A stretch of DNA of 64,000 nucleotides, from the NCBI GenBank assembly GCA_943736015.1, contig OX031060.1, forward strand, positions 26,117,231-26,181,230, read 5' to 3'. A program made the translations under genes and the position numbers. This stretch comes from Tridacna crocea (lineage: Eukaryota; Mollusca; Bivalvia; Cardiida; Cardiidae). Positions 1 through 64,000 of the stretch are shown piece after piece. The notes under the pieces were generated by a model that worked only from the letters and a program-made list of their open reading frames with translations, ran no database searches and was not told where the DNA came from. Position 1 is the stretch's first letter. Each line of letters begins with the position of its first letter.

Positions 1-618
1 GGTTACCCTGTGCATTTAAAGGTGATGAGGGGTTTGTTAATCCTGTCTCAAGTTTGATTAGGGGGACCTAACTCCGAAACAGTAATTCTGAAGTACACGT
101 AGTTTGTGACTAGTTGTGCTAGCAATGCTCAAATAAATAGACTAGACCCTTTTTTTTAAATAAATACCTACTACGTAACTACGTAACAGATATCTAGATC
201 TACTGTAAGCGATCAACACTGTAGTCCAGCATTGCTGGACTTTCGACTACAGCCTTGATCAGAGAAAACGGCTGGAAATTATTTTGCTCTGGTATTACTC
301 CGCACAGATTAAAGTTTTGCTTGTGATTTAAATTTACTCTTGTATATATGCATGACATGCAACTGACACAATATATGTCCAGGTACCAGCGTCAAATTGA
401 AACACGAAACAGATGGACAACGGTCAATCGTAGGTTACCAGCTGGACATAGAACAGTAAACAGACTGTGATAATAACAAATTTGCGGAGAGTCCTCACAT
501 TAACACCCGTTTTAAAGCAAGTTCCCAAAGAACCTGATAGCTCAGGAGTGCCAGGAATCGATTCCATTCTTCTGGGACTACCCGGGTCCGGCAATGGAAC
601 CCACTGAGCATGATGAAC

Positions 619-817
619 CTTAACCCTTTACCAAACAACAAAATTTTAGACTGGTCCAAATTGAAAGCACTTGCAGACGACATTCATAACTCAGAAAATT
701 ATATTTGTTTCTTGCAGGGTACATTGTGGGAAAAGGAGAAAATGCTGGTTACCACAATATTTTCTAAAGGTTTCTATCTCTGGGTATTAAACACCAGGGA
801 TTGTTTAAAAGGGTTAA
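619..817. mobile_element. TTAA MITE, type A, centre degraded
   Basis: TTAACCCTTTACCAAAC at the left, AAAGGGTTAA at the right; the right hairpin arm is shortened. Confidence 0.8.
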
Positions 818-1059
818 ATGTAAAGGTTCCATCTTCCCCCTAGTATTTTTTTTTTTATCTTTTAAGCATGACAATTCGGAAGCAATTTTCAGGGGGAAAA
901 AGTAATAAAATCTCGAATTTGATGAATTATCATTGCGATAGAAAACATTGTGGAAGGATTTCATTTGTCAGGGTTTTATTTAGCTTTAATGCTTTTGAGT
1001 TTGATTTGTGAGATATTTGACACATTTTCAAAATTTTCAGAAGTTGTGTCCGAACAGCT

Positions 1060-1266
1060 TGTAGACCTGGGACCATATTCACCAACCATTCTTAAGAACA
1101 TACTTTGTCTTATTCTCCAGAATTTTCTATATTTGAAAGTAACACAACTTCTAATTGGCCAAACCATTTGGTTTAGCCAATCAAAGGTTATGTAACTTAC
1201 AAATTTAGAAAATCTTGGAGATTAAGACTGAGAACACTCTCAAGAATGGTTGCTGAATACAGGCCC
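1060..1266. repeat. Palindromic MITE of about 200 bp, empty-site copy
   Basis: Ends ATTCACCAACCATTCTTAAG and its degenerate inverse. Arms of about 85 bp fold back around CCAAACCATTTGGTTTAGCC. A second copy at 50028-50455 is interrupted by a TTAA MITE. Confidence 0.7.
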
Positions 1267-1714
1267 CTGTTCTTCCTTCCTTGCAATTCTTTTTTACAAG
1301 AACTTCACACAACATTCACCTCATTCCACTGGCTCCTATACTACATAAGCATTGTGGAATAAATAAATTGTGGGTAAGAGAGATATTGCAATGTTCTTGC
1401 AAATGTGTGGGTAAGAAAATTGTTGCATTGTTCTTGCCAATGACTATCATCAATCCTTGGAAAAGAATTGCTTGAGTTATAAATTGAAGCCATAATCCCT
1501 GGATTGCAAGACATACACCTTATGAACTCTGCTGCTTGTCTTAAATTCTAGAGTCTAACTATTTACCACACAATAACAAATACTAAAATTGTCCAAATGA
1601 AAAGAATTTTATAGGCAGCATGTCCAATGTTGCTGAAGTGATGGACTTTGTCTTTGAGAGAGGAGAAAGCATTGTGGGGAAAGCAGAAAATTCTTGTTCT
1701 TTTCTCAAGAAGTT

Positions 1715-1936
1715 TTAACCCTTTACCAAACAATCCCTGGTTTTCACGACTCTGAGACAGAAGCCTTATGTAAACATTATGGGAAAAAAGAGAAAATGCT
1801 GGTAACTATTTTCTCCTTTTCCAACAATGTTTTCTACCCCGCTTGAATCAAATTTTTATTTTTGAGTTACTTTTTGTCGTCTGCAAGTGCTTTCAATTTG
1901 GAACAGTCTAAAATTTTGTCGTTTTATAAAGAGTTA
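1715..1936. mobile_element. TTAA MITE, type A
   Basis: Starts TTAACCCTTTACCAAAC. The right TTAA is shared with the next copy. Confidence 0.8.
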
Positions 1937-2162
1937 ACCCTTTACCAAATGACAAAATTTTAGACTCATCTATATTGAAAGCACTTGCAGATGACAAAAT
2001 AGCTGTAACTCAAAAACGGAAATTTGTTTCCAGCAGGTTAGAAAACATTGTGGGAAAAGGAGAAAATGCTGGTTACCAGCATTTTCTCCTTTTCCCACAA
2101 TGTTTTCAAAAGGCTTCTATCTCAGGGTCTTAAAAACCAGGGATTGTTTTGTAAAGAGTTAA
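1933..2162. mobile_element. TTAA MITE, type A, abutting copy in inverse orientation
   Basis: Complete with central hairpin GAGAAAATGCTGGTTACCAG. Shares the TTAA at 1933-1936 with its neighbour. Confidence 0.85.
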
Positions 2163-2227
2163 GACACTAACTTCATCAGAGCTCTTAATCCTTAGGCTGC
2201 TAAGCTTGACTCAAGGACTTTAAGAGG

Positions 2228-2291
2228 ACAGTGTAGATCAAGATCAGACTGCATAATAATACATGCAGTCTGATTTCGGATCTTCACTGGC
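2228..2291. repeat. Hairpin repeat of about 65 bp (AGTGTAGATCAAGATCAGAC type)
   Basis: Arms AGTGTAGATCAAGATCAGAC and GTCTGATTTCGGATCTTCACT face each other. The same unit recurs at 9366, 17570, 19960 and 20388. Confidence 0.65.
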
Positions 2292-2408
2292 TGATAAGGA
2301 GATATTTTTCCCTTACAATAACTTTGAAATAGATCGTATGTAGCTACCTATGGTTTTTACAATTGACTTGAAAGTTTCATTTTAATTACATGTATATAGC
2401 ATGTTACA

Positions 2409-2668
2409 GCATCCTTGGATACCCCGGGGTCTCCCTATTTGCTATGCTACATCGACCCCTGGGACAATTAATTGAATTTCCCTCGTTTTACCGCTGGCTG
2501 AATGCTGGCTTTTCATTGGTTCCATCATCATTTTGTGATGGGCGAGTGGACTGTACGCTATGACGTTTCGTATTGATTTTCAGCGGCTGATTCAAAGTTT
2601 TATTAGTCAATTGTCCCAGGGGTCGATGTAGCGTAGCAAATAGGGAGACCCCGGGGTATCAGAGGATG
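2409..2668. mobile_element. Short TIR element, about 250 bp
   Basis: Inverted ends of about 55 bp: GATACCCCGGGGTCTCCC ... CATCGACCCCTGGGACAATT and the reverse complement near 2612-2660, with one or two mismatches. Non-coding interior. Confidence 0.8.
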
Positions 2669-3031
2669 ATGTTACAGGTTACAAGTCATGACGGCTTGAT
2701 AAAGGGTTAAGTCTGGGAAACAACCGAAACATGGCAAGAAGCAATCAAATCAATTTCAAGGGTATTTTGGCAAGAGCTTGGGATGATACAGCATGTAAAA
2801 CAAATTCTACCAAATATTCTACCAAATAACCTAACAGACAGTTGTACTCAACTTGGTGAAAAAAAATAAGGAAAAAGATACTTGCATAAATATCATTTAT
2901 TTATTGCTATTACATGAAAACGTTTAGAAGATATTAAACAATTCATAATATGACTAGATTAAACTCCATAGATGAAAGAAGAGGCATGAAAAAACGAAAG
3001 TATGTCCCTTAATTAGTAACAATTTTTAAGT

Positions 3032-3247
3032 TTAACTCATTACCAAACGACAATATTATAGACTTGTCCAAATTGAAAGCATTTGCAGACGACAAAATAA
3101 AAGTGACTGAAAATTTGAATTTGTTTTCTCCTTTTCCCACAATGTTTTCTACCCTTCACAACTGCATTTTCTCCTTTTCCCACAATGTTTTCTAAAGGCT
3201 TCTTTCTCAGGGGCGTCAAAAGTAGGGATTGTGTGGTAATGGGTTAA
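3032..3247. mobile_element. TTAA MITE, type B
   Basis: Starts TTAACTCATTACCAAACGAC and ends GTGTGGTAATGGGTTAA; one hairpin arm is duplicated or degraded. Confidence 0.8.
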
Positions 3248-3540
3248 CTATACCTTTATCACTTATTTTGCAGCAAAAGTTAAGTTTCAAAATGATCATA
3301 TAATACATATACACGTATATACATAAAAGTATATTGTTTATAAGCAGCATGGAAAAAAGAGGGGAAACAGAGCAAATATTCTTTACAAGCTATTGCTCAC
3401 CTTTTCTCACTAAGTTTTGAAAAAGATTTTTATACAGAATTTTAAACAGTCTTATTTGTTCAGTACCAGATTAATCAAGAGGACCATGATGGTCCTATAT
3501 CGCTCACCTGAGTTCTAACCAGCAAAGGTCTACAACAACA

Positions 3541-4398
3541 GTGTTGCATCCAGGCCGCGCGATCGCGGGATTCACGCTATTTTTTTCTGCCTTCACGCAA
3601 TTTTGTGAATGTGATGGGGGAGCAATTGCGCAATATCGGTGTAACTCCCGCAAACAGAAGACACAGCTGCGTGCATGAAAGAAAATTTGAAAAAGTCGGG
3701 TCCGGTTTCAAGTCATTTCAATAAAATAATCGGAAGTCCGACAATGCGTACATACAGGTAGACTGTTCCAGGTGGTTTCCGATTTCGTAGTGAAGTTCGG
3801 GTTGAAGCGGGGAAACAGTATATCTACGCATGCGCGTTGAATGTTTACTTTCATAATGCTGACGAATTGAAGAACCCGGCGCTTTAAAACTTGCGATTTG
3901 TCATGTATTCTGCCGAAAGGAAACATGTCAAAGACTTTCATTGGTTCTGTTTCCGTCGTTGATGGTTCATACGATGATAGTATGGAAAGAATTGAGTGAA
4001 AACAGCGGGGAATAAACTTAAGTTTGTTCAGCCCCAGATTCTGACTTACTACTGAGGATGTATCGTAATTGTGAACGAAAATTGATGTGTACATCTATAG
4101 ATGCGCATTATCAATCAAGATTGAGAATCTATAATGTTTTGTGTTATAAATAAGGTAAGATCAACCCAATAGGCATCAACCCTCCCCTGTCGGCCGTAGA
4201 AATATAGATCTAGCAAATGTCCTATCAGCCCTTGAAAGACCATATTCATTTCCATTCAAAAAAGGAAATTGACCAGAAAAATACATATTTTGCGTATACT
4301 TAATTTTCTTTCACCCACCCCCGAAATTTTTTACTCCCCCCATTTTGAAAATTCCATGGGGGATCTCACCCTCTTGGCAGAATTCCTGGATGCAACAC
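3541..4398. mobile_element. 858-bp TIR insertion within the array element
   Basis: Perfect 14-bp inverted ends GTGTTGCATCCAGG / CCTGGATGCAACAC. Carries an open frame of 128 codons (minus strand, 4094-3708) with no recognisable domain. Confidence 0.6.
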
Positions 4399-5855
4399 TG
4401 CAACAAAGACTATAATTACCAAATATTGAGGTTCAAGGGATAATGATGATGAAACAAGAGCGGCAAATTGTCGCACTATATGCAATCCCACCGCCAGTTG
4501 TAAAGGAGGTATTATAGTTGCAAAGGGCTGGCAATGCAACAAACAATTTGACTTGAGACTTCAAAATTCCACTCTGGACAAGCAAACAATACCATTAAGA
4601 TAAAGATCAAAGTGGAATTACTCAAAATCCATGCTAGGTAGAGTTATTGTTCTAGAACACAGTACTCTGTAATATCACAACAAACATGCATACCAATTCT
4701 GAAGTCATTCCGACCCAAGATGACAAAGTTATATTCCGAACAAGCATTCAATGCAGACTCATGTGAGATTTTATTGAGACAGACATTCTAACCAATTTTC
4801 AATTCAGCTTAGCAAGAAATGTGGTCTCAAGAGTGCTCACAAGAAGATTTTTAAAGATTTCCCTCTTTATCTCTATGTGAAATCTGAGACCAACAACATA
4901 GGACCATTTCACACCAGGACCATAATTTGAAATATTTTGGTAGAGGGCCACTAGATGATGCTACATGCCAACTATGAAAGCTCTAGCCCTTATGGTTTGG
5001 GAGAAGAACATTTTCTAAGATTTCCTTCTTTATCGCTATGTGAAATCCGGGAACCCACAACATAGGGTCATTTTCAACACTAGGGCCATAATTTGAGGTA
5101 AATTGGTAGAAAGCTACTAGATGATGCTATATGCCAAATATGAAAGCTCTGGCCATTATGGTTTGGGACAAGAAAATGTTCTAAGATTTCCTTCTTTATC
5201 ACTATGTGAAATCCGAGACCCACAACATAGGGCCATTTCTTTACATCAGGGACATAATTTGAAGTATTTTGGTAGAGGGCCACTAGATGATGCTACATGC
5301 CAAATATGAAAGCTCTGGCCATTACCATTTGGACAAGGTTTTTAAAGATTTCCTTCCCTGTCTCTATGTGAAATCCAAGACCAACAACATAGGTTTAATT
5401 TTCAGACCAGGGACATAATTTGAAGTATTTTGGTAGAGGGTCACTAGATGATGCTGCATGCAAAATATGAAAGCTCTAGCCCTTACGGTTTGGGACAAGA
5501 AAATTTTCTAAGATTTCCTTCTTTATCTCTTTGTGAAATCCTAGACCCCACAACATAGGGCCAATTTCCACACTAGGGCGATGATTTGAAGTATTTTAGT
5601 AGAGGGCCACTAGATGATGCTACATGCCAAATATGAGAGCTCTAGTGCTTACTGTTGGGAGAAGAAGATTTTCTAAGATTTCCTTCTTTATCTCTATGTG
5701 AAATCTGAGAATCCACAACATAGGGCTAATTTCAACACTAGAGCCATGATTTGAAGTCTTTTGGTAGAAGGCCACTAGATGATGCTACATGCCAAAAATG
5801 ACAGCTGTAGCCCGTACAGTTTTGGACAAGAAGATTTTTAAAGTTTTTTCACTCG

Positions 5856-5870
5856 GTTGCCATGGCAACC
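5856..5870. promoter_or_regulatory. X-box-like palindrome GTTGCCATGGCAACC
   Basis: Exact match to the RFX consensus palindrome. Carried by the array element; function not shown. Confidence 0.4.
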
Positions 5871-6114
5871 AGAGTTCTTCATGGAATTAAAATCTTTGAA
5901 GTATTTTGAAAGTGCATCACCTAGGGATCAATTCTGTGAAGTTTGACTGAAATCTGATTGTTAGTTTAGGAGGAGAAGATTTTTTTTGTAATTGTGAACG
6001 GACAGACAGACGGACGGACGACGGACATTGATCGATCACAACAGCTCACCTTGAGCACTTTGTGCTCAGGTGAGCTAAAAATGGTTGAAAATAAATTTGT
6101 AAACTCATGGCCTA

Positions 6115-6433
6115 TCAAGAAATACTGAGTTCTACGGATTTAATCTGTTCTGCAAGTCTTTTATAATGTAAAGAATCAGCCGGCTGATTAATATGGTGTA
6201 GAATTTTAGACAACAGAGTGTATAACTCAAATTCCAGTGTCAATGGTTTCGATGGAGACTTCAGCTCTTCTAGTGCGGAGGGCAAATTCTCATTGCTTGT
6301 TGTTTGTACTTCTGAATCAAGTCTAGATCTCTTATTGGCAGGACTGGCAGGTTGAGACTGACCATGTGAACAAATTGTTTCTCCTTTAACTTCAAATAAC
6401 TTTCTCTTGAATGAAGTGATTGCATCAACAGCC
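6115..6433 (-). CDS. FANCG: FANCG terminal exon 12
   Basis: 319 nt, acceptor TTTGCAG, phase 2 in, ends at TGA (6117-6115). Encodes RAVDAITSFKRKLFE, completing the TPR begun in exon 11. A Ser/Pro-rich linker with ANKRSRL follows, then a helical C-terminus (FELYTLLSKILHHINQ ... LAEQIKSVELSIS). No obvious AATAAA close downstream on this strand. A further exon after an alternative splice cannot be excluded. Confidence 0.8.
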
Positions 6434-9400
6434 CTGCAAATTAAAGAAAAAGAAGAGTCTGCAACAGATTTCAAAGTATGCCTAGATATCACTGACTCAG
6501 ATTTGTCAAGCAAATGCTTTTAATTTGGACAAGCTTACAAATTTGCTTTATGCTAAAGTGTTAACTCTTTACTGAAGAATCCTGTGGTTTAACAATACAA
6601 GAAAAGAATTTGAAAACTTGTTGAAAAAATAGAAAACAGTCATAACCAGAGTTTTCTTGTTCAGCCTGAGTGTTTTCTGCCCTTTCAAAGAGAAATTCCA
6701 TAATTTACAAGTAATTTGTCATCTGCAATTGCATCCAATATTTGCGCAAGTCAAGCGATTTTTAATTAAGTTGTAAATTATAGTTTAGTCCAGATGCTTA
6801 TGAGTTAGCCTATTAACCCTTTCCCAAACAACAAATTTTGGACTCTTCCAAACCAAAGGAGTTTGCAAGCAACAATTTTAGATTTGGAGAAAATGGCAGA
6901 AAGTTCTCAAAAGGGGTAGAAAACACTTTGGGAAAAGGAGAAATTGCTTGTTATGTTCAATTTCTCCTTTTCCCAAAGTGTTTTCAAAAGACTTTTACTG
7001 CAGACAAGTAAAACCAGGGCTTGTTTGGGAAAGGGTTGAACTTTGGGTACTTTTGCTGACAGTGTAGATTAAGATCAGACTGCACAGGGCATTTAAGTCA
7101 TAAACTATAAGAAAAGAACATCATAACTGTGTAAAAAATACTTGACAGTAAGCTGCCCTTTTAGTATGCATTCTTTTGACTGCTAACAACTAGCCCAAGT
7201 TTGAAAGTTATTCTCAGTGGTGACGGAAATGCATTGAAATCCACACGCTTTTGTATAACACTGAGAAAAAAAACACCTAAGAGTTTGCTGGTTTGTATCC
7301 TCAGCGTAGCCAATTTATCTCCCTGGATTGATGATAATTATTGCCACAAGACTCTTTCCTCTCTCACAGCTGACCCCGACTTTGGCAATGGTTAAGTGTG
7401 GGACAGCAACCAGTGGCTCGGAAATAACACTGAGTGCAATACTGGTAACAGAAACTCTTACCAAAGCATGGATAGGTGCACTGACCCCCATGATATAGCT
7501 GAAAAAATGTTGAAAACGGCATTTTACACCATACAAACTAACAGATGCAGAAACGGATAATGGCAGGGCTATAACAATACCTCTGCTGTCTTTATACCAG
7601 CTTAAAAGATGGCTTTTACAGTGATTAACCCTTTCCCAAACAATCCCTTGTTTTTACGGGTCTAGAATAGTAGCCTTTTGAAAACATTGTGGGAAAAGGA
7701 GAAAATGCTGGTTAACAGCATTTTCTCCTTTTCCCACAATGTTTTCTACCCTATCATAGACAGAAATCATCTTTTTGGCAAGAGTTGAATTGTCGTCTGC
7801 AAATGCTTTCAGTTTGGTCTAGTCCAAAAATTTGTCGTTTGGGAAAGGGTTAACTCCCTACCAAACAATCCAACAATGGGTTTAGAAAATGTAATTTTGA
7901 AAAGATAAAATACATGTTCTCCTTTTCCAACAATGTTTTCTGTCTTAACACATAAAAAAAAGAGTTTAACAATTTGTGTTAAAAATATAATTAGTTGTTG
8001 TCTGGATATGCGGTCCATTTGGACCAATCCAAAACTCTGCTGTCTGGATTCAGATAACCTTTACCAAACAATCCCTGGTTTTTACAACCCTAAGATAGAA
8101 TCCTTTGGAAAACATTGTTGGAAAAGGAGAAAATGTTGGCATCCAGAATTTTCTTCTTTTCCAACAATGTTTTCTACCCGCTTGAAACAAATTTCAATTT
8201 TTAAGTTACATCTATTTTGTTGTCTGTAAGTGCTTTCATTTTGGACCAAACCAAAACTTTGCTGTTTGGTAAGCAGCTAAACATGTCCAAATCCTTTTTA
8301 CTTTTTCCCCAGTTTTAGTATATAACATTACAATCAAAAACTACAATTTGTAACTTGTAGCACACTACTTTTTCAGAAAAAAATGACTTACACCTTACCT
8401 TTGAGCACTAGCAATGGCTGAGTCATGCTGTCCAAGTTTGAAAAGAACTTCAGCCTTATATTTACATGCAATCACATCCTCAGAATAAGTGTTATCCTCA
8501 GCACTCCAGGAGTTATCTTCTTCGAAACTATCACTTTTTTCTCGTTTTCTTTTCCTTGAACAATTTGTATTTTCCAGTCTTTCTGTGCTGCTTTCCTTTA
8601 GACATGAAGCTTTTACAGAACTAGATGGGGTGTTTCCACTAAAGGTAAGACTTAAGTCTGAGAGTGATTCCCTCCTATGATAGCTTGATATTACCTTATT
8701 ACATAGAGTAAGACAGTCTCTTAATTGGTTTGCTTTCAGTAGAGCTAGAATTGCCTCATGATGGACTTGTACTAGAGATGGGATACCTGTAAAATCCTGT
8801 CAATGAAAACAAGAATATTGTAAATGAATGTATTCCCAAAACTTTTCTGGCTCCTTGTGTAAGAAAAAAATTATCATATTGCTGTATGTTCCTGCACCGG
8901 AAGATTTCTATCATCTTGCACCCATCTACAGTCTTGCATGGAATCAAATTTTTCCATGCAGCTGATGCCAAATCAAAGCCAGAGGAAAAGTACCACAACA
9001 TATGATTCAGTATTTGTTCATACATGTGATAATTGAAATATACCTTTGTATATACATGTAACCTGAAATACTGAGCCAAGATTACAATAAAACTTTGAAT
9101 CATTCAACCCTTTAGCCCTTTACCAAACAATCCCTGATTTTTACTACCCTGAGGTGGAGTCCTTTTGAAAACATTGTGGGAAAAGGAGAAAATGCTGGTT
9201 ACCAGCATTTTCTCATTTTCCCACAATGTTTTCTAGGCTGCTGGAAACAAATTTCAATTTTTGAGTAATGTTTATTTTGTCGTCTGCAAGTGCTTTCAAT
9301 TTGGACAAGTCTAAGATTTTATCGTTTGGTAAAGGGTTAAGTGTTGAACCTGTCTTTACTGGCTTTTGGGGATAGTGTAGATTTACAAAGAACATGCAGT

Positions 9401-12400
9401 GTGATCTTGGATCTACAATGTCCATCATCAAACTTGTAAAAAGCAGGAATTTGGCAAGTTTTCCGTTAACTCTTTACGAAACGACAAAATTCTAGACTGG
9501 TTCAAGTTGAAAGCAGTTGCAGACAACAAATAGAACTAACTCAAAAATTGAAATATGCTCTGGAGGGGAAGAAAACATTGTGGCAAAAGAGGAGAAACTG
9601 CTTGTTACCAGCATTTTCTCCTTTTTCCACAATTCTTTTCAAAAGGTTTCTCAGAGTCCTGAAAACCAAGCATTGTTTGGTCATGAGTGAAAGTAAAAAT
9701 GTCCTTTTAATCAATTCAGAGCTCTAATGATCAAGTATACACTAACAGAATAAGTTCTCATTTGTCATCACATCAGCAAATACTTTAGGTTTGGACATGT
9801 CTAAGATTTTGTTGTGTGACAAAAGTCACAATAAGTGTCAAGTTTTCAAGAGGTGATGATATCTATGAGTAAGTATCTGCAGAGGTTTACACTTGCAGTG
9901 TCCCAGAGGGTATCAAAATTTAAAGGGAATGGACTGAACTGGATCATTAAATGCTTAACTCATTACCACACAATCCTTACTTTTGACAACCTTGAGAAAG
10001 AAGCCTTTAGAAAGCACTGAGGGGAAAGGAGAAAATTTTGTCTTTCTCCAACAATGTTTTATACCCTCCCAAAATCAAAAATTGATTTTAGATTCACATT
10101 TATTTTGTCGTCTGCAAATGCTTTCAATTTGGACTACTCAAAAAATTTGTCGTTTGGTAAAAAGTTAATCTATTGTCATGTTATGCACCTTGTCTCCATC
10201 CATCTATCCGTCAGTCGGAAAGCAATTTTGCCAGCCTAATATCTTTTGATACCCTTCTCAGACTCTGAATGTATTCCACACATGTGAGCACCTAAATGAA
10301 ATGATGGGAAGGGTAGAGATTTCATTATGCCAGACTCAATTGTCAAGGTCACAGTGTGGTGTGAAAAGTCATGGTTTTGAGAACTGTAAGACATCATTCC
10401 TCCTTTTTTTAGAGCTCTTGTTGAACCAATGTTATTCTGTCCCAAGCTCCCCATAATATTATATCCATATAACAAAAATCTTGAATGAATAAAATATGTC
10501 ATAAAAATATCACTGACCTCTGACTCCCAGGAGTGTAAGTATATCAAGAGCTGTTTATACTTTTCTGCAGCAATGGTGTATCTTGAATAGAAAAACATTG
10601 ACAGAAGCTTTTACATGCATTGATTCTTTACAACACAATCCCAAGTTAAACAACCTTGAAGGAGAAGGCTTTTGAAAACATATTGAAAATTCTGGTATTA
10701 ACTAGCATTTTCACCTTTCCCCACGATGTTTTCTACCGTGTCAAAGAAATTTTGTTCACTTGTATGACTTTCAAATCTGTTCTCTGCAAATGCTTTCAAT
10801 TTGTCTGACAAATATTTAACCCTTTACCACATAATGCAGACTTTTAACAACCCAGAAGTAAAGGCCTTTTGAAAACATTGTGGGAAAAGGAGAAAATGCT
10901 GTAACCAGCATTTTCCCTTTTTCCAACAATGTTTTCTACCCTATCACAAAAAAATCTAATTTTGTTGAGCCACATTGAAATTGCCGGCTACAAATGCTTT
11001 CAATTTGGACAAATCTGAAATTTTCTTTTGTGGTAAAGGTTTAACTCTTTAGAAAATCTTGTACTAGTCCTTATTGAAAGTAAGTGCAGATGACAAATCA
11101 GATGTAGGTAAAAAGTTTCGGCTTATCCTTTACAGACAAACAAGAGTGGCAAATTGTTGCAAGATACACCCGTCTTACCTCAAGTTGTAAAGCTGGGGCA
11201 TGCACCGGACAAAATTCAAGTATGAAAAACAACAAAGGGCAATAACTCAAAAATTAATCGAGCAAGACTTATGATTCCTATGCACTGCACTCCCCCTTGA
11301 TGAGATCTATCCACCCATGAAATTTCATAACCCTAACTAGTATAGTTTTGGAGATATGCTCTGGACAAAATTCAAGTATGAAAAACGACAAAGGGCAATA
11401 ACTCAAAAATTAAGCAAGCAAGAGTTATGATTCCTGTGCACATCAAAATTGGATGGGTAGTTTCATAGAAGATGATGTTTGAATTAAAAGTTAACGCACG
11501 CACAGACGGACGGTTGCACTACGGACACCGGGCCATGACATAAGCCCGCTGGCCTTCGGCCAGTGGAGCTAAAAACATTGCTAGAAAAGGAAAAACACAG
11601 AAAAAATTGTAGGAAAAGAATAAAATGCTAGTTATCTGCAATTTTTCTTTTTCCACTTTGTTTGTAGAAGGCCCAAAATCCATTAGCCGAACAAGCCTGT
11701 GTTTTCAAGACCCTGAAGAAGAGGCGAATGGAAAGCACCATGAAAAAAAGAAGAAAATGCATTTACCCACAAAGTTTCCTAATCTGTCAAAGAACCTAAG
11801 AGCATTTGTACCACTTTCAAATTTGTCATATGAAGATATTTTCAAATCTGTCGTATCTACAACTTGCTGCTTGGGACAAGGTTAAAGGTGGGTATTTAGA
11901 ATTTTCACATCACACCAAATTAAAAAATATTTACATCATTGAAATTTATACGAAAAAAAACAATACAAATCATCAATAATTAAGAATCATAAAATTACAT
12001 TTTCTTTTGTAAGATAGGGTTTTGAAAATGTTTGAATCATCGGCCGGTGGACTATTGTTAGAATAGCTATTTTAATGTAACAAGTTGATAACACCTGAAC
12101 ATTGTATGAAATGGAAGAAACTCACGTTATGAGTGTTTTTTCGTTTTCAATCAGTGCCAACCGCCGAGTGTAGCAAATCTGGACTAGACTAGAATTTTTG
12201 ATGGTAGATGTCAGTAATATAAAATGTTTGAACTAAAGGCCGACAGCCTTTATTTTAATATTTTAGTATAATAATTTTCAATGTAATAATTTATTACATT
12301 TTGAACACTGCGGTAACCCTTTACCACATAATCCCAACTCTTAACGACCTTCCTTGAGGGAGAAGGCTCTGGACAGCATTGTGGGCAAAGGAGAAAACGC

Positions 12401-15400
12401 TGTAACCAGCGTTTTCTCCTTTTCTCACAATGTTTTGTCTCCATCCAAGGATTAACTTCATCATCTGAGTCATGCTAAAATTGTCATCTGCATGCGCTTT
12501 CAGTTTGAACATACTCGAAACGTTGTCGTTTGGTAAAGAGTTAACTCATTACCACACAATCCCTACTCTGAGACCCTGAGAAAGAAACCTCAAGAGGGCA
12601 TTTGGGGAAAAGGAGAAAATGCTGGTAACCTGCGTTCTCTCCTTTTCTTACATTGTTTTCTACCCTTCATAAAACAATTTTCCAATTTTCAGTTACTTAA
12701 TTTATCGTCTGCAAATGCTTTTGATTTGGACAAGCCTAGGGTGTTGTCGTTTGGTAATAAGTTAAATGGAGGAAATGTACGCTGATGGCATTTTCTCCGT
12801 TTCGAGCAATGTCGACTGCAGATGTTTTACTTCTGGGCAAGGCTAAAATCTGATAAAGTGCAAAGACGAAAACAGTTTAATAATTGTTAACTAAAGCATC
12901 TCCTATAGGTAATAGATTATATTTTGTGAGGGAATGCATGGTAAAATTGTTTATATATTATGGGCCGGTGGCCTATATATTTGAATAAAATATCTTGAAT
13001 CTTGAATCTTGAAAAAAGAAAAAATTTATGGTATTCCCTTAAAAGGCTACGTAGCCTCTTAAGCTATTTTTAGATTTCGCACCAAAAATCAATAAAGCAT
13101 TGTGGGAATGTCAAGTGACTGGCACATGACTAATAACGCTTAAATTCCATAACATAAGAAACATGTAATAATTATTTTCCATGTCTTCCTTAGACGGATG
13201 TTTGAAACTTTGTCTGCGTTTTCCTGTATTTAAATGAGAGAATTGATAATCTAAAAATAGAATGTGTCTCTTGTTGGTGTTAACCTGGTCCGTAATAAAT
13301 TTCTAATTTCTCATGTTATCGGATGGTTTTCAACTACTGGGGTTTTATGAACGCAAATTGAAAGGCTATGGGAGAATAAGGATGATTTTTTTTGCATTTT
13401 TGTAAAATTTTCATCCCAAAATCTGAAGGGCCACCTTTAACCATTTACCACACAATCCCTGGTTTTTACGACCCTGAGATAGAAGCCTTTTGGAAACACT
13501 GTGGGAAAAGGAGAAAATGCTGATAACCAGCATTTTCTCTTTTTCCCACAATGTTTTCTACCCTAGCAGAGAGCTGAAGTTCAATTGCACAGTTTTGAAT
13601 CTGTTGTCTGCAGATGTTTTTGAAATATTAAGAGTCCAAAATTCTATGTGTGGGAAGGGGTTAAAACACGGGGGACAGGGTTAAAACACTGGGATATCAC
13701 AAATAGAATACTTACCTCTGTAACTGTAGAGATCGGCTAGCAAACATATACAAAGCCTTTGTATAGCTTATATCAGACTCATACAGTGGCAGGATATTCA
13801 GCAGGTCTATGCCTTCATCTCCCTCTTTCCCTTCCGCAGCACTGTTTTGTTCTCTCATTTCCAGAGCCTGCAAAAATAAACAAATAGTAAATAGTGCCTA
13901 GCCTGCATTTCAAAAACATTCTGAAACATGAACTCTTTACCAAATGACAAAATTTTAGACTGGTCCAAATTGAAAAATTTCATACTGGTTCAAATTGAAA
14001 GCACTTTCAGATGACAAGTGAAACATAACCCAAATATCGAAATTTGTCTCCAGTAGGGTGCATAGAAAACTTTGTGGGAAAAGGAGAATATGCTAATTAC
14101 CAGCGTTTTCTCTTTTTCCCACAGTGTTTTCAAAAGCTTTCTATCTCAGGGTCATAAAAACCAGAGATTGTTTGGTAAAGGGTTAAATCACTCTTTCTTT
14201 GGCAATATGGCCTTTATCGAGACCAAAAAAATCGTAAACGGCGAAACAACATGTGTAATGGTGTGTGACATTTTCAGGAAGGAAAGGATATATTTGTTGC
14301 CTCTAATACATGTATCTTCCTATCTTTCCCTATGGTTGTTTCAACCTGTTGCCACAAAATTCTGGGTTTTAACTACCAAATAGAAAAAAAAAAATCTTTT
14401 AAAACATTGTCAACAAAGGAGCTCCTACAATGTTTCTACTCTTTTAACCCTTTACTCCATAGATACTCATTTTTACGCATTGCTTGTATCAGCCTTTGAA
14501 AAACATTGTGGCAAAAGGTGAAATTGCTCGTGACGAGCAATTTCACCTTTTGCCACAATGTTTTCTACACTATCAAAAGGTGTCATATACACATAAGAAA
14601 TGGCTTCATCCAATTTTATGGTTTGGTGATGAGTTAATTCCATAAGAATCTGCATTCCATAGAGGAAAAAATTTTAAAAAATATCGAAAACTATCCGCAT
14701 CATATTTTCAATCAAAGTACATTACCCATAACATACTCCACTACAATCTACTTACTGTCACTAGTAGGTTCAAGCACTCCAGTTCTTCACTAGTTTGAGC
14801 CAGTTTTCTGTACTGTAGGGACGCTTGATAAAGTGGCTTCAGAAATCTAAAATCTGCTGTCAAAGCTTCTTTGTGCATCTGAATAGATAACTGCATGGAT
14901 CCCTATAATAAATATGAGCCATGGTTTGTGAAAAGGGCTTAAGAAGCTTTCTGAAAACATTGTGGGAAAAGGAGAAAATGCTGGTAATCAGCATTTTCTC
15001 CTTTTCCAACAATGTTTTCTATCCTATGAGGGTAAAATCTCATCATTTGAGTCACATTTAAATTGCTGTCTGCAAATGCTTTCAATTTGGACAAGGTCAA
15101 AATTTTGTTGTCTGGTACAAAGTTAAGGTGATAATGAGCTGGTATCAAAGTCTTAAGCTCTTACTTTTTTTGTTTGTCTTATTTTGCAATTTTTCTAATC
15201 AGAGGAGTTTGAGAAAAGTACATGCAGTATAGGGATAAACTGCATACCATCTTTTCCAGACAAGTTCCAATTAATGTGAAGATTCTGGCCTTCAACCTCT
15301 GGGTGATAATCTCACTTGATCTAACAATCTGCATCAAAACAGCCACAGCTTCTGAGTATCTGTTCAGCTTGTACAGGCCATAACCTGTAGTAGAAAATTG

Positions 15401-18400
15401 AAAATTCTCAATATCACTCTTAACTCTTTATCAAACGACAAAACTTTAGACTAGACGAAATTGAAAGCACTTGCAGACGACAAAATTTGACTCAATAAAT
15501 GAAATTTGTTTTGGGAATGTTAGAAAACATTGTGGCAAAAGGAGAAAATGCTGGTTACCAGCATTTTCTCCTTTTCCCACAATGTTTTCAAAAGGCTTCT
15601 ATCTCAGGGTCATTAAAAGTGGGTATTGCGTGGTAAAAGGTTAAAGGCAGGGACACTGACGGGATTCATGTAACATTGTCTTTCATTGCCAAATTGGTAC
15701 GCTAAGACTCACGTAATTCTAATGGATGCAGGGAAGTAGCGTCTAACAGATGATCAATTATAGATAACCCGAGTCTTAGCCAAACCTGTGCATTTTTATG
15801 GCAATGAAACGCGACGTATGATACATCAATCCCCTTCAAGAGCCCTATCCTTAACCCTTTCCCAAACAATCCCTGGTTTTTACTGGTCTGGAATAGTAGC
15901 CTTTTGAAAACATTGTGGGAAAAGGAGAAAATGCTGGTAACCAGCATTTTCTCCTTTTTCCACAATGTTTTCTACCCATTCATAGACAGAAATCATCTTT
16001 TCAGCGAGAGTTGAATTGTCGTCTGCAAATGCTTTCAATTTGGTCTAGTCCAAAAGTTTATCGTTTGGGAAAGGGTTAAAGGTGGCCCTTCAGAATTTGG
16101 GACGAAAATTGTACACAAGTGCAAATCAATCATCCATATACTCCCAAAGCCTTTTAATTTTCATTCATAAAACCCCAGTAGTCGAACACCGTCCGACAAC
16201 ACGAGAAATTAGAGATTTACTACAGCCCAGGTCGACACCGACGGGAGACACGTTCTATTTTTAGTTGATCAGTTCGCTTATTTACATACAGGAATACACA
16301 AAGTTTCAAACATAGCGTCCGAAGAAGACATTATGGAAAATAATTATTACATGTTTGTTATGTAATGGAATTTAAGCGTTACTAGTCACGTGCCAGTCAC
16401 CTAGCATTCCCAAAATGCTTTATTAATTTTTGGCGCGAAATCTAAAAATACCTTAAGAGGCTACGTAGCCTTTTAAGGGAACACCCTCCATAAAATTTTT
16501 TTTTGTAATTCTATGAATCTTAATTATTGATGATTTGTATTATTTTTTCATATGAATTTCAGTGATATATATATTTTTTAATTTGGTGAGATGTAAAAAT
16601 TCTAAATACCCACCTTTAAGGGTCTCATTCAGTCTTTACAATCCCATGTTTAACCTCATGCCAGACGACAACATTTTAGCCTTGTCCATATTGAGAGCAT
16701 TTGCAGATCAAAATTTAAGTGGGGCTAAACTGGTGCAATTTTTCTTTGATAGGTTAGAAAACATTTGAGAAAAAGGAGAAAATGCTGGTCACCAGCATTT
16801 TCTCACAATGTTTTCAAAAGGCTTCATTCCCAGGTTCGTTGAAAGGTGGCATTGTATGATAAAGGGTTAAGCAACCTTGAAGAACAAGGATTTGAAAGAG
16901 ATTCTAGAAAAGTAGAAACCAGCTTTTCTACATTACCAACAATGTTTTTCTACATTTTCAGAGACGACTCCCCATCATTTGGGATTATTTCCTGTCTGCA
17001 AATAAAATAAAAATGGGCTGGTGTTGTTGTTTATGTGTTAAGAGTTCATATTAATATTATAAAAGTACTTTTTACAAGATAACAAGATTTTGTTGAAGTT
17101 GGGAGCATTTCAGGAGAAATTTAATAAACTTTACTACCCCCTAAAAGATAATTATCTCTATAACAGCAAGATTACCATAAATTTTGTTGTCTGCATGTGC
17201 TTTACATTAATCTATCCTAAAGAGTAAACTGTACCAGACAACCACCTTTAAACCCATATCCTGATGCAATGAAATATTCAGGCCAAGTTAACCCTTTCCC
17301 AAACAACAAAATTCTGGACAAGACCAAATTGAATGTGCTTGCAGACGAAAAATTAAATGTAAAACAAACTATGATTTTTGTTGATGAAATGGTAGAAAAC
17401 ATTGTGGGAAAAGGAGAAAATGCTGGTTACCAGCATTTTTTGCTTTTCCCACAATGTTTTCAAAAGCCATCTCCTTCGGGGTCGTTAAAAGTCGGGATTA
17501 TGTGGTAAAGGGTTAACAAAGATTTCGCTAGAACAAAGTAACTTTATTTTAGGCCAAAGATATCTGCTTTTCAGACAGTGTAGATACAAAATCAGGCTGC
17601 ACATTCTGTTGTCTGATCTTGACCTACACTGTCCGCAAGAATTATGGACGCTTCATAGTTCGTACTATGACAATTTCATACCAGTAACTTCAAACCATAA
17701 CTTTACTACTCCGTACCATAGTCATATAATTTCGTATCACGTTTTTGGGACCTATGAATAAGTTTTGACTGAAAAACCTCCGTTGGTATGAAAGTGGCAA
17801 ATCTATTGTACAAAATGGTAACGTTAATACAAAGTAATTGCATAACGTCCATCAAAGGTAAGTAAGTCGAGGTTTGTGGCCTAAGGGTTGAACTTGTTCA
17901 TGTTTATAGCATTTCCAGACAGCAAACTTCATATGACTCACATGCTGGGATCTGTCTATGAGAGATAACATGACATTGTGGGAATAGATAAAATGCTTAT
18001 TAGAACAATTTTCTCAAAATGCTTGTACTAAGCATTTTCTCACAATTTTTTCAAAAGCGTCTTTCCTCATGATTGTTTAGCATGGGATGATTCTGTAAAG
18101 GTTAAAAGAGTAGACCTCAGTTTCATATATGCATATAAATCATGCATAGTTTTCTTGAGACCCTGTTTCTTTGAACTTTGACCACCGAATTTGGTATATG
18201 TCCCCAAGAATTAAAAATACTGCCTTGTCCTTCATTTGAGGGCCATAAATCTTCCCCATATGAGAAAGCGATGGAAAAACTCTGATCATGTAATTATGAC
18301 TCACAAATAATACTCTATTATTCACGTTTTAAATAAATTTGACAGTGACAAATGGTTAGGAAAAATCGGCCAGCTCTTGCTTCAAAACCATGACTTGTAA

Positions 18401-21400
18401 CCCTTGTGAAACACAAACCTGATACTATTCTAGAAGCAAGTTTCAATTCCTCTGTCTTTCCTATCTGATCCAGACCCTTGATGCCTTCTTCCCACTGACC
18501 AGATGAACATTGGTAACAGCTTAACAGAAAAGAAGTCAAACTGGCATTCGACTCTTTGAAGAAATATTTATGGTCGAGACACAATACAAAACAGAGATTC
18601 TTTTTACTCTCAGCCTGAAATATGTATTCAAGAAAAAATAGCTAAATTTATCATCATTTAACCCTTTACCATACAACAATGACTTTTAACACCCATGAGG
18701 AAGAGGCCTTTTGAAAACATTGTGGGAAAAGGAGAAAATGCTGGTAACCAGCATTTTCTCCTTTTCCCATAATGTTTTTTACCCTATCAAAGCAAAATTG
18801 CAACATTTGAGGCACTTTGTAAATGTCCTCTGCAAATGCTTTCAATTTAGATAGGTCTAAGATTTTGCTTTGTGGTAATGGGTTAAGAAGTTAACCCTAC
18901 AACTAGCAATCCTGTGTTTTCAAGACCCTGTGGACAAAGGCTAACTCTTTACCAAATAACAAAATTTTAGAATGGTCCAAACTGAACGGATTTGCAGACA
19001 GCAAGGTAACAGTGACTGGAAATTTGATTTTCTAAGAAGGGAAGAAAACATGGTGGGAAAAGGAGAAAATACTGGTTACCAGCATTTTGTCCCTTTCCAA
19101 CAATGTTTTCTTTCTCAGGGTTGTCAAAAGGAGGGATCGTTTGGTAATGGGTTAAAAAAAAACATTATGAGAAAGGGACAAAATGCTGGTAAACAACGTT
19201 TTCTCAATTTCCCACAATGCTTTCGATCTATTCTGCCACAAAGCCCACCCTGTTTGGTACATTTAACTATGTCATCTGTAATCGCTTTCAGTTTAGACTA
19301 TACTTAATTTTCGTTACTTGGTTCACTTATAATTTGTCTCCCCATAAAATCATTATGTATGAACCTGGTGTTAAAAGTAATTAACCACTCAAAAAATACT
19401 TTCATTCCGTGTCACTTTCATATTGAGAAAAAAAAAAAAATCATTACTAACTACCTCTGTATGTAAAATCATTTATTTTTATAATAAATGAAAATTACGA
19501 AAAACTCTTACTCTCACAACCTTTTCGTCACTTTCAGTGATTATGCCATCCTCAATTTGTTTAAGACTATGAAGCAATGAGCATGCAAGAGTGAAGTTCC
19601 TCTCTGATGCTGCAAGAAGGGACACCATTCTAAAACAGTCAAACAGTGACTCTACCAACCCTTCTAAACCTATCAAAAACAAAATTAGTATTATTAAAAA
19701 AATTAAAATAAATTTTCAGTTCACTCTTTAATTACCATCACTACAAAAACCCTTTCAAAGACAACAAATCTTGGATTTTTTACCATTGATAGCAATAGCA
19801 GATGACATACGAAATTTGGCTTTTATAACAAGTTTTTGTCTACAAAACCATAGTAGAGGCATTTTCAAATAATAATTTTCCCACGATGCTTTCAAAAGCC
19901 ATCTTCCCAAGGATTTAAAAAAGAGTGATTGCCCCAAACAATGTCTATTGCTTTTGTTGACAGTGAAGATAAAGATTAGACTGCACAGAGTACAGTCTGA
20001 TCTTGGATCTATACTGTCTGCTATGTAAAGATATACATGCTAAGAATCAACTATAACATTTTCAACCTGAGCCTATTTTGTCTATCTGATACTGGTAACT
20101 TTTAGGTAACTTTAGCAGACTGAGGGTCAAAAGCAGAAGTTTTCCACTATATCAAATTTCTATAACCATCTCCATATCACAGTTAGTGTTTACTCCACTC
20201 CAGCAGACATTGCTGTAAATATTTTGGAAAAAGGAGCAACTGTAAAGAGAATGTGTTCTACACTGTACCTGCCAGTGACACCCAAAAACTCTAAATAAAA
20301 CAGTCTGAATTTTGAGTCAGAAAAATATATAGTAAAGATATTGCCATGAAAAGACTTATTGATCAGTGTACATGTGTCTCTGCATACCAGATAGTGTAGA
20401 TCCAAGATCAAGCATACGATGAGCAAACTGATCTTGATCTAAGCTGGCTGGAAAGGCAACCAAAGATGTGACAGGAAAACCTCTAACCAAACTTACCAGC
20501 AAAGCTAGCACCCAACTTTAATGACTCCAAACATAGGTTAACTAGGACATGGGTTGTTCTGTTAGAGTTGTGGTTCATCTCAAATAGGGCTGCCTTCTGT
20601 TTATTATACCCTGGTAGTCTACTGCAAACTTAAAAACAAATACTGACATATATACTGTGTTCTCCTTTCTCCGTTCACCTAAGAGTAAATAAGCTCACAA
20701 AATTCACATTTTCGGTCAAAGGATCATTTTTTTGTGTAATGATCAAATATAAAATCTGAATTAAACTTGTAACTGAAAAAAGGCACTACAACTTGCGTCA
20801 AAAGGTTTGATCTGAGGATTTTTTCAAACCTAACTCACCAACCTGGGTTGTATGGCCACTATCTCATTTTTCCATTCATTTCATTGAAAGTCAAGGCCGG
20901 TCGCTAAAGACTGATGAATATTCTACACTCTAGATCAGACAGACAAGCTTATTCATAGTAAAGGGTAAACACAACCCATATAGGCGTATTTACTGTTGAA
21001 AAACATTGAAAATTTGCTTTTTATTGTATCTAATGAAATATTTTCTTTCAAGCTATGAAAATTACTCTCTATTGTCGCATTTTTGCATCTTATTTGATAG
21101 AAAAATACTTTTGCTGTAGGATAAGATGTTATGCATAATATCTGACCGAGTAGAATAGAACCAGTGTGGAACAAAACGTCATGAGCGCTTTTTCCTTCTG
21201 CTTTAGTACATGAACGGAGAAGCGAGAATGAACGGAGAAATGAGAAAAGGCCATACATGATTTGAATCTCACTAATGCCAGTGTGTATTTTGGATAAAAG
21301 CTTTACCACACAATCTCACTTGGTTGGTTGTACTGGGGTTTAACGCCACTTTAACAGCTAAGGTCATATCATGGCAGTCGGTGACGCACAAGTGTTTCCT

Positions 21401-24400
21401 GGCTTTCTCATACTGGTACTAACACTACTTTCTTTCCAAAGCCACCGACTACTTTTCTCACATGCTTCAGCAGAGGTGAGAGGCGAAAATACACCGGAGA
21501 GAAAGTTCGCCTCAACCGGGTATCGAACTCACAACCACCAGGTCATGAGTCCGACACGCTCACCACTGAGCCACCCGGGCGGGCCACAATATCACTTTTA
21601 AGAAGTCCGAGAACCAAAGGTTAGGAGAAAATGCTGATAACCAACATTTTTTTCCTTTTTCCCCAGATGTTTGCTGCCACGTCAAAGACCTTCAGTTTAT
21701 TTGTACCACTTTGGAAATGTCCAATTTGGAAAAGTTTAAAAATCGTCATTTGGAAAAAGGTTAACCCTGAGTACAGTAATCATAAATGGAGTCTAAGATA
21801 ATTACGCTTCTTACCAAGATTAACTCTTTACCAAACGACAAAATTTTAGACTGATCCAAATCAAAAGCATTTGCAGATGACAAAATAAAAGTGACTGAAA
21901 ATTTGAAATTTGTTTTGGGAAGGGTAGAAAACAGTGTGGGAAAAGGAGAAAATGCTGGTTACCAGCATTTTCTCCTTTTTCCACAATGTTTTCTAAAGAC
22001 TGCTATGTCAGGGTCGTTAAAAGTAGATAGGTAATGGGTTAACAAAAGCTTTGCAAAGCAGCTCAAAATCTGGAATACCTGCAGATATTCATATCTTTAA
22101 GTCCAATGCACAACTACACATCATAAAGATTCATTGTGGTAAGTTTGAAATTATTCACACGGAAACTATAGGATGAGTTGCGCACACAAGAAATTGCTAA
22201 CAGACACATAGATGAGTTGACAGACGGGTGTACGGATGGACGACTGGGGCCATAACATAATAAGTAAATGTAATTTCTTCTTGCCTTGTTATTTTCACAA
22301 ACACTAACTTGTAAATCAAACATTTCTATACATAAAAGTTTAACTCTGTCATCCACAAAATTTTCTGATTACTAGTATTTTTCCATTTTCCGACAATGTT
22401 TTCGAAAGATATACTCTTCAGGGTCAACAAAACATTTGGTCGTGTAGAAAAGGGTTAATTATTCTCTTTGTGATTTTGTTTCCAAAGGTAATCACTTTAC
22501 CCTTTTTTACCATACAGTCCTCAGTTTACACCAACCTAGAGGAGACTTTTGAAAACAATGTGGTACTAGGAGAAAATGAAGGTGACCAGTATTTTCTCCT
22601 TTTCCCACACAGTTTTCTACCTTTCCATGAACATATTTCAGCATCTTAACTCATTACCAAACGACAATATTTCAGACTGGTTCAAATTGAAAGCAATTGC
22701 AGACGACAAAATAAAAGTGACTGAAAATTTGAGATTTGTTTTGTGAAGGGTGGAAAACATTGTGGGAAAAGGAGAAAATGCTAGTTACCAGCATTTTCTC
22801 CTTTTCCCACAATGTTTTCTAAAGGCTTTTTTCTCAGGGGCGTCAAAAGTATGGATTGTGTGGTAATGGGTTAATAACATTCAGTTTTTGTTTGCAAATG
22901 ATTTCAATTTGGGCAAATCTAAATTTTGCTCTTTGATAAAATGTTGAACAAGTGAAAGTCAAAGACAATACACTTACATTAAAAGCAAAGTCAGAAGAAG
23001 TCAAATGTTAAATTTTTCAATCCATGTTTATGTTTGTTTGACCCTTTCCCAAGCAATCCCTGTGTTTTTACGATGCTGGAAAGAAGCCTTTTGAAAACAC
23101 TGTAGGAAAAAAGGAAAATGCTGGTAACCAGCATTTTCTCCTTTTCCCACAATGTTTTCTACTCTTTCATAGATTAACCCATTACCACACAATCCCTACT
23201 TTTGACGCCCCTGAGAAAGAAGCCTTTTGAAAACACTGTAGGAAAAGGAGAAAATGCTGGTAACCAGCATTTTCTCCTTTTCCCACAGTGTTTTCTACCC
23301 TTCACAAAACAAATTTCAAATTTTCAGTCACTTTTATTTTGCCGTCTGCAAATGCTTTCAATTAGGATAAACCTAAAATTTTGTCGTGTGGTAATGAGTT
23401 AAAAACAATCATTTGCATTACATTTTAATTGTCATCTGCAAACGCTTTCAATTTTGTCTAGTCCAATATTTTGTCATTTGGGAAAGGGTTAAAAAGAATA
23501 AAACAATAGCACCTATCATAAAAAAAAATTGAAATTAATGCGATGAAGATGTTAGCCATATGGCTTGGTGGAAATATATATAAAAAAAAAAGAAACTCTT
23601 AAAAACTGATAAAAGAAAAAAATAAAGATCTTGCCTCACCTCTATACATGGTCCTGTTTATTAGCCTATGGACAGATACCTGATCTATAAAGTCTCTCTG
23701 TCTGTGTTTTACATAGATATACAGATAGTTCCATAAAGCTGCGAGTTCTACACTCAATACTGACTCCTTGGCAGGAATACCTGAAACATCAAATGCCAAA
23801 GTTGCAGAATTATCTATTATCACATAACCTCCCTAGTTTTCAGTGTGATATTCTCATTATAAATTTTCAAATCTTACACTTGCTTGAGAAAAGCATTGTG
23901 TTGCATCATATATTATGTCATTTCATACTTAAAGTTTTCTCTCTGAGAACTGAATCCATTTTTATTCATGAAAATTACCCAACTGTACATGTATACATGT
24001 TATGGTTTTGCAGATTATAACCTATGATGCACAAGATTTCATTGTGAAACAAAAATTTGACACTTTTTGAATTTGAGGTTAAACTTTACTCATCCAAAAA
24101 AAATATTAATAAGCTTGCCACAACTACAGACTACATCTATTTTTGGTGCAATGCAGCAATTACAAATTTCCCTACTTTGCAAATGAATTAGATGAAATTT
24201 CCCTACTTTGCAAATGAATTAGATGAGCAAATAGTTCCATATTGGGTCAAACTTCTGTAACCTTTCATGTCATTTCCCAAACATTGTTGACCCAGATTTA
24301 TCTGTCAAAGTAGACAGGTAACATTTTTATTGGACTTGTTTAATAAATTTGAATCTCGAATGCCAACCTATGCCCGTTCCTATATACAATTCGAAATCCA

Positions 24401-27400
24401 ACTTCTGTCAACCCCTATGATGTCTGATACAATTTCTTTAAAAATCTATCTTTTTTAATTGATCTGAAAAAAAGCAGATTCTCCAAAAGTTAAGATAAAA
24501 AAAAAACACACAAACAAAAATTGTAACAGTTTGTAGATCATGACTAGAATACCTAGAAAGTAGAAAATCTAGTCTGATCACAGATCGACATTCTCAGATA
24601 TTTCGAGCAATACTAGCATTCTGTGAGAGAAGGCCTTCGTTAACCTTGAACCCATTACCACAAAATCCCTACTTTTGGCGCTCCTGAGAAAGAAGCCTTT
24701 AGAAAACATTGTGGGAAAAGGAGAAAATGCTTCCCACAATGTTTTCTACCCTTCACAAAACAAATTTCAAATTCTCAGTCACTTTAATATTGTCGTCTCC
24801 AAATGCTTTCAATTTGGACCATTCTAAAATATTGTCATTTGGTAATGGACCTTTACCAAACAATCCTGAGTTTTAGCTACCCCGAGGGAGATGGCCTTGA
24901 AAACATTACGGAAAAAGGAATAAATGCTGGCTAGCAGCTTTTTCTTCTTTTCCAACAATGTTTTCTGCTTTTTCAAAGACAAATTGCTTAATTTGGGCCA
25001 AATTTAATTAGTTGTCTGCATTTTTATTTTGACAAATCTAAAATTTTATCAAATAGAAGAGAGTTATAACATGGTGTAGACTCACTTGCACACTTCAGCA
25101 GTATGTCTCTGAATCCCTGCAGGCAAAACTTTGTCTCTGAAGAATCACGTGTCTGTACCTGAAACAGTTTTCAGAACTCTTATAAGGTTTTACAGTTCAT
25201 TTTCTCCTTATCATCTCCTTTCTGAAATATGCAGCAGAAAAGGTCCCAAATACATCCTCTTGAAAGTTGGATTCAGAAATTTGAAAACAATGCAGAAAAA
25301 GCAAAAATTATTAATTTCCAAATTTGTTTTCTTTCCAAAAGTTGTCTGCAATGAACTGCAAAAAAGTGCGGGAAAGTATGTACAAAGCCACTAGCCTTGG
25401 TAATATAAGTGAAAATCTAAAAAGAAAAATGTTGGAAATGGTTTTAATGAGACAACAAAATTTTACCCCTGTCCAAACTGAAAGCAGTTGCAGACAACAA
25501 TTTCAAGGAGGCTAAAATAGTGCAATTTTTCTTTGTTTGGATAGGAAACATTGCAGGAAAAGGATCTTTTTCAAGGAGGCTAAAATAGTGCAATTTTTCT
25601 TTGTTTGGGTAGGAAACACTGCAGGAAAAGGATCTTTTTCAAGGAGGCTAAAATAGTGCAATTTTTCTTTATTTGGGTAGGAAACATTGCAGGAAAAGGA
25701 TGTGTTCAAAAGACGTCCTTTGCAGGGTTGTTAAAAAGCGGCATTGTGTGGTAAAGGGTTAAATCTACTAAACAACAACATCTTAGACATCCAAATTGAA
25801 AGTATCTGCAGATGACAAATTGAATGCAACTCAAATGATAATTTCCTTAATTGATAGGGTAGAAAACATTGTGAGAAAAGGAGAAAATGCTGTTAATCAG
25901 CATTTTCTCCTTTTTCCACAATGTTTTCAAAACCTTAATCATCAGAGTTCTGCCAAGTTGGGAGGAGGATTCTGAAACACTGCACCATTGAATTAAAAAA
26001 AATGTCCAATCATACTCTACACATAATTGGTGGGAGTTGGTCTGTATCAAAGTCATTTGATAATTTATCTTTAATGCACAATCATGTCTCATAACTTTGA
26101 AAGCATCCCTATTTTCTACAAGTTTATAGACATTTCCAACTTTCCATTCTTCAAAGAATACTTGATAGAAAGTTTTCAAACACAGGGTAACTGCTGCAAA
26201 TACTAGTGCATTTGTAATGCAAATCTCAGAACCCTATGCTGAATGGTATGTGGGAGACTCAGACAGTGGTATGGGGTAAAGCATAGGGTCCATAGTTTGA
26301 CTCCTGTCACCCATAGACTATATGGTATTATCAAGGGATTTAATTGTATGCAGCCTGTGACTTGCCCCCCAGTTACAAAAAAACAACATCATTTTTTCTA
26401 CGCTAACAGGTTTTCTCCTTATTCTTTGGACAACTGATAGCTACGGTAAATCATTTGTCTACAAGAGAAGAAAACTGTTTGTCAGTGACCAATGCAGTCT
26501 GGCTGCGAACGCGGTGAAAGTCCTTTGAACTTGTAAACCTGCTCATAAAGTCTTTGCCATTGACATGAGTTTGTACATACAATACTGCCGGTTGCGCGAT
26601 TATACTATATAGACTATGGGTGCCAGGAGTCAAACTAAGGACTTCTATGGGGTAGAGTGCCAGCCTCTCACAACCAACGTTCTTAATTCTGATTGCATCG
26701 ATCCCATTATGAACTGGGTCAATCCTTAGAACAACAATGTGGACTCAGGTTTCCTGGAAGTGTTCATAGGCAGAAATCAACCCTTTACCACACAATCACT
26801 TAAAGAAGAAGCCTTTTGAAAACATTGTGGGAAAAGGAGAAAATGCTGGTGACCACCATTTTCTCCTTTTCCCACAAAGTTTTCTACCCTATCGAAGAAA
26901 AATTGCGTCATTTTAGCCATTATAAAATTGTCGTCTGCAAATGCTTTCAGTTAGGATAGGTCTAAAACTTTGTTGTCTAGTAAAGAATTAATATATGAAG
27001 TATGAACTTGTTTCAGAATAGATTCTGTAGATAGGTCCCTTTACCCTACAATCCCAAGTTTTAATGACCATGGAAGCAGCTTTTAAAAATATTATGGGAA
27101 AAGAAGAAAATGCATTTTTTCTTTTTCCAACAATATTTTATATTTCATCACAGACAAGTCATACCGTCTAATCAATATTTAATTTGTCATCCGCAATTGA
27201 TCTTTCAATCTGGACTAAAGTAAAATTGAGTCATTGGGTGAAGATTTTAACAAATAACTGAATGACATGGAAAACAATCCTAGATTGTTTAACTCTTTAC
27301 CAAACAACAATATTTTATACTAGACCAAATCGAAACCATTTGCAGATGACAAAATAAAAGTGACTGAAAATTTAAAATTTGTTTTATGGAGAGTAGAAAA

Positions 27401-27667
27401 CATTGTGGGAAAAGTAGAAAATGCTGGTTACCAGCATTTTCTCCTTTTCCCACAATGTTTTCTAACGGCACTTTTCTCAGGATCGTCAAAAGTAGGGATT
27501 GTGTGGTAATGGGTTAAAAGTATACTCACCTGAATGTTTTCGCAAACAGTCAAATTATTTTGCCAAGACAGCTGTTCAATGACTCCATTCTTCGGCTTTT
27601 CTTGGTTTAGTTTAGCAATGATTGCCCCATACTTTCCAGCCACAAATAACTCATACATGTTCTCCAT
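6115..27667 (-). CDS. FANCG: FANCG homologue (Fanconi anaemia core complex TPR protein), whole gene span, 12 exons, 678 aa
   Basis: Twelve exons joined by GT-AG introns give one uninterrupted 678-codon frame from the ATG at 27667 to the TGA at 6115; all phases agree. FANCG is a TPR scaffold of the nuclear Fanconi core complex that acts with FANCA to support FANCD2/FANCI monoubiquitination at DNA crosslinks. I recognised it by collinear resemblance to vertebrate FANCG recalled from memory: exon 8 PLYQASLQYRKLAQTSEELE against human [20 protein letters not shown]; exon 10 AAEKYKQLLIYL against AAEHYLDLLALL; exon 11 HHEAILALLKANQLRDCLTL and KLGQHDSAIASAQR against the human [20 protein letters not shown] and QLGAQKVAISEF stretches; exon 3 IPAKESVLSVEL against LPAAVPVLPLEL. 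Human FANCG is 622 aa. This one has a longer basic, Ser-rich linker and seems shorter at the C-terminus. No other family gave a comparable order of matches. Introns carry many MITEs. Confidence 0.82.
6813..7038. mobile_element. TTAA MITE, type C (CCCTTTCCC ends)
   Basis: TTAACCCTTTCCCAAACAAC to GTTTGGGAAAGGGTTGAA. The hairpin belongs to the GAAATTGCT arm subfamily. Confidence 0.8.
7305..7545 (+). mobile_element. SINE body and tail, headless
   Basis: GGATTGATGATAATTATTGC ... CCAGTGGCTCGGAAATAACA ... AAACGGCATTTTACACC matches the bodies and tails at 30890-31040 and 31140-31290. Confidence 0.6.
7625..7852. mobile_element. TTAA MITE, type C
   Basis: Intact copy: TTAACCCTTTCCCAAAC ... GTTTGGGAAAGGGTTAA, perfect central hairpin around GCTGGTTAACAGC. 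Confidence 0.9.
7849..8280. mobile_element. Two abutting, partly degraded TTAA MITEs
   Basis: First about 7849-8062, second about 8058-8280 with CTTTACCAAACAATCCCTGG. Both lie in FANCG intron 11. Confidence 0.7.
8399..8796 (-). CDS. FANCG: FANCG exon 11
   Basis: 398 nt, acceptor TGACAG, donor GTAAGG, phase 0 in and phase 2 out. Two TPR segments, HHEAILALLKANQLRDCLTL and KYKAEVLFKLGQHDSAIAS, are separated by about 65 Ser/acidic residues containing CSRKRKREKSD, a classical basic NLS-like cluster. In human FANCG this linker is shorter. Confidence 0.88.
9113..9340. mobile_element. TTAA MITE, type A
   Basis: CCCTTTACCAAACAATCCCT ... CGTTTGGTAAAGGGTTAA with near-perfect hairpin. Confidence 0.85.
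9366..9425. repeat. Hairpin repeat of the GTGTAGATC type
   Basis: GATAGTGTAGATTTACAAAG with facing arm TGTGATCTTGGATCTACAA. Confidence 0.5.
9466..9690. mobile_element. TTAA MITE, degraded
   Basis: TTAACTCTTTACGAAACGAC start; right end eroded to TTTGGTCATGAGTGAA. Confidence 0.7.
9955..10168. mobile_element. TTAA MITE, type B
   Basis: TTAACTCATTACCACACAAT ... CGTTTGGTAAAAAGTTAA. Confidence 0.8.
10518..10581 (-). CDS. FANCG: FANCG exon 10
   Basis: 64 nt, acceptor TTCAAG, donor GTCAGT, phase 2 in and phase 0 out. Encodes RYTIAAEKYKQLLIYLHSWE, matching GDAAEHYLDLLALL of vertebrate FANCG. Confidence 0.82.
10618..11044. mobile_element. Degraded MITE followed by an intact type A copy
   Basis: About 10618-10815 is eroded. 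10816-11044 runs TTAACCCTTTACCACATAAT ... GTGGTAAAGGTTTAA. Confidence 0.75.
11143..11573. mobile_element. Short array-type element (AAGAGTGGCAAATTGTTGC family)
   Basis: Two units of about 160 bp containing GACAAAGGGCAATAACTCAA, then a palindromic end AAGCCCGCTGGCCTTCGGCC. The same family is at 56170-57120. Confidence 0.6.
12313..12543. mobile_element. TTAA MITE, type A
   Basis: TAACCCTTTACCACATAATC ... CGTTTGGTAAAGAGTTAA; shares TTAA 12540-12543 with the next copy. Confidence 0.85.
12540..12764. mobile_element. TTAA MITE, type B, abutting
   Basis: TTAACTCATTACCACACAAT ... CGTTTGGTAATAAGTTAA. Confidence 0.85.
13437..13664. mobile_element. TTAA MITE, type A, sharing TTAA with the 545-bp element
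   Basis: TTAACCATTTACCACACAAT ... GTGGGAAGGGGTTAA. Ends 52 bp from FANCG exon 9. Confidence 0.8.
13716..13867 (-). CDS. FANCG: FANCG exon 9
   Basis: 152 nt, acceptor TTTGCAG, donor GTAAGT, phase 0 in and phase 2 out. Encodes an acidic linker (AAEGKEGDEG) then YTKALYMFASRSLQLQ, comparable to the TKHILASRCLQTG stretch before the next TPR. Confidence 0.85.
13929..14186. mobile_element. TTAA MITE with internal duplication
   Basis: The segment TTTTAGACTGGTCCAAATTG is partly duplicated as TTCATACTGGTTCAAATTG; right end GTTTGGTAAAGGGTTAA. Confidence 0.8.
14444..14636. mobile_element. TTAA MITE, type D
   Basis: TTAACCCTTTACTCCATAGA with hairpin arms around GCTCGTGACGAGC. Related copy at 42113-42330. 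Confidence 0.8.
14756..14902 (-). CDS. FANCG: FANCG exon 8
   Basis: 147 nt, acceptor TTATAG, donor GTAAGT, phase 0 both sides. Encodes MQLSIQMHKEALTADFRFLK then PLYQASLQYRKLAQTSEELE, then CLNLLV. This is the strongest single match to vertebrate FANCG ([20 protein letters not shown] then ESLELLVEAL). Confidence 0.92.
14938..15125. mobile_element. TTAA MITE, left-truncated
   Basis: Begins within the left arm; right end GTTGTCTGGTACAAAGTTAA. Confidence 0.75.
15248..15384 (-). CDS. FANCG: FANCG exon 7
   Basis: 137 nt, acceptor CTACAG, donor GTATGC, phase 1 in and phase 0 out. Encodes GYGLYKLNRYSEAVAVLMQI ... IFTLIGTCLEKM. This is a textbook TPR (G/Y/L spacing, SEAV), aligned to VYTALGSCHRKMG of vertebrate FANCG. 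Confidence 0.88.
15420..15644. mobile_element. TTAA MITE, type A
   Basis: TTAACTCTTTATCAAACGAC ... GTGGTAAAAGGTTAA; perfect hairpin. Confidence 0.85.
15851..16079. mobile_element. TTAA MITE, type C
   Basis: TTAACCCTTTCCCAAACAAT ... GTTTGGGAAAGGGTTAA; shares TTAA 16076-16079 with the 545-bp element. Confidence 0.9.
16076..16619. mobile_element. TTAA-target element of about 545 bp, copy 2, uninterrupted
   Basis: TTAAAGGTGGCCCTTCAGAA ... ATACCCACCTTTAA. Defines the element's length. Inner palindrome AGGCTACGTAGCCT. Confidence 0.85.
16650..16870. mobile_element. TTAA MITE, type A variant
   Basis: TTAACCTCATGCCAGACGAC ... TGATAAAGGGTTAA; the right hairpin arm is shortened. Confidence 0.75.
17288..17516. 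mobile_element. TTAA MITE, mixed type
   Basis: Left end CCCTTTCCC, right end GTGGTAAAGGGTTAA; central hairpin with one mismatched arm (TTTTTTGCTTTTCCC). Confidence 0.85.
17570..17633. repeat. Hairpin repeat of the GACAGTGTAGAT type
   Basis: GACAGTGTAGATACAAAATC facing TCTGATCTTGACCTACACTG. Confidence 0.6.
17640..18318. other. FANCG intron 6 sequence, little structure
   Basis: AT-rich. Only an eroded MITE-like arm (17990-18100) is visible; no coding signal found. Confidence 0.5.
18419..18614 (-). CDS. FANCG: FANCG exon 6
   Basis: 196 nt, acceptor TTTCAG, donor GTTTGT, phase 0 in and phase 1 out. Encodes AESKKNLCFVLCLDHKYFF ... SSGQWEEGIKGLDQIG, a TPR-like helix pair. Confidence 0.82.
18658..18886. 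mobile_element. TTAA MITE, type A/B
   Basis: TTAACCCTTTACCATACAAC ... GTGGTAATGGGTTAA. Lies 44 bp from FANCG exon 6, just upstream of its acceptor. Confidence 0.85.
18940..19155. mobile_element. TTAA MITE, degraded
   Basis: CTAACTCTTTACCAAATAAC ... CGTTTGGTAATGGGTTAA. Confidence 0.75.
19512..19669 (-). CDS. FANCG: FANCG exon 5
   Basis: 158 nt, acceptor TTGATAG, donor GTAAGA, enters phase 1 and leaves phase 0. Encodes LEGLVESLFDCFRMVSLLAA ... FTLACSLLHSLKQIEDG, parallel to the LRELWDSVL ... LALLLETL block of vertebrate FANCG. Confidence 0.85.
19960..20024. repeat. Hairpin repeat of the GACAGTGAAGAT type
   Basis: GACAGTGAAGATAAAGATTA facing CAGTCTGATCTTGGATCTAT and ACTGTC. Confidence 0.6.
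20388..20451. repeat. Hairpin repeat of the ATAGTGTAGATCC type
   Basis: ATAGTGTAGATCCAAGATCA facing CTGATCTTGATCTAAGCTGG. Confidence 0.5.
20497..20610 (-). CDS. FANCG: FANCG exon 4
   Basis: 114 nt. The acceptor is the second of two nearby CAGs (ACTACCAG), because the upstream one leads to an in-frame stop. Donor GTAAGT; phase 1 in and out. Encodes GYNKQKAALFEMNHN ... ESLKLGASFA, a helical segment. Confidence 0.78.
20640..21300. other. FANCG intron 3, no clear feature
   Basis: AT-rich with no repeat family that I can match; minus-strand open frames look random. Confidence 0.4.
21309..21596 (-). mobile_element. tRNA-derived SINE, full length
   Basis: On the minus strand it begins GCCCGCCCGGGTGGCTCAGT (A box TGGCTCAGTGGTGAGCG), has a B box GAGTTCGATACC, and ends AAAGTGGCGTTAAACCCCAG with a CCAACCAA-type tail. 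Pol III promoter boxes make this a SINE, not a functional tRNA. Confidence 0.85.
21820..22042. mobile_element. TTAA MITE
   Basis: TTAACTCTTTACCAAACGAC ... AGGTAATGGGTTAA. Confidence 0.85.
22354..22645. mobile_element. Two truncated TTAA MITEs
   Basis: A right half at 22354-22458 and a left-plus-centre part at about 22497-22645. Confidence 0.6.
22646..22874. mobile_element. TTAA MITE, type B, intact
   Basis: TTAACTCATTACCAAACGAC ... GTGTGGTAATGGGTTAA. Confidence 0.9.
23039..23493. mobile_element. Outer type C MITE split by an inner type B MITE
   Basis: The outer copy starts GACCCTTTCCCAAGCAATCC and resumes after 23402 as AAACAATCATTTGCATTACA, ending CATTTGGGAAAGGGTTAA. Confidence 0.85.
23174..23402. 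mobile_element. Inner type B MITE nested in the outer copy
   Basis: TTAACCCATTACCACACAAT ... GTGTGGTAATGAGTTAA, inserted after CTCTTTCATAGA of the outer copy and leaving TTAA on each side. Confidence 0.88.
23640..23780 (-). CDS. FANCG: FANCG exon 3
   Basis: 141 nt. TTTCAG acceptor, donor GTGAGG, phase 1 in and out. Encodes IPAKESVLSVELAALWNYLY and a helical continuation to RTMYR, matching the LPAAVPVLPLEL region of vertebrate FANCG. Confidence 0.85.
24164..24225. repeat. 31-bp tandem duplication
   Basis: The unit starting AAATTTCCCTACTTTGCAAA occurs twice, identical by eye. Confidence 0.85.
24651..25066. mobile_element. Two abutting TTAA MITEs
   Basis: Type B about 24651-24848 (hairpin shortened) and a degraded type A 24849-25066, just downstream of FANCG exon 2. 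Confidence 0.7.
25086..25158 (-). CDS. FANCG: FANCG exon 2
   Basis: 73 nt after a TTTCAG acceptor, VQTRDSSETKFCLQGFRDIL..., donor GTGAGT, leaves phase 1. With exon 3 it aligns to the vertebrate LxGLRGLLHSLQGLP segment. Confidence 0.8.
25501..25704. repeat. Three tandem 68-bp units inside a MITE
   Basis: TCAAGGAGGCTAAAATAGTG recurs at 25503, 25571 and 25639, each followed by CAATTTTTCTTT and AGGAAACA(T/C)TGCAGGAAAA. Confidence 0.9.
25757..25950. mobile_element. TTAA MITE, truncated right end
   Basis: TTAAATCTACTAAACAACAA, then a hairpin around GCTGTTAATCAGC. Confidence 0.65.
26240..26640. repeat. Inverted pair of SINE-like heads
   Basis: CATAGTTTGACTCCTGTCAC on the plus strand and TTAGTTTGACTCCTGGCACC on the minus strand (26639-26614) face each other, each followed by CCATAG(A/T)CTATATGGTA-like sequence. 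Confidence 0.5.
26778..26991. mobile_element. TTAA MITE, type A
   Basis: CAACCCTTTACCACACAATC ... TCTAGTAAAGAATTAA. Confidence 0.75.
27290..27516. mobile_element. TTAA MITE, type A/B, 14 bp from FANCG exon 1 donor
   Basis: TTAACTCTTTACCAAACAAC ... GTGTGGTAATGGGTTAA. The hairpin lies just inside FANCG intron 1. Confidence 0.88.
27530..27667 (-). CDS. FANCG: FANCG exon 1
   Basis: 138 nt, 46 codons beginning MENMYELFVAGKYG and ending ENIQ; donor GTGAGT; ends in phase 0. Translation stays open and joins exon 2. The start is the first ATG of this frame in the exon. Any upstream untranslated exon is not identified. Confidence 0.8.
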
Positions 27668-27829
27668 TACTTCTTCTTTTATTTTTTGACTATTTCATTC
27701 ATATAGGGCTTCCTCAGAGGCTCTATAGGCATGCTAAGAAATGTGTTCTTTCAGCCAAACAAAATCCTAAATTTAACAACCTGAGTGAAAAAAAGGATAT
27801 TGGAACATTGCAGTCTAGTTTAACCCTTT

Positions 27830-28044
27830 CCCAAATGACAAATTAGACTCTTTCAAACTGAAAGAGCTTGCAGACGACAATTTCAACTTCCATAACAATA
27901 GCAGAAAATTATCCAAACGGGCAGAAAACAAGGTGGGAAAAGGAGAAATTGCTCATTGGAAGCAATTTCTCTTTTTCCCAGTGTTTTCAAAAGACTTGTA
28001 TTGCAGACATGTAAAAACAAGGGCTTGTTTGGGAATGGGTTTAA
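27830..28044. mobile_element. TTAA MITE, type C
   Basis: TTAACCCTTTCCCAAATGAC ... GTTTGGGAATGGGTTTAA; GAAATTGCT arm subfamily. Confidence 0.8.
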
Positions 28045-28084
28045 CATATTTATTTTACATCAATCGAGAGACAAGTTCAAACAA

Positions 28085-28225
28085 CTTATACTAATCTCTC
28101 GCGATTCTGCTTCCTAGGAACTACGCCTGTAGTTGAATGTGTGGGCCAATGTAAAATCGCAAAGTTAACACCTACAGCTCCCGGGTATCGAACTCAGGAT
28201 CTTTTTCTGCTATGTTATTAACCAT
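28085..28225 (-). mobile_element. SINE head fragment
   Basis: Minus-strand GATCCTGAGTTCGATACCCG is a B-box-like motif. A box and tail are poorly preserved. Confidence 0.45.
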
Positions 28226-28320
28226 CTAACTCTTTGAAAACAAAAAACAAAAAAAAATGGACAAAACTAAACTCAAAGCATATATTATATATGCAAATGA
28301 CAAACTGAAACAATTCTTTT

Positions 28321-28540
28321 TTAACTCCTTACCTCACAATCCCGAGTTTTTATGAAGCTGAGGAAGAAGTGTTTAGAAAACATTGTGGGAAAAGGAGAAA
28401 CTGCTGGTTTCTCCTTTTCCCACGATGTTTTCTACCCATCACAAAAAAAAAATTCCAAGTTTCAGTCACTTTTACTTTGTTGTCTGCAAATGCTTTCGAT
28501 TTGGACAAATCTATAATTTTGTTGTTTGGTAATGAGATAA
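28321..28540. mobile_element. TTAA MITE, type A
   Basis: TTAACTCCTTACCTCACAAT ... GTTTGGTAATGAGATAA; shortened loop. Confidence 0.8.
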
Positions 28541-28697
28541 GGTAGGTCTTGAAATATATGAAGATGGCTGTTTTTGAAACTTGAAAGGGTACAAAAAATG
28601 TGGGAAAAAGGTTAATGCCCGTCGAAGTTTTTTTTTAAGGTAGTTAAAACTTCAAATTAGTGGAATTGGGTTAAAGATAAATTTTATCATTTGACCT

Positions 28698-28922
28698 TAA
28701 CCCTTTCCCAAACGACAATTTTTGGACTACACCAAATTGAAAGCATTTGCAGACAACAATTCAAGTCTTCCTGAAAAGATGATTTCTGTCTATGATAAGA
28801 GTAAAAAACCTTGTGGGAAAGGAGAAAATACTGGTTACCAGCATTTTCTCCTTTCCCCCCAATGTTTTCAAAAGACTACTACTCAAGACCCGTAAAAACC
28901 AGGGATTGTTTGGGAAAGGGTT
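28698..28922. mobile_element. TTAA MITE, type C
   Basis: TTAACCCTTTCCCAAACGAC ... GTTTGGGAAAGGGTTAA. Confidence 0.88.
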
Positions 28923-29425
28923 AATTTTAGTTTGAAAATGCTTTAAATTTTGACTTGACAAACATTTTCTTTCATTTTTTTTTTTTTGTTTAGAAATTTC
29001 AAACATAAAGTTCAACATCAGTTCTTACAGACAACCTTTTCTTTTGCAGCTGACGACTTGACCCTTTACCAGACAAGAAAATTTTAGCTCTGTCCAAAAT
29101 GAAAGAATTTGCAGTCAACAATTCCAATTTGGCTCAAATGGTGCAACTATTAATTATACTGTGTTCTCCTTCAAAAAATTCAATTTTTGAGTTATGTGAT
29201 GATCATCATAAAAAATCTATTTCTTAGGGAAAAGTAATCAAGAAAAAAAAAAAAAAATTGTTTGTGTCTTTCCCCGAGACATGATCCTGGACTTGGAGTT
29301 GGGACTTGGAGGGCGATTTCATTAAAGTCCGAATCAACATTTGGTTTTACAGTAGAAGAATTTATAAAAGTCTTGAACAAAACGTAACAATAAGTCTGTA
29401 AAAACTTGAAGCAAATGAAACATGA

Positions 29426-29658
29426 GCATAATACCGTAAAACGCCCCTCTGCTATACAGTCAGTGCTTACATATGACATCGTTTTTTTTTTTGAGTTTAA
29501 AGAAGAAATTTAATGACATTTTCGGCTTCATTCAGTTGAAAAATATTGTATGTTATGTATACGAAATGAATCAATAAACCAGTTGCATTATTTTGACACA
29601 TAATTTTGATTTTCATGGGTTTTCGCGATTTATTGCGGGGCGTTTTACGGTATTATGC
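29426..29658. mobile_element. 233-bp TIR element in the STRAP promoter region
   Basis: Inverted ends GCATAATACCGTAAAACGCC and GGCGTTTTACGGTATTATGC (22 bp, perfect). Ends 158 bp before the STRAP ATG. Confidence 0.8.
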
Positions 29659-29816
29659 CGAAACATGCCGCTTACAAAGCAATCTAAAGAATACATAGAG
29701 GAAAATTTCAGAAATATTTAAATTTTAAATTTGGCTCGTTCTCATACAGGTTACATCATCGTAAGAAATACTCGGAATACTACACCGGTTGGAGGAAACA
29801 CGGCTGAGGTTTCAAG

Positions 29817-29937
29817 ATGTCTCATTCAAGCTTACGACAAACACCTTTAACATGTAGCGGACACACAAGACCAGTCGTGTTTCTTTCATTTAGTGATATT
29901 ACACCACACGGCTTTTTCTTGATAAGTGCATCGAAAG
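29817..29937 (+). CDS. STRAP: STRAP exon 1
   Basis: 121 nt from [23 protein letters not shown] ... FFLISASK, donor GTAAAT, phase 1. Covers the first WD blade start. Confidence 0.96.
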
Positions 29938-32900
29938 GTAAATTCTCGAGTCTTTCATAGTGAATATATTTTCGGATAAAACAATCCGGATAAATCTCGG
30001 TTAATTATAGACAAAGAGTTTTATTGCTGTCATACTATGTTTTCTCTGAGACATGCGCATAAGTTGACGGATTGGTAAAGTATTGAAGCTTGCATACTTA
30101 AGAACTGAATCTTTATGTTTTAAATCTCTACCTTCTGTAATGAAATCTATATACACATGATTTATACTGCAACATTATTTACATACTGTAAATTGAATTT
30201 TATTGCAGGATGGCAGTAAACTGTTTGTAATCTTGAGTAAAACGCCTAGTCCTTAGAGCATTGAAAAAGTGATAATAGTTATTAAAGGGAATAAAAATTA
30301 CCGGGATACAATTATAAAATTGTTTAGAAATTACTTTACAATTAGGCAGTGGCTAGAGATACGGTACCGTACCTCTAGCCTATATTAAAGAAATGGCTAG
30401 AGATACGGTACCGTACCTCTAGCCCCGGAGTCTAAAGATACGGTACCGTATCTCTAGTCATTCTTATGATATAGGCTAGAGGTACGGTATTTTGTAGATA
30501 CATGTAAGAAATTATAAATCTACTTCAGTTTTGATTATTATCGTTATTAGTATACGTACATGTATTTGTAGTAATTGATTGGCATCAAAGGACAGAAACT
30601 CATTAAGTTGCAGTGTGTGAATGTGCACTGATGAGCGAAAATAATAATTGCGTTGATTATTAGGTGAACTTGATTACTTAACCCAGGGATTCTATATAAC
30701 ATATGTATTATCCCTGCTTAACTCTTTCTCAAAAGACAAATTTTACACTCGAAGAATTTGTAAACAATTTAAATTTTGATGAAAAATGGTGGAAAATGGT
30801 CATCCAAAAGGGTAGAAAACACTGTTGGAAAATGAGAAATTAGAATTTTCTCTTTTTCCTACAGTGTTTTCAAAGGGCTTGTACTGCATGTAGGAAAGCA
30901 ATAAGTGGCTTAGAAAGAATATTGTGCCGAGTACTGGTTATAAAAACTCGAGGAAAGCATGAATAGGTGCACTGGCCAATGCAAAAGTACTGAAATACTG
31001 TTAAAAACGGCGTTAAACACCATTCATTCAATCACATTCCTAAAGTTATTTACAACCATGTGCAGGCCTAGCCCCATAGCTCAGTCGGTATAGCGTACCG
31101 GAACTGAGAACAGGAGATAGCCGTTCGATCCATGGCTCGGCCAATAAACTTTCCGAGGATTGATGACAGTCATTGCGACAGGATTCATTTCTCTCTCACT
31201 GCTGTCCAATGTTTCGACGATAGTTATGTGGGAAAGCAGCCAGTGGCTTGGAAAGAATATTGTGCGGAGAGCTGGTTAAAAGAACTTATTGTTCACATTA
31301 TTTTTTGGCCATAATGTTTGCAATAAATATTTATATATAATTCATGCCGTAAAATTCTGCTTCTACCATACATAAGCAATAATCCACACCAAATTTCAGT
31401 TCGAATCGTGCTTACCAGACCCAAACCTAAACACGCAACTCTATCCACCGCTCCCAACCCAAGAGTAGATAAATAAATGAATAGATAAAATAACTTAATA
31501 AGTATAAATAGATGGTAGACAGACAGACAGACAGATAGATAACCTTTGTTCTCTCACTCCTGTCCCTCTGGCTTTGAAATTCTTGCCACCATGAATACAG
31601 TATTAAAAGCGATATACCGTAATACTTTATATATCCTTTCTTTTATTTTTGTTTGTACGCGCGGCTGGGCTTTTTGTATTGTCATAGAATCCCTCTAGTA
31701 AAACTGCACACTTTCTGCACTTTGATAGCACTCTATTGCGCTTTCAAATGTTTGAAAATCTGCAAATTTCTTCCCGACGTGAATACTATGAGCCATTTTG
31801 ACCGTATGATACAAAATTGGCTTGAAAGTGCTTTCAGAAAATTTTCCGTGATTGAGTAATAGATTAATTATCAATTTCCGTGATTGAGTAATTGATTATG
31901 TCGTTTTCCATAATCAATTAAAGAACAACAAAAGTTAAAATAATGTAAGATCCGCATACATCTTAAGCAATTAAATTCACCTAACTCTTCAACGTAATTA
32001 TTATTTTCGCGCATCGATGCAAACTCGCACACAGCAACGAGTTTCTGTCTTTTGATGTCGAGATTGATACTAATACATACTAATAACGATAATAATCAAA
32101 ACTGAAGTAAATTTATAATTTCTTACATGTATTTACAAATTACCATACCTCTAGCCTATATCATAAGAATGACTAGAGATACGGTACCGTATCTTTAGAC
32201 TCCGGGGCTAGAGGTACGGTACCGTATCTCCAGCCATTTCTTTGATATAGGCTAGAGGTACGGTACCGTATCTCTAGCCACTGCCTTACAATTATTCTGG
32301 AAGACATCAGACTGCAAAAATATCTGGTAAACTATTGTTATCAAAATCAAATAAAGTTATGCTCAAAATGATGAATTGTGGAACAATCTTTTTTAATTTA
32401 GTTGTTATCATGTTATGAAAGATTCCACTATTTCTTTGCACATGTTTATTACAGATGGGAAACCGATGTTACGCCAAGGGGACACTGGAGACTGGATTGG
32501 GACATTTGAAGGTCATAAAGGGGCTGTTTGGGGTGCTGCCCTGACAAGAGATGCTTACAAAGCTGCCACTGGAGCTGCTGACTTTTCTGCGTAATCTTTT
32601 TATTTTTTTTTTTCCAAATTGACATAAATTGCAGAAAAAAACTTACAGAGCTGGAGATAAGCCGAGGTATTAATACTTAAATCAAAACCAGTTTTTCACC
32701 TCAATGCTTAAATTGTAAAACCCAATGCTTAATTTTCTAAAACTCAAAATTGTATGTAGCAGTTGTTTCATACGATTTAATTTGTTATATTACTTATCAG
32801 ATTTCCATCAGTTTATCATACCTGTCTCTGCCTGTTTGCGCAGATCAGAGTTTGCATGCCTTTCTACACTGTATTTTTGAATAGTAACTGACCCTTCATT

Positions 32901-35900
32901 GGCCCATATGCTTTTAGTTTTTTTAATAGTATATGTTTTACACACTAGCCTTATTTCTTTGCCATCCTTTTTCACAACCAGCCAGGGGTACTTATTAGAC
33001 CATGACTAACATTTTTTTCAGAAACGATCGACTCAAGGGCTGCATTTCCTAGGGAAATTTCAATTGACAAATTTATCAAATCATCTACGGTACTTTGGAC
33101 CATCTTTTCGGGACTGTCCTGCTTTTGGAAAAAATTAAGGAGAGTCATCTTGGTCTCGTAAACACTCTTAAAACGATCCGGTTTTTTGTAAGACATTTCG
33201 TTTAACTAATTTATAAATACGAGCAACTGACGAACGATGAGTTAAAAAATGCTTGAATAGCGTTCAATTGATACAGACTGTTTGGTTCCAGATTTTTCAT
33301 TGCGAATAAGATCCTTTAGATACAGCGTCACTTTGTTGTCTAACTTCGGGAACCAGTTAAACAACTTTCCGGGTGGGGGGGGATGAAAAATGAGTACAGA
33401 TAGAAAAATAAAAACCGGATTTTACTATTAATGCATTATCAGCAATTCCCAATGCATTTTTTCACGCACAAAATTCAATTCTAATGCGTTTTTAAACAAA
33501 ACCAATGTGTTTTTACGCTAAAAACATGCTTATCTCTAGCTCTGACTTAGTTTCATTCAAATAATGTGATTTGTATTTTTATGGATACAAAATATTGCTG
33601 AGAAAGGAGCTACTACTGGCTTCCAGGATAGAGAGGCATGTCACTGGCCTCTTACAGTGATATGTTGCTTAGTAGAGTGGTCTCAGACTCTGATACATAT
33701 TTTAGTAGAAATTACTACATAATCATGTCGATTATCAAGACTGTTAAATTTCACAAATTTATGTATTTTCAAATCATACTACAAATCATGAATGTACTGG
33801 TACATGGAAAGGTAACATCTGATTCAGAAATTTGGGGTCAATTTATGCACCTAGGTTTTTTTTTCTTATAACCAAAACTTTCTTCATTCTCCACTTTGTT
33901 TAAAAAAGTTTTTTAGTGTATAGTTGCATGAAACTAGGATCACTTTGTAATAGGTTGAAGATGCACTATTTGATATTTGTTTTGCAGAAAAATATGGGAT
34001 GCGGTCAGTGGTGAGGAACTGAAAACATTCCAACATAAACATATTGTGAAGTGTGTGGACTTCTCAGACGATAGTAATTTTCTAGTCACTGGGACTCAAG
34101 AAAAGAATATACGAATTTTTGATCTGGCAAAGCCAGAAACTGGTAAGTTTGTCAGCTGTGAGTCTCTGAATTATATCTCATTTGTTAACCTTTTATTAAA
34201 CAGTCCTGAGTTTGTGAGCTTCAAATTAAAGAGCATTTTCTTCCTTTTCTACAATGTTTTCTACACTGTAAAAGGCAGATATTCCACTATCTTTTTGATC
34301 CATATTTGATTTGTTTTCTGAAAATGTAATGGATTTGGACTGCATGACGGAGAGGACCAGTGTAACATTTTGTGGTTGGTAAACAGCCAACAATCAGGGT
34401 TGTAGCAGGAAAGTTCTTTTTTTTAACTCTTTCCTACATGACAAAACTTTAGACTAGTTGAAATAAAAAAGCAGCTGCAAAGGAAAATTTTATTTCATTC
34501 GTATCGAGACTTAGGATAGAATTTCGTTTGAAAAGGGTTAGAAAACTTTATGGGAAAGGATTGCAGGTTTGCAGCATTTGCTTTTTCCCACAATGTTTTC
34601 AAAAGCTTTCTTCTTATTGCGTTCTGAAACAAACTTGAGGGAGGCAAGTTTACAAGTATCATATGTACAAATCCTTCTTTTGTTTAAATTTTCGAAATCC
34701 ATAATACTGCTGTAGATAGGAAGAATCTTCAAGACTTCAATTTTGACAAAAAGAAAGAAATTCCTCTTTCATTTCTACCAAACAATCCAATGTTTGGCAA
34801 CAGTAACAAAGAGAGACTTTGAAAGCATTGTGGAAAAAGAGAAAATGCTAGATACCAGCATTTTATTCTTTTCTAATTCCATCAAATGAGCCATGTTACA
34901 TCAGTCATCTGAAAAAGCTTTCATTTTGGAAAAGCATGAATAATTTTAGACTGGTTAAAACTTGAACTACATGTGCAAATATTGAACAATAAGATTTTAT
35001 GCTTAGTAGAAGTGAGCTGAATAGAGTTTGATATGGGCTTGCCCACATTATTACAATATGTAACATGTATCTCATTGTAGAGCCTCAAGTTTTTAGTGGT
35101 CACACATCAACCATTAAAAATGCTGTTTTTACTAAAGATGGTAAACAGATTATCAGTGCTGCAGAGGACAAAACTATAAGGTGGGTTTGAAAACTACTGA
35201 TAAGGTTAAGAAAATCAAACTCTATCATTGTCAGAAACCTAACTCATTATCATACAACAAAAATGTAGACTATTTCAAACTGAGAGCATTTCAGATGCCA
35301 ATTCAAATTTGAGGAAAATTGTCTGATAGGGGAGAAAACATTGTGGCAAAAGGAGAAAATGCTGGTTACCAGCATTTTCTCCTTTTCCCATAATGTCTTC
35401 TTCTCAGGGCTTTCTTCTTGGGGTTGTTGAAAGTTGGGATTATGTTGTAGAGAGTTAAAATGTCACTTTGTCAAACATGCAAGATTTTATTGGAAGTGAA
35501 ACGGCTCAGATTTTATTTTGGAATGCTATTTTGGTGAAAAAAATATTACAAGGAATGATATCTTTATATACCTATTATAAAAGCCGCCTTTACTTCTTGA
35601 GTGTCTCTAACTACACTATGCTCAACTTTTCTTCAAAGCTATGAGCTAGTTTTCCATACATATCAAATTTAGACAATGTTCAGCCACTATGGCAGAATTA
35701 ATTTTGTTGCAATGACTTTCGTCAATCCTTTGAAAGAATTGAACTTGCAGCTTCTTGATACATGTAGCCAGCCTTACATGCCACCTGGCCTAGTTTCAGC
35801 CTGAAAATTGGTCCAAATGTTGCAAACTTTTCGTTATATGTTTACATCTTTCCCAGTATTTCCAACTTTCAATGATACTGCAGTAGCCAGGGAACTTATT

Positions 35901-38900
35901 CATCAGCACTTGTTTCAAGCCACTGTTTCCTCCACATTAACCTGGTATCAAACAATTCCTGCTTTTGATGTAGAAGCCTTTTGAAACCATTGTTGGAAAA
36001 TGAGAAAATGCTGGTAACCATCATTTTCTACTTTTCCCAGACTGTTTTCTACCCTACACAAAACAATCTTTGATTTTTCAGTCACTCTAAATTTGCTGCC
36101 TGTAAATGTTTAAAACTTGAAGAGAAAATTTTTGAGTTAACATCTGATGATAAATCCTTGTGAAAACATTGTTGGAAAAATTGAAAATGCTGGTAACCAA
36201 CATTTTCTCCCTTTTCCACGATGTTTTCTAACCTACCTTAAACAAAGTTTTATTTGTAAGTTACATTAGTTTTGTGGTCTGCAAATGCTTTCAATTTGGA
36301 AGAGTCTAAATACTTGCCATCATGAAAAAGATATTCAGTATTGAAAATGATTGTCACAATAACTGTCATCAAACCTTAGAAAATGTTTGGTCATGCACAG
36401 GTACTAAACCAGTAATGCAAATGATGGTTTTCATCTATGAAAGGGTAGAAAAATTTCTCTCTCTCTCATACAGTGTTTTCAAAAGCCTCCCAGCATTGTA
36501 AAAACCAGGGATTCTTTGGGAAAGGGCAAAACAGGATCCAGAGTTTTAACAACCCTGAGAAAGAAAACTTTGATAACATTGTGGGAAAAGGAGAAAGTGC
36601 TGGTACCCAGCATGTACTCCTTTACCCACCATGTTTTCTACTTGACCAATGGAAGATCACGTCAATTTCATAAGACTTTACATGTTTAATGCAAATGCTT
36701 TAAATATGAGGATGTCTAACATTTTGCTGTTTGGGAAACAATTAGTATTATTTAAAGTAAATGCAATGTATGACACAAAGATGTGAATTATAAGTTACAT
36801 GTAATCAATTCATTACAGGGTATGGGATGTGACATCAGGAGCAGAGGTTAGGAAATTGGAGTTCCAGTCAAATCCCACCAGTCTGGAATTATCCCATGAT
36901 GGCTCTGTTGTCACAGTGACGCATGGGTCATGCACAAGTTTCTGGAAGGCTGATTCGTAAGTTCTTAACCCCAATAAGCCCATGATTATGAAAATATTTT
37001 TAACCCTGTACCATACAAAAAGGCTTTTGAAAACAGTATGGGAAAGGAGAATGCTGTTCCACTCATTTTCTCCTATACTCACATTGCTTTTAAAGACCTT
37101 CCAACCAGTTTCCTTCATTTGCGACACGGGTAAAGTATCATCTGCAAATGCTGTCATTTTGTACAAGTCTAAAGATTTGATGTCATACTTTCTTGCGTCT
37201 AAAAGAGTATTAATATAATACCCTATTTCATTAACAACAAAAATGGATGTACATGTATTATATGAAAAACAACATTGTACATAATTATCAATTTATGCAG
37301 TTAGAAGTTTGGGTAGTCAGAATGATAAAATATGTAGTGTGTTCTCTTTAGTTTGAGTCTTAAATGTATACAAACCTTCATAGGTATTTCCAAGTTTCAT
37401 TAAATATTTTTAAGTCATTAGTTAATTCGAAGTATAAGCTAAATAAGCAAATAAGTTCGAAATTGGGGTAGAATGGGATCTGATTGATCATGACAGATAT
37501 AACGATTGCAAAAAATTAATGTAGAAGTAAATACTACTTTTTGAATGGTTTGAAAATATGGGGGTATGTAACATGCTTTTAACTCATTACCAAACGACAA
37601 TATTTTAGGTTAGTCCAAATCGAAAGCATTTGCAGACGACAAAATAAAAGTGACTGAAAATTTGAAATTTGTTTTGTGAAGGGTAAGAAAACATTGTGGG
37701 AAAAGGAGAAAAATGCTGGTCTCCAGCATTTTCGCCTTTTCCCACAATGTTTTCTAAAAGGCTTCTTTCTCAGGGTCGTCAAAAGTAGGGATTGTGTGGT
37801 AATGGGTAAACTATACTAAATATGTTAATGGATAAGTAAACTCATCCATATAAGAAACACTTGTATACAACAAAGTTCAGGTGCAGCATCACATGATGAA
37901 ATTTGTCTTCAGTAATGGCTAGGGGTAGAAAATATTGTTTAACCCATTACCACACAATACCTGCTTCTGATGACCCTGAGAAAAAAGCCTTTAGAAAGCA
38001 TTGTTGGAAAAGGAGAAAATGCTAGTAACCAGCATTTTCTCCTTTTCCCACAATGTTTTCTACCTTTCACAAAACCAATTTCAAATTTTTGGTCACTTTT
38101 TTTTTTGTCGTCTGCACATGCTTTCAATTTGGACAAGAATAAAAAGGTTGTTATTTGGTAATGAGTTAAATAGGAGGGAATGATCGTAACTGATGTTTTT
38201 GAGAGTTGTAAACACACAGGGTTCTGTGGTTAGTATTATTGTTTTACTTGTTTCACCATTTTCTTTTAGGTTTGATAAACTTCGAGAGTTTGAGGCCCCA
38301 GCTCCCATCAATACAGCTTCACTTCATCCGGATAAAACTATGTTTATCTGTGGTGGGGAAGATTTTAAGATGTACAAGTTTGACTATGAGACTGGTACAG
38401 AGCTAGGTATGAGTATTAACTCTTTAATAAAGAACAAAATTTTAGACCAGTCCAAATTGGAAGCATTTGCAGACAACACCATTGATTTGACTGAAAAGTT
38501 GAAATTTGGGAAGGGTAGAAAACATGCTGGGAATAGGAGAAAATGGTGGCTACAAGCATTTTCTCCATTTCCCACAGTGTTTCCAAAAGGCTTCTTCCCC
38601 TGAAATGGTACAAAACATTGAGGGAAAAGGGAAAAAAAATGGTGATAACCAGCATTTTCTCCATATTGCAAATTGCTCTACCGATTAAAAAACTAAAATC
38701 ATACTTTTAGCTTGATATTTAACTCTTCATCAGACAATAAAATTTTACCCTCTTCCATATTGAAAGCATTTGCAGAAGACAAGTTCAGCGTGGCTCAAAT
38801 GGTGCAATTTTTCTTTGACAGAGGAGAAAACATTGTGGGAAAAGGAGAAAATGCTGGTTACCAGCATTTTCTCTTTTTCCCAATGTTTTTAAAAGGCTTT

Positions 38901-39310
38901 TTTCCCTGGGGTGTTTAAAGTCAGGATTGTGTGGTAAAAAGTTAATCTGTTGTCTGCAAGTATGTTTTACTTTGTGGAATCTAAAACTTTGTCTTTGGGT
39001 AAAGAATTAACCTTTTTGTTACACCTCTCTCACTGTCTTTCTCTCTCTTTGGGTGGGTGCAAAGGGAATCTTCTGTGTTAATTGAAAATTATTTTTGTTT
39101 TCACTTTCAGAATCATTTAAAGGCCACTTTGGACCTGTCCACTGTGTGAGGTTTTCTCCTGACGGAGAATTATATGCTAGTGGAAGTGAAGATGGTACTT
39201 TACGATTGTGGCAAACAACTGTTGGTAAAAACTATGGACTGTGGAGATGTGTTCAGCCAGATGAATTGATTCAAAATTCTGAAGCAACCCCAACCAAGGC
39301 AGAGGCATAA
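29817..39310 (+). CDS. STRAP: STRAP/Unrip WD40 protein, whole gene span, 7 exons, 328 aa
   Basis: Seven exons give an unbroken 328-residue frame with matching phases. STRAP is a seven-bladed WD40 propeller. It associates with the TGF-beta receptor/SMAD7 and, as Unrip, with the cytoplasmic SMN-Gemin complex. Near-identical signatures: exon 1 [15 protein letters not shown] and [20 protein letters not shown]; exon 3 [11 protein letters not shown] and [10 protein letters not shown]; exon 6 [19 protein letters not shown] and [12 protein letters not shown]; exon 7 [20 protein letters not shown] then [20 protein letters not shown]. All blades seen in vertebrate STRAP are represented. The tail after GLWRC is about 22 residues shorter than the human protein (350 aa from memory) and lacks most of its acidic end. 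Confidence 0.97.
30717..30885. mobile_element. TTAA MITE fragment inside the foldback element
   Basis: TTAACTCTTTCTCAAAAGAC, then hairpin arms GAAAACACTGTTGGAAAATG and TTTTTCCTACAGTGTTTTC. Confidence 0.7.
30890..31040 (+). mobile_element. SINE tail
   Basis: AAGTGGCTTAGAAAGAATAT ... TTAAAAACGGCGTTAAACAC then CATTCATTCAA tail. Confidence 0.65.
31068..31295 (+). mobile_element. SINE with tRNA-like head
   Basis: A box TAGCTCAGTCGGTATAGCG and B box CGTTCGATCC, followed by the body AGGATTGATGACAGTCATTG shared with 7305-7545. The acceptor ends do not pair well, so it is not a working tRNA. Confidence 0.7.
31512..31540. repeat. GACA/GATA microsatellite
   Basis: Run of AGAC then AGAT units. Confidence 0.8.
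32455..32590 (+). CDS. STRAP: STRAP exon 2
   Basis: 136 nt, acceptor TTACAG, donor GTAATC. Encodes [20 protein letters not shown] then [20 protein letters not shown] and AADFSA. Blade 1-2 junction. Confidence 0.96.
32808..33196 (-). pseudogene. Degenerate zinc-finger/transposase-like coding remnant inside STRAP intron 2
   Basis: Antisense to STRAP. One frame reads [20 protein letters not shown] ... [10 protein letters not shown] and stops near 32972. The next frame continues [20 protein letters not shown], then [20 protein letters not shown] and stops at 32808. The YPWL...C...H spacing resembles the N-terminal zinc finger of hAT/ZNF862-like proteins (family knowledge). A frameshift or an in-frame TAG separates the parts, so it looks dead. 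It could instead be an exon of an unrecognised nested gene. Confidence 0.4.
33200..33980. other. STRAP intron 2 remainder
   Basis: No repeat or coding signal recognised, apart from a G-rich run near 33372. Confidence 0.4.
33988..34142 (+). CDS. STRAP: STRAP exon 3
   Basis: 155 nt, acceptor TTGCAG, donor GTAAGT. Encodes [20 protein letters not shown] ... [18 protein letters not shown] (WD dipeptide and IFD). Confidence 0.96.
34184..34385. mobile_element. Degraded TTAA MITE just after STRAP exon 3
   Basis: TTAACCTTTTATTAAACAGT, AATGTTTTCTACACT; right end eroded. Confidence 0.55.
34430..34900. mobile_element. Two degraded TTAA MITEs
   Basis: Arms TTTCCCACAATGTTTTCAAA (about 34575) and ACCAAACAATCCAATGTTTG (about 34778) remain. 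Confidence 0.5.
35081..35180 (+). CDS. STRAP: STRAP exon 4
   Basis: 100 nt, acceptor TTGTAG, donor GTGGGT. Encodes [20 protein letters not shown] and SAAEDKTI, the GH and D-K structural positions of a WD blade. Confidence 0.94.
35239..35458. mobile_element. TTAA MITE, STRAP intron 4
   Basis: CTAACTCATTATCATACAAC ... GTTGTAGAGAGTTAA with intact hairpin. Confidence 0.75.
35940..36750. mobile_element. Cluster of three degraded TTAA MITEs
   Basis: Hairpins near 35990-36055, 36165-36235 and 36570-36640; ends poorly kept. Confidence 0.55.
36819..36956 (+). CDS. STRAP: STRAP exon 5
   Basis: 138 nt, acceptor TTACAG, donor GTAAGT. Encodes [20 protein letters not shown] ... SFWKAD. Confidence 0.94.
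37579..37809. mobile_element. TTAA MITE, type B
   Basis: TTAACTCATTACCAAACGAC ... GTGTGGTAATGGGTAAA. Confidence 0.85.
37939..38169. mobile_element. TTAA MITE, type B, inverse orientation
   Basis: TTAACCCATTACCACACAAT ... TTTGGTAATGAGTTAA. Confidence 0.85.
38270..38406 (+). CDS. STRAP: STRAP exon 6
   Basis: 137 nt, acceptor TTTTAG, donor GTATGA. Encodes [20 protein letters not shown] ... [20 protein letters not shown] truncated MITE begins 10 bases after the exon end. Confidence 0.95.
38416..38685. mobile_element. TTAA MITE, 3' part rearranged
   Basis: TTAACTCTTTAATAAAGAAC; two partial arms near 38540 and 38640. Confidence 0.65.
38719..38945. mobile_element. TTAA MITE
   Basis: TTAACTCTTCATCAGACAAT ... 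GTGTGGTAAAAAGTTAA. Confidence 0.8.
39111..39310 (+). CDS. STRAP: STRAP terminal exon 7
   Basis: 200 nt, acceptor TTTCAG, stop TAA at 39308. Encodes the most conserved STRAP stretch ([20 protein letters not shown] ... [18 protein letters not shown]) and a short non-acidic tail ending TPTKAEA. Confidence 0.96.
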
Positions 39311-39399
39311 TGACATATGTGCATTTTCTTTTTATAGCTGTTATTATTAAATATTTTGTCAATGTAATAATTTATGACATGTAGAAAATCATCAGTTCA

Positions 39400-39513
39400 T
39401 TTACCAAACAATCCCTGGTTTTTATGATATAGAGGAAGAAGCCTTCTGAAAACATTGTCGAAAAAGGAGAAAATGCTGATAACCAGCATTTTCTCCTTTA
39501 CCCACAATGTTTT
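39400..39513. mobile_element. TTAA MITE, half copy truncated by the array element
   Basis: TTTACCAAACAATCCCTGGT, full hairpin, then switches at TTTTAGCTCACCTGAGC. Confidence 0.75.
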
Positions 39514-41532
39514 TAGCTCACCTGAGCACCAAGTGCTCATAGTGAGCTTTTGTGATCACCCAATGTCTGGCGTGCATTGTGCGTCATCCACAATTTCTTT
39601 AAACATCTTCTCCTCCTAAACCACTGGGCCATTCTTGATAAAACTTGGCAGGGATGTTCCTTTGGTGAAGCTCTAACAAAGTTGTTCAAGAGATTGAATT
39701 CCACCCATAACTCTGGTTGCCATGGCAACCAAAAGGAAAAAAATGGCAAAATCTTTAAAAATCTTCTTCTCTGAAACTAGACTGCATAGAGCTTTGATAT
39801 TTGGTAAGTAGCATCTCCTAGTGGACCTCTACCAAGATTGTTCATATGATGCCCCTGGGGTCAAAACTGGCCCTGCCCGGGGGGTCACAAGTTTGAAACA
39901 TAGAAATAAAGAAGGAAAACTTTAAAATTCTTCTTCTCTGAAACTAGATGGTGCAGGTTTTCGATATTTGGTATATGGCATCTCCTAGTGGACCTCTACA
40001 AAGATTGTTCATATGATGTCCCTGGGGTCAAAACTGGCCCCGCCCTGGGGGTCACAAGTTTGAAACATAGAAATAAAGAAGGAAAACTTTAAAATTCTTC
40101 TTCTCTGAAACTAGAAGGTGTAGAGCTTTGATATTTGGTAACTAGGATCTCCTAGTTGAGTTCTACAATGTTTGTTCATATGATGTCCCTGGGGTCAAAA
40201 CATGCCCTGCCCCGTGGGTCACAAGTTTGAAACATAAGAACAAAGAAGAAAAACTTTAAAGATCTTCTTCTCTGAAACTGGAAGGAGTAGAGCTTTGATA
40301 TTTGGTATGTAGCATCTCCTAGTGGACTTCTACCATATGATGCCCCAGGTTTTCAAACTGGCCCTGCCACGGGGGTCACAAGTTTGAACATAGGAACAAA
40401 GAAGGAAAATTCTTCTTCTCTGAAACTGGAAGGCTTAGAGCTTTGATATTTTGTATGAAGCATCTCCTAGTAAACCTCTTCCAAGTTTGTTTATATCATG
40501 TTCCTGGGGTCCAAACTGGCCCCACCCCAGGGGTCACAAGCGTGAACATGGAGAAAAAAGGAAAACTTTAAAATTCTTCTTCTTTGATACCAGAAGGTGT
40601 TGAGCTTTGATATTTGGTATAAAGCATCTCCTAGTGGATCTCTGCCAAGTTTATTCATATGATGCCCCTGGGGTCATAATTGTTCCAGCCCCGGGGGTCA
40701 CAAGTTTAAACATAGGAACTAAAAAGGAAAAATTTTAAATTTTTCTTCTCTGAAACTAAAAGGTGTAGAGCTTTGATATTTGGTATGTAGCATCTACTAG
40801 TTGACCTCTAACAAGTTTGTTCATATGATGCCCCAGGGGTCAAAACTGGCCCTGCCCAGGGAGTCACAAGTTCTAAACATAGGAACAAACAAGGAAAACT
40901 TTAAAATTCTTCTGAGAGCTTTGATATTTGGTATGTAGTGAACCTGTTATAAGTTTGTTAGCCCTCCCGAGCACATCATGTTCAGTGAGGTCAAAATTGA
41001 GTCATAAACTAGGTCACTTTGTTGAGTTAAAGAAATACCTTGTGGGCACTGTAGAGGCCACATTAGTCAGAATGTTTTCCTTAATAAAATCTCACATGAG
41101 ACTGCATTTTGTGCTTGTCTTGAATATAACTTTGTCATCTCAAGTCATCACCACTTCAAACTTGGTATGCATGTTTATTGCAATATCACTTGGTACTGTG
41201 TGCAAGAACAGTAACTCTACCTGCTCGGATTTTGAGTAAATCCACTTTTATATTTATTTTTACAGTATTTCTTACTTGTCCAGAATGGAACTTTGAAGTC
41301 TCAAGTCAAATTGACTTGAGACTTGGTGAACATGTTTGTTGTATTGCCTGCCCTTTGAAACTATTATACCTCCTTGACAACTGCCGGTGGGATGGGCATA
41401 TGTTGCGACAATTTGTAACTCTTGTTTCATTATCATTTGGCCTTGAACTTCAATATTTGGTATTTATCTTCATTGTAGACCTTTACAGCTTAGTACTCAG
41501 GTGAGCGATATAGGACCATCATGGTCTTGTTT
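39514..41532. mobile_element. Array-type element, inverse orientation, core units of about 168 bp
   Basis: Starts AGCTCACCTGAGCACCAAGT and ends CTCAGGTGAGCGATATAGGA then CCATCATGGTC. The core repeats GAGCTTTGATATTTGGTA and CTGGCCCTGCCC about eight times. From about 40965 a different family (CTTGTCC...GACTTGAAACTTGGT) is fused in. Confidence 0.7.
39716..39730. promoter_or_regulatory. X-box-like palindrome in array element
   Basis: GTTGCCATGGCAACC, exact. Confidence 0.4.
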
Positions 41533-41866
41533 TTCTTGCTAATGCTGGAACACTGATCTCTCACATATTTTGTTCTTGAAGAAGAAACCATATTAAGTGT
41601 GTTAAAAAAGATGAAGTGGAGCAAAAGAAGACATTGAAACTTCTTATACCACTTTGTCTTCAAAAGAGATCTGCTGCATGCACGACAAAGGAAATAGTCT
41701 GCAGGAAGTATTGCTTGTATGAAAAGCACCATAACATAAATATGATTTCGTTGCATTTCAGTTTATGTGAAATAGTTGAAATATCATTGCTTTTGTATGC
41801 AACCTCCGAGAGATTGGAAGATACAATTCATTTAAAGATAGACCTATATTATCTAGTAGCCTTTCT

Positions 41867-42082
41867 TTAACCCTTTACCAAACAATCCCTGGTTTTTACG
41901 ACCGGGAGATGGAAGCCTTTTGAAAACATATTGGGAAAAGAAGAAAATGCTGAAAATCAGTGTTTTCTCCTTTTCCCCCAAAGTTTTCTACCCTGCTGGA
42001 AACAAATTTCAATTTCTGAGTTTCGTTTATTTTTTTATCTGCAAGGGCAAGTCTTAAATCTTGTCATTTGCTAAAGAGTTAA
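41867..42082. mobile_element. TTAA MITE, type A
   Basis: TTAACCCTTTACCAAACAAT ... CATTTGCTAAAGAGTTAA. Confidence 0.8.
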
Positions 42083-42112
42083 CAAGCAGGCAGCTTATAT
42101 TATCTTGTAGCC

Positions 42113-42330
42113 TTAAACCTTTACCTGTAATGCCAATGTGAGACTCTTCCATTTTAGCAGCAAATAAAGATACGATGTCAAAAATATGGACAAATATCTG
42201 ATTGAGTGGAAAACATTGTGGGAAAAGGAGAAATTGCTCATTATGAGCAATTTCTCCTTTTTCCACAATGCTTTCAAAAGCTGTCTGTTGTTGATGTCTC
42301 AAAATGAGTATCTATGGAGTAAAGGGTTAA
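42113..42330. mobile_element. TTAA MITE, type D
   Basis: TTAAACCTTTACCTGTAATG ... ATCTATGGAGTAAAGGGTTAA; arms around GCTCATTATGAGC. Confidence 0.8.
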
Positions 42331-42339
42331 TGAAATGAG

Positions 42340-43590
42340 AGGGCCCTGAAATCGCTCACCAAAGTTTATTGACCAAACATGAACCATCTAGCTTCCAAGT
42401 GACCTAGTTTTTATCAGACATTACCCATCATCAAACACTTTTGAGATATCAATAAGACAAACATTCTGACCAAGTTTCATGGGTATTGGACTGAAAATGT
42501 GGCCTCTACAGCGTACAAAAGGTTTTTCTAAGATTTCACCAACTTCAAGTGACCTAGTTTTGGACCCGACAATTACCCATTATCAAACTCTTTTGAGACA
42601 TCACCAAAACAAACATTCTGACCAAGTCTGAAGAGTATCAGGCAGAAAATGTAGCCTCTAGAGTGTACACAAGGTTTTTCTAATATTTGACCCATTGATC
42701 TAGTTTTTGACTCCACATGACCCATTTTCAAACTCATTCAAGGTATCACCAGGACAAATATTATGAACAAGTTTTAGGAGTATCAGACTGAAAATGTGTC
42801 CTCCAGAGCATACAAAAGGTGTTTATAACATTTGACCTATTGACCCAGTTTTTGACCCAACATGACTCATTTTCAAACTCATCCAAGATATTATAAAGCA
42901 AACATTCTGACTAATTTATAACAGTGTTGGACTGAAAATGTGGCATCCAGAGCATATACAAGGTTTTTCTAAGATTTGACCTGGTGACCTAGTTTTTAAC
43001 GCCCAATGACCCATTTTCAAACTCGTCTAATATATCATCAAGGCAAACATTCTGACCAACTTACAAGACTTTTGGACTGAAATTGTGGCCTCTAGGGCAT
43101 GCACAAGGTTTTTTAAAATTTGACCTAGTGACCTAGTTTTTGACCCCACATGACCCATTTTCAATGTTGTCCGAGATATCATCCAAGCTAACATCCTGAC
43201 CAATTTTCATGAGTATCCGACTGAAAATGTGGCCTTTTGAGCTTACACAAGGTTTTTCTAAGATTTGACCTAGTGACCTAGTTTTTGACCTGGCATGACC
43301 CATTTTCAAACTCGTCCTAGATTTCATTGAGGCAAATATCCTGACCAACTTTCATGAGTATCGGACTGAAAATGTGGCCTCTAAAGCGTACACAAGGTTT
43401 TTCTAGGATTTGACCTAGTGACCTACTTTTTGACCCAACATAAACCATTTTCAGACTTGTCCGAGATATCATCAGGACAAACATTCTGACCAACTTTCAA
43501 GAGTTTTGGACTGGAAATGAGGCCTCTAGAGCTACAAAAGGTTTTTCTAAGATTTGACCTAGTGACCTAGTTTTTAGACTTTAAGACTTT
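42340..43590. repeat. Array repeat, units of about 170 bp (GACCTAGTGACCTAGTTTTT family)
   Basis: GAGGGCCCTGAAATCGCTCACC at the start. At least seven units with ACACAAGGTTTTTCTAAGAT and GACTGAAAATGTGGCCTC. Homologous to 54060-55640. Confidence 0.75.
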
Positions 43591-43601
43591 ACATGCCATT
43601 T

Positions 43602-43762
43602 CAATCTCTGACACACAATCCCGACTTCTAATGACCTCCAGTACTCTTTTGAAAACACTGTGGCAAAGGGAGAAATGCTGGCAACCTGCATTTTCTCCTT
43701 TTCACACAATGTTTTCTATCCTTTCAGAGACAAATTTCGATTTTTCAGCCTAGCAAAAGTAA
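43602..43762. mobile_element. TTAA MITE, truncated
   Basis: ACACAATCCCGACTTCTAAT and hairpin around GCTGGCAACCTGC. Confidence 0.6.
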
Positions 43763-43814
43763 GAGTTTTAACATGTGCACAAAACCTGAAGAAATTTTGT
43801 CCACTTTTTTTTTA

Positions 43815-44875
43815 TTATACGCCCGTCGAAGATAGGAGGTATTATGGGGTCACCCATGGCGGGCAGGCAGAGTTCCCTTCTTTGTCCGAAACATAACTTT
43901 GTCATCTCTGGTCCGATTGACTTGAAACTTGGCAGTTGTGTTTGTTGTAATAATATGGAGTGCAGTGTGAAAGAACCGTAACTTTACCTCGAGCTGTCTG
44001 AGTTATTTCCCTTTGATCGTCAATTTTACAGCATTTTCTGCTTGTCTGGAGCTTAACTTTTTCATCTCTGGTCCGATTGACATGAAACTTGCCATTTGTC
44101 TTTGTTGCCATAATACGGAGTGCAGTGTGAAAGAACCGTAACTCTACCTCGCCCTGTCTCCGAGCTTTTTCTCATTGATCGTCATTTTAACAGCATTTTC
44201 TGCTTGTCCAGAGCACAACTTTTTCAACTCTGGTCTGAATGACTTGAAACTTGGCAATTGTGTTTGTTCTAATAATGCAGAGTGCACTGCAAAACAGCTT
44301 GTGTTTCTTTGAGTTATTTCCCTTTGATCTTTATTTTAACAGCATTGTCTGTTTGTCCGCAGCATAACTTTGTCATCTGAAGTCTGATTGACTTGAAACT
44401 TGGCAATTGTGTTTGTCGCAATGATACGGAGTGCAGTGCAAAAGAGCCATAACTCTACTACATGCTGTTTTTGAGTAATTTCTCTTTGACATTTTAACAG
44501 CATTTTCTGCTTGTTCGGTGCATAACTTTTAGTCATCTCTGGGCCGATTGACTTGAAACTTGGCATTTGTGTTTGCTGCAATGATATGGAGTGCAGTGCA
44601 AAAAGAACCGTAACTCTACCTTATGCTGTCTTTGAGTTATTTCCCTTTGATCGTCATTTTCACAGCATTTTCTGCTTGTCCTGAATGTAACTTGTCATTT
44701 TCAGTCTAAACATCTTCAAATTTGGTATGCATGATTGTTGAAAAATTATGGAGTGCAGTGCATAAGAATAATAATCTGCTGCACTGGTATTTTCCTCTAC
44801 CTGCCCTTTATGATTAGTATTTATGTGGTGGTGTGACGGGCATACCTTGCGACAATTTGCCGCTCTTGTTATCTC
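43815..44875. repeat. Array repeat, units of about 165-170 bp (CATAACTTTGTCATCTCTGG family)
   Basis: Five units with GATTGACTTGAAACTTGGCA and GAGTGCAGTG. Begins ATACGCCCGTCGAAGATAGG and ends TTGCGACAATTTGCCGCTCT. Confidence 0.7.
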
Positions 44876-45038
44876 TGTACTCCGATATGGCCCATCTAAA
44901 ACTAAATTTGCACTCGAGGACAGTGATCTGTACTAAGAGAAAAATAATGAAACATAAGCAGAATATTCAGTTGACCAGTTTTAATTTAATTAAAAGTTAA
45001 CACACTACCTTCACCAACATTCTCACATTTATGACTTC

Positions 45039-45264
45039 TTAACTCTTTCCTAAACAAGCCCTGTTTTTTACATGTCTGCAGTAAAAGTCTTTCGAAAACA
45101 CTGTGGAAAAGGAGAGACTGCTCGTAATAAGCAATTTCTCCTTTTCCCACAGTGTTTTCTACCCTTTTCGAGAACTTTCTATCATTTTCTCCAAATCTAA
45201 AATTGTCGTCTGCAAACTCTTTCGGTTTGGAAGAGTCCAAATTTGTCATTTGGGAAAGGGTTAA
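45039..45264. mobile_element. TTAA MITE, type C
   Basis: TTAACTCTTTCCTAAACAAG ... CATTTGGGAAAGGGTTAA; GAAATTGCT-type arms. Confidence 0.8.
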
Positions 45265-45575
45265 AAGAAGAAGGCATTGTGCAAAAAAAAAATTATAAAA
45301 TGCTTGCAACTAGCATTTTCTCCTTTTGTCTTTTCTAACACTGTTCTCTGCCACCATTTCAAAAAAAAAACACCCCACCATTTGAGCCACATATAAAGTT
45401 GTTTGTAGATGCTTTAAATTCAGAATTGTCCAAAATTTTGTCATTTAGTAAAGAGATAAGAAATGTTACCGGGTAGTCTAAAATGTGGTAAAGTATACAG
45501 AAAAGGATAAATTTAAGAAGAAAATTTCCCAAACTTATTCACACATAACACATCAAAGACCTCTTTATGAATCTT

Positions 45576-45692
45576 TTACTCAGCTGGTTCGAATGTGTAG
45601 TGGACATTTCGATCAAAGTTTCCCGACGTTTTCAACGAGTTGAAGGTGACATATTCCAGCTTTTTCGTGTTGTATGGGAGCTGTTTGATATA
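45576..45692 (-). CDS. Small membrane protein, terminal exon
   Basis: 117 nt, acceptor AATTTCAG, phase 0 in, ends FEPAE then TAA. It is not part of any repeat seen elsewhere in the window. Confidence 0.62.
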   Translation of the reverse strand, partial: YIKQLPYNTKKLEYVTFNSLKTSGNFDRNVHYTFEPAE

Positions 45693-48600
45693 CTGAAATT
45701 AAAGAAAAGTTCGTTGGTAGAAGCTTTTGCCACACAATTACCTGTTTTAATGACCCTCAGAAAAAAGTCCTAAAAAAAAAAAATGTGGGCAAAGGAGTAA
45801 AATGCTGGTAACCACCATTTTCTCCTTTCCCACAATGTTTTCTATTTTTTCAAGGCCACATGTCACTTGAAGCACATTGTGGTCTGATAGACAATGCTTT
45901 CAATATTAAAAAGTACCATAGTTTATTGTCTAGCATAGAGTTAACTCTTTACCAAAAGATGAAATTTTCCACCATTTAACCCATATCCACACAATCCCTA
46001 CTTTTGACACCCCTGAGACAGAAGCCTTTTGAAAACACTGTAGGAAAAGGAGAAAATGCTGGTAACCAGCATTTTCTCCTTTTCCCACAGTGTTTTCTAC
46101 CCTTCCCAGAACAAATTTCAATTTTTCAGTTACTTTTATTTTGTCGTCTGCAAATGGTTTCAATTTGAACCAGTCTGAAATTTTGTTATGTGGTAATTGG
46201 TTAAGGAATGGAGGTATTTGCAGACAACAATTTCATAGTGGCTCAAATGACTCAATTTTCTTCTGATAGGTTATAAAACTTTGTTACCAGCATTTTCTCC
46301 TTTTTCCCACACTATTTTAAAATGGCTTCCTACTTCAGGGTCGTTAAAAGTCGTAATTGTGTGGTAATGGGTTGTACTTGTGACGGACCGACTAGATGAA
46401 GCTAAATGCAAATTTTGATAGAGCTAGACATTATGGTAACACACGAGAAGATTACTTTAGATTTCCCTGTATAAGCCTATACACCTTTTAACCCATGAAA
46501 TATGCAAAATTCGACCCCCGGTCCATGATTTGGGAAAATCTTGGCAGAAGAGTTCTAGATGAAACTGAGTACCAAATTTGTTAGCCCTGGGTGTTACAGT
46601 TAAGATGATTAAGATGTTTTAAGCTTTTACTACAAAATCCTACATAAAAACTTGTGAACCTCTGAATTGAGCTAAATGTGGCCCTTTTTGAGCCCCGAGC
46701 TATTATTTGGATAACCTTAGTTATAGTCCACCAGAAAAAGCTACACATCAAATTTGGTATCCCTGGGCCCTATACTTAGGAACTGGACGATTTTTAAAAT
46801 TTTCACAATAATAATAAGCCCATGTAAAATTTGTGACACCGAGGACAGGACAAATTTTGACCAAAGGGCTCCAATATGGAAGATTTTGTTACAGGTCCAC
46901 TAGGCGAAGTTTATTCATGATTGGTAGCCCTAGGCATAAGGGTTTCTGATAAGAAGTTTTTTAAAGATTCTTTCATTTTTCAGTTTTGTTGCCATGGCAA
47001 CCAGAGGAATTCTTTGAAGAAATCTGGGGCCCACAAAGGCAGGATCATTCCTGTAAAGATTCATAAAAAAATTGGTTGGGTAGTTTCAGAGAAGATGTAA
47101 GAAATTTTAGTTACCAATAACTCTTTACCAAAGACAAATTCTTAGACTGGTCCAAATTGAAAGCACTTGCAGACGACATAATAAACGTAACTCAAAAACT
47201 GAAATTTGTTTCCACCAGGGTAGAAAACATTGCAGTAAAATGAGAAAATGCTGGTTACCAGCATTTTCTCATTTTACTACAATACTCTCAAAAGGTTTTT
47301 ATCTCAGGTTCATTAAAACCAGGGATTGTTTGTTAAATGGTTAACACACGCACATAAGAAAGCGGAGATGATAGGATGCACAACCAACATAGGAAACGGA
47401 CATATGCTCGCTGACCTTCTTAACCCATTACCACACAATCCCTCCTTTAGATGCCCCCGAGAAAGAAGCCTTTAGAAAACATTGTGAGAAAAGGAGAAAA
47501 TGCTGGTAACCAGCATTTTCTCCTTTTCCCACAATGTTTTCTACCCTTTACAAAACAAATTTCAAATTTTCAGTCACTTTTGTCGTCTGCAAATGTTTTC
47601 AATTTGGACAAACTCTAAAATTTTGTCGTTTGGTAATGAGTTAAAAGAAATGGCAGAGCAGGTTATGCAAATAAGCAACTCTAATTTTCTAAAGGCCTTT
47701 ATACTACAGACTGCAATACAGGGTTTTTGGACCTTGTAAGAAATAGCACAATGAAAGCATAACTTAACTCTTTACCACACAACAAAATTTTAGACTAGCT
47801 CACCTGAGCCTTTAGTTCAAATTGAAAGCATTTGCAGACGACAAAATAAAGGTGACTGAAAAATTGAAATTTGTTCTGGGAAGGAAAGAAAATACTGTGG
47901 GAAAAGGAGAAAATGCTGGTTACCAGCATTTTCTCCTTTTCCTACAGTTTTTTCAAAAGGCTTCTTTTCCAGGGTCGTCAAAAGTAGGAATTGTGTGGTA
48001 ATGGGTTAATAAGGATGTTTTTTAAACTATACAGTTTCTGGTAACATTCTGTCAACTTGATATACATTCAACAAAAGAAGAGGGCTATAATAGCCAAGCC
48101 CATGATTACCGGTACTCTTCAAAACATCTGTAACTTTGAAAAATTAATGACGAGTTGAAAACAATATATATACTATGAAACTAAAACATCTCATGCAGAT
48201 GCTATCTTCTGGCTGCAGCAGCTTGATTTTCATTGAGAAATCTAAGTTGAAAAGGGGGCATAACTCTTACATCAACATTTTGATGGTGACCCACCTTTGT
48301 TGCAGACATTGATACAGACAATGAAGCAAAGGTTAAACAGTCGAGGTAAAAAGAAAGAGGAAAATATTTTGGCGATACCTTCCCTTTTACAGGTAGTTTT
48401 GACTCTCCACTGGATTGATTAACCCTTTACCAAAGGTTTTTACGACCCTAGTTAGAAGCCTTTTGAAAACATTGACTTTGTGGGAAAAGGAGAAAATGCT
48501 GGTAAGCAGCGTTTTCTCCTTTTCCCAGAATGTTTTCTAGCCTGGAAAACCTGATTTCTGAATTACGTTTATTTTGTCGTCTGCAAGTGCTTTCAATTTG

Positions 48601-51600
48601 GACCAGTCTAAAATTTTGTCGTTTGGTAAACGGTTAAAACATTGTAAAGACGAGAGATTTGGAAAAAAAAAACCTTCCACATTTTTGCACCACAATGACC
48701 AAGATGTTGACTTGGCTATGACAATGTGTGAATGTTTTCTTTGAAAACAGTCAAGCTGAATATCAAAATGTCTCACATAAGCATGTTTGGCTGGATACTG
48801 TAGGGTCCACATTACAAGATACGACCCTCCCACAAAAATAAAGATGATAACTAAAATCATGGTCGTTCTGAAAGAGAAAAGGTCATAATATAACTCCTTT
48901 TCATTTTATCACAAGTATAAAACTACTTTCATCTTGCACTACAGAAGACTAAATTTGACAATTAAATAATTTTGCATGAAAGAGAAATTGCTATGCCCAA
49001 GCAATTCTCTGTTAACCATCATTTTTTCCACATCTATTTATGTATTAAACTATTAATTCATACTGACTTAGTTTCCCCTGCTCTATATATATATTTGCTG
49101 TATTTAACCCTTTCCCAAACTACAAAATTTGGACTCTTCCAAACCGAAAGAGTTTGCAGACGACAATTTTAGATTTTGAGAAAATGGCAGAAAGTTCTCA
49201 AAAAGGATAGAAAACACTGTGAGAAAAGGAGAAATTGCTCTTTACGAGCAATTTCTCCTTTTCCCACAGCATTTTCAAAAGACTTTTACTGCAGACAGTA
49301 AACCAGGGTTTGTTTGGGAAAGGGTTAAACGCTTCACTGGTATGAACAAGATCCTGATGAATAAGACTCCTGACAACATGGTGAGAAAAGGAGAAAATGC
49401 TGGTGACCAGCAATTTCTCTTTTTTCCAGAATGTTTTCTAACCAAGTAAGGACTAATTATTTGTGCAGTTTTTGATCTGTCATTTGCAAAATTTAATCCT
49501 AACAATTTTGACCATTTAGACATTAATTAAAGAGTTAAGTTGCAGTGACCCCTATATAAGCCCCTTTCCATATAAAACTGTCATGACTCTGAAGAATAAG
49601 GCTTTTGAAAACTGGGGAAAAAAGAAGAAATGCTTGTGACCATTCTTTTCATTTCCTGCTCTCTCTTCCCTTTCAAAGGCAAATTTTACCAACTGAATCA
49701 TTTTGCCTTTTCATCTGCACAATGCTTTCAAAGTTTCAATACAAGACTGGTCTAAATTTTCGTCAACCAGAACAGAACTAACCCTTTATCACACAATCCC
49801 AAGACCTTAAAGAAAAGGCCTTTTAGAAACATTATGGGAAAAGGTGAAAATGCTGGTAACCAGCATTTTCTCCTTTTCCCATAATGTTTCTAACCTTCAA
49901 AAAACAAATTTTAATTATTGAATCGTGCTTATCATGTCAAGTGCACATGCTTTGAATTTTGCACTTGTCTAAATTTTGTTGTTTGGTAAAGAGTTAAGCA
50001 GACTATTTTCCTGAAAATCTCAACCTGGGTCCATATTCACCAACCATTCTTAACCCTTTCCCAAACAATCCCTGGTTTTTACGGGTCTAGAATAGTAGCC
50101 TTTTGAAAACATTGTGGGAAAAGGAGAAAATGCTGGTAACCAGCATTTTCTCCTTTTCCCACAATGTTTCCTACCCTATCAAAGACAGAAATCATCTTTT
50201 CAGCAAGAATTGAATTGTCGTCTGCAAATGCTTTCAATTTGGTCTAGTCCAAAAGTTTGTCATTTGGGAAAGAGTTAAAACCATGCTTTGTCTTGTTCTC
50301 CAAGATGTTCCAAATTTACAGGTTATACAAGTTCCGATAGGCTAAACCATTTGGTTCAGCCAATCAGATGATGTGTAACTTTCAAAATTGGAAAAAATCT
50401 GGAGAATAAGACCAGGAGTAATCTTAAGAATTGCTGGTGAATACAGACCCTGCTGTTGTAATTTTTTTTCTGGTGTGTTTAATGTCATTCTTAAACTTAT
50501 TGATTGAACTCAATGTTATTCCCCATTTCACTATTATTTCAGCCATACCGTGGCTACATCTTACACTTGTTCATGTATTTTCTGCATATCACCAGTACAT
50601 GTATTATGCTACCAGCATTTTCTTCTTTCCCCACAATATTTTCAAAAGTCCTCCTCCGGGTCGCTAAAAGTTCACATTGTGTTGTAAAGAGTTAAGCTAT
50701 CTTCTGTGAACACTTTCAATTAGGCCTGCCCTCCACTACAACCCCGATTGCTTGTCGAAGGGTTGCAGATGAAAAATGGCTAATTTCCAGGAGCTTTCGG
50801 GATGAAAATGGGCAGAGCTTGGCAAATGGGGCTCATTCGGCAGTGATACGCGGAACAGTATGCAAACGGTTGCCGAAATCTTACTGAAGTATGTGGATCC
50901 AGTACAGAACAAGAGGGCCAAGATGGCCCTGGATCGCTCACCTGAATTTTTGAGAGGACCCTAGCCAATTTTTTTCAAAATCTAATCAGCCATTTCAGAG
51001 AAAAAGAATTTTTAAGAATTTCTTCATGTCTGTACAGTGTAAATAGCCCACAGCCATCAGAGCCATGTTTCTTAATGGATCAAAATTTCTCAAGCAATTT
51101 TTGAAAAGGGTCAGTCAGCTAAGAAACATTTCTGTGAAATTATATCAAAATCTGACCAGCCCTTTCAGAGAAGAAGAATTTTAAAGAATTTCTTCATGGC
51201 CATATACTGCAAGTAGCCCCTATTCACCAGAGCCATGTTTATCGACGGATCAAAATTTAGCGAACATTTTTGAAAAAGGTCATCCAAGGAACATTTCTGT
51301 GAAATTATTTCAAAATCTGACCAGCAATTTCTGAGAAGAAGAGTTTTTAAGATTTTCTTCATTTCCATATAGTGCAAGTAGCCCCCATTCACCAGAGCCA
51401 TGGTTCTTGACGAATCAAAATTTTGCAAACAAGTTTTGAAAAGGGTCATCCAAGGAACATCCCTGTGAAATTATTTCAAAATCTGACTGGCGGTTTTAGA
51501 GAAGAAGAATTTTTAAGAATTCCTTTATTTCTGCATAGTGCAAGTATCACCCTTCACCAGAGCCACGTTTCTTGACGGATCAAAATTTCACAGTTTTTGA

Positions 51601-53845
51601 AAAGGGTCATCCAAGGAACATCTCTGTGAAATTATTTCAAAATCTGACTAGCAATTTCTGAGTTTTTAAGAATTTCTTCACTTCCATATAGTGCAAGTAG
51701 CCCGCATTCACCAGAGCCACGTTTTTTGACGGATCAACATTTTTTGAAAAGGGTCATCCAAGGAACATCTCTGTGAAATTATTTCAAAATCTGACCAGTG
51801 GTTTTAGAGAAGAAGAATTTTTAAGAATTCCTTAATTTCTGTATAGTGCAAGAAGCCCCCATTCCCCAGAGCCACTTTTCTTGACAGATCAAAATTTCAC
51901 GAACAGTTTTTGAAAAGGGTTACCCAAGAAACATCTTGGTAAACTTATTTTAAAATCTGACCAGCAGTTTCAGAGAAGAAGATTTTTAAAGAATTACCTA
52001 GAAAATTCCATTTGGTTGCCATGGCAACCAGAGTTTTTGACCGAATCAAATTCTGTAAACAAGTTTTAAAGAGGACCTTCCCTGGAACATTCCAGCCATG
52101 TTTGGTCTAAATTTGCCCAGTGGCTTAGGAGGAGTTGATGTTTAAAGAATTGTTGACAACGCACGACAGAGGACGGACACCGGGTGATCCTAAGAGCTCC
52201 CCTTGAGCACATTGTGCTCAGGTGAGCTAAAAATGCTGATCGGTCCAGGATTGTTGACTGAGCGTTTCCCGATCATGCAGAATGGCTGCAGTTCACTTGC
52301 AGAACATACAGAAGTGTTTAAGAATCATGGCTGACATGTTGGCGATGTGAGTGCCAAGGTATATATAGAAGAGTTATCTTTCCTGAACTGCCCGGGGTGA
52401 CACAGTGAATAAGAAACCTCGCCGAATGCTGCTGGATTATAAGCGATGTGTTTCAGAACGTCCGGAATGATCCCTGAAGGTTCCCCAAAGGGATGCCAAT
52501 GGTCCTGACGTTTCCCCGAACACAACGATCGGCATCCAAATTTTAAACTTTTAAAATTTGGATCCCGAAGCTGTTTTGATCCCGAATTGGCCTGACACAC
52601 TAAGAATGTTTCCAGATGGGTTTAAGAAACACCAAGAACAGTTTTCGATCATTGCGAGGATGTGCTGAAGCATCCAGTTCCTGTCTATTTTACGATCGGG
52701 AACTTTTCGGGGTCCTAGTGGAGGGCCGGTCTTAAGGAAAGTTTAGAATCTTGTCATCTGTGAGAGATTTAAACTTTAACCACACAATTCTGAGTTTTAG
52801 CAAGCCTAAGGAAGAAAGCTACTGAAACAAGAGGGGCATGATGGTCCTGATTCCTGAAGTTGCTCACCTGAGCCTTTAGACTTTTGACTGAACTTGACCC
52901 ATTTTCAATCTGTTTTTTTTAAGCCTAACATAGCCAGAATTTGAGCTAGTGACCTATTTTTTGACAATGGCACAGGTTTCTTGAAATATCGCAACAAAAT
53001 TTCTGATCAAAGTTTAAGAGTAGACTGAAATGTAATTCACTAGAAAATGTGATTCACTAGACTTTTTCCAAATATTTGACTTCATTTTTGATTAATGTGA
53101 CCAAGTTTTTCAACTAATGTGACCCATTTTTTAACTTGTCTTAGACATCATCAAGACAAAAATTCTGTCAAGATTCTGACAAGGTTATATGAATATTGGA
53201 CTGAAAATGTGGCCTTTAGAGCCTACAACAGGTTGTTCGGAGATTCAAGCCACTGACTAAGTTTTTCAGCCAACATGACACATTTTCAAACTTGACCGAG
53301 ATAATATTCTAAGATATTTCTAAGATGTGATCAAGTGACCTAGTTTTGCTTCTGACACGATCCATTTTCAAGCATGTCAGAGGTATCAACCAGAAAAACA
53401 CTCTGACCCAGTTTCATGAGTACTGGACTAAAATGTGGCTTCTGGAACATACACAAGGTGAAAGTTGACAAGGCATAACATACAACAGATGAAGGACACA
53501 GCATGATCACAAAAGCGCTTTGTGCTTAGGTGAGCTAAAATTTGTGGGTAGAGGAAAAAATGTTGGTCACCAACCAGTTGTTTCTCCTTTTCCCACAATA
53601 TTTTCTGTCCTTTGAGAGACAAACCTCATCAACTTGCCCCATATTTGACTGGTAGTCTGCAAAATGCTTTCAATTTGGACAACTCCAACAGTTATAAATT
53701 TGTTTGATGTAGAGTTCAAATGAAAATGCCAGGAATTCCAGACAATAAGGTAAACATGTGCTTAAGCTTACAATGAATATCTATTCTTCCTTGCATACAA
53801 AGGATCACATCTGTCTTCAGAGTAAATGCTGTATTTAAGATCCAT
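45576..53845 (-). CDS. Unrecognised small single-pass membrane protein, 3 coding exons, 93 aa
   Basis: Three minus-strand exons with good splice sites join in phase into 93 codons ending in TAA. The N-terminus (24 residues, MDLKYSIYSEDRCDPLYARK) is hydrophilic. It is followed by a membrane segment of about 20 residues, TMILVIIFIFVGGSYLVMW, then TLQYPAKHAY and a 38-residue soluble tail YIKQLPYNTKKLEYVTFNSL ... HYTFEPAE. Basic residues before the segment (ARKNR) favour an inside N-terminus, but topology is inference. I do not recognise the family. Exact phase agreement across three separate exons in repeat-rich DNA, and ordinary codon use, argue that it is real. The introns (8.1 kb in total) are filled with MITEs and array repeats. 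Confidence 0.6.
45720..45979. mobile_element. Degraded TTAA MITE next to the membrane-protein terminal exon
   Basis: CCACACAATTACCTGTTTTA, hairpin near 45805-45845; right end TTAA 45941. It lies just upstream of the exon's acceptor. Confidence 0.6.
45976..46204. mobile_element. TTAA MITE, type B, intact
   Basis: TTAACCCATATCCACACAAT ... ATGTGGTAATTGGTTAA. Confidence 0.88.
46210..46375. mobile_element. TTAA MITE, left-truncated
   Basis: GTATTTGCAGACAACAATTT ... GTGTGGTAATGGGTTG. Confidence 0.65.
46376..47112. repeat. Diverged array-type sequence with X-box
   Basis: Degenerate units (GAGCTAGACATTATGGTAAC, AAATTTGGTATCCCTGGGCC); GTTGCCATGGCAACC at 46988-47002. Confidence 0.55.
47116..47344. 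mobile_element. TTAA MITE
   Basis: ATAACTCTTTACCAAAGACA ... TTTGTTAAATGGTTAA; hairpin with compensated arms GTAAAATGAGAAAATGC / GCATTTTCTCATTTTAC. Confidence 0.8.
47420..47644. mobile_element. TTAA MITE, type B
   Basis: TTAACCCATTACCACACAAT ... GTTTGGTAATGAGTTAA. Confidence 0.88.
47764..48009. mobile_element. TTAA MITE with small insertion
   Basis: TTAACTCTTTACCACACAAC ... GTGTGGTAATGGGTTAA. CTCACCTGAGCC is inserted in the left arm. Confidence 0.85.
48419..48637. mobile_element. TTAA MITE, type A
   Basis: TTAACCCTTTACCAAAGGTT ... CGTTTGGTAAACGGTTAA. Confidence 0.85.
48777..48867 (-). CDS. Small membrane protein, membrane-segment exon
   Basis: 91 nt, acceptor CTTTCAG, donor GTGAGA, phase 2 in and phase 0 out. 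Encodes the hydrophobic segment TMILVIIFIFVGGSYLVMW and TLQYPAKHAY. Confidence 0.62.
49104..49328. mobile_element. TTAA MITE, type C
   Basis: TTAACCCTTTCCCAAACTAC ... GTTTGGGAAAGGGTTAA; arms around GCTCTTTACGAGC. Confidence 0.88.
49325..49536. mobile_element. TTAA MITE, degraded, abutting
   Basis: Shares TTAA 49325-49328; hairpin around GCTGGTGACCAGC; right end TTAAAGAGTTAA. Confidence 0.65.
49776..49997. mobile_element. TTAA MITE, type A
   Basis: CTAACCCTTTATCACACAAT ... GTTTGGTAAAGAGTTAA. Confidence 0.8.
50028..50455. repeat. Palindromic MITE of about 200 bp, interrupted by a TTAA MITE
   Basis: Second copy of the 1060-1266 element; flanks CCAACCATTC and ATGCTTTGTCTTGTTCTCC match the empty copy. 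Confidence 0.75.
50050..50278. mobile_element. TTAA MITE, type C, nested
   Basis: TTAACCCTTTCCCAAACAAT ... CATTTGGGAAAGAGTTAA, inserted at the TTAA of the 200-bp element. Confidence 0.92.
50915..52230. mobile_element. Array-type element, core units of about 170 bp (TGTGAAATTATTTCAAAATC family)
   Basis: Left end GAGGGCCAAGATGGCCC and CGCTCACCTGAA; right end CCTTGAGCACATTGTGCTCA and GGTGAGCTAAAA. About six units with GTGCAAGTAGCCCCCATTCA. X-box at 52015-52029. This copy supplies the empty TTAA sites used in the findings. Confidence 0.8.
52840..53540. mobile_element. Array-type element, diverged (GACCTAGTTTT family)
   Basis: GGCATGATGGTCCTG start and GCTTTGTGCTTAGGTGAGCT end. Confidence 0.6.
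53772..53845 (-). CDS. Small membrane protein, first coding exon
   Basis: 74 nt. A T-rich tract and CAG lie directly before the ATG, so a 5' untranslated exon lies further upstream. Donor GTAAGC, phase 2. Confidence 0.6.
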
Positions 53846-54059
53846 CTGAAAAAAAAAAGCAATGACAAGAATCATTATTCAATCCGAATTTGACCAACAT
53901 TTTCTGCTTTTTCCACCATGTTTACTGACCTATAAAGTGAACTGCAGTTTCATGTACATACAATACTTTATAGATCTATATCGATATTGTATCTAACATC
54001 AACAGATGTGGAATTTGATTGTCGGAAAGAAAGTATCAGGAAAAAAAGAATCCAGAAAA

Positions 54060-55640
54060 CAAGAGGGCCATGATGGCCCTGAATTCGCTCACCTGAGTAT
54101 ATTGACCAAACATGAACCGTCTAGTTTCCCAGTGACCTAGTTTTTTATCAGACATTACCCATCATCAAACACTTTTGAGATATCAATAAGACAAGCATTC
54201 TGACCAAGTTTCATGAGTATTGGACTGAAAATGTGGCCTCTACAGTGTACAAAAGGTTTTCTAAGATTTCACTAAGTGACCTAGTTTTGGACCCGACAAT
54301 TACCCATTATCAAACTCTTTTGAGACATCACCAAAACAAACATTCTAACCAAGTCTGAAGAGTATCAGGCAGAAAATGTAGCCTCTAGAGTATACACAAG
54401 GTTTTTCTAATACTTAACCCATTGACCTAGATTTTGACTCCACATGACCCATTTTCAAACTCATTCAAGGTACCACCAGGACAAATATTATGAACAAGTT
54501 TTAGGAGTATCAGACTGAAAATGTGTCCTTCAGAGCATACAAAAGGTGTTTATAACATTTAACCTATTGACCCAGTTTTTGACCCAACATGATCCATTTT
54601 CAAACTCATCCAAGATATTATAAAGGCAAACAGTCTGACAAATTTTCAAGAGTTTTGGACTGAAAATGTGGCCTCTAGAACATACACAAGGTTTTTTTAA
54701 GATTTGACCTTGTGACCTAGTTTTTGAACCCACATGACCCATTTTCGAACTTGTCTGAGATATGATCAAGACAAACATTCAGACCAATTTTCAAGAGTTT
54801 TGGACTGAAAATATGGATTCTAGAGCGTACACAAGGTTTTCTAAAATTTGACCTGATGACCTAGTTTATGACCAGACATGACCCATTTTCAAATTCGTTC
54901 AAGATATCATCCAGGCAAACATCCTGACCAACTTTCATGAGTATCAGACTGAAAATGTGGCCTCTAGAGCATACACAAGGTTTTTCTAAGATTTGACCTA
55001 GTGACCTAGTTTTTCACCTGACATGACCATTTTCAAACTTATCCGAGATATCATCAAGACAAACATTCTGAAGAACTTCCAAGAGTTTTTGACTGAAAAT
55101 GTGGCCTCTAGTGCGTACACAAGGTTTTTCTAAGATTTGACCTGGTGACCTAGTTTTTGACCTGACATGACCATTTTCAAACCTATCCAAGATATCATCA
55201 AGACAAAGAATCTGAAGAACTTCCAAGACCTTTGGACTGAAAATGTGGCCTCTAGAGCGTACACAAGGTTTTTCTAAAATTTGACCTAGTGACCTAGTTT
55301 TTGACCCCATATGACCCATTTTCAAACTTATCCGAGATATCATCCAGACAAACATCCTGACCAACTTTCATGAGTATTCGACTGAAAATGTGGCCTCTAG
55401 AGCGTACACAAGGTTTTTCTAACATTTGACCTAGTGACCTAGTTTTTGACCCGACATGACCCATTTTCAAACTGGTCTGAGATTTCATCGAGGCAAACAT
55501 CCTGACCAACTTTCATGAGTATCGGATCGAAAATGTGGCCTCCAGAGCATACAAAAGGTAAAAAGTTGACGACATACGACGGAAGACGAACGATCACAAT
55601 AGCTCACCATGAGCACTTCGTGCTCAGGTAAGCTAAAAAG
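54060..55640. mobile_element. Array-type element, about nine units of 165-175 bp
   Basis: GAGGGCCATGATGGCCCTGA then CGCTCACCTGAG. Units contain CACAAGGTTTTTCTAAGATT. Ends CACTTCGTGCTCAGGTAAGC. Minus-strand open frames here are periodic repeat artefacts. Confidence 0.8.
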
Positions 55641-55659
55641 AAACACTTTCCAAAAAGGA

Positions 55660-56165
55660 GACTAATTTTATAAGTTTTTCTTTTTTCAATAACCATTTAT
55701 TTGATAGGTCATATTAACTTTGTCTGTGATACTTGTACATTTTTTTTTACATTTTATGGCCTTAGATTGGGAAGAAATGTGCAAACACTTGTGTTTGTTT
55801 GTTGATACCTACAAGGGTTGGGAATAACGTGCAAATTGCTGTGTGTAATTGTAACATTATGGGTTAAAACTCAGATACCAAGAACTCTAGACTGACTGAG
55901 GAGGCGTGGTTTTCAAGAATCTAATTTTCTCAGATTTTGGCTATTGATGCCTTATTTGCCTGGCTGGCAATATGAATACTGATAATGGTAGTGGGAGTGT
56001 TTTGGCTTCCTATATATGGGGTGTGAGATGCATGATCAAGGGGGAGAGATGTGAGGACAGAGAGTAAACTAGAGCTATCACTCATCGTGATCATACCCCC
56101 CCACCAGCTCCTTGCCACCAAACAGGTCTTTGTCACTGAATGCAGAATGGTTGAGTTCAAAAGTA
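55660..56165. other. Unclassified interval
   Basis: No repeat partner in the window and no convincing splice-bounded coding frame. Confidence 0.4.
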
Positions 56166-56169
56166 AGAA

Positions 56170-57122
56170 CTGAACAAGAGCGGCAAACGCCTGTCTTACC
56201 CCAAGTTGTTAAGCTGGGGCATGCACCAAATAAAATTCAAGTATGAAAAACGACAAAGGGCAATAACTCAAAAATTAAGCAAGCAAGAGTTATGATTCCT
56301 GTGCACTGCACTCCCCCTTGATGAGATCTATCCATCCATGAAATTTCATAACCCTAGCTAGTATAGTTTTTGAGATATTCACAGACCAAATTCAAGTATT
56401 AAAAACAACAAAGGGCAATAACTCAAAAATTAAGCGAGCAGGAGTTATGATTCCTGTGCACTGCACTCCCCCTTGGTAAGATCTATCCAGCCATGAAATT
56501 TCATAACCCTAGCTAGTATAGTTTTGGAGATATGCTCCAGACCAAATTCAAGAATTAAAAAATGGCAAAGGGCAATTAACTCAAAAATAAAGCGAGCAAC
56601 AGTTATGATTCCTGTGCACTGCACTCCCCCTTGGTGAGATCTATCAACCCATGAAATTCCATAACCCTAGCTAGTATAGTTTTGGAGATATGCTCCGGAC
56701 AAAATTCAAGTATAAAAAAACAACAAAGGGCAATAACTCAAAAATTAAGTAAGCAAGAGTTATGATTCCTGTGCACTGCACTCCCCCTCGATGAGATCTA
56801 GCCACCCATGCAATTTCATAATCCTAGCTAGTATAGTTTTGGAGATATGCTCCGGACAAAATTCAAGTATGAAAAAGAAATTTGTCCAGAATCATCAAAG
56901 GGCCATAACTCCATGAAATTTAAATAAACCAAAACCAAAATAGGATATGCACATCTCTGCTTGATACTGAGTCTATTTGTGTAGTTTGAACCAAATCTGT
57001 CCAATAGTTGATGAGAAAAAGAGCGGACAAGAAATTTCATGAAAGGGCCATAACTCAATGAAAAATCAATGAACATAACCATAACTCCTATATACCCCCC
57101 AAACAGAGTTTTGGGGGGTATA
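56170..57122. mobile_element. Array-type element, units of about 158 bp (GACAAAGGGCAATAACTCAA family)
   Basis: Starts AACAAGAGCGGCAAACGCC. Four to five units with CACTGCACTCCCCCTTG and ACCCTAGCTAGTATAGTTTT. Ends in the hairpin TATACCCCCC / GGGGGGTATA. Confidence 0.75.
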
Positions 57123-57171
57123 ATTAGGATCTCTGTAGAAAGAAGGTTAAGATTGGCACAGAATGTCTTAC

Positions 57172-57193
57172 CATCTAAATGAAGTGATAAGAT
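57172..57193 (-). other. Candidate 5' microexon of the small membrane-protein gene
   Basis: 22 nt between a TTCCAG acceptor and a GTAAGA donor. If spliced to 53845 it gives in-frame TAG-ATG-ATG, closing the frame immediately upstream and adding one Met. It rests only on splice motifs and frame. Confidence 0.3.
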
Positions 57194-57660
57194 CTGGAAT
57201 GAGAGAACAGTTAGTTTTAATAACTATGAAGAGTTTTACTGGGTAACTGATTCATGTTTGAATATCATGTTTGAGTAGTTAGCCTGTGTCGTAATTAATA
57301 AATACTTAGGGTAGCAGACTTGTGTTTATGTTATATTTGACAAACTAAAATCCACAATGATATCAAGACATTAGACACATTATGTTACATATTTATTTGT
57401 TTTTATAATTTGCCACCTGTATAATCCTAATTAAGGTGTAATTATCACTTTGATGAAACCACTGCCAAATTATTAAGAATATGTTGTCTTTAATCCTGTC
57501 TTTAATCTCCATTGAATTTCATATCTGATTGATCTTTAACTTTTATTTTACTTGCATTATTCACAGTTTGTGAGTTTTTTAAATTATCTTTTTAACATAC
57601 CCAAGCTTTAAATTTTACAAAATAAACCAAAGTTTTCAGGTCCTGGTGTAGATGTACCCG
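57193..57660. other. AT-rich interval without recognised features
   Basis: No coding frame or repeat match seen. Confidence 0.4.
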
Positions 57661-57671
57661 GTACATGTATT

Positions 57672-58190
57672 TGAAACAAGAGGGCAAAGATGGCCCTGGA
57701 TAGCTCAACTGAATTTCTGAGAGAACCATAGCCATTTCTTTCAAAATGTAATCAGCCCTTTCAGGAAAGAAGAATTTTTTAAGAATTTCTTCATGTCTGT
57801 ATAGTGAAAATAGTCCACAGTCATCATAGATGTTTCTTGATGGATCAAAATTTCTAGAGCAATTCTCGAAAAGGGTTAGCTAAGAAACATTTCTGAGAAA
57901 TTATTTCTAAATCTGATCAGCCGTTTCAGAGAAGAAGAATTTCTTCATGGCAAATAGTGCAAGTAGCTTCCATTCACCAGAGCCATGTTTCTAGACAAAT
58001 CAGCATTTTGCAAACAATTTTTGAAAAGGGTTACCAAAGGAACATTTCGGTGAGATTATTTCAAAATCTGATCAGCCGTTTCAGATAAGAAAAATTTTAA
58101 AGAATTTCCTCATGGCCATATAGTGCAAGAAGCCCCCATTCACCACAGCCATGTTTCTTGATGGATCAAAATTTCACAAACAGTTTTTAA
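57672..58190. repeat. Array repeat, left part of an interrupted element
   Basis: GAGGGCAAAGATGGCCCTGG and units of the TTTCAAAATCTGATCAGCCG family. Its likely right part resumes at about 60255. Confidence 0.65.
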
Positions 58191-58338
58191 CAAGAGGGCC
58201 ATTGGCCCTGGAATGCTCACCTTAGGCTATAGCTTATGGGTAAAATTCAATTCTTTGAGCAACTTTGGTAAAGTTTCACCCAAGGAAGATCCCTGCCATG
58301 TTTCATCAAGATTGGCCCAGTGGGTTGGGAGAAGATAT

Positions 58339-58567
58339 TTAACTCATTACCAAACGACAACATTTTAGGCTTGTCCAAATCGAAAGCATTTGCAGACAAC
58401 AAAATTAAAAGTGCCTGAAAATTTGAAATTTGTTTTGTGAACGGTGGAAAACATTGTGGGAAAAGGAGAAAATGCTGGTTACCAGCATTTTCTCCTTTTC
58501 CCACAATGTTTTGTAAGGGTTCTTTCTCAGGGGCGTCAAAAGTAGGGGTTGTGTGGTAATGGGTTAA
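58339..58567. mobile_element. TTAA MITE, type B, in array element
   Basis: TTAACTCATTACCAAACGAC ... GTGTGGTAATGGGTTAA, inserted before AGAAATTGTTGACAG. Confidence 0.92.
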
Positions 58568-59936
58568 AGAAATTGTTGACAGGCGACAGACGCCGGATAT
58601 AGGGCAATCAAATATCAAAGCTCTACACCTTCCAGTTTCAAAGAAGAATTTTACATTTTCCTTCTTTGTCCTATGTTCAAACTTGTGGTCCCCGGGGCTT
58701 GGTCAGTTTTAAGCAAAGCAGCATCCTTGGAACAAACTTGGTAGAGGTCCACTCAAAGATGCTACATACCAAATATCAAAGCTCTACACCTTTCCATCTA
58801 AGAGAAAAAGAAATTTAAAATTTTCCTTCTTTGTCCGTATGTTCCAACCTGTGACCTCCGGGGCATGGCCAGTTTTGACGTTAGGGACATCATATGGCCA
58901 AACTTGGTAGAGCTCCACTAGACGATTCTGCATACCAAATATCAAAGCTCTGCACCTTCAAGTTTCCTTCTTTGTTGCTACGTTCGAACCTGTGATCCCC
59001 GGGGCAGGGCCAGTTTTGACTCCAAGGACATAATATGAACAAATTTGGTAGAGGTCCACTTGGAATTGCTACATGCCAAATATCATAGCTCTATGCCTTC
59101 TAGTTTTAGAGAAGAAGAATTTTAGAATTTTCTTTCTTTGTTCCTATGTTCGAACTTGTGACCCCCGGCCGGGGTGCGGCCATTTTGACCCCACAGGCAT
59201 GATTGACTTGGTAGAGGTCCACTAGGAGATGTCACATACCAAATACCAAAACTCTACGCCATCTAGTTTCAGAGGAGAAGAATTTTAAAGTTTTCCTTCT
59301 TTGTTCCTATGCTCAAACTAGTGACCCCCGGGGTGGGGCCAGTTTTGACCCCAGGGGCATCATATGAACAAACTTGGTAGAGGTCCACTAGGAGATGCCA
59401 CATACTAAATATCAAAGCTCTACGCCTTCAAGTTTCAGAGGAGAAGATTTTTAAAGTTTTCCTTCTTTGTTCCTATGCTCAAACTTGTGATCCCTGGGGT
59501 GGGGCCAGTTTTGACCCCAGGGGCATAATTTGAACAAACTTAGTAGAGGTTCACTAGGAGATGCTACATAACAAATATCAAAGCTCTATGCCTTCAAGTT
59601 TCAAAGGAGAAGATTTTTAAGTGTTCATTTTTTGTTCCTATGCTAAAACTTGTTATCCCCCAAAGTGGGACCAGTTTTGACCCTAGGGGCATAATTTAAA
59701 CAACCTTGGTAGAGGTCCATTAGGAGTTGCTACATACCAAATATCAAAGCTCTGCGTCTTCTAGTTTCAGAGAAGAAGATTTTCAGAGACTTCATTTTTT
59801 TTTCTTTTTGTTGCCATGGCAACCAGAGTTATGGGTGGAATTAAATTCTTTGAACAATTTTGGTAGAGCTTCACCCAAGGAACATTCCTGCCAAGTGTCA
59901 TGAAGATTGGCCCAGTGGTTTAGGAGGAAAAGATGT

Positions 59937-60165
59937 TTAACCCTTTCCAAAACAATCACTGGTTTTTACGACCATGAGATGGAAGCCTTTAGAAAACATT
60001 GTGGGAAAAGGAGAAAATGCTGGTTACCAGCATTTTCTCCTTTTCCTACAATGTTTTCTACCCTACTTGAAACGAATGTCAATTTTTGAGTTACGTTTAT
60101 AATGTCGTCTGCAAGTGCTTTCAATTTGGACCAGTCTAAAATTTTGTTGTTTGGTAAAGAGTTAA
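59937..60165. mobile_element. TTAA MITE, type A, same target position, opposite orientation
   Basis: TTAACCCTTTCCAAAACAAT ... TTTGGTAAAGAGTTAA, also followed by AGAAATTGTTGACAG. Confidence 0.92.
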
Positions 60166-61024
60166 AGAAATTGTTGACAGAAGACAGACAATGGATGACA
60201 GGTGCCGGACATAGGGCGATCAGGATAGCTCACCTTTAGCACTTTGTGCTAAGGTGAGTTGAAAAGGGTCATCCAAGGAACATTTCTGTGAAATTATTTC
60301 AAAATCTGACCAACGGTTTCAGAGAAGAATTTTTACGAATTTCTTCATTTCCCTCTAGTGCAAGTAGCCCCCATTCACCAGAGCTGTGTTTCTTGACGGA
60401 TCAAAATTTTCATGAACACTTTTTGGAAAGGGTCATTCAAGGAACATCTCTGTGAAATTATTTCAAATTCTGACCAGCCGTTTCAGAGAAGAAAACTTTT
60501 TAAGAATTTCCTAATTTCCATATAGTGCAAGTAGCCCCCATTCACCAGAGCCACATCTTTTGACCGATCAAAATTTTAAGAACACTTTTTGAAAAAGGTC
60601 ACCCAAGGAACAATCCCGTGAAATTATTTCAAAATCTGACCAGCGGTTTCAGAGAAGAAGAATTTTTAAGAATTCCTTCATTTCTATATGGTGCAAGAAG
60701 CCCCCATTCACCAGAGCCACATTTTTTGAATGATCAAAATTTTACGAACAATTTTTAAAAGGGTCACCCAAGGAACATATCTGTGAAATTATTGCGATTT
60801 CAGAGGAGAAGATTTTTAAAGAATTCCATAGAAAATTCAATTTGGTTGCCATAGCAACCAGAGTTTTTGATAGAATCAAATTCTGTGAACAGTTTTGAAA
60901 GAGGACCTCCAAAGGAACATTTCAGCCAAGTTTGGTCCAAATCGGCCAAGCGGTTTAGGAGGAGTTGATGTTTAAAGAAGTGTTGATGACGCACGACGGA
61001 CATGGGTGATCCTAAAAGCTCCCC

Positions 61025-61873
61025 TTAAAGGTGGGTATTTATAATTTTCACATCACACCAAATAAGAAAATATATATATCATTGAAATTTACATGAAAAA
61101 ACAATACAAATCATCAATAATTAAGAATCATAAAATTACAAAAGAAATATTTTTTGATGGTATTCCCTTAAAAGGCTACGTAGCCTCTTAAGCTATTTTA
61201 GATTTCACGCCAAAAATCAATAAAGCATTGTGGGAATGCCAAGTGACTGGCACATGACTAATAATGCTTAAATTCCATTACATAAACAAACATGTAATAA
61301 TCATTTTCCATAATGCCTGCTTCCGACGGATGTTTGAAACTTTTTCTGTGTTTTCCTGTATTTAAACGAGAGGATTGATAATCTAAAAATAGAACGTGTC
61401 TCCCGTTGGTGTCAACCTGGTCCGTAATAAATCTCTAACTTCTGGTGTTGTCGTATGGTTTTCGACTACTAGGGTTTCATGAATGCAAATTAAAAGGCTA
61501 TGGGAGTATAAGGTTGATTTTTTTGCATTTTTGTAAATGAATGAATGAATAGTGTTTTATGGCCAGTCGACAACTTAGGTCATATTGGGCGCACTTACTT
61601 AGTAAACAATAATGCAAGGTGAAAATAACATATGTGCAACAACATAAGACAAACATGATAAATGAGGAATGGATGAAACACAAAATGATGCCCCTTTTGT
61701 CGCCTTTTACGACATGCATGCTGTCACTTTTGTTCCACCAGATGAAATGGCAGATGTGACAATCACGGGACTGCAGTGGTTTATTCTTATACCCCCGATT
61801 AAACCACACGTGGTCCCACAGGCCAAGCATTTTTGTAAAATTTTCATCCCAAAATCTGAAGGGCCACCTTTAA
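61025..61873. mobile_element. TTAA-target element of about 545 bp, copy 3, carrying a SINE
   Basis: TTAAAGGTGGGTATTTATAA ... GAAGGGCCACCTTTAA, interrupted by a 289-bp SINE at 61538-61826. Confidence 0.88.
61525..61839 (-). mobile_element. SINE with 13-bp target duplication
   Basis: GCATTTTTGTAAA at 61525-61537 and again at 61827-61839. The minus-strand insert ends AAAACACTATTCATTCATTC, the simple tail of the SINE. Confidence 0.88.
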
Positions 61874-62663
61874 GCACGTTGTGCTCAGGTGAGCTAAAAA
61901 GTAAATGAAAGAGAGAAAATGTTTTTCACCATACCAGATAAAATGCTGATGTCTCCTTTTCCCACAATTGTTTTTCCTTCCCAAAACAATTTCTCCTGTT
62001 TCCACAACTTTAACATTAAAATAGGATTTGACATTAATATGCATGAAAAATATTATAGTGCAAACATTTTATAAACCTGTGAAAGCATTGTTTCAAATTA
62101 TTCAAATCTTTTAGTGTGCTAAAATGCCATAAATTAATTACATGAAGTATCAGATTCATAAATAAATGATTTAAAAAAAAAATATATTGATAAAAGTATC
62201 ACAACTTTGACAGAAACTGTTTCTTTTTTTCCTGATACTCTCTTTCCTAGCAAAAATTGATTCTTTTTTCCAATAGTTTTTTTCCCGATACTTTTTTTTC
62301 CCGATTACCGTGAAATTTAGACAAGGCCAGCCGGGCGACATGTTGGCCGATTGAAAATGGTGGCCAGTTTTCTAGATCTAAGTTAATTTTTAATTTTTTT
62401 ATTCAAATATCACAAGAGAAGACAAATTTTTTTCTGAGCATATTTATTTTATGGATATAGATCAGACACATCAACCTTGTAAAACAACTACTTTAGAAAA
62501 ACATGAACTCCCTGAATTGACATAATACTATGTCGTCCCGGTATTTCGGTGGACAAAGGGTTGAACATCTATTATGGAAGATGTCAATATAGTATGTTGT
62601 CATTTTGTTTTAACTTAAGCACCTTATATAAACATAACTTGTGTAGAAAAAAAAACACAAACA

Positions 62664-64000
62664 AGAGGGCCAAGATGGCCCTGGATCACTCACCTGAATT
62701 TTTGAGAGGACCATAGCCAATTTTTTTCTATTTTGAGGTATTGAAACACTGGAAACCAATTCCTTATTTTGCCAAGCAATTTTCAAAAGCTCACATGTAA
62801 AAGTCCTTTCAAAATCTGACCAGCAGTTTCAGAAAAGAAGAATTTCTAGGGGTATCTTATTTTCCGTATAGTGCAAGTAGCCCCCATTCGCCAGAGCCAT
62901 TTTTCTTGACCTATCACAATTTCTTGAACATTTTTGAAAGGGGTCATTCAAGGAACATTTCTGTGAAAATGTTTTAAAATCTGACTAGCCATTTCAGAGA
63001 AGAATAATTTTCAAGAATTGCTTCATTTCCCTATAGTGCAAGTAGCCCCCATTCACCAGAGCCATGTTTCTTGACAGATCAAAATTTCACGAACAATTTT
63101 TGACAAGAGGAACAAGATGTGGCCAATTTTGACCCCGAGGACATCATATGAACAGTCTTGGTAGAGGTCCACTAGGAAATGCTACATACCAAATATCAAA
63201 GCTCTGCACTACCTAGTTTCAGAGAAGAAGAATCTCAAAGCTGTCTTTCTTTGTTCCTATGATTCAAACTTGTGACCCCTGGGTCAGGGCCAGTTTTGAC
63301 CCCAGGGGCATCATTTGTACAATCATGGTAGAGGTCTACTAGGAGATGCTACATACCAAATATCAAAGCTCTGCGCCTTCTAGTTTGGGAGAAGAAGATT
63401 TTCAAAGATTTTGCTATTTTTCTTTTCCTTTTGGTTGCCATGGCAACTAGAACTATGGCTGGAATTCAATCTCATCATATGAACAATCTTGGCAGAGGTC
63501 CACTAGGAGATGCTATATACCAAATATCAAAGCTCTGCACTTTCTAATTTCAGAGAAGAAGATTTTTAAAGTTTTTCTTCTTTGTTCCTAAGTTTCAAAC
63601 TTGTGACCCCCGGGGCGGGCCAGTTTTGACCCCAGGGGCATCATATGAACAATCTTGGAAGATGTCCACTAGGAGATGCTTCACACCAAATATCAAAGCT
63701 CTGTGCCTTCTACTTTCCAAGAAGAAGATTTTTAAAGTTTTCCTTCTTTGTTCCTAATTTCAAACTTGTGACCCCCGGGCGGGGCCAGTTTTGACCCCAG
63801 GGGCATCATATGAACAATCTTGGTAGAGGTCCATTTGGAAATGCTACATACCAAATATCAAAACTCTGTACTTTCTAGTTTCAGAGAAGAATAATTTTAA
63901 AGTTTTCCGTCTTTGTTCCTATGTTTCAAACTTTTGACCCCCGGGCCAGGGCCAGTTTTGACCCCAGGGGCATCATATGAACAATCTTGGTATCTTAGAG
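62664..64000. mobile_element. Array-type element, running off the window
   Basis: GAGGGCCAAGATGGCCCTGG then CTCACCTGAA. Units first of the GTGCAAGTAGCCCCCATT family, then from about 63105 of the ACCAAATATCAAAGCTCTG family. X-box at 63434. Confidence 0.75.

Follow-up and report, generated by a model that had tools for sequence, protein, structure and literature searches.

Human FANCG (XRCC9; PDB 7kzp chain G) is the closest described counterpart of the gene reported here. It is a TPR scaffold of the machinery that repairs DNA crosslinks, described mostly from vertebrates; it pairs with FANCA, and its residues 400-475 are needed for FANCA binding. FANCG is characterized by a physical complex with FANCA and FAAP20 and by its requirement for FANCD2 monoubiquitination. 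Excerpts from published work assign the human protein seven TPR motifs (PMC8877758) and a C-terminal tail, residues 585-622, that augments FANCA binding (PMC7102982). Published views on the time of origin of the Fanconi core complex conflict. In the excerpted parts of these papers, lower eukaryotes tend to be without core-complex genes (PMC4657327), most of the core complex is placed in the ancestral metazoan (PMC2730050), sponges are credited with a relatively complete pathway while the core-complex ensemble is placed in the vertebrate ancestor (PMC11061109), the Fanconi_A domain of FANCA is described as a vertebrate acquisition (PMC6792448), and more sensitive searches detected FANCC in plants and cnidarians (PMC10085685). 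A limited literature search on invertebrate FANCG, covering excerpts of the sources, returned no report of a molluscan FANCG. Several invertebrates have entries annotated as "Fanconi anemia group G protein" in public databases.

We analyzed a window of 64,000 bases of genomic DNA, and on its minus strand we found a gene of 12 exons, running from position 27667 to 6115, that is very probably an invertebrate FANCG orthologue, the animal being probably a bivalve or other mollusc. The known family thereby gains a useful additional member. The predicted protein is similar in length to human FANCG (684 vs 622 residues). Exon 1 (27530-27667) starts with ATG and holds 46 codons; it is followed by exons 2 (25086-25158, 73 nt), 3 (23640-23780, 141 nt), 4 (20497-20628, 132 nt), 5 (19512-19669, 158 nt), 6 (18419-18614, 196 nt), 7 (15248-15384, 137 nt), 8 (14756-14902, 147 nt), 9 (13716-13867, 152 nt), 10 (10518-10581, 64 nt), 11 (8399-8796, 398 nt) and 12 (6115-6433, 319 nt including the stop), all on the minus strand. 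The entering phases of exons 1-12 are 0/0/1/1/1/0/1/0/0/2/0/2 and fit end to end, with exons 1, 5 and 7 ending in phase 0, exons 2, 3 and 6 in phase 1, and exon 9 in phase 2.

All 11 introns have GT...AG ends, and the joined exons give 684 codons closed by a TGA (6117-6115), with a second stop, TAG, directly after it. The 2,052 coding bases contain neither stops nor frameshifts, and in each of the 12 exons, exon 12 included, the frame used is the sole frame free of internal stops. GC content is 0.399 in exons vs 0.351 in introns. For exon 4 (start 20628) the acceptor ttttaag was taken over the stronger-looking tttgcag seven bases further on, because only ttttaag keeps the frame open. The twelve phase-consistent exons of the original prediction thus stand, whereas its length of 678 residues has to be corrected to 684, as a few boundary choices differ.

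The joined protein was compared by phmmer with 177,635 distinct PDB sequences, and human FANCG was the single match at E ≤ 1 (E 4.9e-15; window residues 305-484, chain residues 258-442). The PDB chain carries 19 extra N-terminal residues, and its residues 258-442 correspond to human 239-423. The alignment is colinear and spans four exon joins (7/8, 8/9, 9/10 and 10/11), and it therefore tests the gene model as well as the identity. When human FANCG was used in a reciprocal phmmer search, the real protein reached E 6.5e-15; none of 200 shuffled sequences and one reversed sequence did better than E = 160. Identity over the best segment (window 302-483, human 236-422) is 28%. A weaker N-terminal match, which includes exon 2, was seen by blastp (window 41-118, human 29-103; E 0.001 in a two-sequence comparison); the corresponding local alignment (window 41-115, human 29-104) was reached by none of 1000 shuffles, the best of which came within 2 points.

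Similarity to FANCG can also be seen exon by exon. In a tblastn search of human FANCG against the raw window, which requires no gene model, the top three matches were exons 11, 8 and 3, with E values of 0.005, 0.025 and 1.9, respectively. In single-exon local alignments, none of 500 shuffles equalled exon 8 or exon 11, and 4, 5 and 6 of 500 did so for exons 3, 4 and 7, respectively; the exon 4 match is out of register. Exons 1, 2, 5, 6, 9, 10 and 12 were unconvincing alone, with scores reached by 94, 39, 78, 220, 113, 32 and 49 of 500 shuffles. The best single-exon match was in register for five of the 12 exons (3, 7, 8, 9 and 11) and out of register for the other seven, exon 5 among them. The strong match begins at the end of exon 7, takes in exons 8 to 10, and ends within exon 11; the contribution of exon 10 is borne by the multi-exon alignment only. 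Exons 3, 7, 8, 10 and 11 had been named beforehand as the strongest, which proved mostly right: exons 8 and 11 lead, exons 3 and 7 also stand out, but exon 10 does not when taken alone.

Outside these regions the similarity fades. At E ≤ 10, window residues 1-301 alone matched no PDB sequence; residues 543-684, likewise searched alone, matched only Mediator subunit 26 (E 0.5-0.6, taken as chance) and not FANCG. Beyond residue 484, local alignment to human 423-622 gave a best score below chance, which 767 of 1000 shuffles reached. The claim that the segments match vertebrate FANCG in order is therefore upheld for residues 305-484 and for the weak N-terminal stretch, where significant colinear similarity exceeds that to other TPR families, but by sequence it does not extend to the C-terminal third.

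The positions of the introns offer a further comparison with the human gene. Six of the 13 human FANCG introns are documented in excerpts of published work, after c.84, c.307, c.510, c.1076, c.1433 and c.1480 (PMC8877758, PMC5511800, PMC3388349). Native human numbering agrees with residues named in papers at all 12 positions compared, e.g., Gln86, Gln356, Ser387 and Lys491. We take the other seven human introns to lie at c.175, 646, 777, 924, 1143, 1636 and 1760. A literature search for these seven positions documented none of them in the excerpts it covered, which included PMC9739414, PMC7268325 and PMC10403261. The c.925-2 variant in an excerpt of PMC9739414 was considered as FANCG intron evidence and rejected, as the gene concerned is MUTYH.

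We placed the introns on an intron-blind global alignment of the window protein with human FANCG. In the first alignment, window introns 3, 5 and 9 (the donors of exons 3, 5 and 9) fall exactly, and in the same phase, on human introns 3 (c.307), 4 (c.510) and 8 (c.1076), which makes three of 11 window introns against the six documented positions. In both genes the last of these lies inside an Arg codon. Three more, window introns 2, 7 and 8, coincide exactly with the presumed positions c.175, c.777 and c.924, bringing the total to six of 11. Window exons 8 and 9 (147 and 152 nt) are equal in length to human exons 7 and 8, by human boundaries that are partly presumed. Over 20 scoring settings, exact matches numbered one to three for the documented positions and four to seven for all 13; the documented count was one in eight of the 20 settings and is weak by itself. 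When 11 introns were placed at random 200,000 times and mapped through one alignment, at most two documented positions and three of all positions were met, and a second null that kept the phases never reached three documented or six of all positions.

Several of the remaining introns come close to human positions. Window intron 10 lies one codon from the presumed c.1143, and introns 1 and 6 share the phase of their expected partners, from which they are placed six and seven codons away. The global alignment misplaces window intron 11; on the best ungapped C-terminal 25-mer diagonal (score 23, runner-up 22) the exon 11 donor meets human intron 10, c.1433, in codon and phase (R579/R478). In the intron-blind alignment, window intron 4 (the exon 4 donor) has no human counterpart, which gives the window gene one extra intron in the part corresponding to human exon 4; no window intron corresponds to human introns 11-13. 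The window gene thus has an exon-intron structure in common with human FANCG, as judged against 13 human positions of which seven are presumed. Orthologues would be expected to share introns in this way, unlike unrelated TPR genes, and the common splice positions suggest an old gene. Together with the sole PDB match and its colinearity over several exons, they bear out the FANCG-like identity that was originally proposed.

After human intron 10, the window gene consists of a single exon with no recognizable similarity to the human protein. Exon 12 did not match human FANCG 478-622 significantly (149 of 200 shuffles reached its score), and a scan of exon 12, intron 11 and the 3 kb downstream for a missing counterpart of this human segment gave nothing above the control. 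The best score within intron 11 was reached by 22 of 200 shuffles. A downstream stretch at 5341-5249 (6 of 200 shuffles) was tried as a missing exon and set aside, as it lies in a tandem array and an upstream control stretch gave a higher score (7 of 200). The human 585-622 tail, the C-terminal 37 residues, had no recognizable match in exon 12, in intron 11 or downstream. The tail counts as an accessory feature and may have diverged too far to be recognized.

Compared with human FANCG, the window protein also carries an insert of approximately 65 residues (about residues 487-551), encoded within exon 11 at 8482-8676 on the minus strand. The insert is acidic and serine-rich, includes the basic run RKRKREK (8536-8556), and is followed by TPR sequence running into exon 12. 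An alignment-free fold of exon 11 (mean pLDDT 53) gave two helices, an unstructured stretch and a helix; within the insert this low-confidence single-sequence fold has no helix of at least four residues. The insert is thus probably disordered, as far as this model can be followed. RKRKREK and a second basic run, KRSR, in exon 12 (6322-6333) resemble nuclear signals, and on a motif reading may be such signals.

Two other readings of the protein-coding potential concern what the gene is and whether it works. Another TPR scaffold, APC3/CDC27-like, TOM70-like or similar, could merely resemble FANCG in its repeats. APC3/CDC27 and TOM70 have TPR-like sequence in common with the window protein, human FANCG itself weakly matches TOM70 (E 0.009), and the seven Pfam models that matched the window protein at E ≤ 1 comprised five generic TPR models, ANAPC3 and Gag_p24_C. 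TPR_1 matched residues 556-581 with 27.8 bits, exactly at the Pfam cut-off, and the other TPR models were below theirs, as were Gag_p24_C and the partial ANAPC3 match (residues 241-296, E 1e-4, 23.0 bits vs a cut-off of 27.2). Pfam thus placed no rival TPR family above its cut-off. Although the PDB contains numerous TPR proteins, FANCG alone was matched at E ≤ 1, with neither APC3/CDC27 nor TOM70 giving a match to the window protein, and introns of the window gene fall on human FANCG intron positions, which makes a different TPR family very improbable. We give even slightly less credence to a FANCG copy that has decayed to a pseudogene or is not expressed: the introns are crowded with palindromic repeats, but the 2,052 coding bases are intact and every intron keeps its GT-AG ends.

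More serious, though still unlikely in our judgement, is a gene that is FANCG but whose ends are mis-modelled, with exon 12 foreign or C-terminal exons missing and the N-terminal exons partly misjoined. This reading is compatible with orthology. It would account for the C-terminal third without significant similarity, for the use in exon 4 of the weaker-looking of two acceptors to hold the frame, and for the 105 residues that follow the codon of the matched intron (c.1433) vs 144 in human. Against it, all phases fit, exon 12 is open in the used frame only, the R579/R478 intron lies on the best 25-mer diagonal, narrow as its lead over the runner-up is, and the scans of intron 11 and the downstream 3 kb gave nothing above a control stretch. 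We retain a FANCG orthologue as the most likely reading.

The gene lies head-to-head with a plus-strand WD40 gene of seven exons (29817-39310, 328 residues), which we take to be STRAP-like; their start codons are separated by 2.1 kb. Ten single ORFs from elsewhere in the window, drawn from partly overlapping lists of 13, 46 and 25 rows, gave no Pfam match at E ≤ 0.01 (0 of 10), and this ORF-wise screen is insensitive, since one of these ORFs includes a WD40 gene exon. In its first intron, the WD40 gene contains two distant, seemingly inverted blocks (30355-30490 and 32150-32285) of a short repeated phrase, GATACGGTACCGTA, which occurs at 30358, 30402, 30437 and 32178; the blocks are perhaps the ends of one inserted element.

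An abundant palindromic, MITE-like element occurs throughout the window, with many copies in the introns of both the FANCG and WD40 genes. A blastn census, which superseded a palindrome pattern count (23 arms, 4 full palindromes), resolved 153 pieces into 63 loci, e.g., 2041-2107, 21925-21995, 22753-22819 and 27394-27464, that occupy 13,772 of the 64,000 bases. In the stretch 20000-30000, the element has near-perfect arms of approximately 33 nt that meet at one base, with ends of the type AACCCTTTACCA. Tandem arrays are found at 4839-5838, 39749-40913, 42398-43576, 50973-51995, 54131-55559, 56221-56876, 58609-59783, 60259-60793 and 63121-63992, mostly with units of 145, 157 or 166-167 bases. 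They resemble the tandem cores of bivalve non-autonomous elements.

As an orthologue, the window FANCG would be expected to fold as a TPR alpha-solenoid whose repeats bind FANCA. The start of the FANCA-binding region (human 400-475) lies in one of the best conserved stretches (human 391-422, window 452-483; 0 of 500 shuffles), and the rest is interrupted by the insert, after which a TPR comes. The protein would help to bring FANCA, and with FANCA the core complex, into the nucleus and to retain it there, and in this way would support the monoubiquitination of FANCD2-FANCI by FANCL at DNA crosslinks. The basic runs of the insert and the last exon may serve as its own nuclear signal.

The original suggestion that FANCG predates vertebrates depends on the molluscan assignment and on an identity that is low even in the best segment. 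On a scenario that we regard as speculative and rather doubtful, the ancestor shared by molluscs and vertebrates would already have had a FANCG gene divided into exons largely as today, and the FANCA-FANCG arm would be bilaterian or older and lost in flies and worms, not a vertebrate addition. The protein described here would then carry a nuclear-targeting insert of its own and have lost the C-terminal FANCA-clamping tail, and would import FANCA differently from its vertebrate counterpart. If the taxon is right, the finding of a FANCG with common introns in a protostome favours an early origin and later loss for the FANCG subunit. A FANCG orthologue also predicts that the same genome encodes a FANCA able to bind it.
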